From Rugalucina vietnamica (Eukaryota > Mollusca > Bivalvia > Lucinida > Lucinidae), in contig OZ024871.1 in NCBI GenBank assembly GCA_964017185.1, positions 30,790,488 through 30,854,487 on the forward strand: DNA of 64,000 bases, read 5' to 3'. A program made the position numbers and the translations under genes. Position 1 is the first letter of the stretch. Every line of letters starts with the position of its first letter. This document shows, one piece after another, positions 1 through 64,000 of this stretch. Below the pieces are notes generated by a model, which worked only from the letters and a program-made list of their open reading frames with translations, did not search any database and was not told the DNA's origin.

Positions 1-260
1 ACTTTTTTCCATTGTAAGTCTATGGGAAGCATAAGTTGCCATAGCAACCAGAGTCCTTATCCGATCAAAACAAAAAACACAATTATTCTTTCTCCCTACC
101 TGTAGATGGTGTATGTGTAATATGAGAACAATCGGCCCAGCGGTTTCAGAGAAGAAGATCTTTGAAATTGTGGACGACGACGGACGGACGGACGCCGGAG
201 CATGGGTATACTATAAGCTCACCTATGTATGAGCCTTCGGCTCAGGTGAGCTAAAAATCA
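1..260 (+). repeat. 3' end of a hairpin-terminated mobile element
   Basis: The segment carries a GACGGACGGACG run at about 175-195, followed by AGCTCACC...GGTGAGCT at about 218-252. The latter is an inverted pair that folds into a hairpin ahead of an A-rich end. A similar hairpin-ended design occurs near 60400-61296 in this window. The element starts outside the window, so its class cannot be settled; a Helitron-like 3' end is one possibility. No coding capacity is seen. Confidence 0.45.
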
Positions 261-269
261 AGCCAACAG

Positions 270-620
270 TTGTAATCTATCGCAGCACATCGTATCAGTT
301 CTTGAGACTCGTACCAGAACGTATCTACGCGTATCAGTTCGTATCAAATCGCGGTGAAGTATCGTGATAATCGTGTCAGATCGCATTGGAATCGGGGGCT
401 TAATCGTAATAATCTTATCGGAACGCAACTAATCGTATCTATCCGGGACCAATATCGTGTCTCCAAATTTTGACCGATCACCACCCTATCGTATCAGATC
501 GGAACAGATCGTATCAAAACGCAACAACTCGCAACAGAACGTATCAGAACGTCAAATTTTTGCAAAATGTCCAGATTAGCTGCGATTTGTCAATCGTGGC
601 GATCGTAACAGATCGTGCTC
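270..620. repeat. Degenerate ATCGTATCAGA-rich repeat tract
   Basis: Short motifs of the form ATCGTATCAGA and AACGTATCAGA recur many times with variable spacing. They look like a decayed tandem array or the low-complexity part of a transposable element. There is no open reading frame of note. Confidence 0.4.
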
Positions 621-1608
621 TAGTGTGAAAGCCGCATAAGCAGTTCCACAGTGACCAGCAAATTTATCAGACCTTCCAAGCTGTTAACAAGAATACAGCT
701 GCTCGGCCAGTCGGTTATAACTTCTTTGCCTGGAGGCATACATGTAAATTATCAGCCCATCCATTAAAGTTACATGTAGTACCTCATTGCCAGTCATTTG
801 AATAAGACAAACTAGAGTAGGCGAAAGTTAATGACAATGGTTTGCTGTATAAACACAATTTTCACATTGCCATCTCATTGAAAGAACAATTAAGCAATAA
901 TTTTGCAGGTTTTGGCCTGAATTCCGAGTGTAATGAAGCATTAGTTGTGAGACAGTTGTGATTAATTCATTGATGCAAACCGTACATTACAGTTATCAGT
1001 AATGAGAGGCTGAAAATGCAACCAAAGAAACCTAAATTTAGACAGAAGAAAAAAGATTGAGGTGTAAAAGAAAACATTTTCAATAGCTCTCCATCCTGGT
1101 CATGAATCGCCATCAACAAATAGAGAGACTACCATGAAAGTAACCCAGATAGAGCCTGTGGCAGAACGCTGCATGGAACCCCAGACCCAGACAGAATAGC
1201 AATTTGTCAGAATTTCATGGCAACAGAACTGCAAGGGATTCACGACGATTTTGCAAATGACACTGGCTATCTGCATGACCGTCCTGCCGATAATGCATGT
1301 TTCTGGATTGTTATTATGCATTTTCATGCTTTTTATATTCTAACGAACTGAAGATACGCAGGCAGGAAATCTGAATTAACACATTTGAAGTTACCTATGT
1401 AGTGACATTTTTTTGGAAATTGGTTCAGTCATGCAGTTCTACAGCTAACCGGGAATTCATATTTAATATTGTAACTTAATTTGAATGCTAATCAAAAAGA
1501 ATTTCATAACTATAAAATAAACAATGGATGAGCATTGTGCGTTTAACACATGAATAAGCATTTACAATTGAGTAGCTTGCCTACCGGATGAATATTTTTT
1601 TTAACTGT
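621..1608. other. Intergenic sequence without recognised features
   Basis: The stretch is AT-rich. Only short spurious open frames are present. A copy of the motif GGCTATCTGCATGACCGTC near 1255-1280 also occurs near 2570-2670, so part of it is repeat-derived. No exon, RNA gene or promoter can be supported. Confidence 0.4.
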
Positions 1609-1736
1609 ATGAAGTATTTTAGGAGAAAGAGATCATGTCCCCAGCCAGGATCGAACCCGGATCTCTTGCATGACAAGCGACCATTCTAACCATGTCGCTA
1701 AAGTGCTAGCCCAACAGCGAGGCTGTTGGAAGTGGC
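1609..1736 (-). repeat. tRNA-derived SINE, copy 1 (Asp-like head)
   Basis: Read on the minus strand, this has a tRNA-like head with a perfect B box GGTTCGATCC (1648-1657). It has an A-box-like stretch and a GTC triplet where the anticodon would lie, as in tRNA-Asp. The acceptor stem halves do not pair, so this is a SINE rather than a functional tRNA. The body ends in a segment shared with copy 2 (ATGAAGTATTTTAGGAGAAA on the plus strand). The two copies lie in the same orientation about 225 bp apart. Confidence 0.7.
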
Positions 1737-1960
1737 GCTTTCACAATATTCCTCCCCACTTTATCTTTGAGGGCTTGGCAGTGGAGAAGTGAAATTAATA
1801 ACTTGAGAGCAGTATTCCCAGCAGGGAACACAAACACAGTAATGCTGCTAACATTACCTGCATTTGCACGCTCCCGGAATTCCACAAAGACCATAAATGA
1901 TATGCCATACACCCGTATGCCACACACTGCGCCCTTTCTGTCCAATTTACCTCGTCGCCA

Positions 1961-2088
1961 ATGAAGTATTTTAGGAGAAAGAGACCATGTTCTGAGCCGG
2001 GATCGAACCCGGATCTCTTGCGTGACAAGCGACCATTCTAACCGTGTCGCTTAAGAGCTAGCCCAACAGCGAGGCTGTTGGAAGTGGC
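1961..2088 (-). repeat. tRNA-derived SINE, copy 2 (Asp-like head)
   Basis: This is the second copy of the element at 1609-1736 in the same orientation. It differs by scattered substitutions and keeps the intact B box GGTTCGATCC at 1998-2007. Both share the block CCAACAGCGAGGCTGTTGG at the head end, which is itself a small palindrome. Two such close copies suggest a dimeric SINE or a local duplication. Confidence 0.7.
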
Positions 2089-2159
2089 CTTATTTCACAA
2101 TATGTATTTCACTGATGAATTAATCATAAAATGACTTTCCCTTATATAAATCAAAAATT

Positions 2160-2560
2160 TTTTTAATCAACTTCAGTTACACATAATTTAACCTATAGCT
2201 GACACTAAAATACAATGCAAATGTAAGGTTATTAGATATACTCCTGTCGTGCAGATAGCCAATTGGTCCGGTCGGCAAGCTACTCTTTCGTGAGGAAAAA
2301 TCAATATTGGTTACCGGAACTGCTCCTTTCCCGCCTTTTTGCTTATTCGGTTGAGGGTACAACTCGGTCATTATTGCTATGATTTAAGTATTTTTATACG
2401 CATATAAAATCATAATTTGCCTTTTTTCAAAGCTTTTACGAAACATTTAATTTTGTTTCTATATTTTCTGCTTTGAATTCAGTAAGGCCATAGCGATAAA
2501 CACCCGAGTCATTCACCTCGTACGAATGAGCTATGACATCATTTGGACCAGATCAATACC
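2160..2560. repeat. Inverted-repeat element, family C, copy 1
   Basis: The block around 2334-2378 (TTCGGTTGAGG...CTCGGTCATTATTG) is mirrored in reverse complement around 2487-2530 (CATAGCGATAAACACC...ACCTCGTACGAATGAG). The same pairing is found at 29245-30045 inside lgl intron 1, which shows that it is a dispersed foldback-type element. No open frame of interest is present. Confidence 0.5.
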
Positions 2561-2680
2561 TATAGCACTGGCTATCGGCATGACTGTCTTGCTAATAACG
2601 CTGCTTATCGGCACGACCGGCGTGCGGATAAGCTGCGTCATCGGCATGACCATCATGCGGATAGCCTTAGCCTTTGAAAA
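2560..2680. repeat. Tandem palindromic TATCGGCATGAC units
   Basis: Three to four degenerate units of the type TATCGGCATGACCGTC...GCGGATAGC follow each other. Each is close to its own reverse complement. This looks like a decayed hairpin repeat. Confidence 0.4.
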
Positions 2681-2897
2681 TAACTAAAAACTACTCCCAC
2701 AAACTGTTGGCAACAACTTTTTGACACATGAGAGCCCTCATTGCACTTGCAAGGACCGTCTATGAATGTTGTATGATTATTTCGATACGGTTCAAAAAGC
2801 TGTGAGAAACAGGCTTTATCTCATCAAACAAAAACAAATGACTTTTTTTGTAAACAAACTGTCCCCCCACCCCCGTATTTTTTTTTCTCTGTATCAC

Positions 2898-3026
2898 CTC
2901 TTCATTATCCGCTCCAAAATGATCCCTCGCAAGCTCTTTCAGATGATCAACTGTTATATATCCACTGCCGTCGGAATCACAAACGTCAAAAACACTTTTA
3001 ATCCGATCTGAAAATTCCACCTCCAT
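2898..3026 (-). CDS. Possible first coding exon of an EF-hand protein
   Basis: On the minus strand an ATG at 3026 opens a 43-codon stretch reading MEVEFSDRIKSVFDVCDSDG and onward. It contains an EF-hand loop with D, D, S, Y and T at positions 1, 3, 5, 7 and 9, but His instead of Glu at position 12. It is bounded by a plausible donor GAG|GTGATA at 2897. A helix-like segment LKELARDHFGAD follows the loop. The rest of the gene would run to lower coordinates outside the window. The protein family is not recognised. It could be a stray exon, a pseudogene or a chance frame, although the EF-hand pattern argues against chance. Confidence 0.35.
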
Positions 3027-3472
3027 CTCCGTCCATTGATTGAAATTTACCTGTTGACAGGAAAGTGTTGGGCGGAAAAATAATTCGTTTATTATGCTCA
3101 AACTACTCGTAAATCAAATAGAGGAAAATAAGTCATGGTTTTACTTAGACAATCACGTTTGTTTGTACGAAAAAAATATTAAGGAACAAAAACGTATTCG
3201 ATTCAGGATTTAATTTTTCATTTTTTCAATTTTGTTGTGATAAATTAATTGCCGCGGAGTGATATTACAGGTGCCCGGTAAGACGGAACACCGGAAAAAA
3301 AAAATTCCGGTCAACTTGTCCTCAGCAGATGATTCTGAAATGTTATGGATAAATAGAAAATTTGAATGTGTTTGGTGGAAATTTTGTTGTAAATTTTGAG
3401 GTCTCCTCAACATTTGACTACTTTTTTATGGAAACAGACTTCAATGAAGAAAATAAAATTTGAAAGAATGAA
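3027..3472. other. Non-coding AT-rich sequence
   Basis: No supported exon or recognised repeat. If the EF-hand exon at 2898-3026 is real, this stretch would be its 5' flank. Confidence 0.3.
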
Positions 3473-3967
3473 ATAATATTTAATGCAGAAAACTGGAATT
3501 CAAGTATTATCTCGGCTCCAACAAGACATCAAGGAAGAAAGTAAAATTTGATAAAATGAAAAGGTACAAGTAGGCAAAGATCAGGAAAAGGCGCAATCAG
3601 AAAAAGATTCCCACTCCAAAAACCGAGGTGGGAAAAAACCAAACTAACAATCAGGTACTTATACCATGAAACATATCGTAAGCCGAATGAGCAGCTATTT
3701 TCCCAATAGGTGGCCACTCAGTTACCTTAACTTAACTAAAATATGATAACATACATAAGGCGCCAACAGCACAAAAAATTTAAACACCAAGACATAAAAC
3801 AAAAAGAACCACCACAGAAGCATCGACTTGGAACGATCAGTAACACAAAGTTACTGGCGGGCTTAAACCGGTTTTACAGTTACCTAACCTCACCCTCAGC
3901 TTCTGCAGTGGTTCATAACAATAATATTTAATGCAGAAAACTGGCATTCAAGGATTATCTCGGCTCC
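3473..3967 (-). repeat. Solo 3' end of the Penelope-like element, flanked by 47-bp repeats
   Basis: Positions about 3550-3915 repeat 4984-5340 nearly base for base, and that is the region downstream of the Penelope-like reverse transcriptase on the minus strand. The fragment is bordered by direct repeats of 47 bp (3473-3519 and 3921-3967) that differ at only a few bases. This fits an insertion of a 5'-truncated Penelope-like copy with a long target duplication, or a residue of recombination between element ends. Confidence 0.6.
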
Positions 3968-4049
3968 CAAAATAAAGACCATTATAGTTTACTCCCTAAA
4001 TAGACATGCACATGTCTAGCTTGTATCTATTGCAGTGTTTAATGTTTAT

Positions 4050-4240
4050 TGCCTCTCCAATAGACAGACACACAACTTTGGAGATATTGTTTTGCCGGAC
4101 AGACACAAAAAATATGGGTCAACACTGAGTAGGATTGAAGGTCAAATCTTGGTTGACATTATTAATCGGTACCAGAAAGGTGATTATGAATCTGTGAAGG
4201 CAGATACATTAAAATTTGCAAAGGAAAAGTATTTCAATGG
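4050..4240 (+). CDS. Unrecognised open segment (FGDIVLPDRHKKYGSTLSRI)
   Basis: After a possible acceptor CCAATAG a continuous frame of about 62 codons reads RQTHNFGDIVLPDRHKKYG, then a charged helix-like stretch including RIEGQILVDIINRYQKGDYE. Composition looks protein-like rather than random. The frame runs directly into LINE sequence near 4240-4260, where it shifts frame. I do not recognise the family. It may be a captured host exon, a transposon-encoded domain or a chance frame. Confidence 0.3.
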
Positions 4241-4682
4241 CTACTCGAATACCCGTTCGGTCCTAGAGTCCTAAAAGATTTGGCAAAATAATTAGGACCG
4301 GTATTTGCACATCTCTTCCAGCAATCAATCAATACGGGTGAAATCCCCAAGGAATGGTCACCTGCTAATATTTGTTCACTTTTCAAGAAAAGGTGACAGG
4401 TCCCTTGTTTGTAATTACCACCCAATTTCTTTGACTTGTATTCCTTGCAAACATCTAGAATATAGTGTCTGCTCAAATATCATGGCACATCTTGACCAGG
4501 CTTGGGCAGCATTAGTTAGCAAAGTAATGCATTGTCATTAGCATTAAATCTGATTTGGATCATTGGCATTAGCATTGGCATTAGCTTGTTTATAAAACAA
4601 TGCATTGGCATTAGCATTATTTGACAAAATAATGCATTGGCATTAGCATTAGTTTTCAATTATTTTGCAGGGTAGGTGCTGG

Positions 4683-4983
4683 AATGTCTACTCCCAAAAT
4701 GTCTATTACCGAAATATCTATTCCCATTATGTCTACTGTGGTAAAATGTCTATTCCCATAATGTTTACTATACAGCTTTATAAAAGTTTAAATAGCTAGA
4801 TGAATTTTGGGTTATTTTAACAGTTTTAACATTAGTTTTATATTTTCATTCAATATTGTCCAGTGTGTATTTTATTTAACCTTTATAAGATAAAATTTAT
4901 TGAAACAACTATTTTATTACAGTAGGCATTTTGGGAATAGACATTTTGTTACAGCAGATATTATGGGAATAGACATTATGGGA
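4683..4983. repeat. Inverted-repeat element with ATGTCTATTCCCATAATG motifs
   Basis: Plus-strand motifs ATGTCTATTCCCAT(A/T)ATG at 4685-4765 are mirrored as CATTATGGGAATAGACAT-type motifs at 4924-4985. AT-rich sequence fills the centre. This gives a foldback of about 300 bp directly next to the end of the Penelope-like element. Confidence 0.55.
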
Positions 4984-7107
4984 AGGTACAAGTAGGCAAA
5001 GATCAGGAAAAGGCGCAATCAGAAAAAGATTCCCACTCCAAAAACCGAGGTGGGAAAAAACCAAACCAACAATCAGGTACTTATACCATGAAACATATCG
5101 TAAGCCGAATGAGCAGCTATTTTCCCAATAGGTGGCCACTCAGTTACCTTAACTTAACTAAAAATATGAAAACATACATAAGGCGCCAACAGCACAAAAA
5201 ATTTTCAAACACCAAGACATAAAACGAAAAGAACCACCACAGAAGTATCGACTTGGAACGATCAGTAACACAAAGTTACTGGCGGGCTTAAACCGGTTTT
5301 ACATGGCCATAACCTCACCCTCAGCTTCTGCAGTGGTTCATAACATTTAGTTAGTTATTCGGTCCTCGTGGTGAATCTCTAACTAGTCAATGAATCATCA
5401 AGAACAAACAAATAAATCATGATAAACATCCTGATGAATCAAAAACCAGGACTCACAGACTGAGTAAGCTGCCCGACGATGGAGATCCCTGGGCGCCGAA
5501 TAACCTACTAACTCCGGAGCAAAAGAAAAACACCAGTTGGACCCCGGTGGGCCAAGCAACAGACAAGAAGCTCCGGCCCCAACCAACTAAAATGAATAGC
5601 TTTATGTCGGGGCCATCATAGAGTCTGACGCCCGACCCACCGGCGTGCAATTAAAGAAGGCAGCATAGTTATCAACCATGATTGGGTTAAAAACTAAGCA
5701 TGCAGACTGTCGCATAACATTCAAGTTATAACCTATACGTCTGTAACGTGTTATGATTTTTCTGAACTGAAAAGAAAAATCATTAATTCCTTTAAGTTTC
5801 TTGAATTTGTAAACCAAGTCACCATAAAATTCAGGTTCCGAAAGGCCCTCACTTAAAAGCGTCTTTAACCCAACATTATATTTGGAAATCAATTCATAGT
5901 GTCTACGATAAAAATTAGAAAATGTTTTTCGAAGTTTATGATACCGATAGCCCTGTTGGAGAAGTTTTGCCGTTAAACATTTATTTCGAGCGTTGAAGTC
6001 TGTAACATGATTGCAGACTCTAGCAAACCTAATAAGTTGCGAAATGTATACACCATAAGAAGCACGACGAGGAACGTCACCATCCAAAAAAGGAAAATTT
6101 ACTATATCAAAATCAAAGTCATCGCGCTTGTCATAAATTTTAGAAGAAACAAATCCATTTGCAACAGAAAGATGTAGATCTAAAAAGGGGGCTTCAGTAT
6201 CTGAGATATTGGCTTTGTTCAACTGAAGTTCAGGTGGATAAATTTGATTGACCATACCTTCAAAATAAGGGTTGTCAATGTTCAAAAGGTCATCGAGGTA
6301 CCTAGATGTGGAATTAAAAGCCTCGATAACATCAGCTTGATTATCATGGTTAAGAGAATCCATGAAATCTCTTTCGTAGCAGTATAAAAATAAATCAGCT
6401 ACGAGAGGTGCGCAATTTGTACCCATCGGAATTCCAACAATTTGTCTGTATAACTTGGTTCCAAATCTAATATAAATATTATCAAGGAGATAGGATAAGG
6501 CGTCGCATACATTCTGACATGACCAAAGTGTATACCGACTTTGGTCAGAGGAAGTGAAAAAAGCCTTTCTGTCATTACATGCCAAATAAAGTGAACCATA
6601 GTTTTTTAATGCCCTTTTGAAGGTCCACTCTATCAAATCCAGAAGTTTTTCTTTAATTAGATTATGTGGTAATGTTGTATACAGAGTAGAAAAATCATAT
6701 GTAGACAAGCTTGTCGCACGGAACCCTCTACACTTCAATTTACTGAGCACCTCACCAGAATTTTTAATTGACCAAAACCAATTTTTATTTGAAGTTTCAT
6801 ACACTGTCTCACAGTATCTTATAACATGAGATTTGATAGCAGTAAGACAGGAAGTTAATAATTTAGAAAGTTCAGTGGTAGTACAAGAGCTAGAATTTGC
6901 AATAAATCTAGCTTTGTATGGTCTTTTGTGAAGCTTAGGTAACCAATACATCGTAGGAAGTTTGTCTTGGCCTTCATTGACACAAACAGAAAACTTAACA
7001 GGTAAATCGTTTAAGTGTAGACATTTTGGGAATGACATTCTAGCACTACCCCGCATTAGGAATTGAACCAGTGCAATGAGAATTGTACATGTACCTTCAT
7101 CTAACAT
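4984..7107 (-). mobile_element. Penelope-like retroelement, 5'-truncated
   Basis: This spans the reverse transcriptase frame (5602-7107) and its 3' flank to about 4984. The 3' flank recurs at 3550-3915, and shorter matches occur near 30525-30590 (plus orientation) and 38041-38095 (minus). This shows repeated deposition of truncated 3' ends. No GIY-YIG endonuclease segment was found in the open frame. Confidence 0.65.
5602..7107 (-). CDS. Reverse transcriptase of a Penelope-like element (501 aa)
   Basis: One uninterrupted frame of 501 residues. Core reverse transcriptase motifs appear in order: PTMYWLPKLHKRPYKARFI near the N-terminus, STYDFSTLYTTLPH (motif A, about residue 135), GIPMGTNCAPLVADLF (motif B, about residue 225), RYLDDLLN with the catalytic DD (about residue 270), and APFLDLHL (about residue 310). 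The FLD motif after the YxDD box is typical of the Penelope-like lineage. A stop codon directly precedes the ATG at 7107, so the N-terminal part is missing and this is a truncated but still open copy. It encodes RNA-templated DNA synthesis for its own transposition. Family placement rests on motifs only. Confidence 0.75.
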   Translation of the reverse strand: MLDEGTCTILIALVQFLMRGSARMSFPKCLHLNDLPVKFSVCVNEGQDKLPTMYWLPKLHKRPYKARFIANSSSCTTTELSKLLTSCLTAIKSHVIRYCETVYETSNKNWFWSIKNSGEVLSKLKCRGFRATSLSTYDFSTLYTTLPHNLIKEKLLDLIEWTFKRALKNYGSLYLACNDRKAFFTSSDQSRYTLWSCQNVCDALSYLLDNIYIRFGTKLYRQIVGIPMGTNCAPLVADLFLYCYERDFMDSLNHDNQADVIEAFNSTSRYLDDLLNIDNPYFEGMVNQIYPPELQLNKANISDTEAPFLDLHLSVANGFVSSKIYDKRDDFDFDIVNFPFLDGDVPRRASYGVYISQLIRFARVCNHVTDFNARNKCLTAKLLQQGYRYHKLRKTFSNFYRRHYELISKYNVGLKTLLSEGLSEPEFYGDLVYKFKKLKGINDFSFQFRKIITRYRRIGYNLNVMRQSACLVFNPIMVDNYAAFFNCTPVGRASDSMMAPT

Positions 7108-7995
7108 TTAATAAACTGTAATATATTGCTGATTCTGGTACTTCAAAGTTATTTAACACATTCATAAAAAGACGATCAACTCAGTATAAGTTCAAGAACT
7201 GGTGTATCAAATTATGAATATATCACTGTTCAACTTCAAACCTAGTTTCCATACTGAAACATGTTATAAATCTTATGGCTGTACAGTTATTATCTTAAAT
7301 TGTATTATAATAATTGTGAAATGGTGAAGTTCAACAGCATGGCTCAATGGATGTATTCACCTGACAAAAATCTTCATAAAGGGACACAAGTGACTGCAAA
7401 TTATTAATTGACATTGTTTGCAACAAACACAATTCTGCTATGTAATTGGCAAAGGCAAACAAACAACTCAAATAACAAAATATATTAAAGTGGCAATTTA
7501 TCACACCCTTGGAAATAGTTTGTAAACAGGATCATAATTAATAAATTTAGACAAAGTATGTAAATCATAGAAAAAAAGTTTTGTAACTTATGTCCAATCT
7601 TTTTGCAAAAGTAATGCATTAGAATTAGCATTGTTCTAATGCCAAAATTAATATTAGCATTGGCATTAGCATTAGTTGAGAAATAGCTAATGCATTGCTA
7701 ATGCATTGGCATTAGTTTAATGCATTGCCCAAGCCTGATCTTGACCAATATAATCTTTTGTCGCACAAACAGCATGCATTCAGGAAATGGCATAGTTGTG
7801 AAACTCAGCTGATTACAGTAATAAATGATTGGGCAAAACTATTGGACAAAAGGGGTCAGGTTGACACTTTCATTTTGGATTTTGAAAAAGCTTTCGACAC
7901 CCCTCCACACGAACTTCTTAAAAGCAAATTGTTTAGTTATGGTATGGGTGGAAAGACATTGGAATGGATAAATAAAAGTAGAACTGATATCCTTT

Positions 7996-8440
7996 AAGAG
8001 CAGTGAACATATTAATGAGAAAGGGGATGCTTTTTTTGTGCTTCAGGCAGCAAAGGGTAGTAGTTAATTGTGTTAAATCTGATTGGGCCCCTTTATGTCT
8101 GGTGTCCCACAGGGCACCGTTCTTGTAGACATTCACTCCCCAACATGTCAACTCCCCAACATGGCAACATGTCCATTGTTGTTCTCCTTGCACATAAATG
8201 ACATACCCGTTGGCACTGACTCTCAAATCAAGCTTAAGATTCATTTTCTAACCAATATTTAACATATTTGGTCCAATTTAGATAACACTAGTCTTTGTAT
8301 CGACTACCCCGTTGAAAGTTGCAAAATTTCAGTAATTCTCTTTGGCTCCATGTTGCCAAATCTAAACCGACGAGACTTTAATAGTCGAAACCACGATATG
8401 GCCCATCCCTTTCTCATTAATGTGTTCACTGCTCTTAAAG
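7996..8440. repeat. Inverted pair CTTTAAGAGCAGTGAACA within the LINE
   Basis: CTTTAAGAGCAGTGAACAT followed by TAATGAGAAAGGG at 7996-8027 is matched in reverse complement at 8407-8440. Each lies within a separate short insertion, and LINE coding sequence lies between them. The same end sequence occurs alone at 53523-53545, just before lgl exon 9. These look like termini of a small DNA element. Confidence 0.5.
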
Positions 8441-8552
8441 AATCTTAGTTTTTTTGTTTTTGTTTTCTTTTTGTTTTTGTTTTTTCTTTGCTGATGACCG
8501 TGTTTGTTATCGTGAAATTAAAACAGTAGAATATATATTGAAATAGATCAGC

Positions 8553-9101
8553 TGGCTAACCTGCACTCCGATACACTTCGTGACCTCGCTCCTCTCCCGT
8601 GACAGCTTAGCATAGGTTGCCTTTAAACTATGGTCGAACAGATTATGGATTTCGTAAGAAGCTTATAGCTGCTTTATTTGGTGATAATTGTTAGAATTTT
8701 TGTTATGTTTTTTTTAGAAAATGCATAAATCGTTTAGTAAACATCTGGTTAGCCTGCAGAATTTCAATAAATTTGCAAAAAGAAATCGATTTTCTACTTT
8801 TTGTCTCATATTTTACAGTAGTCTCCCCTTATCTATTTATAGACGTGTGTGATATTTTCAATAGAAAACACGAAGTATTTTTATGAATCTGCGTCATTTT
8901 ACATCTGGAATATATATAAATTAAGTCCTATCAGTCAGAAAAGATATAAATAACATAATTTTCAATTTCTTTGGAGTCTTCGATGATTTTTCATTTTCGA
9001 CTAAGGGTTCAATAGAAGTCATTTCCGTCGGTATGGAGAGGTCTAACGGAATACCGATGGAAATATTCCGTCTAATATTGAAACTTCAAAAAGACCTTTT
9101 A
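8553..9101. mobile_element. Unclassified insertion inside the LINE
   Basis: LINE coding sequence stops near 8553 and resumes near 9102, with a short loss of LINE sequence at the right junction. The 550 bp between contain no open frame. The right part carries a CGGAAT/ATTCCGT-type internal repeat around 9025-9075. No clear terminal repeats or target duplication were found. Confidence 0.4.
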
Positions 9102-9815
9102 GGGAGCTGAGCTAGGGAGATTTCAACCTGTCAAATGCAACATGATGCAGCTGACAAATAAGCGGATACATAAAATTGAGGCCTCGTACACCCTCGAGGG
9201 TACGGTGTTGGAAAATGTTGATAGCATTAAATATCTAGGTGTAACAATTACAAATGACTTGAAGTGGAATACCCATATCACCAATATCTATACTAAAGCC
9301 AACAGAACACTTGGATTTTTTAGGAGAAACTTATTTTCTTGCCCCCAAGATGTTAAAGAAGCAGTTCATAAAGTACTGGTGTGCCCAGTCCTGGAATATG
9401 GAAGTTCTGTTTGGGATCCACACACTAAATACATCCAGGAGGAATTGGAGAAGGTACAGAATCGAGCCGGTAGATTTGTAACTAGGAATTATACTTTCGA
9501 GGAAGGAAGTATGACTGACATTCTTGAACAACTCAAATGGGAATCTCTCAAGAAAAGGAGGACGGATAATCGACTTATATTGCTATACAAAGGTCTGAAG
9601 GGTAAAGCCAGAATACCTACAGATGACCTTATCCCAAAGACTAGGCGCTGTAGAAATAGTCACTCCAAGGCATTTCAGCTTCCATCTGCTAGTATACTTG
9701 TAGAGACCTATAAATGTAGTTTCTTTCCCCATACTATCAGGGACTGGAATGACCTCCCTGACTCTATGTTATCTACTGCTGAAATGTCAGATGATTGTGT
9801 GTCCAAGTTAGCTTC

Positions 9816-10371
9816 TGAATCTGAATCTGAATAGTTTACTGGTGACACGCCAAATGACATTATTTCACCAGGGGGTTCGGATGGGGGAGAAATTAGTCCT
9901 TTGAACGCACGAGTGAAGCGAACTTGGACACACAGTCATCAGACATTTCAGCAGGGGAGATAAGTGAATCAGGGAGGTCATTCCAGTCCCTGATTTTCTG
10001 TGAAAAGAAACTGCTTTTGTACGCTTCTTTGCTAGCTGAAGGTATCTGAAAAGCCAAAGAGTGTTGATTTCTACAACGCCAATTCTTTGGGATAAGGTCA
10101 TCTGTTGGTATTCTGGCTTTACCCTTCAGACCTTTGTATAGCAATATAAGTCTACTATCCTTCCTCCTTTTCTTAAGAGATTCCCATTTTGTCCTAAAAT
10201 GCCAGATCCAAAAACATAATTTCCCGTCACAAACCTTGCCGCACGATTTTGGACCTTTTCCAGTTCTTCCTGGAGGCCATGCGTGTGAGGGTCCCAAACT
10301 GAGCTTCCATATTCCAAGACCGGTCGCACCAGTCCTTTATAAGCTGCTTCTTTCACATCTGGGGGACAAGA
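9816..10371 (-). mobile_element. Second Jockey-like LINE copy, 3' part, inverted
   Basis: On the minus strand two overlapping frames encode the same C-terminal region as the plus-strand copy at 9142-9834: DVKEAAYKGLVRPVLEYGS, VQNRAARFVTGNY, then WESLKKRRKDSRLILLYKG to KFASLVRSKD. A frameshift lies near 10190. Its 3' untranslated tail ends in repeats of ATTCAG and directly abuts the truncated plus-strand copy. The two copies are thus tail to tail. Confidence 0.8.
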
Positions 10372-10428
10372 ATGGTGAAATAATGTCATTTGGCGTGTCA
10401 CCAGTAAACTATTCAGATTCAGATTATT
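10372..10428 (+). repeat. Isolated LINE 3' tail
   Basis: GGTGAAATAATGTCATTTGG...CAGATTCAG matches the 3' end of the Jockey-like LINE in plus orientation. It may be the displaced tail of the plus-strand copy at 4245-9834, separated from it by the inverted copy. Comparable tails occur at about 15040-15112 and 54884-54936. Confidence 0.6.
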
Positions 10429-10470
10429 ATTGTTATTATTATTATTATTGTTATCATCATCATCATCACT
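10424..10470. repeat. ATT/CAT trinucleotide microsatellite
   Basis: A run of TTATTATTG/ATTATTATT followed by ATCATCATCATC, directly after a LINE tail ending in ATTCAG repeats. It probably grew from the LINE tail. Confidence 0.8.
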
Positions 10471-10619
10471 TATCTTTTGCTATTTGTACCCATACTACTC
10501 CATCAAAGCGGGGCTGGTCACTAATGGCAGAATCTTACCGGGAAACGGGTTTTAAGCTGGAAACCAGCGTCATCCGAATTGAGCTTCGGATATCGAAGAA
10601 CAACAGGCGAGCCAGTTTA

Positions 10620-11585
10620 AACTAGACTCGTACAACTCAGCTGATGTGTACAATTTCCATGGAGCGAAACGTCTCGTCACCATTACGAATGTACTCTCAG
10701 CCTCGTGTCCATCCGTAAATCAAGATGGTGAGAACAAGCCGTTTTTACACATCGATTGTTTCACTTAGAATTACATCGTAAACTACAAAGAAATGATCAC
10801 TGACATTTGGTCATTTGATGAAACACACATGTAACTTTCTAACAATCAAGTTTTCTCCACAAAATTCTGTGTCTACTTTTTGCAACAGGGTCAGTTTTCA
10901 GCTGTTTGTCATCGTGTTCACTCGTGTGGGGCCGTTTCCGGAACGAGCCGAACACATCTGCCGACGTTTACGGAAACTGACGTCGAACATTAATTTATTC
11001 CAGTTGAAAGGTCAGAATTTGGCCTTGTCCAATGATATGCACGTATTTCTACAAATGACGTCAATGAGGTCGGCCATTTTGAATTCAGCGCGCGGCGTTT
11101 GACGTCAGCGTTACGTTGCAACACGCGCTGCATTATACTAATTGGTCAATTAAATATTAATTGACAATTAACTTTCCATATATGGAAATGGTCGGAGTCA
11201 ATTCTCGGCGTAAACATACGAACATATCCGGACGATTTAGTGCACTGAAAGAATGACAACCAGAAGTTTTTAAACGAGAATAAAACCGCTAAAAACGGAC
11301 AAAATGGGTTGGATTTTTTTCTAAAAGCGCAATAAACATGTTAGTTATGCATTGGTGAAGTGTATTCTTCTTGATTTACCTTGAAAAAGTTGCAATTATC
11401 GACACTTCGTTTCACCATTGAAAGACCAACTGGGATCGCAACGAAGAGATATGGAACATTATGTGTAATATAGCGGAGTGAGATTTCGCAACTAAGTTTA
11501 AACGGGTTTCTCCAAAAAAATTCAGGGTCGAGTTGACCGAGAATCTCACAACGCTAGCAACATAAACATCGTGTCTTATTCCACG
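10620..11585 (+). promoter_or_regulatory. Candidate promoter and 5' untranslated exon region of the RWD-GTPase gene
   Basis: This stretch is less AT-rich than its surroundings and free of recognised repeats. It holds two full cAMP-response-element octamers TGACGTCA at 11056-11063 and 11100-11107, a YY1-like CGGCCATTTTG near 11071-11081, and a GC-rich block (GCGCGCGGCG). A good donor, CCACG|GTAAGA, lies at 11585. It could end a 5' untranslated exon that splices to the acceptor at 13758. No transcript evidence is available, and the assignment is inference. Confidence 0.3.
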
Positions 11586-11751
11586 GTAAGAACTTAAACT
11601 CGTGTTTTATATAGTTTTCTAGAACCAAAGTAATTTTTAAATTGAATCTGATGCTATTTGTTTCTAGTTATAATGTTCGTAGCTGATAATGTATTCTTAC
11701 ATATGTAGTTTTCTTGCACTTCATTATTGTAACATATTTTCGTGATTACAA

Positions 11752-12830
11752 ATGCTTGTGCAATTCTCTGTTTTTTTTAGCTACTTAGGCATAAAATTTA
11801 ATTATAATGGTAAATTTGGTAAAACCAAGAAACATTTAGTAGATCAAGCTAGAAAAGCTATGTTTTCATTGACTAGGAAAGCTAGAAAGGATAAAATCTG
11901 CTACAAGCTTTATCAACTTATGCACTATCTGCATGTTAATGACTTGTTTCACTCGGATTGGATAAAAACTGTACATGATACTCTTAATCATTTGGGTCTC
12001 TCAGATATGTGGTTGTCTCATGACACATTTTATTCTCAGGCAGCTTTTAAAAACAAGATCAAAAGTCGGTTAAATGATCAGTATAAGCAGGAATGGAAAA
12101 GTAAAATTGATGAGTCAGAAAAATGTTTGAATTACAGATTATACAAAAAGGAGCTTAAGTTTGAAAGCTATTTGAATATTTTATCTTTACCTTTGGCCAA
12201 ATATATATGTAAATTCAGGTGCCTTAGTCATAAATTACCCATTGAAAGGGGACGTTTTTTAAATATTGATAGAAATGAACGCATTTGTCAGTTGTGTAAT
12301 AAGGATGAGTTAGGAGACGAATTTCATTACTTGTTTTGCTGTGATTTCTTTAACAGCAGTAGACGTAAATTTCTTCCTACTTGGAGCTTGCAGTCACCAA
12401 ATACACTAAAATTAGAACAGTTAATGACTTCTATTGATAGATCAGTTTTGACCAAACTAGCACTTTTTATTAAGATAGTTTTGACTAAATTTAAATAATT
12501 CTGAAACTACCATCTTCCTCTATATTTTAACTTGTGTTGTAACAATATGTATGTCTTTTATCAGGCTTTCACCCTGTTTTTCCTGGATGTTTGCACTCTC
12601 TTTATGAACTCTAGTGATCTTAACTGTAAATGGCGAAAAAGTGGGTTGAGTGTGGGTGTCCGGAATTAACAGGGTGTTGGTCCATAATGATGTGTTTCAT
12701 TCAAAAAACTTTTCTGCAATAGTTTTTCATAAATGTGTTTCACATGCCATTTTATATGTTTGTATATATGTTTGTTCATGTTCCATTTTAGCTCCTATGC
12801 CTGCAATGGGCCTGGAGTAAATAAAAATCT
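11752..12830 (+). mobile_element. Non-LTR retrotransposon remnant (reverse transcriptase C-terminal part)
   Basis: An open frame of 248 codons (11752-12498) begins SYLGIKFNYNGKFGKTKKHL, the end of a LINE reverse transcriptase. It then skips the usual central part and continues into the C-terminal region, with a Cys/His cluster CQLCNKDELGDEFHYLFCC typical of LINE zinc knuckles. The 3' untranslated part ends in ATAAAAATCTTGTTGTTAAA-type repeats near 12830. It is unrelated in sequence to the Jockey-like copies in this window. An internal deletion and the missing N-terminus mean it is inactive. It probably lies in the first intron of the RWD-GTPase gene. Confidence 0.75.
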
Positions 12831-13029
12831 TGTTGTTAAATCTTGTTGTTTCCTTAGGTTACACAGGTAACAAGGGTAACACTTACAATTTTCTTTTAAA
12901 CAAGAATAATTTGTCTCATTTAGGGTGTGTTTTATGTAATAGATGCAGATATGGTATGCTATCATATAGTATTCGTCATTTTAATTTTGTGATTGCAAGC
13001 GGCAATATCTGAGGTGTCATGAAAAAACA

Positions 13030-13211
13030 AACATTTTGCATTTACTGCAGAGCTGGTCATCGCTTTTCTTTTTGCTACAAGGATAGTACAGTTTCACTAC
13101 TTTCTAAATCCAAAATTGACTGATTCTAGCCATCTTCTGTGCTTGTTAAGCACGGTTTGTGTCAGAACTGTTCGGGAACCACACTTGGTTTTCTCATGCT
13201 GTGGCTCATTT
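13030..13211 (+). repeat. Family A foldback element, partial
   Basis: The right arm is intact (GGATAGTACA, TTCTAGCCATCTTCTGTGCTT, GGTTTGTGTC, TTGGTTTTCTCATGC...GGCTCA). The left arm is degraded. See 20963-21201 for the reference copy. Confidence 0.6.
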
Positions 13212-13780
13212 ATTGGATAGCTTAGTTGTCAAAAATATGTGTACAGCTAATAAGCCAATAGACAGTGGTGTTCAGTCAACACTTGATTGTTTATTGACAC
13301 AGCACAAGAAAAGGTATTGATCATTGGATGCAGTAGTCCATTTGCAGCCTGCACACTGTTTTTGGATTTGCACCCAAGTTTGTTTCAACATACATGGGTT
13401 ACAAGGGTTGCATGGGACAAAATTACTGTTTTCTGTTGTTATTTTTTTTCTTTCTAGAATCAGTTTTAAATGTCCTAAATTAGATTTATTATTTTATTTA
13501 ATCATTTCAGTATTTGCCTAGATCTTTAGTAACATGGTTGGAACATCATTACAAGTATAAAAATCATTGAAGTTCCTCATATAGACATTTGCTGATTGGA
13601 CAATACAACTGTTTTTGGAAAATCAGACTACTTGTACCTGCTTTTCCAAATAAATATTGACCAGTCAGAAAAGTGGTGGTAATGGGTAGTTAGTATATGT
13701 AGTAGTATATGTAGTTAGTAAGTTAGACGTTTATCACTGTTTTTCATGTGTGTTACAGGAATAGCAGCATAAAATCAATA

Positions 13781-16700
13781 ATGAATGAAGAGCAACTTGA
13801 AGAAATCGGAGCTCTGAAAGCCATTTTTGATGATGACATTACTGGTATGTACATGATCTGAAATGAAACACTGTTAGTAACTTACACTTCTAATAATTTG
13901 GACTGTTTTTAGGGAAGACTCGGCCCAGTCTAGACATTTGTTCAATCTGATCAGTGCTTTTACCAGAAAATTACAAGCTCTTGTTACAGGATGAAACTTA
14001 CTACTGAAGATAAAATAGACATTACATTAAACTTAGACATTTGAAAAGTTAGTTCTGATGACTCAAATAATGTACTGGTATATAATATCACATAATCACA
14101 ATCATGTTTGGTTTATAATTAAGAGTACATGTAATAGAAATACATTACAAAACATTTTTTTTCTACAGATATTTCAAGGATACCGCCATGTTTCATGGTT
14201 AAAGTTCCCAGTATTGAAGAAAATTCTGGTAAGTCTGTGAGCTAAATCATGTCTTAAGTGATAATGAGCTTTGTCACAAGATAATACGTCTTTGAGATTT
14301 CCATGGCTCCAGGTCCAACACAAACCAGCCTATAAAGTCACGGAAGAGGGCTAGAATTGGCACCAAACTAAAGACACTTTATCAGCTGTGTGTCTTTATT
14401 TTCGCATATACAAAAATGTTGGTTTTCTCATGTGGCGGCTCATATCATAATCAGTCACACCATTTTAAATTCAATAATCCTTTCCAAAAAGACAGTGCAT
14501 AGAGAATGATTCACAGCATATTTGTAGACAGAGAGGTCAAGAAAATTGTGCAAACCTAAAAAAGGCTAAATCTTTGGTATAAAAGTTTTAATTTGTATAC
14601 ATTGCAGTCACAATGATAAAACACTCAGCTGGTATACTATTAAACAAGATGTCCATGTAAATGATTTTTTTATATATGTATAGACAGTGTATACTTGAAG
14701 ATAACCTTCCCAGAAGATTACCCTAATGCGTGTCCCGAGATTGAAGTGCCGTCAAGGTCAAAGGTCATCACATCATCGCAGTGTTCTAGTCTTGTATCTC
14801 ATCTTCAGGAAGTGGTAAGCATCACATGATATGAGCCGCCTCATGAGAAAATAGGATTATTGTCCATGTGATAACAAAGATGCAGATCAGCTGTGCAGTA
14901 TCAGTGCCTTTGTTTTTGCTACACGGATAGTACATACGAAATTTCAAGCTTCTAGCCGTCTTCTGTAGCTACACAGACAGGTTGTGTCAGGGACTAATTT
15001 CTTTTTTTTTTTTTTTTTTTTAGTCAGGGACTAATTTCCCTCCTGGCGCACCCCCTAGTGAAGTATTGTCAATATGGCGTGTCACCAGTAAACCATTCAG
15101 ATTCAGACCTGGTTGGAAACCCCAAAGACTAGTGTTGTGCCGATTAATCGAAATAATCGATAACTATCGGAATCTAGCTTCTATCGGTAGCTATCGATTG
15201 GAATTTTCCACTATCGATTAATCGAAATTAAATACATGAGTGTATAGTAAAAACATTTACTAACATAAAATGTTGTTACAAATTCAATTCATTTGTCACA
15301 ATAATGCCTCCTTATGTCTGCCTTCATTTAGACTTGAATGCATTGTTAATATTCACTTATAAAAGCATCACTTGACAATCTTCACTGTTTATAGTTAGGT
15401 TTTTTCTATGCTATGTGCTACAGCAATATTCTATCACATGGTCACTTTATCATTTGTAGAAAATGTGGCCTTAATATATTGGCTATGTTCAATTTAAATA
15501 CACAGAAGGGGCATGATGCAGTGACTTAATTGTCACTACATTGTCAAATACTGAGCATTTTTAATCACTTCACTGGTTAATGTAAGGGGAACATACATTT
15601 CGATTGTACAATCGATAATCAATCGACTAATGTGCTCCGATAATCGATAGTGATTTTCGCGACCGATACCCAACACTACCAAAGACCAGTTTTCTTGCGT
15701 CGTGGCTCATATAAGTGTCATGCCTATAAAAGCCTGGCATACCCATGCAATCTGCATAGGCGAAAACAAAGACGCAGATCAGCTTCACGGTGACCGCGAA
15801 GCTGATCAGCGCCTTTGTTTTAGCTACTCGGATAGTACAATTCCTCTTCTACTTAAATCTGAAATTTCAAGCTTCTAGCTCTTTTCTGTGCTTGTACAGG
15901 CCGGTTTGTGTCGGACCTGTTCGAAAACCACATTGTTGGTTTTCCCACGAGGCGGCTCATTTATCAGCAGGATAAATGCCATGCACAGCTTAACTGAGCA
16001 TGAAAGAATGTTTTACAACCAGGGTGCCTAGATAATACACAATGAAAGTGCAAACCAAACTGTGCATAGGAGCAGTTTGATCTTCACTGTTAATATTCCC
16101 AAGTGTCATTGGACACATTTTGTTCACAGATTTGAATGTACATAGATATACATTACGAAAACACGCCAATGCAATATACAGAGATTTTTAAGTTGTACAA
16201 ATTGAAAAATTTTGGTAGATTTTTTTTCATTTTTTTTCTGATTTTTGCTCAAAACATAGATTGTGGGTACACGTTAGAACCGCCTCGGCGAAATAAGAAA
16301 ATAAGAAAAATAGGTATACCCCCGCAAACCCCAGTTTTACTGTATAAAAGTGGGGTTTAAGGGAGTTTTCCTGATGTACTGAACTTAAGTGAAAACGATG
16401 CATGTGTATTCTTAAATGAAGTTCAGTCTTTTCATGAATGTTTGTCCCTGATTTCATTTCAGTCTTAAAAATAAATGAACCAAAGTGCAAGATAATGAAG
16501 GTAAAGCCAGAGAACAAAATTGGGCAACATTCATGTTACTATGAAAGTGTATCATCCTCACTTTTGTTAAGTATACCTTTCTTTATAGGCCAATGAGAAC
16601 CTGGGAATGGCAATGGTTTTTACCCTGGTTGATGCAGCACAACAGTGGCTCTCAGAAAACTTGGTGGGAAAAGATGAGAACGAGATAAATGATCTTGCAG

Positions 16701-17556
16701 ATCAGGTCAGTAATTAAACTGTTGTAAATATAAGAGCCGCCTCATTGGAAAAACAACGTGGTTTCCGAACAGGTCTGACACAAACCGGCCTGTACAAGCA
16801 CAGAAAAGAGCTAGAAGCTTGAAGTTTTGGATTTAAGTAAAAAAGGAATTGTACTGTCCGAGTAGTGAAGACAAAGGCGCTGATCAGCTTCGCGGTTATG
16901 AGATGTTTTCGTTTTTGTGTGTGCTAATAAGGACATAATTAAATTGAATGATCTCGATAATCACACTGTGCACTAAATAGATTAAATATGGTTGGTTAGT
17001 TTTAATTAACCTTATTTGGATGTTGTTATCACTGCAGGTTGATGAAGTGATAAAACCTGTGTCACCTGTCAAGCTAGTGGAACCTAAAGTCACAGGGGGA
17101 CGCTGGGATTATGTTATAGGACTTGTGGTAAACTGGTTTCAATATTCTTTAGTTGGTGTCTTAAGTTAATGATAAGCAACTGGTGTTCTTTCTACCATTT
17201 CCATTTGAGTAATCTTTGGTTCACATTCATTTAGGCCTAGTTTTGAGAATTTAAAACAGCCCTACTGTTCAGTAACCAATTATGATGAAGTCAAAAATTA
17301 CTTGTATTGTATTTGCAACCAATCACTGTAGGATTCAGATGTGGAATATGCTTCGTTTTGTCTCCAAATTCAAATGATTTGAGGCTTAAAACCTACACAG
17401 GATTACTTGTGTGAAAGTTATACTTAGCAAAATACAGAGAGTCACTACGCTGAGAGACCACTCCCGCCAATTAGATTACAACCAACCAACCAAATAACAT
17501 AGGTCTCAGAAAATTTCTATTAGTCACCATTTTGGGGGTGTACTTGATTAGTCTTG

Positions 17557-17589
<33 letters not shown>

Positions 17590-20500
17590 TATAATATCAA
17601 AAAGAGCCACCCTGTATAACCATAATGGTTTGTCTTGTCAATCGACACCCAATTGGGAAAAGGTTGTGCACAAATGTGCCTTCATCATTGCCAATGACAT
17701 TTCCCACCAGTGCCTTTATAACTTTAAAGGTTAAAACTCATTTACAATTTTATTGATACAGGGTAAACCAGGAAAACATGTCCGTGCCATATATACCCCC
17801 TTAAACCCCACTTTTATATAGCAAAACTGGGGTATGCAGGGGTATACCTATTTTTCTTATTTTTGCTCCAAAAAATAAATTATGGGTACTCGTTAGACGA
17901 GGCGGTTCTAACGTGTATCCACAATCTATGTTTTGAGCAAAAATAAGAAAAATACCAAAATTTTTCAGCTGAAAATTTCTTAATTTTTACAGCTAAAAAA
18001 ATCTCTGTATGTTGCATGGGCATGTTTTCATAATGGGTCGTGGGTGCACATTAAAGGTTAAAACTCATTTACAATTTTATTGATACAGGGTAAACCATCA
18101 GCAGGAAAGTCAACATTCTTCAATGCCTGTACCAGCCTAGATGGAGCTAAAGTTGGCGCCCATCCATTCACTACTATAGAACCTAATGTCAGCAAGGCAT
18201 ATTACACTATACACTGTCCCTGTGCACAACTCACACACAGGTGTGATGCTGGTAAAAAATATTTTAAATGAGCTCTGATTTCAGTACAGCCTTGAATGAC
18301 ACCACAACGAAAACTTGCCCACACAATATACAGAGATTTTTTTCAGCTGTAAAAATTGAAAATTCCACCAGAAAAATTTTGATATTTTTCTTATTTTTGC
18401 TCAAAATATAGATTGTGGGTACACGTTAGAACCGCCTCGCTCGCTGAGGCGGTTCTAACGAGTTCCCACAATATATGTTTTGGAGCAAGAATAAGAAAAA
18501 TAGGTAAATAGGTATACCCCTGCAAACCCCTGTGTTACTATATAAAAGTATGGTTTAAGGGGGTATATATTGCACAGACATGTTATTGTGATGCTTTCAA
18601 GAATATTTGAAGAGTGATGTAGAGCTTGTGTACCTATATGAGCCGCCTCGTGGGAAAACCAACAATGTGGTTTCCGAACAGGTCCAACACAAACCGGCCT
18701 GTACAAGCACAGAAAAGAGCTAGAAGCTTGAAATTTTGGAGCTAAGTAGAGGAGGAATTGTACTATCCGTGTAGCGAAAACAAAGGCGCTGATCAGCTTC
18801 GCAGTTACTGCGAAGCTGATCTGCGCCTTTGTTTTCGCCTATGCAGATTGTTGGTTTTCCCATGGGGCGGCTCAAATGTTAGGCTAGAAGCCTCAGGTAT
18901 ATCAGAGGTTGTGTGTTTGATACCGGTCTAATCCAGTCTTTTGGATGAGACTTAAAACTGAGATTCCATCTCCATATGACTTAAGCTGTTGAGTGGGAAG
19001 GAAAATAGTGGTAATAGTTATCAGCAAATTTAGATTTTCAATCAAAGAAAGAATCGAAAGAAATGTGAGCATAGCTTGGTAATGGACCAGAGTACAACAG
19101 AAGACAGGTTGTCTGATGACAATGCTCACATTGAATGGTTCCATTCATGATTTGTTTGACATTCACTCATTGGCAGCCTATGGACACAACTACGCTGGAG
19201 AGCGGTACTTGCCCGTATTGATTAAAGACGTTGCCGGGCTGGTTCCTGGGGCATGGGAGGGGAAGGGGCGAGGGAACCGGTTCCTGAATGACCTATTGGA
19301 CGCAGATGTTCTGATGCACATTGTTGACGTATCGGGTAGAACTAATGAAAAAGGGGAGGAAACTACAGACTATGACCCGGCAGCTGATATACAGTGGTTA
19401 CAACAAGAGTTACAGTTAGTTTGTCTTTCCTTGTTGGTTTGGTTTGATTGTATTATTTTTACATGTGAATTCATTACGAAAACACTCCCATGCAATATAC
19501 AGTAAATTTTTTGGTTGTAAAAGTGAAAATTTTAAGTAGAAAAAATTTGATATTTTTCTTATTTTTGCTCAAAACATAGATTGTGGGTACATGTTAGAGT
19601 ACCCACAATCTATGTTTTGGAGCAAAAATAAGAAAAATATGTATACCCCTGCAAACCCCATTTTCACTATATAAAAGTGGGGTTTAAGGGGGTATACATT
19701 TCACGGACATGTTTTCCTGATGTGAAATGCGAAACATATTTGACTGAAAACTGACCAGCAGTTGCATTGCCTCAGAGTTTAGTTTGAGAACAGTATTTGA
19801 GATGATTTTATTATAGAAATAGTTCTGTGTATATATATTTTGGTGAGTATAGTGTGTATTTCATTTCATTAAAATGATAGCCCATTGGCATGCTGGAACT
19901 GTAGACCCTCAAGTTGGTGTTTTCTTTTTCCATTCAACATTTTATAATGATGGGTCATTACGAAAACTCATCCATGCAGGCATTTTTTGCTTTGAAAATG
20001 ATTTTTTTTTTAATATTTTGAGTATGTTTGCAAAACATTGATAGTCAGTACACGTTAGAACTGCCTCACTGTGGCAGTTCTGACGAGTACCCACACTATG
20101 TTTTGGATGATAAATAAGAAAAATATACCCCTTCATAAAAATATATCCCTTCATATATTATACTTGATAAAACTGGGGTTTAAGAGAGTATTGAATACAT
20201 GAACATGTTTTGGTGATTACTATTTCTTTTTTTTGCAGCCAATGGATTTACCAGAATGTGTATGCTAGGTGGGACAATATAGTAAAAAGACCCAGTAAAT
20301 TGGTTGACATGTTTACTGGTTACCATGCCAACAGGTCCACCATACACCAGGCACTAAGGAATGCTGGGATAGGAGAAAGGTATGTTGGACTCTTGATCTG
20401 GAAGTTAGGGACTGAACGCACTGGCTTCAGGTTGTATCCTTAGGCAAGACACATTGAGTCTCCATTGGTTAAGATGCAGGAAGCTTTGCTGAAAAATTAT

Positions 20501-22844
20501 TGATGATAATACATAAACCATAAACCCCCCCCCCCCCCCAAAAAAAAAAATGAAATAAAAAAGGACAGATTTTGTCAGGACATTGCTCATTTTATGTTTC
20601 AGGGAGCTTGGCAACATCTCAACATGGGATGACAGCGTACTACACAATATTGTTGACAGCTTCTTACAGTTACGTTTTCCTATGCTCCTAGTGCTCAATA
20701 AATCGGATTTCGCTGAGGCCGCTACACATATACAAAGAATTGGAGAGCTTAACCCAGACATTGTCAGTATAACAGTCAGTGCTAGGTCAGAGTGTATACT
20801 ACAGAGGTGTGCCAGGGATGGGCTGGTCAAGTATCAACATGGGGCAGATAAGTTCCAGTGGACTGACTCTAAAGCAGGGGAGAAAACTATTTGCTCAGAG
20901 GTGGAGAGTATAAATAATGATGTGCTCAAAGTGTAAGTTTGTAACTTTATTGTGTTACCATATGAGCCACCTCATGGGAAAACCAACAAACTGCATAGGC
21001 GAAAACAAAGACGCAGATCAGCTTCGCGGTAACCGAGAAGCTGATCAGCGCCTTTGTTTTCGCTACTCGGATAGTACAATTCCTCTTCTACTTAAATCCG
21101 AAATTTCAAGCTTCTAGCTCTTTTCTGTGCTTGTACAGGCCGGTTTGTGTCGGACCTGTTCTGAAACCACATTGTTGGTTTTTCCCCACGAGACGGCTCA
21201 TATTTTTATTGGTGAGAATAATTCATAAATGAGCCACTTCATGAGAAAACCAACAATGCATTTACAGAACAGGTTCGACACAAACTGAGCTGTACAAGCA
21301 CATATGATGGCTAGATGCTGGAAATTTTGGACTTAGAAAGTAGTGGAATTGTACTATCCGTGTAGCGAAAACAAAGGCCCTGATTAGCTTCACAGTAACT
21401 GCGAAGCTGATCTGCGCCTTTGTTTTAACATATACAGATATATAAATGTGGCTAAAATTGAAACAGCACTGTGAATTCTAATGCAGTTATATTAAAACTT
21501 AGCCGTAGAATTAAACTAAAAAGTGAACTTATTCTGTTATTCTAGGGACTTTGAATATACACTAAACACCTTGACTACCAGGTTAGTTTTGGTGATATGC
21601 CAACAAGGAAAGAAAATGTTAGCTGAGTATGTAATAATTAATTAAAGTCAATGACAATACATTTTATCTAGAGTGATGCATTCAATAACAAGGCCTATAT
21701 TCAAAGTTAATATTGTGTGTGACACCTTTTTGCAATTCCTTACCTTAAAATTGAATTTTTGTTCACATTTCATCACAGATATGGCTCAACAAATGTTCAC
21801 AAGGCTCTAAACCAGGCCGTCTCTCTACACAGTCCGGTCTATGCCTACCCTGTGAGATGTTTGGATACCCTCAGGTCTGTAGGTAGAGGGCAGCTTCAGC
21901 AACATAAAGAGACAGAGATATTACGAGATTGTATCTCACTGAAACCTGGCTCCACGGTGGAGGATCTGTACAGTGTAATGTCTCACTATCCCTCACAACT
22001 GTTAACTGGGGACTTTGTCAGAGCTGAGGTAGATCTTTTCATATTTAACGCGTGTTAGATCTAAAACTCATACTTTTAGTTAGAAAATGTTCAGTAGAAT
22101 TCATTTTCGATTTAATATTTTGGCAAATTGTTTGCCTCGCAAATTCAGATTTTGCTAATAGTGACTTATAAGCTTTATTGATTGTATAAGCAATTGTTTG
22201 CAAATTCTAGAACTCCCTTGTAATTCAGCTGTTGAAAATTTGCGAATTAAGCGTCACTCAAAAATTTAAGAACATCAGGATTTACAGTAGTTAACATCAA
22301 TGTAAAACTATTGAAAAGAATGTTAAAGATGTATTAAAGAAAAAAACAAACTTAATAAATGGCATTTATGTCCCAGTCAACAATTTTTCAGTCATTATGG
22401 GAAAGAGCCAGTGCTTTTTAATAGTTTCTTTGTCTTGCTTCATGGTCTTGCACAAAGACACAACACAGTGTCTGTAGGTTCAAACCTCCCACTCCAAGTC
22501 TAGAACCCTACCACTAAGCCAAAGCACTAGTCCTATTCCTTAATGAATTGTTACAAAATGTCCACACCCCTGATATGGGCAGTTTGCCTTTTATGAGTCA
22601 GGATGAACATTAGTCACCAGCATGATGGGTATGTACCAGTGCTAGCCTTATGATCCAGGGATTATGCGCCAGGGATTAAATCTATGACTTACAGCTCCTA
22701 AATTCTTATAAAATTTGCTGTTATGGTTGATTCTATTTTCAGACCAAAGATGAGCAAGGCAAGAGAAGACCACTGAAAAAAGATGAAATTATCTCCCCTG
22801 CTAACCAACTTATTCACATTATGACAACCAAGAAGTCTTCCTGA
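13781..22844 (+). CDS. RWD domain fused to YGR210-type Obg/YchF GTPase (573 aa)
   Basis: Twelve coding exons with GT/AG borders and matching phases: 13781-13844, 14169-14228, 14684-14814, 16589-16705, 17038-17127, 18089-18251, 19177-19414, 20239-20379, 20603-20932, 21546-21581, 21779-22028, 22743-22844 (TGA). They sum to 573 codons. The start is the ATG in an exon opening at 13759 (MNEEQLEEIGALKAIFDDD). Residues about 1-125 form an RWD domain with the signature YPNACPEIEVPS. The GTPase begins near 148: P-loop GKPSAGKST (155-163), PFTTIEPN (180-187), DVAGLVPGA (G3, 226-234), NKSD (G4, 367-370), VSARSE (G5, 393-398). The C-terminus (RDCISLKPGSTVEDLYSVM) looks TGS-like. YGR210/YchF-class GTPases act at ribosomes in translation-related roles. 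RWD domains mediate binding, for example in GCN2 and RWDD1. The exact function is unknown, and the fusion is the notable point. Confidence 0.88.
14300..14443 (-). repeat. Family A foldback element, partial (intron 2)
   Basis: A degraded minus-orientation copy. GGTCCAACACAAACCAGCCT, then GTCTTTATTTTCGCATATAC and the terminal GTTGGTTTTCTCATGTGGCG. The central hairpin is mostly lost. Confidence 0.5.
14832..15710 (+). repeat. Family A foldback element carrying two later insertions
   Basis: It starts TGAGCCGCCTCATGAG and ends CGTCGTGGCTCA, so both ends of one copy are present. The right part is split by a truncated LINE tail (about 15003-15112, preceded by a poly-T run) and by an hAT-like element (15130-15678). 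Lies in intron 3 of the RWD-GTPase gene. Confidence 0.7.
15130..15678. mobile_element. hAT-like non-autonomous element with 8-bp target duplication
   Basis: Begins TAGTGTTGTGCCGATTAATC and ends ACCCAACACTA. It is flanked by an exact 8-bp duplication CCAAAGAC at 15122-15129 and 15679-15686. Subterminal clusters of ATCGAT/AATCG motifs lie at both ends. No transposase frame. An 8-bp duplication fits hAT. Confidence 0.8.
15731..15960 (+). repeat. Family A foldback element (intron 3)
   Basis: A nearly complete copy with the central palindrome GATCAGCTTC...GAAGCTGATC (about 15777-15807) and the right terminus CCACGAGGCGGCTCA. The left terminal repeat is decayed. Confidence 0.75.
16152..16375 (+). 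repeat. Family B foldback element (intron 3)
   Basis: Starts ATTACGAAAACACGCC and ends near GGGAGTTTTCCTGAT. The hairpin centre is partly deleted: the left half ACGTTAGAACCGCCTCG remains, and the right half resumes at AATAAGAAAAATAGGTATAC. See 44835-45110 for the reference copy. Confidence 0.7.
16733..16900 (-). repeat. Family A foldback element, truncated (intron 4)
   Basis: Starts 28 bases after the exon 4 donor with GAGCCGCCTCATTGG. It continues through GACACAAACCGGCCTGTAC and GGCGCTGATCAGCTTCGCGG, then stops in the central palindrome. Confidence 0.7.
17551..17595. repeat. Poly-A followed by AT microsatellite
   Basis: About 18 A residues, then an AT dinucleotide run, inside intron 5 of the RWD-GTPase gene. 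Confidence 0.85.
17724..18097. repeat. 47-bp direct duplication bracketing a family B element at the exon 6 acceptor
   Basis: Identical 47-bp copies lie at 17724-17770 and 18051-18097. The right copy contains the real branch/acceptor region and the first 9 coding bases of exon 6 (TTGATACAG|GGTAAACCA). The left copy is therefore a second, decoy acceptor. Family B sequence lies between them. Use of the left acceptor would add a short frame, ending within about 20 codons. Confidence 0.85.
17771..18035 (-). repeat. Family B foldback element (intron 5)
   Basis: Minus orientation. Starts GGAAAACATGTCCGTG and ends CATGTTTTCATAAT. The stem GACGAGGCGGTTCTAACG is visible near 17898. Bounded by the 47-bp duplication described separately. 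Confidence 0.75.
18303..18592 (+). repeat. Family B foldback element (intron 6)
   Basis: Begins ACGAAAACTTGCCCAC about 55 bases after the exon 6 donor and ends GACATGTTATTGTGAT. The central stem ACGTTAGAACCGCCTCGC / GCTGAGGCGGTTCTAACG is intact. Confidence 0.75.
18639..18874 (-). repeat. Family A foldback element, complete (intron 6)
   Basis: A full minus-orientation copy from TGAGCCGCCTCGTGGG to CCATGGGGCGGCTCA. The central palindrome GATCAGCTTCGCAGTTACTG is followed by its complement. Confidence 0.85.
18885..18975. repeat. SINE fragment (TTTTGGATGAGAC type)
   Basis: Contains GTGTTTGATACCGG (B-box-like) and TTTGGATGAGACTTAAAACTG, motifs shared with a fragment at 41936-42040. Confidence 0.4.
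19473..19721 (+). repeat. Family B foldback element (intron 7)
   Basis: ATTACGAAAACACTCCCATG to GGACATGTTTTCCTGAT. The stem around ACATAGATTGTGGGTACATG is intact, but the apical AACCGCCTCG loop is deleted. Confidence 0.75.
19957..20218 (+). repeat. Family B foldback element (intron 7, second copy)
   Basis: ATTACGAAAACTCATCCATG to GAACATGTTTTGGTGAT, about 20 bases before exon 8. More diverged than the other copies. The stem TTAGAACTGCCTCAC is still visible. Confidence 0.7.
20438..20560 (+). repeat. V-type SINE 3' fragment and homopolymers
   Basis: AGGCAAGACACATTGAGTCTC matches the conserved centre of the SINE at 32797-32990. It is followed by runs of about 15 C and 10 A at 20526-20550. Confidence 0.5.
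20963..21201 (+). repeat. Family A foldback element, reference copy (intron 9)
   Basis: The design is clear here. The left terminus is TGAGCCACCTCATGGG, then AACCAACAAACTGCATAGGC. The central palindrome is GATCAGCTTCGCGGTAACCG plus its complement, flanked by ACAAAGACGCA / GCGCCTTTGTTTTCGC. An asymmetric middle follows (CTACTCGGATAGTACAATTC, GAAATTTCAAGCTTCTAGCT, GGCCGGTTTGTGTCGGACCT), and the right terminus is TTGTTGG...ACGAGACGGCTCA. The termini are about 25-bp inverted repeats. No open frame encodes a transposase, so the family is non-autonomous. Confidence 0.85.
21230..21438 (-). repeat. Family A foldback element (intron 9, second copy)
   Basis: Starts only 29 bases after the previous copy, in opposite orientation. 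Left end TGAGCCACTTCATGAG. The right end is truncated after GCGCCTTTGTTTTAACATAT. Confidence 0.75.
22129..22260. repeat. Dispersed repeat (GCCTCGCAAATTC type)
   Basis: GTTTGCCTCGCAAATTC...GACTTATAAGCTTTATTGA resembles segments near 46545-46600 and 57220-57290 (TTGTTGCCTCACGAATTC). This is a decayed repeat in intron 11. Confidence 0.4.
22368..22523 (-). repeat. V-type SINE (intron 11)
   Basis: Read on the minus strand: GGCTTAGTGGTAGGGTT (A box), GGTTTGAACC (B box), GTGTCTTTGTGCAAGAC, and a 3' part TGACTGAAAAATTGTTGACT. Related to copies at 32797, 55895 and 59436. Confidence 0.6.
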
Positions 22845-22888
22845 CAAATGCTAATTGAGTTGCATCATAAAACCTGTGTTTTACTTGT

Positions 22889-23044
22889 GAAAACAAAGAT
22901 GTACATGTAGTTCAGATATGCAGTAAGCACCTTTGTGTTTGCTTGATGGATTGAATAATTTCTCTTTTTCTTGAATCCAAAACTTCAAGCTTCTAGCCTC
23001 CTTCAGTGACTGTACAGGCCAATTAATGACTGACATGGTCAGAA
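22889..23044 (+). repeat. Family A foldback element, partial
   Basis: GAAAACAAAGATG, GGATTGAATAATTTC and CTTCAAGCTTCTAGCCTCCT match the right two thirds of family A. It lies just after the RWD-GTPase stop codon and may form part of the 3' untranslated region. Confidence 0.55.
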
Positions 23045-23122
23045 ATGTTAAAGACATGTTTTCTAGTGATTTGACTCATTTCTGACAATTTTAAGTGAGA
23101 TGCCTAGTGAAAGAAAACTATT

Positions 23123-23359
23123 TGAGCCCGTGCGTGAGAAAACCAACAATTTGGGTTTCTGACAGGTCCGACACAAACCAGCCTGTACAGTCAAAGAAGA
23201 GAGGTAGAAGCTTGAAATCTCGGATTTAAGAAGAAGAGATATTGTACTATCTGTGTAGCGAAAATAAAGGCGCTGATCAGCTTCGCGGTTACCGCGAAGC
23301 TGATCTGCGCCTTTGTTTTCGCATATGCAAATTGTTGGTATTCTTGTGCAGCGGCTCAT
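23123..23359 (-). repeat. Family A foldback element
   Basis: A complete minus-orientation copy from TGAGCCCGTGCGTGAG to TTGTGCAGCGGCTCA, with an intact GATCAGCTTCGCGGTTACCG centre. Confidence 0.8.
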
Positions 23360-24307
23360 TTTGTAGGTCTGTCAGTCACAAAGCAGGCTATACAGCTAGA
23401 AGCTTAGAAGTATAAATGGATGATGCTATCTATGTAGCAAAGGTCAAAGGCACTGATGAAATTCATGGGTTTAATGATCTGTGCCTACATGTTTACATGC
23501 AATCTGTGATAGTTAAGCCATGCTTGACCATACATGTGATCTATTCCTATTTCGGAGGGATATTGGTACTTATTTGCTTATCTGTGTATTTGGTCATTAT
23601 TTCCTTATTTATTTATCATGTGCGTTCCGCTCTTTGGAATACCAGATCTTGGAATATCAGATCTTTGTACTAAAGCTCAAAATTTACCTTCTTTGTAAAT
23701 CTTGGTACCATATTTGGATTCTCAGCTTATCCAATAATTTTGTAGACTCATGCCAGACTTGAGTCATGCTTAGTCTTATATGGTCCACAATTTTCTTCAT
23801 GCAATTGCATTTGGCCCAGTGGAGTGTGATGGTGGTACCGCATCAGACTCCGAAACGAGAGGCTATGACGTCTATTGAAATATACACAAGAGCATTTGTG
23901 TATGATAAGCTTTAATAAAGGATAATTTTTCAAACTTCATTCATAGTTTTATTGTCAACATGCAATGATTTATTATATACTGTTCATTCAAAGTAAGATA
24001 ATTGTTGCTCAAAAATCGATTTTAGTTATTTTCTCCTCAAGATTAGTATCATATGGACAAAAGATCAAGCCTCGCAAAACTTGCAGGCTTACCATTTGCA
24101 TAAGTCAAAAGAGGTATTTACTGTAGGTTTGAAAATGTCTGTTGCGAATTGGTTGCCTTGTTCACTAATAAGAATTTTTTTAAAGAAAGCATGAGTGCTA
24201 GTTCCGGAATTCAACAAATCACTAAGGCTGGTAATTTGGTTGGAATGTATTGGGAAAATAAAAGTCACACGAAAATTTCCAAACTTTCAGTATCTGTTTA
24301 TGCATCT
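23360..24307. other. Intergenic sequence, little recognised
   Basis: A tRNA-like SINE head may lie at 23815-23890 (GGCCCAGTGGAGTGTGATGG). The rest is AT-rich, with no exon or promoter that can be supported. Confidence 0.35.
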
Positions 24308-24574
24308 GGAAAACATGTCCGTGTAATTTATACCCCTTATACCCCTCTTTTTATATAGCAAAACTGGGGTATGCAGGCTTTTTTCATATTTTTGCTCCAA
24401 AACATAGATTGTGGGTACTCGTTAGAACCGCCTCGGCGAGGCAGTTCTAACGTGTACCCACAATCTATGTTTTGAGCAAAAAAAAAAGATAAATATCAAA
24501 TATTTTCTAATGATATTTTCAATTTTTACTCTGAAAAAATTCTCTGTATATTACATGGGCAAATTTTTGTAATG
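24308..24574 (-). repeat. Family B foldback element (intergenic)
   Basis: GAAAACATGTCCGTGTAATT to GGGCAAATTTTTGTAAT. The centre GTTAGAACCGCCTCG / GCGAGGCAGTTCTAACG is intact. Confidence 0.75.
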
Positions 24575-24884
24575 AAACTTGGATTCTGATCCCCTGTATC
24601 TTTAATTTCTCTCAGAATTCCGAGTCAGAAGGCAGTTAGTTTTGCTTGAAACTATGGCAAAAATACTTGTCTAGCACATGTCAGCTTTTGTAGCACAAAA
24701 ATTAGATTTTCTAGAATACCCTCTTTGTTTTGTTGACTGTGTATTTTGCATGCTCTTTCTGATGTGCAACTACAGTAAAACATGATAAAAAGTGCAATTA
24801 ATTGTTACTGGCTGTTACCTTGTTTTTGTTTTCTTCATATTCCCAAGAAGAGATAGAAAGATCAGGAATTGACCATATTAAATT

Positions 24885-25123
24885 TGAGCCGCATCATGAG
24901 AAAACAGGATATTTGCCTATGCGAAAACAAAGATGCAGATCAGTTGTGTGCAGTAACTGCACAACTGATCTGCGCCTTAGTTTTCATTACACAGATAGTA
25001 AATTAAGTCTTCTTCTTAATCTGAAATTTCAAGTTTCTGTCATTTTTCTGTGACTATACAGGCCAGTTTGTGTCGGGCCTGGTCGAAAACCCCAAAGACC
25101 GGTTTTCACAGGTTGCGGCTCAT
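24885..25123 (+). repeat. Family A foldback element
   Basis: TGAGCCGCATCATGAG to ACAGGTTGCGGCTCA. The central palindrome is the variant GATCAGTTGTGTGCAGTAAC with its complement. This variant (GCTGTGCAGTAACTGCACAGC type) recurs at 45723, 50346 and 63165, which defines a subfamily. Confidence 0.8.
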
Positions 25124-25260
25124 TTAGAATCTTAAACCAGACACCAGGTGGGAAAGAAATGACAAGAAAAAACATTGCATGAATTTTAACAAGAGTTGTG
25201 TATGAAGAGCAAGATGACTAGCTCTTTCCCAGCAAGGTATCCATATGGCTTGGACATCAG

Positions 25261-25499
25261 GATAACATGTCCGTGATATGTATACCCCCTTGAGACCCAC
25301 TTTTATATAGCAACACTGGGGTATGGAGGGGTATACCTATTTCTCTTATTTTTGCCCCAAACATAGATTGTGGGTACTCGTTAGAACCACCTCGCTGGTT
25401 ATAAAAATAAGAAAAATATCAAAATAGTTCTACTGAAAATTTTCAATTTTTACAACTTAAAAAATCTGTATATTACATATAAAGCGTGTTTTCGTAATG
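25261..25499 (-). repeat. Family B foldback element (intergenic, partial centre)
   Basis: GATAACATGTCCGTGATATG to CGTGTTTTCGTAAT. The second half of the stem after GTTAGAACCACCTCGC is lost. Confidence 0.7.
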
Positions 25500-26046
25500 A
25501 AAAAAAAATCAAAGATGGCAAACACAGCAGAGCGGCAGACAGAACAAAAAGACAAAGACAAAATGCATCAGAACCACCCTTGAAAGGAAAAATACTGGAG
25601 GAATTAAATATTAAATAAATTTTATGGGGCCCTAATTCTTGCCATTAGCTGTGATTTTAATCACAAGAATTTTCAGTCCTGACAGAATCTTCCAAGCTTG
25701 TCAAACAAGCACCACAGAAAGAACAAATGGAAGCTCTGCAATGAAATAGAAATGAGGACACAACAGTAATGCTGACTGCCTGAAATACCGGTGAATAGAA
25801 AGTTAATATATTTAAACCCTGATGGGTAATATATGTCTCTGATTCAAGTCAAATTTTTTTGAGTCTATGAACCTTCAGAAAAAATGCCATATTTTCAGGC
25901 TGTTTGAAAAATGCAAAAAATTGATGCAGGGACAATTTCTATTCTAGAGTTCTTATAGTCAGTGACTTCGAGGCATTAGAATTAACGAAAATAAAGCAAA
26001 AAAGACTTGGGCAAAACATTCACTTTTCTTTTGTATTACCAGATTA
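25500..26046. other. Intergenic sequence without recognised features
   Basis: AT-rich and contains no open frame of note. No repeat shared with the rest of the window was recognised. Confidence 0.3.
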
Positions 26047-26238
26047 CAGTACAACCTCGTTATAACACAATCTTTTTGGTTAACAGAAACAGACCATGTT
26101 ATAACTATAAGTGAACTGTGTTATAATGAGGTTTTTCACTATATGAACAATAGAAAATAATCAATTGGGAGCTATGACATGGTCATGTTATACTGGAAAC
26201 CGTGTTATAATGAGGCATGTCATAATGAGGTTGAACTG
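26047..26238. mobile_element. Tc1/mariner-pogo-type MITE
   Basis: Terminal inverted repeats CAGTACAACCTCGTTATAAC and ...TAATGAGGTTGAACTG, flanked on both sides by TA (26045-26046 and 26239-26240). Length 192 bp, no open frame. TA target duplication and this terminus fit the Tc1/mariner superfamily. Confidence 0.75.
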
Positions 26239-26339
26239 TATCTGCTGGTTACCTGCTTACCATTGGAATTACTGGATTCCATATATGGTGGTTTTGGTTA
26301 CCTGTATTTCCACTATTGATTTTTATCAGATGGAAACCA

Positions 26340-26555
26340 ATGAGGCTTGTATAGGGTATTTTGGGATACGGGATATTTGCCTATTTTTTAAGGGATACTG
26401 GGATATTTGTGTTTTTTATTTTGGGATATGGGATATTCAGGAATTTTGGGATATGGGATATTGGAATTTATTTTGGGATACGAGTTAAATTAATTTTGGG
26501 ATATGGGATATTTTGAACGGTTTATTTTGGGATATGGGATATTGCCTACCCCCCT
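26340..26555. repeat. Minisatellite of TTTTGGGATATGGGATATT units
   Basis: At least seven degenerate units containing GGGATA(T/C)GGGATATT, separated by short T-rich spacers. Just upstream of the lgl 5' region. Confidence 0.75.
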
Positions 26556-27039
26556 AACCAAGCCTCACCAATAGATAATAATTATTCAATATTCGATAAA
26601 AATTGACACATCTTTAAAATCATGACAATCTCCGATCTGAGTAACAATGTATGAATGTAATCAAAATGTGTTCTGTAAGATGTGATTTGTATTTATTTTT
26701 TCATTCTGGAATCTATTTTATTTTTTTTTTTATTTTATTTTTTATTTTTACTCAAACCGTTGCTGGCATCCTATTCTGTTCTTGGCACAGCCAAAATTTT
26801 AATACCTTTGTCATATTTGAGAACACCCCCAGCGTCAGTTTACCCATGAATACACACAAAAAATAGATCCAGTCAGAGGTAGACATTAGGCTGATAGAAA
26901 GCGGAAAATTTTGCCATTGATTGCTTTTCATGGTACACTAATCGGTGGTAAATATATCAATTGCTCTTTCTGATCCAAATATTTTAATTAGAATTGAAGA
27001 ATTTCTTAATTGTCGCGCAAGAATACACAGTCCCAATTT

Positions 27040-27139
27040 ACTGCAGCCCGGCCTGTGGCGGGGTTTTGAATGAATCAGTGCGTTACGTGTGAACGTATTT
27101 TCGCTTTCAGAAAGTGTGGAAATTAAAAACTGTTAAACG
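27040..27139 (+). promoter_or_regulatory. Candidate lgl 5' untranslated exon/promoter
   Basis: A less AT-rich stretch (GCAGCCCGGCCTGTGGCGGG) leads to a good donor AAACG|GTATGT at 27139. It could splice to the acceptor at 27324 ahead of the lgl start codon. Inferred from spacing and the splice site only. Confidence 0.3.
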
Positions 27140-27343
27140 GTATGTCGGCTTAATTCAATGTTTGATTTGTTAACACAGTCATTTTCAGTAAAACTCATCA
27201 AAAGATTCTGCATTTTAGGAAAGCTTTGAGTTGCAGTGGAAAGTTGAAATGCTGCTGTCAGTTTCCAATTAGACAATGTCTTGCATTTAAGTTGTATGTT
27301 TATCTGCTTATTGTCTCTTTGCAGGATTACTGTATAAAGAAGG

Positions 27344-30300
27344 ATGTTTAAATTTCTAAGGAGGCATCCTCCTAAAGACAGCGAAGAGCGATTGTCACAG
27401 AAGAAAGAACTTTTCGGATTTAGTAGGGTGAGTTTGCCCCATATGCATTTTTTGTGTCAGCCATTTTGAAAGAAAATGAGTCATCTTTTGTGTAAACAAA
27501 TTACCTCATCAAAGACATATAATGATAAAACATGTGATTCTTTCATTGAAATTTTGGTCAAGAGCAGTTTTATAGGTTACATTTCCTAATAATAATGAAG
27601 TACTCTCAAGTCTTTTTCAACAAATTCCCTTTTGATTGTTTTTAATTGGTGCAACAAGCACCTGTCACACCAATTAATTATGCTTTGTTCATTGTTTACA
27701 TGAAATTATGATTTGTCTCAAGTCACCACTAATTAGTGGCCAATTATTGAAAAATATGGTGCATGACTTTTTGCCGAAAACCCTTGATTGTTAGAATAAG
27801 ACACTGGGTCGAAAAAACAGAACAAAACAAAAAAAAGATCAACTGCGACACTTTGTCGATTTTTATCATTAAAAAATTACGACACAGGTTGAAACAAAGT
27901 CGACCAGGTGTCATATTTTGCTTTTTTATGAAACTGAGCTTTTATTTTGCAAAAAATATCAGCATAAGCAAACAGACGTGATTGTCATGGATTTCGCTAA
28001 GGCCTTTGACAAGGTCCCACATAAAAGGTTATTATACAAACTTGACTTTTACGGGATTAGAGGATCCACACATAAGTGGATCGACTCGTGGCTCTCAGAG
28101 CGCTCTCAAAAAGTGGTATTAGATGGCCGAGCCTCAGATCCAGTCCCGGTTCTATCTGGTGTCCCGCAAGGATCGGTCTTGGGACCGGTCCTATTTCTTA
28201 TTTTCATCAATGATCTTCCGGATAATATCAGGTCATCTGTTCGGCTATTTGCTGATGATTGTGTTTTGTACAGGAATATCAAGTCTCCTTTGGATTGTCA
28301 CATTTTGCAAGATGACCTGAATAGCTTGGCCAAATGGGAAACGGATTGGCAAATGAAATTTAATGTTAGCAAATGTCATTCAATGAGGGTGACTCGGCTA
28401 CACCCAAGCAATCACATACAGTTCAGCTACACACTGCACCAGCAAATATTAGAACAGGTTCAGTCCGCTAAATACCTAGGTTTAACTATCACAGACAACC
28501 TTGATTGGGGTCAATATATTTCGGAAATGACATGCAAGGCAACTAAGACTTTGGGCTTTCTTCGGCGCAATTTGGCATTGGCACCTAGGCATACAAAGGA
28601 AGTTGCATACAAAACATTGGTTCGTCCTCAGCTTGAGTATGCAGCCCCTATTTGGCATCCCTATCATGAAACTCAGACTGAGAAGGTGGAGAAGGTGCAG
28701 AAGACTGCAGCCAAGTGGACCTGCAGGAGATGGAGGAACTCAAGTAGCGTCGGTGATAAGCTTGACGAGCTTGAGTGGCCATCCCTGCAGTCCCGCAGAG
28801 AGCGGTCCTCCTTAACCTTCTTCTACAAGATACACTCCGGTACAGTGTCTCTTGATAAAGACAAATACCTGACCCCGGCACCCAACCTAAGGCGAACTCG
28901 GGCATCGCATGAATTACAGTATACAAGACAATTTGCCTATAGTGATGCCCTGAAAAACTCATTTTCCCCCAGAACTATTTCGGTTTGGAATAGTCTCCCT
29001 TCTTCAGTGGTCTCATCTAAGACCATTGAGGAATTTAAGGCTTCTATTTAATCATAGTCCCAGAGGCATGTGTTTTAGCATGCCTCTATCTATATCTTGT
29101 AAATAGTTTTAATGGACCACCCCAAATGTTTTTTTCTCCCTTGACTAAATTCTAAATTTAGCCACCCACCCCACACCTGAGGTGATGATCAGAAATTGAT
29201 CGACTCAGTATCAGAAGATAGATAGAGGTTTACTCAGTTGTTTTATATGGCAGGTCAGCTAAGTACTCTTCCGTGAAAAGAAATCAATATCGGTCACCTT
29301 TCCCGCTACACTCTTCGTTCGGTGGAGGTGGTAACCTCGGTCATTATCGTTATGCGTTACTATTTTTAGATGCTAACAAAATCATAATATGTCCAAAATA
29401 TAACAAATTTCTTGCCTCGGAATAAATCTTATGCAATTGGAACATATTGAACATAACTTTATTGCATATAAACTCAGGCCATACATGGATGGCGTAAGAG
29501 AGCAATTATACATACATGACAAACATACAAATTACATGTGATAAGTATAAGAGACACATTGTGACAAAACAGCAGTGCCTTTGCTGTCTTATGACTCAAA
29601 GCAGATCCGAGATAATTTGATAAACCCAGACTGCTCCGACTCAACCACAAGTAAGCTTTCTCCATAAACAAAGTAAACTCCCAAGATCAGACTGACTCAT
29701 CCGAGAACTCACCAAGTTCAATCCACACAGTGCATGTCCCTACGATGAGGCTCTTATTTAGACAAAAATAAACATAATAGTATGGGATTGAAGAGTAAGA
29801 GAATACAAATTTTAACAGCACCCTGGAAAAAATCAAATAACAGCATTGGAAAATTTCACCATGATCGTTTCAGAAAAACGAGACAATTTCATAATGCATT
29901 AATCTAAAAGAATGTGTAGTGTTTGATGAAAATATTCATTTTGATTTCATATTTTATGCGCCAAATTTTGTTAGGGCATAGTGATAAACACCGATCATGT
30001 ACCTCCACCGAATGAGTCATCCCGTCATGCCCTATAAGGCGCAAATGCTATTACTGTCAGATGGAATAATAACAGCGGGGTTGAAAGGCCTCTGAGATGT
30101 TCAAAGAGTGTGTTCAGATGAATTAATAACAATAAGTGAGCAAGGGCTGATTAGAATTGCCTGTGCTTATTTTATATTTTGAAATAAAAAAAAGTTGTCC
30201 TATTCATTTCAATTTCCATTCATCTGTTGTATATTCGAACATGCATGTCAGTTCAACCCGCATATGCAATGCACTATTTTGGGAGCTACTTAAAGCGCTA

Positions 30301-33300
30301 CCATCTCATCTTTTCGACAATTTTCGAACAAATTTGACGAAATTTTGACAAAAAACAATTTGATGACACGTCTTTCGACATATTTTCGACCAGGTGTCAT
30401 ATTAGACAAAATGTGGCATTCTATCAACTGTCCTTCAGACGAAAAGGTTTTCAACATAAAGTCATGGAAGCTGGAAAATAGCTGCTCTGTTAGGTTACAA
30501 TATATGTTCTCTGAGTGTCAATTTAGTTAAACCCCACCTCGGTTTTTGAAGAGTGAGTTTCATTCTGATTGCGCCATTTCCTAATCATTTGTTGTTTATT
30601 TTTAAGTTTTCTTCTGCATCATCAACCAGTTCTCTTGTGACTTGCTCAAGGAAATAATCTGGCACCTATAGGGACCAACTATTACTTACTTACTTACTAC
30701 CTATACATTGTCAGACCCAAAGGCAAACTCTAGAAGGCAGTTACTTTCACCTCATCAAATTATGATTAAAAATTGTGTTTTAATGTTGCTGCTTTACATG
30801 CATCTAATGCCAAATGTGTATGGTAAACACCTGACATAATGATGCTGGAACTGATTCCATTCACTTCTTAACATGTATTTATTGACCAAATGTGAAAGCT
30901 CTGACAAATAATTTGAGCTGCTGCATGGGAAAACCAACAATCTGCATAGGCAAAAACAAAGGCGCAGATCAGTAACTGCGAAGCTGATCAGCGCCTTTGT
31001 TTTCGCAACGCGGAAAGTGCAATTCCTCTACTTTCTAAATTAAAAATTTCCAGCCTCTAACCATCTTCTGTGACTGTACAGCTTGGTTTGTGTCGGACCT
31101 GGTCGGAACCCCAAATTGTTGGTTTTCTCATGTACAGGCTCATTTAATAACCTTGTCATTACATGTCTTGCAAAGTTTCAGTGCTTTTTATATGTGTAAA
31201 TATGTAACAAGAACTTTGCTTTTCAGTGCATTGATCATGGTTTCCCGAGCAAGCCTTCAGCTCTGGCCTATGACCCACGGCTTAAACTGCTGGCCATAGG
31301 AACAAAGTCAGGTGCTCTCAGAGTGTATCCTTTTCTGGAAACTACAATAATTTGAGCAGCGTCATGTAAAAACCAGCTTTGTGCATAGTATGCAAAAACA
31401 TTTTAGGCACTGATTAGTAGGGCTGACTATCGATGCCAATTTTGACTATCTCGATAGTATCGCTATCGTGGAAATCACTATCACGATACTATCACTATCG
31501 TGGCATACTATCACGATACTATCGGATTTTCACAAAACTGTCTTTAAAAGGTGTTTTTTGGAACAATCTCGAAATTTGTCGCCATTTTCGGCAGTTGGTT
31601 AAAAGTGAAAGTAGAATGGTGTGTTCGATTAGGCCACGACTCAAGTCACACTAAAAACCGGGACTAAGATCGAGTCATTCCGGTCCTTTCGGACCAAAAC
31701 GATATTGGCTGATACCAATAATAAACCACACTGGTTTGCATCTTGCCTGGTCGCAAATCTCTCTCAAGTGGGATATTAAACCTTCATCAATATAGGTTTT
31801 CATAATCATATGAAAAAAAAAAAACCACAAATAACATGACAGTTGATTTTACGGGGGGCCATGGTGGCCCACGTTTTTTTTTTTTTATTCTATTCTGTTC
31901 TATGTTCAGGCACGCATGCAGTAATCAAACACGCTCAGGATGTGACTATTTCGCTAATCAAACACGCCCAAAACAAATATGGAGAAAGAGTTCCGTCAAT
32001 GAAAATAAACTATCGAAACTATCGATAGTTGAACGAACTATCGGCGATAGTCATCGATAGTGCATTGTACAATCGATGCATCACTATCGAAGCAGTTCCT
32101 ATCGCAATGCATCGATGTATAGATGCATCGTTACACCACTACTGATTAGCTGTGCAGTAACTATACAGCTGATTAGCACCTTTGTTTTCACTTCACCAAT
32201 AGAACAATATATGTACTTCTTCCTCTTTAATCCAAAATTTCAACCATCTAGCCTTCTTTTGTGACTGTACTACAGACTGGGTTTCGTGAGACTTGGTCAG
32301 AAAACACTGGAGACCGTTTTTCACACGTCACGGCTCAAAATATAATTTACTGTAGTGTGCGGGTGGTTTGTCAACCCTGCTGACTCCCTACATTGATGGT
32401 GAGTAAGATTAGTGCATGGTATTGTTGAAGATGTAGCTTTAGTATGACAAATATGTTGAAAGTGGTAGACCTAATACAAATTAGGCAGCAATTTAGCTCT
32501 TTTCTATGTTATTGTATGGTCATTATGGTAATTGATAGTGGTCAAAACCTTTTATTAGATGGATCATATTGACTCTCAGGCTCATTGTTATTGATGGTCA
32601 GTCTTAAAGCACATGACTCAGTGTTATTATTGTCATTAGTTGGTATAAAATCTGAAGCAGAAAATGAACGACTCACTACTGGAGGACTTTGGCACTTAGG
32701 CAGGTGCCTTTAAAGTTTAATAAGCACAGAGTAAAGACAGTCCAGCCTTTTGTGAAAAGCTGAAGACATTGTTTTCAAATGTTACAAAGAGTTTTAGGGA
32801 GCGCAGTGGCGTAGTGGTAGAGTGTCCAAGATGTGCTGGGTTTGAACCCGACAGGCGTCATTGTGTTGTGTCTTTGAGCAAGACACATTAACTCCCTACA
32901 GTAGTGGTTAAATCCAGGAAGCATTGGCTCCATCCCTACATGACTGAAAAATAGTTGACTGGGACGTTAAGCCTCAACAGATTTTGACATGATGTAGTTG
33001 TTATGGGTTTAACTTTGGATCAGATGGCTTAATAAACTGGACAGACATTCTTATAATATAGCCACTCAGACTTTATTAGTTACGAGCCACCGCATGGGAA
33101 AACCAACAATCTGCATTGGCGAAAACAAAGGCGCAGATCAGCTTCGCAGTAACTGCGAAGCTGATCAGTGCCTTTGTTTTCGCTACACGGACAGTACAAA
33201 TTCTCTACTTTCTAAATCCAAAGTTTCCAGTCTGCGACTGTATTGGTGTACAGGCTGGTTTGTGTTGGACCTGGTTGGAACCCAAATTGTTGGTTTTCTC

Positions 33301-36300
33301 ACGCACAGGCTAAGTTTAAACAAGATGCTCAGTAGTATTTTTATCGACCTTATCAGGTATTGTTATCTGATGTTTAAATAATGACAAGAGTTTGCTTGTT
33401 TTGTACACAATAGGCTCTAGTGAATTACTGTTTAAACTGCAATTACTGCTAGAGTGAATGCCCTTTATAATGGTAGGCCTTGAGACTGGGGGGTCATCAT
33501 GAGAAAAACTATTTAAGACTCAAGATGCAGATCGGTCTTTGCACGTGTGTTCAGTTTGGATCATCTTTATATTCACTGCCTTCACAAATATACATGTAAA
33601 ATCAACACCTGTAACAAGCTTCCAACATTAAATTTGATAGAATGATACTAAACTTGTTTTGGAACCAATATGATACTTGATATTTTTTTCCTTGTGATTT
33701 GGCTTAATGATGCACAATCTTTATTTTCTGTCAGAATTGCAAGAAAGCTAATGGAAGATAATTGAAGTGAACAATGACAGTTTTGATTAGTCATTTATAT
33801 ATATTTTCTTTTGAAACTGTCCCACTGATGACCAGTCACACACTTATTGACCAGTATCCATATCATGAAGATTGATGTGGCTCTAGGAGTTGATTTCTCA
33901 TTGTCATTATGATTTGAGCCGCCTCATGGGAAAACCAACAATCTGCATAGGCGAAAACAAAGACGCAGATCAGCTTCGCGGTAACCGCGAATGATCAGCG
34001 CCTTTGTTTTCGCTACATGGATAGTACACTTCCACTTCTTAAAACCGAAATTTCAAGCATCTAGCATGCTTCTGTGACTGTACAGTCTGATTTGTGACAG
34101 ACCTGTTCAAAAACCACATTGTTGGTTTTCCCACGAGACGGCTCATTTGTCACCCAAGAAGTCCGTCTTTTACCATTTACATGTCTGGTGTATAAGAGAA
34201 GATCCATATCCGATTCTGTAGCCTTTCTTTGTTGGGGGCCTTGCTGTGAGCATAAGAAAATAATGGCATCATGCAAACTTCAATAGTAAACTTTTTTTAT
34301 GAATTCATTTCATCCATAAAGCGATAAATGGTTTAAGTGTAATTCTTTGAAAAGACAATATCTCTGTATGTTATCTCTCGAAGGTGAGTCATTTTGCACC
34401 TTGAAAAAAGCGAGACCTATAATTAGTTTTCCTTGTTCTGTGATCTATTGATTTGATGTGTGAGCTGTCTTTGTCCTATAGGCTTTATGTTATCTGCCTG
34501 TTGCTGATCAACTTTGTCCACATGGTCAATGTGAATGACACTGCAGTTTATTCCATTTTAAGATTTTAAAAGTGTCATTTGAACCACGTATTGAGAAAAC
34601 TTGCTTTCCACATAGTATTATGTGCTAAAACCAAAGGCACACGTATCAGTGCCTTTATTTTCATTTCATTCTGAAATTTCAAATTTCTAGTTTTCTTCTT
34701 TGACTAAGCCGGTTTGTGTCGGACCTAGTAGGAAATTCCTTGGGCGGGTTTTCTTGTGGCACAGCTCAGTTTTTCATGGCTTCTGTAATAAAGCAGATAC
34801 TGAAATTCTGCAGATTGAGTTTCAAATCTTAACATTGCCTTTTTTACCAGAGCGTAAAAATACACATCTTTGCATTACAACCAATTATAATTACACGATT
34901 GCTCGCTAGATATGTATAACATGTTGGCATAATGCTACTGTATTACATAGTTCGCACCACACCCCCACGGCTTCCACAGGTCTGCATTGAGTGCATAAAA
35001 ATATGAAAATTTATGACAAGTTTATGTTAGCCAGATGACAGGCAGTTATTGAAGCATTGGATAGGTCATAATCTGTTTGCTACAGTAATTTTGCTGACTG
35101 TAATAAAACACTTCAATGGGTGAAAAATATTTTCTTCCCATTTGAGCGCTTAACCTGACCGCATTTTATATACAGTCATTGACTATACTATGTGTAGGAG
35201 AATAAATTACTATCAAAATAAAAGTATTACTATACATGAAGTTATATTGTGACACCATAAAGGATGGTTTAACATACCTAAGCTAATATATTTAAGTTAC
35301 CGTGACCTTTAACAGTGGCTGAGAGAGCTTTGCCTTTCCAGAGATAAACTGTCATGAGAAAACCAGCCTTTTCAGCTACCTATTAAATGTACATGATATG
35401 AGCATGATCGTGGGAAAACCAACAATGTGGTTTCCGAACAGGTCCGACAAAAACGGACCTGTACCGTCACAGAAGAAAGCTAGAAGCTTGAAATTTTGGA
35501 TTTAAGTAGGAGAGGAAATGCACTATCCGAGTAGCGAAAACAGAGGTGCTGATCAGCTTTGCAGTTACTGCAAAGCTGATCTGCGCCTTTGTTTTCGCCT
35601 ATGCAGATTGTTGGTTTTCCCATGTGGCGGCTTAAATGTACATGATATGTCTAGTATGTTTCTATGTTCAAAATATTAAGCATTTGTGACTGATGGTGAC
35701 AGTGCATGATACATACCAAGGCAGGAGACAAATTTTTGCTTGATGAGGCTGAAACTTGGGCGCTATGAATCTAGGACTAGGACTAAGACCATTTTAGCTT
35801 ATGCATTAATTAAGTTGTGGTCAAAATGAGCCACCACATGGGAAAACCAACAATCTGCATAGGCGAAAACAAAGACGCAGATCAGCTTCGCGGTAACCGC
35901 GAAGCGGTAACCGCGAAGCTGATCAGCGCCTTTGTTTTCGCTACTCTGATAGTACAATTCCTCTTCTTTTTAAATTCCAAATTTCCAGTCTCTAGCTGTC
36001 TTTTGTGCTTGTACAGGTCGGTTTGTGTCGGACCTGTTCGGAAACCACATTGATGGTTTTCCCACGAGGCGGCTCAAATAATGACAATATAACCACCACA
36101 TGGTGGTTTGTGCCTCCATCAAGGCACCTCCAGACTGATAAATATGAGCCGCCTTGTGGGAAAACCAACAATGTGGTTTCCAAACAGGTCTGACACAAAC
36201 CGAGCTGCACAATCACAGAAGCAGGCTAGAAGCTTGAAATTTCGTATTTAGGAAGAAGACGAAGTGTACTATCCGTGTAGCGAAAACAAAGACGCCGATC

Positions 36301-39300
36301 AGCTTCGCGGTCACCGCGAAGCTGATCTGCGTCTTTGTTTTCGTATATGCAGATTGTTGGTTTTCTCATGAGGTGGCTCATACAACATTAAAAGATTAAT
36401 TACCATTGACAATTGATAAAAGTCTAGAACAAGATATTTACTTTGAACTTGAGTTGACTCTTAAACCAATTTATTTTATGTGCAGATAACCAGTGTCTTA
36501 GGGTTATTCAAACTATGCATGTTTATGTGACAAATTAACAATTGATGCAATTTTGAGTTAGGTAGGGCATCAGACTCCAGAGTGAGAGGTTGGGAGTTCT
36601 AAACCCATTACAAACATGTTTTTGAGCTGGGCCTGAGCTGAGTACATGTATTAAGTAGGCAGGAAGCATTGTTATAACTAGAATTTAAACTTGAAATTCT
36701 ATCAAACTAAGAATTAAACAAGGCATTTTAAAGGCAAGATACTGTACACCCATTAACATCTACACTTGATAGAATCAGCAAAAATTTTATGGCAGTTCCT
36801 ACACACAATCTCGGCTGTTGTCTCATACTATTGAATAATATAGGGCTGCTGGTTATTGAAGATTAAAACAGTGTTGTAGATTTTCAGGACAAAGACATTA
36901 AGCCTTTCAGATCAATGTGATTTGCATCAGTATGGGTCACATCACGAAATAATTAACTTGAAATCTCAGGATTCTCAGGAATAGGCCGGTACATTTAGGC
37001 CCTTATGACCCTAGACGTAAAAGTAATTCCTTGAGAAAAGTTATGGGCAGTTTTAGTATCAGTTAGGTATCCTGCTTTATAGAAAAAAAGTCCTCAGTAA
37101 AATTCCAGGGGTAAAGGGTATTTTTGGAGTGAAATACGAGGGGCGTTCAATAAATACGCGGAAAAATGCTGCAATTTTTTAATTTCCATAGGAAATTCAT
37201 TTTCTCTATGCATGTTATAAATTAACATATAATGAACATATTCACAAAATTTAAATGAAATTAGATGAAAAATAAGCATTTAGATCAGATGTGTTTCTAT
37301 GGTTACAACTGTAAAACCTGCCCAACGTCGTGACGTCATGTTATACGCATCCATCCCGCTGTTTGTTAGCTCTTAAGCATTTTAAATCTATCTAGCAAAC
37401 AGTCGTCTCATTGTCAATTTTTTTGTTTGTTTGAATTGACGCTTTACATTCCAGTCAACATCAATGGTCATATCGGGACTTTTACCCAACATTAGGATGT
37501 CATGACACACAAAGTGTGCTTCATGAATATTACCACCCAACTAAGCCAATATGGCTTATATGTATGGGTGGTTTGACTAAACCACTTTTCCAGTAATCAG
37601 ATGTCAATTCTGTGTGTATAATACTGTGAATTGTGTTTGAGGACAAAGTGTTTGTAACTCTGTATCTAAATGAATAATCACATTCTAGTTCTGCTCAACT
37701 TAATTCTATGAAAACGGAAAAATAAGTACATGTACATATAATCTCCAGACATAATATGTTAGTTTTATGACATCTAACAAAGAATATCAACGTTGGATAT
37801 TACACAATTAAACATGTAGACATCGATAACTCCATTTAATAGATTATTATACTGACTAAATTCAATTTGGACCTCTGCCAAGTAGCACATGAAAGGATAT
37901 TCAGGTAATATGCAGTGGTATACTGTTTGTGGTACCGAAGTATAGTAGCACTTGCCATAAGATTTGCCTTTCACATGCTACTTAGCTAAGAGTCACGTGA
38001 CCTTTGAACCATCGAATGTCAAACTGAAGCTTAATATTGAAAGGTTCAAGTAGGCAATGATCAGGAAAAGGAGCAAACAGAAAGAAATTCCCTCCCTGAG
38101 TATGGTAGCAATTTGTATTATACACTTAGACACATAAAATGCTGATGAGCAATGTTAATTTCTAAATGCTGGTTTAGCATACCAATGCTAATTTTACTGT
38201 TAAAATTGATAACTTGCTGACTGATGTCGTGTCTTACGTCCTACTCAAGAACTAAGGTGACATTGATATGGGACAATAGTTTAAAGTCACACCGAAAGAC
38301 TGTAAAAGCCTGAGATTGAAACCAATATCCCTGGTTTACAATGCCTGTGGCTGAACCACCATGTCATAGAGGCTTCTATTTGTAATTGCTGAATTATCCT
38401 TGATAAATGCAATAAATGACTATTGGCCATAAAACAAAAGTTAATAGACAACCTATTCTCATATCCATCAAATACCACTTGGCATTTACCATAATTTCTG
38501 TCTACAAGACGGGCATACTCATTACATATTTGCTGAAAGGTTGACCCAAGTGTCCATAAATTCTAAGAAGCAGGGAATCTCAGTCCAAAACATAAACCAC
38601 AATTTCAAGCTTTTCATTTCACTACACCTTGATCCCATATTGCTGTAGCTAAGGTTGACTTCTGTGCTTCCCTCAACAGATCTGATGAATCAAACAACGC
38701 TGATGGATTACCACACAATTCATATCAGAATAAATCCTCAGTGTCATCCAATGAATCATCCGAAACACTAATGAAACACTGAAGAAACAGCAACTGGAGA
38801 CCAATGCTGTTTTGCCACAACAGCGGGTAGATCTTGTACAGACTCTAATCGACCTAATACTGTACTTTGCCAGTCATCTTGTCTCTTGCTACATGTTTCT
38901 GTAAAATTATCTATAAAAGGTAATGTTGTTATAGGCCATACGTCTTCGCCTCCTTTACAGGGATAATTTTGGAAGGGGCCATGGGCAAAATTGCCCTTAA
39001 CTTTTCAAAATGGCCCCTTAATTTTGAAATAATGGGCCAGTTTTATAATGATTTCAGTTGAGGATTTTTTTTGCGAAATGGCCCCTTACAATTTCAAGCC
39101 AACAATATCCCTGCTTTAAATATGAGTATTCAATTTGGATTTTGCATCTTTATCATACAATAAACATTTAGGTTTGAAGTCAACCGCCCCCCCCCCCCCC
39201 CCCAAAGTTTTGCGTTCTTGGATTTGCTATACTGTGTTCTATGTCTTTTTCTTAGACTTGACTCTGTATGTTTGGGTGACAACAGTTCTTCCTGCATTCT

Positions 39301-42300
39301 GGGTGTACAACCTGTCCTGGAACAGCTGTAAGGTTATCACCTGAAAAATACATCAATGACTCTACATGCTGCTTGCTTGATTTATTTTCAGAAATTGCTC
39401 AATAAAATGAAAACAGCACTACTGGAAAACCAATTTTACTGTTAGGAAGCTTAAATAGATGGCACCTTTTGAATTTGCCCAGACAATTGATCAGAAAGAG
39501 TGTACATAGGATAATGATATCATATTAGTCAATTATGTGAAAGAAAAAAAACAAACACGTTGATGTACAGCTCTATTAAGGATTTTTAAGTTATATGTCA
39601 CATTTGGTAAAATGGCTATTTCATATATTAAATAATTATAACAAAACTTACTTAATGCTTAATATTAACAACCTACCTTTTATCTCACTGGCTGCTCGAA
39701 CCTTTTCATATAGCGTTGAGGTCTTAGTATCATTGCTGATCTTACAGATTATGCACGTTGGTTTTAAATCCCTATAAATAAGATATATATTAAATCGATG
39801 TTTGATTTGATCAAGTTAAAGAAAATGTTTTCTCCCAACTTATGGTATAGTTATGTATTAATAGAATTGGAGATGAGATACTAACTGAACTACCAAAATG
39901 ATTTTCATTTGCCCAGATTTTACGTTTATTATTATTATTATTACTACTACTACTTTTTATTATTAATTTATCATCATTCATACTGATTTATATATATAAT
40001 ACATATACCTTTGAATATTGATGAATCAACTCCCAATGACAAACAGCATTTGTAGGCAAATTAACCCTCCATGTAGAAACCAGATGGGTACGGTTATTTG
40101 GAGCTAGATGAAAAAAGAAATAAGAATTATTGATATTTAATCTGGCAAAATAGTACACAAAACAGGTATGAATATATTTTACAGCATTTGAAATGCTAGA
40201 TTAGGGAATAGAATTTCAGAACAACGATCAATTTGATGCAAACCCCCTTTTATCAGATACTTAGATTATTTTGAACTGCCTAAATACTTTTCTTTTGTTA
40301 TTATCATTATTGTTATTATTTTTATTCATATTTTATTATCATTTTTCAAACTTATTTATACTTACCATGTGTCCATTTGAATGTTGTAGATGAATCAACT
40401 CCCAATGCTAAACGATTCTGGCTATCATCTAACAGGGTTCATTGACCGGCTTCTGTTGGCAAATTACCCCCTCCATGTTGAAACTATTTTTGAGCTGGGT
40501 GAAAAAAGAAATAAGAATTATTGAGATTTAATCTTGAAAATAGTACATAAAACAGGTTTGAATATATTTTACAGCATTTGAAATGCAAGATTAAGGAATA
40601 GAATTTCAGAACATCGATAAGTTTAATGCAAACCCCCTTTTATAAGTTATTCTATAAGACATAATTAGCGAAAATAATATCTAAGAAATTTCTTTTTCAG
40701 GTTATTTTGGTGAATTAATTCTTCGAAAATGATAAAATCATTTACTGTTCAGTATTTATCACGATTTTATGACAAATACATAACAATTGGTCGCTTGTGA
40801 ACACAGATATTCACATTTTATCGTAAAAAACTATATTCGGTTCTGATGACACGAATGTGCTTCCGTACATTAAAAAATTGGACATGGGAAGTGGGTGGTT
40901 TTAATTTTTCCGAAAAAATTGTTGTTTTTTCACATATTGATCATAGTATAACAAAAACATACAAGAAAAATGCAAATTGCATTGAGAATAAATACGAAAA
41001 ATAGCAAAAATAAATCATAGGGAATACGCACTGGCTGCCACTGACTAAAACTTCACTTCCAATTCGCTTTAGCATCTTTAGTAGGGCTCAAACATTTTCG
41101 AGCAGACTTGGGGGGTAAACTACTTACCCAAAACCTTCAAAGGAATTAGAAACTGTGACTTCCAGTTGCTACATTATCTGTTATAAACGGAAAAAATCGG
41201 CTCCGGAAAAATCGTCTACTCGTCGTTAACAGTTTACCTCGGCACCGGTTACACCGGTATGACGAAGAATTTAACCAAAAAACAGTGTACGGTGCTTTTA
41301 TCACACCATAACTAATTTACTATTTTTTCGGTGGTTATAATCGCAATTTTCTCTGAAACGGCACAGATATTTTTTGAGGACTTTTTTTTCATTGTTTAGT
41401 TGGTAGGGCCAAATGTTTTCGTACTAAAAGAATTTCTCAAGGAATTTTGTTTACGTCAAAATTAATGCTCTGCGCCTAGAAGGAACAATTAATGATACAA
41501 AAGTCTTTCACTTTGGGAGAACGATATGACAGTTGCATCATTATAAGCATATCTGATCGGCCTTAAGTAATATCAATGCTTAAGTAAGAGAACAGTGCTT
41601 ACTACCATGGGACTTGACGATTTTCACATGCTTACTTAGCTTGTTGATGTATGGTATGGATGACTATATCAGGTTGTTACAGGAAAGGACCAGGTTTTCC
41701 GTATGACATGCTATCATGTCTCGGTTGTCTGACTGTCTAGGTCAGACTGGTTGTCAAGACAAATCATTGTCTCTGCAATCTCTATTGATTGCGGCTCAGA
41801 AAATCAGGGCATTTCATTTATAGAAAGTGCTTTGGTACTCGAAAGCCTTTTCGTGAGCAAATAGGCTTTCAGGATTTCCGACCAGGTCTGTCTGAAATTT
41901 CACTGTGAAGTAAATGGTCAGAATGAATCCTCTATGTTGTAGTGGTAAAATCTAGTAGTCTTGTAAAGCAGGGATAGGCGGTTGGATTCCAGGTTTGGAT
42001 GAGACACTGAGGTCCTGTCTTTGTATGTCCGCAGCTGTTGGTGGGACATTGGATGAGCGATATGCAGTTGACCATAAAAAGGATGAAAAAGAATGCTATC
42101 AGATATTTAACAATAAACATATATGTAATTTTAGTACATCAAAGTGGGATAAATTAATATCTACAAAGCAAGAAGCTTTAGCTCTCCTCATAAATTTTGA
42201 GTCAATTTCCTTACAAAGAATTGTTTGAGATAGTCCCTACAATTTTTTACTCTAGGCCAAATGAACCTAATTATTAGGTTCCCAGGCCATTTAAAAATCC

Positions 42301-44346
42301 AAGTGGGGTTACTGAAGGCTAATTTGGGTAAATGCCAAAAATAAACACACATGTTTATGTGTACAACTACTGACTAGAGATATGGACATTTGCTCACACA
42401 ATCCTACAATTCATTACGAAAACTTGCCCATGCAATATATACAGAGATTTTAGGAAAGTTTACAGTTGAAAATTTTTGATATTTTTCTTATTTTTGCTCA
42501 AAACATAGATTGTGGGTACAAGTAAGAGCCGCTTGGGCGACGCGTCTCTAACGAGTACCCACAATCAGTTTTGGAGCAAAAATAAGAAAAATAGGTATAC
42601 CCTGCAAACCCCAGTTTTGCTATATAAGGCGTAAACAAAAAATAGCTGTGTTTCCGCTAACCCGACCGACTCTGCGTTTTTGCGCCGACTCTGCAGTTTT
42701 TATTGCCAATAAAAATAAAATAAAAATATTTTCATGTTGACCGGCCCTCAACATTTGAAGTGGAAAACAAACAATGATTTAAAACTGCTATAATTTCAAC
42801 AATACTAGGTCAACTCGCGTTCTTTAGCTTCCTACTGGTTTATAACTTCATCGCATGTTTGTTTCGAGTACTTATGACTAATTTTAGCACATTTCCACCT
42901 TTTTTACTCATTTTCAAGAGAGAAAAAATACATGTACACGAAAAATAAAAAGATTTTCCGATCTACCGACTCTACCCCGTCTTCGGCATGTTAGCGGAAA
43001 CAAGGCTATTTTATTTTACGCCTAAAAGTGGGGTTTTATCCTATTTTAAAATGTCTGATTGAGAGAATTCAATGACTTTTTTATTTCCTGTTGTGAATTT
43101 TTGTTTTCATACATGATGTTACTTCAAGTTTACCAGCTTCCTTGACAGCGATCTAGATTTGGTGCCCCAGGAGTTGAGTGGTCGGGACAACACCAGGATG
43201 ATGTGCAGGTGGTGCAGCTCTTCTTCCTTCCAGAACAGGTGAGTGAATGCCCCCTCTTCCATAAAAAGGGGAGCGCAGAGGGCTTGTGGTAAGAATTGTT
43301 TCCCAAAATGACTGGTCCTGTAACTGTTCATCCATGATAGCAAAACCAAACTTCCATAAACAGTCATGCACGCTGAACAGCAAAAGCAGACAAATGTCCT
43401 AAAATACAAAAAAAAGGTAAAGTAAGTTGGACTGTATGCCACTTGGCTTGCCCAGGTCTCATTGTGCATATTTACCTAAATGACTTGCGTCTTATCAGTT
43501 ACTAGAATCGAGTAAATTTACAACATGAAGTATAGGGAAATTCTCGCCCACTTTTACTAACTCATAACATATGTCTTCATATCAAAACTGCAAAATGCTG
43601 CTTTTAATTGTTTTCTCAATGAATGCACAAATTTTGTTATCTTTTCACAAGCTGTGCACTTTGTTGTGCCATTTGAAATAATATTACAAAATTTATAATT
43701 ATGGAGTGTAATAAAGTGTTATGATGTTTATGATAAGAATCTGGCAATATGACAGGAGCCTGCAGCATGTCGACCAGGTCAGGAGAAAACCCATCTTTTG
43801 GCTTTCCAATTGTGCAGGTCTGATCAAAGTGAACTTTACTACAAAAAAGATGGAATAAAAAACAAAGGTGCTGATCAGAGCATATTTAATGGCTCAGTTA
43901 TCCAAATGTGCTAAATCCAGTTTATTTCATGATTGAGTCCCTTGATCTTGAGAGTAAAAGACAAAGTAAATCCCTCAAACTTTTGGATGTTTGTTCCGTC
44001 GCTATGATGCAATTTTAGTATCTCACATGGTATAATTATAGAAGGTACTAAAGCAAGATTTAAATCTCTAAAATGTTTATTACTAGTACCAAAAGTTCTC
44101 AAAAAATCAGATTCTTCAGAAATATACACATTTAGGGCCATTCTTGTTGAAACATTCAGTCAGCCTTAGCAGTCTCTCTATCCAAATGTCAAGTTGCATA
44201 CATAAATAATTATGCTCATTAAGAAGGTGCACAATAAATAATCTTTATTTCTCCCTGGGCCAAAATTAAAAAATTGTTTGTTTGCCATTTTCTACCTACC
44301 CAGCAATTTACCCCCCTACCCAAAAAATTTTATGACCTCAAAATTA

Positions 44347-44380
<34 letters not shown>

Positions 44381-47300
44381 TTATGCTGACAGTAAAATGC
44401 CTTTATTCCATGTTTTATCTCTTGCTCATGCATAAAATGATGCTTTCTGTATCTTTTTCTGACACTATTTGACAAAGAAACAATCAGAAAAAGCTTGTAT
44501 TCTGGATATTTTAGACAACTTGTTCATTAGCATTTTGCACATGCAAAAAAAAAAAAAAAAAAAAATGCTACCTACCTACCCAACTCTTAAACCTCCCAGT
44601 AGGAAGTGGCAGCAAACCAAATATTTTTTAAGCTTGGCCCTGGCCATGAACATGGCAACTTAAGACCAACACCTGTCCTACAGAAACATTTTCCCGTGCC
44701 AGGTACCAGAGACAGCTGGTCACCTTAGATGACAGACATTCAGGTAACCTTAGATGGCCTAGTCTTACAGCTGATTACAATCTTTAATTACTGATCAGCT
44801 GGCAGAGCCACTGGGGTTGAAAATGAGAGTTTCCATTACGAAAACTTGCCCATGCAATGAACAGATATTTTTGAGCTTGAAATATTGAAAATTTTTAGCT
44901 GAAAACTTTTGATATTTTTCTTACTTTTGCTCAAAACATAGATTGTGGGTACACGTTAGAACCGCCTCATCGAGGCGGTTCTAACGAGTACCCACAATCT
45001 ATGTTTTGGAGCAAAAGTAAGAAAAATAGGTATACCCCTGCATACCCCAGTTTTGCTATATAAAAATGGGGTTTGAGGGGGTATACATTACACGGACATG
45101 TTTTCGTAATTTCACTGACACCAGATATCCAGAGACACCAGCACGACTGAATGCAACAGACACAGATGAAAACAATTATTAAATGACAACAGTGAGTAAA
45201 TACCTGTCTGGGAACAACCTAACGCAGATCATAATTCTGCTTTGCGGAAAGTTGTTCCCGTGCAGGTATTTACATCCGCTACCTGTATATTGCTGCCTTC
45301 TACATTTGTTGTCCTCAGTCACATTTGGGCTATTTCATGAGGAAACCAGCATTCTGCATATGCGAAAAAATAACGAGGCAGATCAGCTTAGCAGTAACTG
45401 CGAAGCTGATCATTGCCTTTGTTTTCGCTACACAGATAGGATAGAACAATTCCTCAACTTTCTCAATCCACAATTACCAGCCTCTAGCTATCTTCTATGC
45501 TTGTACAGGCCAGTTTGTGTCGGACCTGTTTGGAAACCACATTGTCTGTTTTCTCATGATGCAGCTCATTTTTTGTTTCAGGATAACCGGTGTGGTACTC
45601 TGCACCAGTCTGAAGTGGTAGATCATGCATTGAGCTAATAACATCATTAAATTGAATCATATTTCTACTTTAAAGACCATTTTATCACAGAAAGCTCAGT
45701 TGGTATCAGACTACACAATATTTGAGCTGCCTGTGGCAAACCAACAATCTGGGTTTCCGTCTTGGTCAGACACAAATCAGCCTGTACAGTCACAGAAAAA
45801 AAATAGAACCTGGAAATTTTAGATAAAAGCATAAAAGCAATTGTACTATCCCTGTAGGGAAGACAAAGGCGCTGGTCAGCTGTGCAGTTACTGCACATCT
45901 GATCTGCGCCTTTGGTTTCGCATATGCAGATTGTTAATTTTTCTGATGGGGTGGCTCATTTGGTAAAAAGCTCCAAAGATAGGTTTAATCACACCAAGAC
46001 TCACAATCATGATCAGAATATTAGTGAAATTGCAAAATGGTAACATTTGCTGTAAGAAATTTATAGTTGTAACATATGGTATTCCTGATTAAGCAACCTA
46101 CTCCAAAGAAAGTAAACATTCACAAGCATGTTTCTGTTTTTATTGTCTGGCTCTGTACAGCAAAGAAAAGCAATCTTGATCATTTCAGCTTCCATTTGAG
46201 CCTGCACATGAGAAAACCAACAATATGGGCTACCGACCAGGTCCAACACAAACCGTCCTATTGAAATTTTGGATTTAATAAAAGGAGACCTTATACCATC
46301 TATGAAGCAAAAATAAAAGCTCTGATGAGCTGTGTAGTTACTTCACAGCTAATCTGCGTCTTTGTTTTTGCCTATGCTGATTATTGGTTTTCTAGTGCAG
46401 TGGCTCATTTGGAATTTTAATAAAAAAGATGTCAAGAGATCTGACATCTAAGACTTTCTATATTCACAATTTGAATGTGTCAGACCATTTCTCTACTGTA
46501 GTGTTTAGAAATGTTTGCGAAACAAAATTTTTCTAAAATTCACAAATTTGTTGCCTCACGAATTCATGATTCTCGCTAACGAAGGTGTATAGACTGCACA
46601 AGTACTTGAACTCAAAAACATGCCAATATTAAAGTTGTAAAATAAAAAATCACGAAACATAAGTCATGTGAAAATTTCCGAACGTACAGAAATTGATTTT
46701 TAAGGTATCTGAAAAAGCGACAACTGCATTAAACTTCATAACTTCATTTACAAATCTGAAGTGACTACAACATGTAGGTATTTAGGGTCATTGTTTCTCA
46801 GGGCAGTGACAAGTTATTGACAGATAAACAATTAAAACATTCACATATTGATAAACTTTTAAAAGAATGTTTGCCTTCAGGTATTAAAATAAATTTTCAT
46901 CACATTTTTGTTTTACTATGGCATCTTAACTGAGATCTAGTTTAAACATTGAATAATATGGTTGTCAGATCTTTAACAATCATGCAAGCTTTAATTCTTT
47001 CTACTCGACCTGAATTTTGGTGCTTCCCTGCGTCAAATACTGCAAGAGTCTGATAATGATTTCTGCATTCTCCTGAGGACCATATGGAAGACTGGCATTC
47101 CAGCTAAATATGATGTTCTCCTAGAATAGAAGAGATTATTATTATTAGCTGGGCAGGCTGGTTATCAGATCAGTGCTCAAAATAACTTCAACAAATCTCA
47201 GGCCGACTTTCGCTATATCCATTTTGCTTTGGATCTACAGTGTATTACACTTTTGTATTGTCTATAAAACTGTAAAAGGTCAGTCCTCATTTATATGCAG

Positions 47301-50300
47301 GTCTTTAGTATATAATTTAAGTAGTTACAAATTGTTAAGCACTTTGTACCACTCAATTTACATGTAAAGTAGTAATTCCATCCCATTCAGCCTCACTAAT
47401 TATATAGACAGATGTAAAGGGAAGTAACTGATGCTTGACCTTTGCCACCTTGCTCATTTGATTGTACATAATACTTGAGATGTAATTTGTTTTGTCCTTC
47501 AGATGTTTATGTACATGCATGTTGAAATCCTTGAATCCATAATCTTACCAACAAACTGTAATAAATAAAGACCAAGGCTAAGTAGATTTTGTCCTTGAGA
47601 AAGGTTTTGCTAAAATTGCACATTTTGCGAAAATTGCACATGATCATAAGAATTTATGGAAAGTTTGGTAATGATTAATGTCAGGCTGTTGAAATGTATG
47701 GATTTTCGTCAAAGAAAACATTCCCTCCCAATATCTGCTGTAGTCTAATTTGTCAACGAAGTAGCTCAGGGTTTCCATTGCATTTTGAAATTGAGCCCCC
47801 TCTCTCCCCACCCCCTTACTATGGAACCCAATAATAGCAGCATGCAGAGAACCGGACACAGGGGTGAAAAACAGGCCTCTACAAAGATTAAATGGGAATT
47901 CTGCTTGAATGATTGAACGGGCCTTTTGAATCGTCCACCTTTAATTAAATTACTTTCGCTCTTTACCTATGAAATCTTTCTGAAGTTTCTGTTTGACAAT
48001 GTCTGAAAACATGATTACTGCAGTTCACCTTTCCACATCCTGCAAAAATCAAACATCTACATTCCTAATGAAAGTTTCAGACACTCATTATTTATAGATA
48101 TTCTTTGGCATACAATGTAGACAAGATTTGAGCTGCCACGTTGGAAAACCAACAATCTGCATATGCGAAAACAAAGACACAGATCAGCTTCGCGGTGGTC
48201 ATCGCCTTTGTTTTGGTTACTCAGATAGTACAGTTCCTCTTCTACTTGAATCCGAAATTTCAATCTTGTAGCTCTTTTCTGTGATTGTACAGGTCGGTTT
48301 TTGTCGGACCTGTTTGGGAACCACATTGTTGGTTTTTCCATGAGGTGGCTCATTTGTATGTTTGAACAAAAATTGTCTGGATACCAGGTTTGCTTTGCTG
48401 AAAAATATGTGGAATTTTAGTGCTATGTAATGGTGTAACATCATTTATTTTTGCACACCCAAAATACCATAGAGACTCACGCCAGGAGTTTGCAAAAGTG
48501 GGCGGGGTTTTCCCTATACTTCATGTTGCTAGTAACTGATAAGCCGTAAGTCCTATAGGTAAAAATATTTGTTGCCTGACTGAAAAAAAAAATCAAAGAA
48601 GGTGGCCTTCTCTTCCAGTCAGAGATTGTATACATATCAAGAGCAGTCTAAACTTGACCTACTCTGTTTTTGGTTTTCAAAGGCTTGTCTTTGTTAACTT
48701 GAGAACAGAATAATTTGCAAAGTCACAGATTTAACAGACTGTTCCAGGATATGGGCTTTTAACACAAGGTTTTATTCTATTGAGACTTTTTTCATATGAG
48801 TCCGGTCTTGAGAAAGTCGGTCTTCGCAGTTTCTGATCAGGTCTGACACAAACTGGCCTGTGCTGCTACAGAAGATGGCTAGAAGCTTGAAATTTTGGAT
48901 TTAAGAAGAGGAGAAATTTCACTATCTGTTTAGCGAAAACAAGGGCGCTGATCAGCTATGCAGTTACGGGGGCTCGTATTATGCTGTCTCGTGTTGCAGA
49001 CTATAATTTCAAATGCACATTCCCAGTAGTTTGCATGACAATAAGCCATTTATTCTGCTAATGCTATCATAATGGCTTTGTTCTGTACAGAATTATGCAG
49101 CTCGGCATTGTCATTAACATGCAATGAGTCAGCTAATCACATCGTTAAAGCCTGTCTGTTGATGATGTGAAAAACAAAAGGGGCAGATCATCTGATCCAT
49201 GTTTTGGTTTTGCAGCATAGATGGTATATTTCCTCCCCTTCCTTCATAAGAAGGGATCATATGCTGAATTTTTGCCAGGCTTCCAAAATAAGGTCTTCCA
49301 TTCTCATGAGACTTGTCACATCAGCAGTGCTCAACAAGGCTGCTTATACATGTGTGTATATATAATCAGAAATGATTCCACTTGTTGATATTTTGCAGGT
49401 ATTTAAGTACTTATTTTACTTGGGACAAGCAATCCTCGCATGACCGTAGATCTATGTTTACTAAACAAAACATTGGACAAAACTTCTTGAGAAGACAGAG
49501 AAGTATCTGTAGTGTGTGGTCATTTCGGGTAAACTGTGTCTGTGCCATTTTTCGCTTACAGAGTTAAAGAGAGTTTCTATTTGTATGAAGTCTAATCATG
49601 TGTACAATACTATATTTCAGGGCCGAGTTATTTCGCTGTGTTCTGACAACAGTCTACACCTCTGGGAGATCAACAACAAAGATGGCTCCTCCAGACTGGA
49701 GGTTGTCAAAAGTTTCTCTATTGAAAACAAGTAGGAAGATTCATCATATTATTTTGAACACTATAAATAAGGTTTGAACACTGGGAAAGAAGGGCTTGAA
49801 CACTTAAAAGGAGACTTGAATGCCAAAGAAAAGAAAGAACCCTCAGAATTTTGACACACTTGTGACGAGATTTTCAAGAAAAAGTAACTGTTCTGGTCTG
49901 CTTGATATTTGATTGTTGTGACAAGTATATATAGTATATTCAGAAGTCTTGTAAAGTTCAGAATTAGTATTTTCATGTACATCATGTCTGAAAAGTCGTC
50001 TTTAGCTTTCTGATATTGTGTAGGGGGATAACTGACTAACGCATCACCATAATTTCTGACAGTATATTTGAAGATATACATGTTCATGTACTTCCACAAA
50101 TGAAACAAAGGCTATACTGCCTGAAATCATTGACATCATTAGGTTTCAAACTGTAAGTGCATTAGAATTACATTTGACCATTTTTTCTTGCAGTAAGATG
50201 AAAACAGTGTCGGCATGTTGTCTCACGACCAACCACGAGCAGTTGTTGCTTGGAACCGAAGGTGGGAACATCCTGATCCTGGACGTCAAAGAGTTCTCTC

Positions 50301-53300
50301 TCATGGAACAGATCATCTACCAGGATGTCGTCATGCAGAAGTAAGTGAGCCGCATCGTGAGAAAATCGGATTTTTGCCTATGCGAAAACAATGGCACAGA
50401 TCAGCTGTGCAGTAACTGCACAGCTGATCAGCGCCTTTGTTTTCGCTACACGGATACCCCGAAGACTGGTTTTCTCGCGTCGCGGCTCAAGTCATAACTG
50501 ACAGGGTTATTCTACACCTCCCACCCCCTCCCCTCCAAAAAAGAAAAAAAGCAACAACAAACTACTATTTTTCATCGAAGACTTGTCAAATAAGTCCAAC
50601 CCTCAGAGTGATCTTTTTCATCAAAACATTTTCTCTTCACTATTCATAAACCAGGAAAGTCAGGGATTTTCCTACCTTTTCAAAACAGGGACCCGGGACC
50701 AATGATTTTGGGAAAAATAACAAGTATATCAGTCAAATTGGGAAAATGGATACGAAACAGAACAGGGGATAATATGCATATTTGGTGTTAATTTGAGGAT
50801 ATTTCTCCGAAAAAAAAAATAGTTTGAGGGTATGATCTACGTATCCACAACAAATGTACAAGGATTTATTTATTATTTTGGGATTTTTTACCTGAAAATT
50901 GGGAAATTTTACACATTTTTTCAATTGGGAAAGGGGCCCATAATGGGCCCCAAAATCAGCCCAGAAAAATCCCTGAAAGTTCAGAGCAGTTCTGAACATC
51001 TTGTGCAGTCTGTTAAAGTTGATGACAGTTTTTATATCGGAGCAGCTCTGTATGTGCAATATCAGGTCTGACAACTTTTTGAACAAAAAGTTTTGCTTCA
51101 GAAGATCATGGTGTAAATGAAATGAGCCGTGACGCGAGAAAACCGGTCTTCGGGGTCTCCGACCAGTCCTTACACAAACTGACCAGTACAGTCACTGAAG
51201 CAGGCTAGAAGCCTGAAATTTCAGATATAAGTAGAGGAGGAATTGTACTATCCTTGTAGCGAAAACAAAGGCGCTGATCAGCTTCGCGGTTACCGCGAAG
51301 CTGATCTGCGCCTTTGTTTTCGCCTAGGCAAAAATACGGTTTTCTCACGATGCGGCTCAAATGGTACTACCTGTACTGTTGTCCGAGTAATTAGTATACC
51401 ATTCATTACATGCAAAAACTTGCTGTTGTCTGAGTATATCGACAGTCGTATCATGTCTTGGATGACAGCATAATCGCTAGCATCATATGTATGGCCGTTG
51501 ACCACAACGGATAACAACAGGGTATTGCTGCTTTGTATGTGATGGTATACAAATGACTTGGTCAACAGCACAGGTAGCATCATTTGAATCACCCCAGTGC
51601 AAATAGCAGAGTCACTAATGTTTAAAATGCATATGCATGAATATGAATATTCTTGTGTTGCAGCGTACCAGATGACTTCAAAGTTAACCCTGGAGCAGTG
51701 GAGTCTATTGCAGTGCATGCTAAAAATCCAGACAAAGTGAGTAATTGTAGCACATGATTTGATAAAGTTTTTGACTTTCAGAACACAACTTTAATTGGGC
51801 TATTCAGGGTTGGAAACAGGTTAGCTAGGTAGACATGCATGTTCCACACTAGTTTGTTTGCCAACAATATGGGTTTTGAACAGGTCCAACACAAACTGAG
51901 CTGTACAAGTACAGAAGCAGGCTAGAGGCTTGAAATTCCAGTAGAAGAGGAATTGTACAGTCGGAGCGAAAACAAAGGCGTGATCAGCTGTGCAATTAGC
52001 GATCTGCGTCTTTATTCTTGCATATCATGCAGATTGTTGGTTTTCTGGTCCGGCGGCCTTAATTTAAGGGCTTCTGCAAGTGGAATAAAGGATCCACTTT
52101 TACATTTGGTAAAGATTGAAGAGTGGTTGAAATGTCGTTTTTGCTTGGTTATTAAAAGTTTTCAGAAGAATTGGTTTTAAAATGTGCTTCAATAAGTTCT
52201 TTTTAATGAAGAAGACACTGAATCATTAAACTATTAAATCATTAAACTAAGATTCTTTCTTTTGCAGTTTCTGATAGGTTACAACAAAGGGCTGATAGTA
52301 TTATGGGATATAAAGGCCAGTAACTCAGACCAGACTTACAACTCTACACAGGTAAAAATTCAAAACAACATTGTCTGTGATATTTTTCATCATAAAAACT
52401 TGTACCAATATAAGAATCATACATGAATTAACTTGTAGGAACATTTGCAGTGGCTCAATGAATGTTTGAACGGGTTAATTTTTTTTTCTGAGAGCCATTG
52501 CAAATGTTAACTTATGAAATAAACATGTGATCCTTACATTTGCATTTTCTCAATTTCATTGAAATACTTGTTAAAACATTAACAATGTCAAAAACTCACT
52601 GAGTACCTGCATTATATCTAGGGCATCTGCCATTTTGTAACAATGACAAGGTTGTGTAAACTAGAATCAAAATGATCCATGGCAAGTTGTACCCAGACAA
52701 TAGTTGCTTCGTACAGCCATAAATTGTGTTTTATCTTCATTGGTTGTTCTCTGACAGTCACATTGGTTGTCTTGGGATAACTGGTGCCTAATGTTTCTCT
52801 ATTACAGCAACTGGAGTCCCTGTGTTGGCACAGGAATGGTGAAGAGTTTATGAGTGCACATGCTGACGGTAGCTATATTGTCTGGAGTGCTACTGACTCG
52901 TCAGCCCCCAAAGATCAGGCCCTCACACCCTATGGTTAGTGACTTTCTTTGTACATATAACAAGGAATGCTTAGAGCCGTGACTTGAGAAAACAGGTCTT
53001 CGAGGTCGCTGGCCCGGTCTGATACAAACCAGTCTGTACAGCCACTGAAGAAGGCTAGAAGCTTGAAATTTTGGATTTCAGAAGAGGGAATGTACTATCT
53101 GTGTAGCAGAATCAAAGGCACTGCTAACCGCAGAGCTGATCTGAACCGGCAAAAATCTGGTCTTTTTGATGTCTCAACAAACATTCATGTTGACCTCACC
53201 GTTTTGAATTAATTTATTGTAATCTGCCTTCCAACATCCTGAGTTAATCACGATAACACACTTTAGTAAAATTATTCCTTAATGATACAGAGGAGCAATT

Positions 53301-56300
53301 TCATTCACTAGGTGCAAAGATGTTTTTTTGTGAGGATTTGTTGAGTTTGGTTTGGGAGTTGCAAACTTGCCATGTTATGTACTGCTTATAGTTCACTTGA
53401 TGAAATTTAAAGTGTCTTTTCTGTAGAATACTCATGTCCAGTCTGGTTAGATTTCTATTAGATTGGAATGCTTTTTATTTTGTCTATTTTTGTTACAATG
53501 GAAACAAAAATTAAACCAGATCCTTTAAGAGCAGTGAACATGTTACTTTTTGTACCCTTACAGGTCCTTTTCCATGCAAGGCCATCAGCAAGATAGACTG
53601 GAAAACATCAAAAGAGTAAGTTGTCTAAATACAGTAGAAGATATAAAACAATTTACCAACATTGAAAAAAGAATCAGTAGTCTCCCTTAAACATAAAAGG
53701 CTTAGGATAGTGCCTGTATCATTACGTACATGTAAATCAATTGCATCATAAAACATCCAGACCTTGATGAGCTTATATGAGTAAAGCATGATTTACTTTG
53801 ATTTATCTGTTCTAAAAATTCAGCAAATAGCGTTACAAGGTCATGGCCACAATATGCCGAGGCACATTTGATTAAATACTTGCAATAATTCTGGTATGCA
53901 CCTTAAGTACTTAGTTTCATATCTTTTCAAGGCCTTTTTATGTAAACATTCAGATAAAATGAATTGTGCTTATTATTCTCAAAATACTATATTGGTGCAT
54001 TTAGTAAGAAACAAAATGACATTCTATGCAGAAGACATGATATGCACACATTTATCACCAAATGTTGATATGAGCCTTCAGGGAGATAATTGGTCTGCGC
54101 AAGGTTTTCTGCAAAGTCACTGCTGAAGATTTTGTGTACCCAGACTACATTTTGTAAGGCTATTTAGATAAAAATGCTGTAAGGCCACACCAAATAATGT
54201 GTAAGGTGATCAGCCACTCCTGCGCTTAAAAATCACCTCTGGTATGCCAGCTAGGTAGTTTTTGTAGGAGTTCTCCTATTTTCGTCCCACGTATGATTTG
54301 CCTGTCTCATATGATTTGAAATAATCTTGAAAGGTCGTAAGAATGAATAAAAAAAATAAAAAGCATCTTTAATTTCAGAGACCCATTCATAATATTCTCT
54401 GGTGGTATGCCGAGAGCCAGCTATGGTGACAAGCACACAGTTAGCGTGATGCAGGGATCCAACCATGCGGTGTTTGATTTCACGTCCAAAGTGATAGATT
54501 TCGTAACAATAACCCGGGCTAATGAGGATGACAGTGATGAGGGAAAATTAGGTGAGAATTTTATGAAGCTGGACATTTTCAATCTCTTTATTAGAACTGA
54601 GCACAATAGGTAAATTGGTTGCATTTCTGTTAAAATTTGATTTGAAATGAACCATCAAACGGACAAATCAGTTTTAAGCAAATTGACTATATTTACGCAC
54701 AAATTACAAAAATTCACCATTTTCCAGGTACCTTATTTCCAAGATGGTTCAACATGTGAACCCAGTTACATATGTTTATTGAAATTATAAAGTAGTTGAA
54801 GTTTGTCATCTTTAATAATAGTTACCACCGTTTTCATATGATTTTATGACAAACCCCTGAACCCCCTGCGAACCCCTGGTGAAATAATGTCATTTGGCGT
54901 GTTACCAGTAAACTGTTCAGATTCAGATTCAGACAATATTTTTCTTTATCTGTTTTGCTTATCCATAGGAATTAAAAACTTCGTTGCAATGATTTCAGTA
55001 TCTATACGGGTGGGTAAGGTAGAAGGTATGTTAGTTTGGATAGTATGAATGATATAAATGTGGACAATTGTTTCCAATTAATTCTATGTTGTGATTCTAT
55101 GTAGATTACATAAAGATACTCTAGGTTGATAATTCCAATCTAAAATCTGCCTTAGATTTTGATTCCCAGACTGCAAATACTACTGAATAACATTGCAAGA
55201 ATTCACGAATATGTGTAAAAATTAACAATCAGCTAGTCCTTGAAAATCTGAAAACTTGTCCTTGAAAAGTCCTTGAATTTTACTTGTCCTTGCCTGTATG
55301 AACCCTGGTCCATAAACATTTCAGTTGACTCAAACTCACTTGAATGATAATAATGAGCAAGACAATTTGTCACAAATGGGTCAAAGGATAGAAGTTGTTG
55401 AATTTTTCATGATTTTTTTTTGTTACTGGTATTGAGAGACACCTATGCATAATGTCTTAATCGCTTTTTTCCACATTCCAGAATATGATGAGCCCCACTC
55501 CCTCATAGTTCTGGTGGAGGAAGAAATTGTTGTCATTGACCTTGACTCTGATAAATGGCCATCGTTTCACCTGCCATACATGAACAGTCTTCACTCATCC
55601 GCCATCACATGTTCACAACATATCAGTAACGTCCCGGAACAGCTGTGGTCTAAGATTGTAGATGTTGGACAGGCGCAGTTTGCTAATCTATCAAAGAGGG
55701 TAAGAAATGCATCTCTGAGACAATAAATTGAAAAAAAGCAACACCAAAACCTAGTCTGCCTTCTTGACTTCATTTCAAGTGTCCTAGCTTGATTTCAAAC
55801 CAAGGAAACCTTTGATTGAAAAGCCTTTAGTGGTACATCTGAACCATGGTTTCATCCTACCGACTGGCATATCAGTGATTGTGATTAGGTACCCATAAGC
55901 TTAGCCTGATACGTCTGTAAATCAAGGGGTCTTGTTTAAACCCTGCTGGGGTTCTGGTTGTGTCTTTGAGCAAGACACATGGCATTAACTTCTGTAGTTT
56001 TGGTTAATACTCATGAAGCAGTGGGACACTGACTGGATTTAAGTTCAGTATGAAACAATGAAAATCAAGTGTGAAGTTTGTCCTTAAAATGGTAGTCTCA
56101 TTCATTTAATCTTGATCTTTTGTTGTAAATTCTCTCTATTTGTTTGCAGGCGTGGCCCATCAATGGTGGTAAACCTATGAATGAAGAACCAACTTCTAAA
56201 GATATTCTTCTGACAGGGTGAGTAGCAGTATTCCATTGAATTGGATACAAATAGACAAACACAAAAAATTATCTATCATGTTTAGGGACCTAAGATTGAT

Positions 56301-59300
56301 CATCATACATGTCATACTTGCAAATTCCTTTATGGAAAATTTCTTTATCTTCTGATTCCAGGGGAGAAACTCCTTTACTATTTCTTTTGTTAGATTGGCT
56401 ATGTTTACCATTTTCAGTAAACGTGTTATCAAGTACAATGTAATCAAAGTAACTGATGGCCAAAACCTGATCTTGCAGTTTGAAAAAAAAAAAAAATTGT
56501 TTGTGCTATTTTCAAAACTAAACATTACCTGCTGTAAGAAAAAGAGGATGTTATAGTGCTGTTTTGGAATCCCTGGTACATGTACAAGTTATCAATGTCA
56601 AAAGTGTTAAAGGTTGACAGATACACTCAAGATCCTTATGTAAAATTCATTGTTTTCCAGTCACGAGGATGGTACAGTACGATTCTGGAATGCCTCAGGC
56701 ACCTGCTTACAGTTCATGTACAAGTTGTCGACGTCGACCGTGTTTAAGGTGGACGTACACACGCCAGATCCTAATGGGGAAATGGAAGAGGAATGGCCAC
56801 CATTTAGAAAGGTATAGTTAACCCATATTTGACGAATGGATTTTACCATCGTTATCATTTGGGTGAGTCCACTTTCATTTTTAGGGGCATCAGGAGTGAT
56901 TTTTAAATTTTATTCAATTTTTCTATGAAAATTCTCTAAGCAAACAGTATAGCCCCAGGTGGGACGCCGCGTTCTGCGGCGTCACATCTGGGGCTATTCT
57001 GTTTGCCTATGTCCCACAAAAGGGACGCCAGGCTTAAATGAGTTAAGCAAGAACTACTACTGTGTTTGTGTTTTGTGGCTGGGATCACTGACCCAGCTTG
57101 ATATGACACAAAATATAATTGGAAGTCGTAACATCCAGTTGAAAAGCCAGGAGAAAGTGTTTTGGTATCACAAGACTAAAATCAAAAATATTTGTGAGAA
57201 CATTGATTTTTGCTAATATACGCATTTTTGTTGCCTCACGAATTCAAAGTCCTCGCTTATAAAGACTTACTATAAACTTTATAGACTGAAGCAGAAACTG
57301 CTCGGGATATCAAGAATTCTCTAATAATTCGGAAAAAGAAAATTCGCAAAATAATAGTTTCATTAAAATTTCTGAACTTATATTGAACACTTATTTTTTT
57401 TTTTCAGTGAATTAGTAGGCCTAAAACTGAAAATATATGTTGTTCAAAATTTGGATTTTTAAAAATCTGAAACTATTTTTTCTATGGGGGTGGGGGAATC
57501 AATTCAAGAGTTATATGTTTATAAACAAAGTCCTTAAAGTTATAATTTTTCATAACAGGAAGCTAAAAACCAGAGATACTGATTTATTTCTATTTTTCAG
57601 GTTGGAACCTTTGACCCCTACAGTGATGACCCCCGACTGGGTATCCAGAAGATCGCCCTGTGTCCCCTGAGTGAGACCCTGGTCGTCGCGGGAACGGCAG
57701 GTCAGGTTATGGTACTACAGATGGAGCGAGAAGAAAGAGAACAGGACCTTAAGCCAATAACCGTCAATATCGTCGGCGACAGAGATAATTTTGTCTGGAA
57801 GGGTCACTCGGCTCTCGAGTCGCACCAGGGTGATGTGAAATATCCGGCAGGCTTCCAGCCAACCTGTATCATGCAGCTGTATCCTCCAGCATCCTGCACG
57901 GCTCTGGCCTTCCACTCAGAATGGCAATTGTAAGTTTGAATCAGGTCATGAAGAAAAAAACACGGTCTTTGGGATTTGTCAATAGGTCCGACAAAAACCG
58001 GCACATACTGTCACTTAGTCAGGCTAGAAGTTGAAATTTCATATTTTAGAAAGAGCAATTGTACTAGGCATGAATTGAAAACGATGCAAACCAGCTTCGC
58101 TGAGGCATCATTTTAGCTGCATATACCATCTTCTCTGTAAGCACTAAAGAATCCATATTTGTTGGCTTTGAATCTATTATTTTCTAGACTTTTATTATTA
58201 TCATTGACATTGTTTTCTTGCAGAGTTGGTGCAGGCACAGCCCACGGGTTTGGTCTGATAGACTATGTACAGAAGATAGAAGTTACCAGCAGATGTACCC
58301 TTAATCCAGAAGGTACAGACAAATACTCATCAGTGCAAAAAATATGCTGCATCCATGACTATTGTTTATGTTCTCTATAGCAATTAGCTTAGACTACATC
58401 TTTTAAAAATGATCTTGACATTATGGAACAGACCCCTTTTTTCATGTTGTAAATATTGTTGGACTTTGCTCTTTAATCCTTGGCTGATGATGCTGAAACA
58501 CTGCTTAAATTTTATAACTCGTCTTTTAACAGATTTAACAGGCACATCCGATACCCCAATGTCACGTAGGAAGTCCCTGAAGAAGTCACTGCGTGAGTCG
58601 TTCCGTCGCCTGAGGAGACGACGGTCAGAGAGACGGGCCAAGGCCAAGGAAGAGGCAGTTGCCAAGGAGAAAGAAAAGGATAAGAAAATGTAAGAAAGAT
58701 AACTCAGTGTAAATCTGTAGACATTCTGTAATTCGGAAACTCTTGTCTGAATTTTATTTTGAGGTCAGCACTTTGTTTTTGCTACCCCGATAGTATGATT
58801 TCTTGACTTTCTAAATCCGAAATTTCCAGCCTCTAGCCATCTTTTGTGCTTGTACAGCCCGGTTTGTGTTGGACCTGTTCAAAAACCACATTGTTTTTCT
58901 CATGAAGTGGCTCATATCTGTTTTGAAATATCAAATCCTGGTTTTCTGTGCTTAAAAATCAGTTTGGATTGAACGCAGTGTTGAAACCAGAACCTGAAAG
59001 GGGCCCGCTAGAAGTAAATGGATGGGAAAGAACATCTTTTATTTTGATTATTACAATAGCATTATACAATTGTTTCATTACAGAGAAGAGAGCCCAAGCC
59101 CCGCCCCTGAAGCTGGACCATCCACCTCAGCTGGGGAGACCACGGTGGTTCACACAGCAGAACCTAAACCTGTGGAAAGAAGTGTAGAATTCAGAAATAC
59201 TGATGATGCCATGGCATCTATGGTTAGATGTTTGTACTTCGCAGATACTTTTATTGTAAATGGTAAGTTTTGTCATAGATTTCAGTCACTTGTATTTAAT

Positions 59301-62300
59301 TTACACAAAACATTTTCCTGTGCTCAGTGTGACAGATATTTGCATATAATATACTTGGATTGTATAAGATTGAGGCAGTCTTAGTGTCTGCTGTATGTCT
59401 GCTAGTCGGTCCCAAACTTTGGTTCAAGAATTCAGCAGGGGAGTGGGGTGGCCTAGTGATAAAGTTAAGAACTATGGAGAGTGAGGTCCTGGGTTTGATC
59501 TATCTCCGCTAGGTAGTGTCCTTGAGCAAGACACATTAACTCCTCATAGTACTGGTTAATACCTAGAGGTGGTGACTCCTTTTTGAAATGTCTGAAAAAT
59601 TGTAGACCTGTACTTTACAGCCATAACCAAATAAAACTAAATTAAAACCAGTACATTCTTTGACTGTGATCTGAATGTGAGGATATTTCGCATTCAAACT
59701 ACTGCTGCTGTTGATTCAGTAAAACCAGAACAAGTTAAATGTCTGGACATGTTGTTTTGTTTAAGAGGGGATAAAATGCATAATTTCTATCCCGATTTAC
59801 AGATGTCAATTCCTATGCTTATTTGAAATTTCAGGTCATACAAATAATCCATCACTGTGGGTAGGAACCAATGGTGGGCATGTCTTTATCTACAATATCA
59901 CCGTCCCTGCCGGCGAGAAACGTAATGCCGACAAGGTCAACTGTCAACTCGCCAAGGAGATCAGGCTGCGCCACGGAGCACCAGTTATATCTATAGGGGT
60001 CGTGGATGGTAAAGGGAAGGTACTTCCCGACTCACTGGAAGTACAGCACGAGAGAGCGAAGGCCCCTGACATGTCGGGACATCATCATGTCATCATATGC
60101 TCAGAGGAACAACTTAAGGTATAAACTTTAAAGGCTGTTGCCCTGTTAAGTTTTCCTAACAAGACTTTAATGTAAGAGCTTTTTGAAGTAAAAAAGATAT
60201 TTTTTATTAGATACCTGTTACAGAAGGAAAATCAGATATAATTGTAGCATTAATGTGAGTACATGTCGATTTCTAAATTCAGATATACGGTGGACAAGTA
60301 TCTTCTCACATTGCTTTTCTTCACCTTCAGTAATGCTATTTTCCTTAAAGTTTGCAGTTTCTGTCTTTATACAAATAAATGTAAGACATTGCAATTTTTA
60401 GCTCGCCTGCACGAAGTGCATAGAGCTATTGTAGTCACCTCGGTCGTCCCCGTTTACGTTTACATGTACGTGTACGTTTACGTCTGCGTCACACTTTCGG
60501 TTAAAGTTTTTTTATAAGTCTATATCTCTTGACCATGTTGATGGATCAAGTTCATACTTTGCATGTTGCTAGATATTGGTCTGAAGTTTTACGCAGTACC
60601 ATCATGACCCACCCTGGGTGACCTTGAAGTCAAGGTCACGGACTTAGAAATTTTGTGTTTTAATAAGTTTTTGGTTAAAGTTTTTGTAAGTCTATATCTC
60701 TTGACCATATTGATGGATTGAGTTGATACTTTGCATATTGCTAGATATTGGTCTGAAGTTTTACGCAGTACCATCATGACCCACCCTGGGTGACCTTGAG
60801 GTCAAGGTCACAGACTTAGAAATTTTGTGTTTAAGTTTTTGATTTAAGTTTTTGTAAGTCTACATCTCTTGACCATGTTGATTGATCGAGTTGATATTTG
60901 CATGTCAAGGTCACAGACTTAGAAATTTTGTGTTAAATTTTTTGGTTAAAGTCTTAATCTCTTGAACATGTTGATGGATAAAGTTGATACTTGCATGTTG
61001 ATAGTTATTGGTCTCAGGTTTTATGCTGTACATCACAACTCACCTGGATGACCTTGAGGTCAGGGTCACAGACTTGGAAGTTTTGTGTTTAAGTTTTGGT
61101 TAATGTTTTTATAAGTCTATATCTCTTGAACATGTAGATTGATCAAGTTGATACTTTGCATTGGTCTGAAGTTTTATGTTGTACCACCATGACCCACCTG
61201 AGTGACCTTGAGGTCAAGGTCATGGGTCATAGATTTTAACAGATGTAGTGGCAAAGCACAAGTCAGGCGAGCTACGCTGTCCTGCGACAGCTCTTATTAG
61301 AGGTGCAAAGATAATTGAGTGGCTTTGCTCAGTTGAATAGTCTTTGGGCCGAGTTGTTCGTATTGGCCTGAAGCATATCATATATCCACTGCTTCTGGGG
61401 TAAGAAGCATTGACCATTTCTATTTAAAAATGCCTATGGTTTTTGGAAAAACAAAAAGCTAATAATCTGTCTTCTTATGCACATGTTAACTTCCCTGAAT
61501 AATGCACTACTGTATAACAGAATTTGTTTTCCATGTTTCGTGCCACAGGATCGGGATTTTCGACTAGAACAATCATTTTTTGTATGAAATATATAGTAAT
61601 TAGGAAAAAGTTTTATAGAGTATTGTTCCCCCCCGAGAACCAACAAAAGCTTTTGCATGCAAATGTGTTTCCATGTTTTACACAATATATGAAAGTGGCG
61701 TGTTGGTTCTTTGTGGGGAACGATACTGCATAGCCCAAAAACCAGAGCCCAAATATTATAAACAGTTATAGCTACTCATTCAGGCAAAGCTAACATATTA
61801 TAAGTAATGGAAAATGAAACAGTATAACATGGTCATAATATGCACTATTGGAAATGTTATTTACTTGAAACCGGATGCTGCAGTATCAACTTTCATCAGT
61901 TGGGCACGAGCATTAATAGTGTGCATCATTTTGTGGTACAAAGTTTTGGAGACACACTGTACAAATATTCCCTTGTTTTTTGCACGCCCTCTAATCTATA
62001 GCATTTGTATCTCTGTTTTATTATTTCCATAGTGTAAGCGCAGATTTTCAGATTTGATTTTACTAGTTTATGGGTTTTGCTCAATACCTCATGAATGGGT
62101 TTGGCTAGCATATCGTAAGTGCAGTCCAATTAATCTATTTTTGTTGCGTTCGATACTTGATCTTTTGAAGATGCATTTCATTGTTGAACTATGGAGATAG
62201 GTAGCTGTGTTAGTATAGCTGGTGTAAATGTCTGTTATGCTACATTGGACATGACCAACGAGGTAGAATTTATCATACATATTTCATAATTTGGCCACAA

Positions 62301-63156
62301 TAATTCAATTGTACATGATGAATGTCAAACAAATTTGTTGCAATAACATGCTTCTCATGCCACATAGAGTTTTGACTTCTTAAAAAGAGTTTTTACTGAT
62401 TCCAGATTGGAAACGGCCTTTTTTGCAACTTTTATTTACAGAATATATATGGTATTTTAATATTCAATATGCAGAAATGCTATACAGGTACCTCCTAAAA
62501 GTTTTCTTAACAATATTTCATACTGCAAATATTTAAACATTTTCTGCGCATTTTTACATGATTCATGCATGTTTCTGTCGAATGAATGCTCTAAAATACA
62601 AACATTAGTAACAACAATCGTCACCATGCAAGAAAAAAACAAAATTTCTACCTTTATGTAGTCATGAAATTTTGACCCCAACCCCACAGAAACCTAAATT
62701 TCTACCAAACGATGACAGAATTTGTAAATATCTTAACACATATCACTTCGTAAGACATGGAACTATTGTCCTCAGTTTACAGGATCAGCATCCGATGCTA
62801 AATATTGGTGTTCTGGGCCGCTAAAGTATAGGCATATATAGGCCTTATAGTCAACACTCCTTGTCAGAAATTGACTGACACAGTAATACAGAAAGAGAAA
62901 TAAAATATAAATTTTTGGTTCAATTACAGATTTTCACTCTGCCTCATCTGAAAGCTCGCTGGAAGTTTAAGCTGACAGCTGTTGATGGCTCTAGAATCCG
63001 TAAAGTTGCTTTCCTGAACTTCCGTAGTCGGTCGGATGATAACTACTACGAGAACGATGTGGCGTGCCTAAGCAATCAGGGTGACCTGAGCGTCTACTCT
63101 ATATCTACACTGAGACAGCAGTTACACCACGCCGCACTGAAGAGAGAGGATATCAA
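27344..63156 (+). CDS. lgl: Lethal giant larvae homologue (LLGL), 3' end beyond window
   Basis: Nineteen in-phase coding exons: 27344-27427, 31227-31324, 43157-43238, 49621-49730, 50194-50340, 51664-51736, 52268-52351, 52808-52934, 53564-53615, 54379-54551, 55482-55699, 56150-56217, 56661-56811, 57601-57929, 58224-58312, 58533-58689, 59084-59262, 59835-60118, 62930-63156. They give 910 codons plus two bases. The start [17 protein letters not shown] follows an acceptor at 27324. LLGL-diagnostic stretches include [50 protein letters not shown] and [13 protein letters not shown]40 repeats would fold as two beta-propellers. The basic hinge [16 protein letters not shown] has serines at 643, 647 and 651, matching the aPKC sites that release Lgl from the cortex. 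The family controls apical-basal polarity against Par6-aPKC and contacts t-SNAREs. Introns 2, 3 and 18 are unusually repeat-laden. Confidence 0.95.
27918..29100 (+). mobile_element. Jockey-like LINE reverse transcriptase, 5'-truncated (lgl intron 1)
   Basis: One open frame to 29051 holds the second half of a reverse transcriptase: [19 protein letters not shown] (motif A), [15 protein letters not shown] (motif B), [11 protein letters not shown] (catalytic FADD), [36 protein letters not shown] and the C-terminus [12 protein letters not shown]. The finger domain and the endonuclease are missing. It belongs to the same broad clade as the 4245-9834 copy but a different family. Unusually free of stops, so the insertion is probably recent. 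Lies in the sense orientation of lgl. Confidence 0.85.
29245..30045. repeat. Inverted-repeat element, family C, copy 2 (lgl intron 1)
   Basis: CTTCGTTCGGTGGAGGTGG and ACCTCGGTCATTATCG near 29308-29350 are mirrored near 29975-30022 (GCATAGTGATAAACACCG, TACCTCCACCGAATGAG). The interior is AT-rich with no open frame. Same family as 2160-2560. Confidence 0.55.
30525..30595 (+). repeat. Penelope-like 3' end fragment (lgl intron 1)
   Basis: CCCACCTCGGTTTTTGAAG...TGATTGCGCCATTTCCTAAT is the reverse complement of the element end seen at 3550-3620 and 4984-5060. Confidence 0.5.
30914..31143 (+). repeat. Family A foldback element (lgl intron 1)
   Basis: TGAGCTGCTGCATGGG to TCATGTACAGGCTCA. The centre is partly deleted (GATCAGTAACTGCGAAGCTG). 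It ends 83 bases before lgl exon 2. Confidence 0.8.
31353..32337 (+). repeat. Family A foldback element split by an hAT-like insertion (lgl intron 2)
   Basis: TGAGCAGCGTCATG to TCACACGTCACGGCTCA. It begins 28 bases after the exon 2 donor. The copy is interrupted in its central palindrome (CTGATTAG|...|CTGATTAGCTGTGCAG) by the element at 31418-32141. Confidence 0.75.
31418..32141. mobile_element. hAT-like non-autonomous element with 8-bp target duplication
   Basis: Begins TAGGGCTGACTATCGATGCC and ends GCATCGTTACACCACTA. Exact 8-bp duplication CTGATTAG at 31410-31417 and 32142-32149. Both subterminal regions are dense in CGATAGT/ACTATCG motifs. The middle has unrelated sequence with no transposase. 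Similar in design to 15130-15678, which also sits in a family A copy. Confidence 0.8.
32797..32990 (+). repeat. V-type SINE (lgl intron 2)
   Basis: tRNA-like head GTGGCGTAGTGGTAGAG (A box) and GGTTTGAACCC (B box), then the conserved centre GTCTTTGAGCAAGACACATT, then GACTGAAAAATAGTTGACTG. The most intact of four or more copies in the window. Confidence 0.7.
33084..33311 (+). repeat. Family A foldback element (lgl intron 2)
   Basis: GAGCCACCGCATGGG to CTCACGCACAGGCT, with the central GATCAGCTTCGCAGTAACTG palindrome intact. Confidence 0.8.
33915..34145 (+). repeat. Family A foldback element (lgl intron 2)
   Basis: TGAGCCGCCTCATGGG to CCCACGAGACGGCTCA. One arm of the central palindrome has lost the AGC of GAAGCTGATC. 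Confidence 0.8.
34580..34768 (+). repeat. Family A foldback element, degraded (lgl intron 2)
   Basis: TGAACCACGTATTGAG to GTGGCACAGCTCA. Centre reduced to ACGTATCAGTGCC. Confidence 0.6.
34769..35398. other. lgl intron 2 sequence without recognised features
   Basis: AT-rich. A short family A-like remnant (GTCATGAGAAAACCAGCC) lies near 35351. Nothing else can be supported. Confidence 0.3.
35399..35634 (-). repeat. Family A foldback element (lgl intron 2)
   Basis: TGAGCATGATCGTGGG to TCCCATGTGGCGGCTTA. Central GATCAGCTTTGCAGTTACTG palindrome with complement. Confidence 0.8.
35827..36076 (+). repeat. Family A foldback element with duplicated centre (lgl intron 2)
   Basis: TGAGCCACCACATGGG to CACGAGGCGGCTCA. 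The apical GCGGTAACCGCGAAGC is present twice in tandem, consistent with replication slippage at the hairpin tip. Confidence 0.8.
36145..36380 (-). repeat. Family A foldback element (lgl intron 2)
   Basis: TGAGCCGCCTTGTGGG to CATGAGGTGGCTCA. Lies 68 bases after the previous copy and in opposite orientation. Confidence 0.8.
36381..37133. other. lgl intron 2 sequence, SINE-like fragment only
   Basis: GGTAGGGCATCAGACTCCAG near 36560 and GAGGTTGGGAGTTCTAAACCC resemble a tRNA-derived SINE head. The rest is unremarkable AT-rich sequence. Confidence 0.35.
37137..37170 (+). repeat. Solo mariner-like terminus (lgl intron 2)
   Basis: CGAGGGGCGTTCAATAAATA follows a TA dinucleotide and resembles mariner-type terminal repeats. 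No matching opposite terminus or transposase was found nearby, so this is a low-confidence remnant. Confidence 0.3.
37171..38040. other. lgl intron 2 sequence without recognised features
   Basis: AT-rich. Short open frames on both strands have no recognisable motif. Confidence 0.3.
38041..38095 (-). repeat. Penelope-like 3' end fragment (lgl intron 2)
   Basis: GGTTCAAGTAGGCAATGATCAGG...GAGCAAACAG resembles 3551-3605 and 4984-5040. Confidence 0.45.
38287..38795 (-). pseudogene. Antisense relic with VVFDGYENR motif (lgl intron 2)
   Basis: Minus-strand protein-like segments appear in order with stops between them: [12 protein letters not shown] then [20 protein letters not shown] and ATAIW (about 38790-38640), [20 protein letters not shown] and [13 protein letters not shown] (about 38560-38459), and [20 protein letters not shown] (about 38445-38355). 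From memory, these resemble pieces of a large multicopy uncharacterised protein family in molluscs and cnidarians, possibly with a PIN/NYN-like nuclease fold. That resemblance is unverified. Internal stops make it a pseudogene or a retro-derived fragment. A donor-like AATAG|GTTGTC follows GYENR. Confidence 0.5.
38958..39113. mobile_element. Small CAGGGAT-ended element (lgl intron 2)
   Basis: CAGGGATAATTTT at the left and ...ATATCCCTG at the right form short inverted termini. The 5-bp sequence CTTTA flanks both sides (38953-38957 and 39114-39118). Length 156 bp, dominated by GGGGCCA/GGCCCCTTA inverted motifs. A related element lies at 50661-50975. Confidence 0.55.
39184..39204. repeat. Poly-C run
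   Basis: About 17 consecutive C residues followed by AAAG. Confidence 0.8.
39252..39340 (-). pseudogene. Antisense exon-like segment 2 ([13 protein letters not shown])
   Basis: After the acceptor TTTTTCAG at 39341 the minus strand reads [20 protein letters not shown] and CHPNIQSQV, then a stop. The entry phase exactly matches the exit phase of the exon at 39677-39771. A +1 shift just before the stop would continue as [10 protein letters not shown], so the frame is probably broken. The Cys/His spacing suggests a metal-binding module completed by the CIIC of the preceding exon. Confidence 0.5.
39677..39771 (-). pseudogene. Antisense exon-like segment 1 ([13 protein letters not shown])
   Basis: On the minus strand an acceptor TTTATAG at 39772 opens the frame [20 protein letters not shown] and [11 protein letters not shown], ending at a donor AAAG|GTAGGT. 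Joined to 39252-39340 it gives a continuous frame with C-x2-C followed by H-x2-C. It may represent the zinc-binding N-terminus of the same gene relic as 38287-38795. Whether it is still transcribed is unknown. Confidence 0.5.
40019..40650. repeat. Tandem duplication of about 370 bp with an exon-like core (lgl intron 2)
   Basis: Segments 40019-40265 and 40392-40648 align over most of their length (shared GATGAATCAACTCCCAATG, AAAAAAGAAATAAGAATTAT, TTACAGCATTTGAAATGC, GCAAACCCCCTTTTAT). On the minus strand each has an acceptor before and a donor after a short open segment. In the lower copy it reads [20 protein letters not shown]. The upper copy ends in [15 protein letters not shown] before GTAAGT but has a stop upstream. 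This may be a duplicated exon of the antisense relic. Confidence 0.5.
40651..41935. other. lgl intron 2 sequence without recognised features
   Basis: AT-rich, with short non-informative open frames and no repeat recognised from elsewhere in the window. Confidence 0.3.
41936..42045 (+). repeat. SINE fragment (TTTGGATGAGACAC type)
   Basis: GTTGTAGTGGTAAAATCTAG (A-box-like), GGTTGGATTCC (B-box-like) and GGATGAGACACTGAGGTCCT. Shares the last motif with 18885-18975. Confidence 0.45.
42413..43040 (+). repeat. Family B foldback element split by a Harbinger-like MITE
   Basis: ATTACGAAAACTTGCCCATG through the stem TAAGAGCCGCTTGGGCG / GCGTCTCTAACGAG and CCCCAGTTTTGCTATATAA. The copy continues after the inserted element with AAGTGGGGTTT and is then lost. 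Confidence 0.7.
42629..43022. mobile_element. PIF/Harbinger-like MITE with TAA target duplication
   Basis: Terminal inverted repeats start GGCGTAAACAAAAAATAGC and end GGCTATTTTATTTTACGCC. TTTCCGCTAAC is mirrored by GTTAGCGGAAA inside them. A 3-bp TAA duplication lies at 42626-42628 and 43023-43025. Removal rebuilds TATATAAAAGTGG of family B. Length 394 bp, no transposase. Confidence 0.8.
43239..44834. other. First part of lgl intron 3
   Basis: Contains a weak family A-like remnant at about 43785-43880 (GGTGCTGATCAGAGC), a poly-T run of about 28 at 44350-44378 and a poly-A run at 44546-44565. CTACCTACCCA repeats flank the homopolymers (44292-44330 and 44569-44585), suggesting an inverted low-complexity element. 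No exon is supported. Confidence 0.4.
44835..45110 (+). repeat. Family B foldback element, reference copy (lgl intron 3)
   Basis: Perfect 11-bp termini ATTACGAAAAC / GTTTTCGTAAT. A long stem is formed by TTTTGCTCAAAACATAGATT, GTGGGTACACGTTAGAACCG and CCTCATCGAGG with their near-complements, then a single-copy part ATAGGTATACCCCTGCATAC, AGTTTTGCTATATAAAAATG. No open frame. Nine copies were found in the window. Confidence 0.85.
45325..45569 (+). repeat. Family A foldback element (lgl intron 3)
   Basis: Left end TTGGGCTATTTCATGAGG (decayed), right end TCATGATGCAGCTCA. Central palindrome GATCAGCTTAGCAGTAACTG present. Confidence 0.75.
45723..45959 (-). repeat. Family A foldback element (lgl intron 3)
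   Basis: TGAGCTGCCTGTGGC to GATGGGGTGGCTCA. Centre of the GTCAGCTGTGCAGTTACTGC subtype. Confidence 0.75.
46197..46409 (-). repeat. Family A foldback element (lgl intron 3)
   Basis: TGAGCCTGCACATGAG to TCTAGTGCAGTGGCTCA, with an internal deletion around the GCTAGAAGC part. Confidence 0.75.
46410..47009. other. lgl intron 3 sequence, decayed repeat only
   Basis: 46545-46600 (TTGTTGCCTCACGAATTC, CTCGCTAACGAAGG) matches segments near 57225-57290, a decayed dispersed repeat. Otherwise AT-rich. Confidence 0.35.
47010..47120 (-). CDS. Antisense exon-like segment ([16 protein letters not shown])
   Basis: On the minus strand, acceptor TCTATTCTAG and donor CAG|GTCGAG enclose exactly 37 codons: [20 protein letters not shown], then [17 protein letters not shown]. 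Both borders are in phase 0 and the frame has no stop. Composition is strongly protein-like. The family is not recognised. It may belong with the open segment at 47644-47859 to a relic or active antisense gene inside lgl intron 3. Confidence 0.4.
47644..47859 (-). pseudogene. Antisense protein-like segment ([20 protein letters not shown])
   Basis: The minus strand reads [40 protein letters not shown] and TFHKFL before a stop. The pattern of hydrophobic and aromatic residues is protein-like. I recall a similar stretch in the multicopy family suggested for 38287-38795, which would make both relics of one family, but this is unverified. It is a candidate 3' part of the gene relic whose exon lies at 47010-47120 only if exon order was rearranged, since 47120 lies downstream of it on this strand. 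Confidence 0.35.
48129..48353 (+). repeat. Family A foldback element (lgl intron 3)
   Basis: TGAGCTGCCACGTTGG to CATGAGGTGGCTCA. Half of the central palindrome deleted (GATCAGCTTCGCGGTGGTCA). Confidence 0.8.
48797..48972 (-). repeat. Family A foldback element, truncated (lgl intron 3)
   Basis: TGAGTCCGGTCTTGAG, GACACAAACTGGCCTGTGCT, GGCGCTGATCAGCTATGCAG, then lost. Confidence 0.7.
50346..50489 (+). repeat. Family A foldback element at the lgl exon 5 donor
   Basis: Begins TGAGCCGCATCGTGAG at intron position +6, so the donor reads GTAAG followed by the element's own T. The single-copy middle is deleted. The GATCAGCTGTGCAGTAACTG palindrome and right end TCGCGTCGCGGCTCA remain. Confidence 0.8.
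50661..50975. mobile_element. CAGGGAT-ended element (lgl intron 5)
   Basis: CAGGGATTTTCC and ...AAAAATCCCTG form the termini. AAAGT flanks both sides (50656-50660 and 50976-50980). The interior is rich in TTGGGAAA motifs. Shares ends and flank length with 38958-39113. Confidence 0.55.
51123..51359 (-). repeat. Family A foldback element (lgl intron 5)
   Basis: TGAGCCGTGACGCGAG to CTCACGATGCGGCTCA. Intact GATCAGCTTCGCGGTTACCG palindrome. Confidence 0.8.
51851..52058 (-). repeat. Family A foldback element, degraded (lgl intron 6)
   Basis: GCCAACAATATGGGTTTTG, GGTCCAACACAAACTGAGCT, GGCGTGATCAGCTGTGCAAT, GTTGGTTTTCTGGTCCGGCG. Confidence 0.65.
52973..53176 (-). repeat. Family A foldback element, degraded (lgl intron 8)
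   Basis: AGAGCCGTGACTTGAG to TTTTTGATGTCTCA, with most of the central palindrome lost. Confidence 0.65.
53523..53545. repeat. Terminus-like CTTTAAGAGCAGTGAACAT before lgl exon 9
   Basis: Matches the inverted-pair arms at 7996 and 8440. It lies only about 20 bases upstream of the exon 9 acceptor at 53563. Confidence 0.5.
53640..54378. other. lgl intron 9 sequence without recognised features
   Basis: AT-rich. Short open frames only. Confidence 0.3.
54884..54936 (+). repeat. Solo LINE 3' tail (lgl intron 10)
   Basis: GGTGAAATAATGTCATTTGG...CAGATTCAGATTCAG is the terminal 53 bases of the Jockey-like LINE at 4245-10428. It is a severely 5'-truncated insertion. Confidence 0.65.
55895..56050 (+). 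repeat. V-type SINE (lgl intron 11)
   Basis: GTGTCTTTGAGCAAGACACA with GGTTAATACTCATGAAGCAG and GGGACACTGACTGG. The head is diverged. Confidence 0.5.
56544..56639 (+). pseudogene. Degraded tandem copy of lgl exon 13 in intron 12
   Basis: Reads [20 protein letters not shown] then [12 protein letters not shown], against [36 protein letters not shown] in exon 13. Four residues after FWN are missing and the acidic tail [13 protein letters not shown] is absent. It ends at a donor-like TAT|GTAAAA in phase 0, as exon 13 does. No in-frame AG acceptor was found just upstream (a TAA lies at 56535), so it is most likely a dead exon copy. Confidence 0.75.
56951..56995. repeat. Strong hairpin AGCCCCAGGTGGGACGCCGC (lgl intron 13)
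   Basis: Arms 56951-56970 and 56976-56995 are complementary at 18 of 20 positions with a 5-base loop. The sequence is GC-rich in an AT-rich intron, and is followed by a related GGGACGCC. Probably the end of a mobile element. Confidence 0.7.
57941..58112 (-). repeat. Family A foldback element, degraded (lgl intron 14)
   Basis: AAAAAAACACGGTCTTTGGG, GGTCCGACAAAAACCGGCAC, GGCTAGAAGTTGAAATTTC. The centre is reduced. Confidence 0.5.
58762..58914 (+). repeat. Family A foldback element, right part (lgl intron 16)
   Basis: GCACTTTGTTTTTGCTACC, TTTCCAGCCTCTAGCCATC, TCATGAAGTGGCTCA. Left half missing. Confidence 0.7.
59436..59640 (+). repeat. V-type SINE (lgl intron 17)
   Basis: GGTGGCCTAGTGATAAAG (A box), GGGTTTGATC (B box), GTGTCCTTGAGCAAGACACA, and AATGTCTGAAAAATTGTAGA towards the end. 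Confidence 0.6.
60400..61296. repeat. Hairpin-ended element with about five tandem units carrying TCAAGGTCA (lgl intron 18)
   Basis: AGCTCGCCTG (60400-60409) and CAGGCGAGCT (61264-61273) mark the ends. Between them, units of about 170 bp, shortened towards the right, repeat TATATCTCTTGACCATGTTG...TGACCTTGAGGTCAAGGTCA...GACTTAGAAATTTTGTGTT. The 9-mer TCAAGGTCA occurs at 60630, 60802, 60905 and 61214, with a TCAGGGTCA variant at 61060. Confidence 0.7.
61300..62929. other. Second part of lgl intron 18 without recognised features
   Basis: AT-rich. No exon, known repeat family or structured RNA was recognised. Confidence 0.3.
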
Positions 63157-63164
63157 GTAAGCTA

Positions 63165-63398
63165 TAGTGCCAGTGAGAAAACTGGTCTTCGGGGTTTCTG
63201 ACCAGGTTCGACACAAATGGGCCTGTGCATCTACAGAAGATGGCTAGAAGCTTGACATTTTGGATTAAGAAAGAAGAGAAATTGTACTATCCTTGTAGTG
63301 AAAACAAAGGCGCTGATCAGCTGTGCAGTTACTGCACAGCTGATCTGCACCTTTGTTTTCCCATAGGCATAACTCTGTTTTTTTCATGACGCTGCTCA
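63165..63398 (-). repeat. Family A foldback element (lgl intron 19)
   Basis: Begins 9 bases after the exon 19 donor (GTGCCAGTGAGAAAACTGG) and ends TTCATGACGCTGCTCA. Centre of the GATCAGCTGTGCAGTTACTG subtype. Confidence 0.75.
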
Positions 63399-64000
63399 TA
63401 TCTTAAAAACATTGATAAACTTATACACAATGCATGCTGTATTTGCCCTTGTAGTTGCAACAGAGGACAGTATGAAAGAGAATTTTGTAACTGGTAAAAT
63501 CGTTCAGACCTGGGACAGACTGTTTAAATGGCTCTTTATGCAGCATCTGAACCTGCCCAGGATAAATGGTTTAGTCAAATCATCCATACGTATAAGCTTT
63601 ATTTGATTGGCTTGTTTAGCCCACTTTCAGATGTCTTTACATCCAGATTTAGGGTAGAAGTCCCATAAAATGGGGACAATGTCCCGACATGACCTTAGCT
63701 ATGGACTGGGGCGTAAAGCAACAAATCAGTCAAACAAACAAACAAATGTTGAAGGAGCAATCTTATTAATGCCACTATTGAATCTCAATATAGCATACCA
63801 TATTATTTTTAATATCTCTCTAAAAGAAGCAAAGAAGTTAGCTTCTTTCATCAAGAATCAAGAATATTTTATTCAGAAAACCATGAAAGAATGTCTTACA
63901 TGAAAGTTAGTACATGTACCATGCTTAATAAGAAAAGAGACAGACATTTTACTATGCTAAATGAAAAATTGCAACTCATGAATTCTTTATTGTCCATTCC
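63399..64000. other. lgl intron 19 continuing beyond the window
   Basis: AT-rich. A plus-strand open segment at about 63440-63600 has no recognised motif and no clear splice borders that would continue the lgl frame. Confidence 0.3.

Follow-up and report, generated by a model that had tools for sequence, protein, structure and literature searches.

A predicted one-chain fusion of an RWDD1-type RWD domain and a YGR210-subfamily GTPase in the bivalve Rugalucina vietnamica

The window, i.e., the whole 64,000-nucleotide stretch of R. vietnamica DNA analyzed here, contains a 12-exon gene predicted to encode an RWD domain of the RWDD1/Gir2 type, a linker of ~40 residues, a GTPase of the YGR210 subfamily (Obg family), and a TGS-like tail. 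We favor the view that this protein would be a single-chain translation GTPase docked on GCN1, and our confidence in that reading stands at about the midpoint between doubt and belief. The RWD-YGR210 architecture is known already, though it is unstudied as far as the literature searched, partly in excerpt, extends. New here are the RWDD1 origin indicated by shared introns, the absence of a DFRP domain, and a proposed GCN1 mechanism that can be tested.

Gene model and domain content

Rebuilt from the window sequence, the gene is a single open frame of 573 residues that starts with an ATG at 13781, ends with a TGA whose last base is 22844, and is divided by 11 introns, all GT-AG, which bears out the 12 in-phase exons and 573 residues of the initial annotation. 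Its features are as follows.

13781..13844, forward strand: exon 1, start codon and beginning of the RWD domain, residues 1 to 21 (gene model, RWD match)
14169..14228, forward strand: exon 2, RWD domain; the preceding intron 1 is in phase 1 at the RWDD1-equivalent place (gene model)
14684..14814, forward strand: exon 3, RWD core including YPNACP; intron 2 is in phase 1 (gene model)
16589..16705, forward strand: exon 4, end of the RWD domain (ANENLGMAMVFTLV) and start of the linker; intron 3 is in phase 0 (gene model)
17020..17022, forward strand: ATG within intron 4, in frame and 18 bases 5' of exon 5, a possible GTPase-only start
17038..17127, forward strand: exon 5, linker and strand 1 of the G domain (WDYVIGLV), with no in-frame Met codon
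18089..18251, forward strand: exon 6, G1 P-loop GKPSAGKST and PFTTIE (gene model, alignment)
19177..19414, forward strand: exon 7, G3 DVAGLVPGA (gene model, alignment)
20239..20379, forward strand: exon 8, G3-to-G4 region (gene model)
20603..20932, forward strand: exon 9, G4 NKSD and the bulk of the YGR210-like_G4 domain (gene model, Pfam)
21546..21581, forward strand: exon 10, short, within the YGR210-like_G4 domain (gene model, Pfam)
21779..22028, forward strand: exon 11, last part of the G4 domain, then the beginning of the divergent TGS-like C-terminus (LKPGSTVEDL)
22743..22844, forward strand: exon 12, C-terminus and stop (gene model)

An additional 5' exon upstream of exon 1 is possible because an acceptor-like TTACAG ends at 13758 and the frame stays open from there to the ATG.

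The initial annotation had proposed a domain-database search with the 573-residue model. Pfam returned RWD at residues 3 to 106 (E = 7.2e-23, 81.4 bits versus a cut-off of 22.8), MMR_HSR1 at 151 to 271 (E = 8.4e-14, 52.1 bits versus 21.9), and YGR210-like_G4 (PF08438) at 365 to 483 (E = 4.8e-17, 62.8 bits versus 24.7). With all three above their curated cut-offs, the proposed order of an RWD domain followed by a YGR210-class GTPase in one model holds. The RWD domain is shorter than the 125 residues first assigned to it: residues from about 107 to 148 form the ~40-residue linker, and the G domain starts at about residue 149. The junctions of exons 3 to 6 had been thought to join the two halves; it is exons 4 and 5 that carry the link, since the G domain already opens in exon 5.

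Two adjacent genes, one RWD-only and one for a YGR210 GTPase, could have been misread as one, with the GTPase starting in intron 4 or 5. The ATG in intron 4 would suit such a pair, as would the 19 open codons ahead of exon 5, the stop that follows three codons after read-through of exon 4 into intron 4, and the poly(A)-type signals of intron 5 (one AATAAA and one ATTAAA) and intron 4 (three ATTAAA). However, this ATG lies in poor context (TTTGGATGT), the 332-base intron 4 has no AATAAA, and exon 5 encodes the linker together with the first G-domain strand while lacking a Met codon of its own. What speaks most strongly for a fusion is external: a supplement legend of PMC12711092 lists MMR_HSR1, FSH1, RWD, and YGR210-like_G4 for a single uncharacterized Chlamydomonas protein, Cre12.g538200, which the same paper calls “conserved in algae and invertebrates.” This listing favors a genuine fusion, but the architecture can no longer be claimed as new; the earlier statement that no characterized protein has this architecture stands as to function, whereas the architecture itself is published. 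We regard two separate genes as very improbable and the cis fusion, with a predicted single mRNA, as supported.

Many copies of a fold-back repeat, with cores GCGCTGATCAGCTTCGC and GCGCAGATCAGCTTCGC beside AAAACAAAGGCGC, lie between 15796 and 51308 of the window, some of them inside introns 3, 4, 6, and 9 of the gene. Downstream, exons on the forward strand at 50000 to 63200 resemble those of a lethal-giant-larvae-type (LLGL) gene. Upstream, a match to Rfam SECIS_1 (5560 to 5627, reverse strand; 37.4 bits versus a gathering threshold of 35) overlaps the end of a 501-residue open reading frame (5602 to 7107, reverse strand) that by eye is reverse-transcriptase-like. Among 363 candidates for the stretch from 5540 to 5900, 40 scored copies are 98 to 100% identical, which points to a young repeat family whose 3' end bears a SECIS-like element. 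The reverse-transcriptase-like frame stops at TAA, and the stop preceding the frame is also TAA; four copies that were fetched match over merely 522 to 1,275 bases at the 3' end, and an in-frame UGA was not found there. No paper in the literature searched names SECIS and a retrotransposon together in its title.

An archaeal-type GTPase half

For the GTPase half, the best NCBIfam family by far is NF007171, “YchF-related putative GTPase” (E = 8.7e-82, residues 150 to 557). Its score of 275.1 bits falls under the curated cut-off of 387, which we do not count against membership in the YGR210 subfamily because the NCBIfam library was built for prokaryotic proteins. The best PDB sequence is 1wxq, of archaeal YGR210 type (E = 3.1e-45; 37% identity across the aligned stretch). 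The archaeal YGR210-type GTPases (1wxq, NF007171) resemble the window protein in the G domain and G4 region and differ from it in having no RWD domain; the C-terminal tail of the window protein is divergent. To our knowledge, yeast YGR210C is likewise without an RWD domain.

A single scan of bacterial and archaeal genomes yielded at least 566 relatives, and the best 80 were kept. An open frame that matches the GTPase half was obtained from each of the 80. By title, 79 are archaeal, counting L112, titled Methanomassiliicoccaceae bacterium, as archaeal; the other, L092, is labeled Falkowbacteria. Two short open reading frames were left out, and the alignment thus holds 78 rows of more than 340 residues. 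The relatives align from about window residue 148 onward, mean occupancy over residues 1 to 140 being 0.00 to 0.03 in 20-residue blocks of the 78 rows. The RWD domain is absent from these 78 aligned prokaryotic relatives, drawn from the best 80 of at least 566, and the near-zero occupancy identifies it as a putative addition onto an archaeal-type protein. One scan of viral contigs for relatives of the GTPase found two stretches that fit the pattern, neither of which was confirmed.

The window protein carries the residue present in at least 90% of the 78 rows at G155, G160, K161, S162, T163, T183, DVAG (226 to 229), N367, K368, D370, and A395. Its motif set comprises G1 GKPSAGKST, G2 T183 (in PFTTIE), G3 DVAG, G4 NKSD, and G5 SA. 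Within G1, S158 takes the place of Asn in the relatives, and at other positions the protein disagrees with 90% or more of the rows, e.g., at R240 (Leu) and M524 (His). The retained G1, T183, G3, and G4 residues lead us to expect GTP binding. When compared with a profile built from the C-terminal ends of the relatives, the C-terminal piece scored 13.1 bits and the full protein 8.7 bits, the best of 200 shuffles reaching 4.7 bits. This likeness is weak, and a Pfam TGS match was not found; we label the divergent C-terminus TGS-like.

YchF/OLA1 also belongs to the Obg family and has a related G domain (TIGR00092, E = 1.6e-19). As an identity for the window protein it was rejected: the YchF C-terminal domain (YchF-GTPase_C, PF06071) was unmatched in the protein at E ≤ 1, and the G4 motif of the window protein is NKSD, the standard GTP form. 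In this genome PF06071 was found on contig C16 only. A DRG identity was rejected as well, the MMR_HSR1_Xtn insert (PF16897) being unmatched in the protein at E ≤ 1; elsewhere in the genome PF16897 occurs on contig C13 and on contig C3 at 42.36 Mb, a place apart from the window gene. Searches of the 1.09-Gb genome found this gene as the sole YGR210-type locus. They revealed no second or free-standing YGR210 gene: all 11 matches with E no greater than 0.00489 fall on the gene's own exons, four weaker ones score at most 24 bits, and a further search gave a single match.

The RWD half and introns shared with RWDD1

The best PDB match of the RWD half is RWDD1 (2ebm, E = 9.2e-16), followed by GCN2 (E = 1.7e-8 and 1.1e-7) and RNF25 (E = 1.5e-5). 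Identity amounts to 42% of 106 positions with human RWDD1, 33% of 123 with the RWDD1 encoded in the same genome, and 37% of 101 with human GCN2; the corresponding alignment scores are 175, 135, and 120. It is the scores, not the identities, that favor RWDD1, and by this measure the predicted domain is nearest the RWDD1/DFRP2 type (Gir2 in yeast). Human GCN2 Asp-37, a GCN1 contact according to an excerpt of PMC10931611, aligns with D19 of the window protein, a match that says little because human RWDD1 has Ser there.

DFRP_C (PF16543) went unmatched, both with the full protein (E ≤ 1) and with the linker (E ≤ 10). The initial annotation had suggested a “DFRP-like” docking module. The nearness of the RWD half to RWDD1/DFRP2 agrees with it, whereas the absence of DFRP_C does not; the predicted protein carries DFRP2's GCN1-docking half without its DRG-binding half. 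The similarity of KVTGGRWDY to a motif of RWDD1 is short and was dismissed as chance.

RWDD1 also exists in this genome as a gene of its own, on contig C6, with a DFRP_C match (E = 9.6e-7) further along, in a fragment joined by eye. Three possible acceptors for exon 2 and two for exon 3 give six open models of this gene, and the first acceptor of each was used. Intron phases are 1, 1, and 0 in all six, identical to those of the window gene. Introns 1 and 3 agree with RWDD1 in aligned place and phase in every model, while intron 2 is at the same place in the three models built on the first exon-3 acceptor and displaced by four residues in the remaining three. The distance from EEQ to YP is 60 residues with both first acceptors and 56 with either replaced by the second, compared with 56 in human RWDD1 and 53 in the window protein. 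Intron 2 is therefore the uncertain member of the three, as the choice of exon-3 acceptor shifts it and the EEQ-to-YP length gives no decision. For three sites placed at random in 318 positions, agreement of at least two has a probability of ~1.8e-4 and of all three ~2e-7, rough figures that ignore the choice of alignment.

As a control, 18 RWD-family matches in the genome were inspected at these sites. All eight whose profile ranges span the intron-3 site are unbroken (L018 to L023, L025, and L031, of which L018 to L020 are near-identical neighbors). Four ranges span the intron-1 site, and apart from L029, which is RWDD1 itself, the three others are unbroken (L021, L030, and L034). Eight span the intron-2 site; setting aside L029 and also L018, which contains stop codons there, six of six are unbroken (L021, L023, L024, L028, L030, and L032, the last resembling E2 more than RWD by eye). 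The shared introns are therefore not general to RWD genes. Shared with RWDD1 and uncommon among RWD genes, they make an RWDD1-like gene with introns the most likely ancestor of the RWD domain; the first exons of such a gene were probably joined to an archaeal-type YGR210 gene. In the same genome, three RWD exons that are almost identical to one another and look RNF14-like are spread across 150 kb (G000:C2:51663099-51813864) and are probably a recent local amplification.

Proposed action at ribosomes and occurrence

In excerpts of a review (PMC10931611), GCN2, IMPACT, DFRP2/RWDD1 (Gir2), and RNF14 are reported as GCN1 binders, the C-terminal RWD-binding domain of GCN1 takes RWD domains, and Gcn1 has been seen with Gir2-Rbg2 on collided ribosomes. 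DFRP2 works in trans, combining an RWD domain with a DFRP domain by which it binds the GTPase DRG2 (excerpts of PMC8629797, a review, and PMC3510508). The RWDD1/DFRP2 (Gir2)-DRG2 (Rbg2) pair and the window protein have in common an RWDD1-type RWD domain, the shared introns, and the combination of RWD with an Obg-family GTPase. They differ in that the former are two chains connected via the DFRP domain, whereas the latter is one chain in which DFRP is unmatched and the GTPase is YGR210 rather than DRG.

The retained RWD domain, the unmatched DFRP, and the GTPase carried on the same chain lead us to think of GCN1 docking and action at stalled or collided ribosomes. The RWD domain would bind GCN1 and thereby bring the GTPase to such ribosomes, where it may affect translation. 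The protein would then be a single-chain counterpart of Rbg2-Gir2, with a peptide bond in place of the non-covalent DFRP-DRG tether. Besides RWDD1, the genome has DRG-type matches above cut-off on C13 and C3, and matches to HEAT_GCN1/HEAT_EF3_N cluster in 11 kb of C13; these HEAT matches are weak (one of eight exceeds the cut-off), and a further HEAT match from a separate GCN1-type search of the genome is under the cut-off. We read the C13 cluster as a putative GCN1. With these components present, the fused protein seems to supplement the trans system rather than to replace it. On C13, the DRG-type GTPase and the HEAT cluster fall within ~150 kb on the same strand (G000:C13:46082703-46229533), possibly by chance.

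A real fusion need not involve GCN1: the RWD domain might regulate the GTPase internally or act as a scaffold for an unrelated partner. The RWD of RWDD3 binds UBC9, so not every RWD acts via GCN1 (PMC10931611, excerpt), and the spacing of only ~40 residues between the RWD and G domains would permit contact within the chain. However, the closest RWD is that of RWDD1, itself among the GCN1 binders listed above, and docking in the same excerpted review placed all RWD domains tried, WDR59 excepted, at a near-identical GCN1 site; we consider the role apart from GCN1 rather doubtful, if still a serious contender. The fused protein could instead chiefly compete with GCN2 for GCN1 and damp the starvation response, the GTPase being secondary. 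Forced expression of IMPACT or Gir2 does inhibit GCN2 activation (PMC10931611, excerpt), but the retention of key G-motif residues suggests an activity in use, and we hold such competition improbable as the main function. A GTPase brought to ribosomes through GCN1 remains our preferred reading.

Among the literature searched, in the texts as excerpted, PMC12711092 alone names RWD and YGR210 domains in one protein. Compared by description, with unreliable domain order, Cre12.g538200 is like the window protein in combining RWD, MMR_HSR1, and YGR210-like_G4 in one predicted protein and unlike it in having an FSH1 serine hydrolase domain, which is unmatched in the window protein. According to excerpts of the same paper, the lf5-2 deletion covers CDKL5 and two uncharacterized upstream genes, one for a predicted ribosome-binding GTPase; the lf5-2 strain, without Cre12.g538200, is alive and swims erratically and slowly, and a CDKL5 transgene does not restore its beat frequency, which the authors cannot explain. 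The taxonomic range of RWD-YGR210 proteins is taken from a single sentence of PMC12711092, and the eukaryotic genome searched here was the window's own. A table in PMC4263083 gives a Ygr210 member for yeast and none for Arabidopsis, rice, C. merolae, human, or E. coli.

In the literature searched, as far as its excerpts go, no place of action is assigned to YGR210 GTPases. An RWDD1-type RWD domain in cis points to GCN1 and collided ribosomes for these little-studied enzymes, in a form that is directly testable. We suggest tentatively, with clearly less than even confidence, that cells of algae and invertebrates may answer ribosome stalling or collision through an arm that has been overlooked, the single-chain, GCN1-docked GTPase, which is not listed for human and would be built from RWDD1 exons and an archaeal-type GTPase. 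If so, the set of RWD proteins with GCN1 as a common partner (GCN2, IMPACT, RWDD1, and RNF14) would gain a GTPase, one that would escape studies of human cells and whose yeast version would be without the RWD domain.
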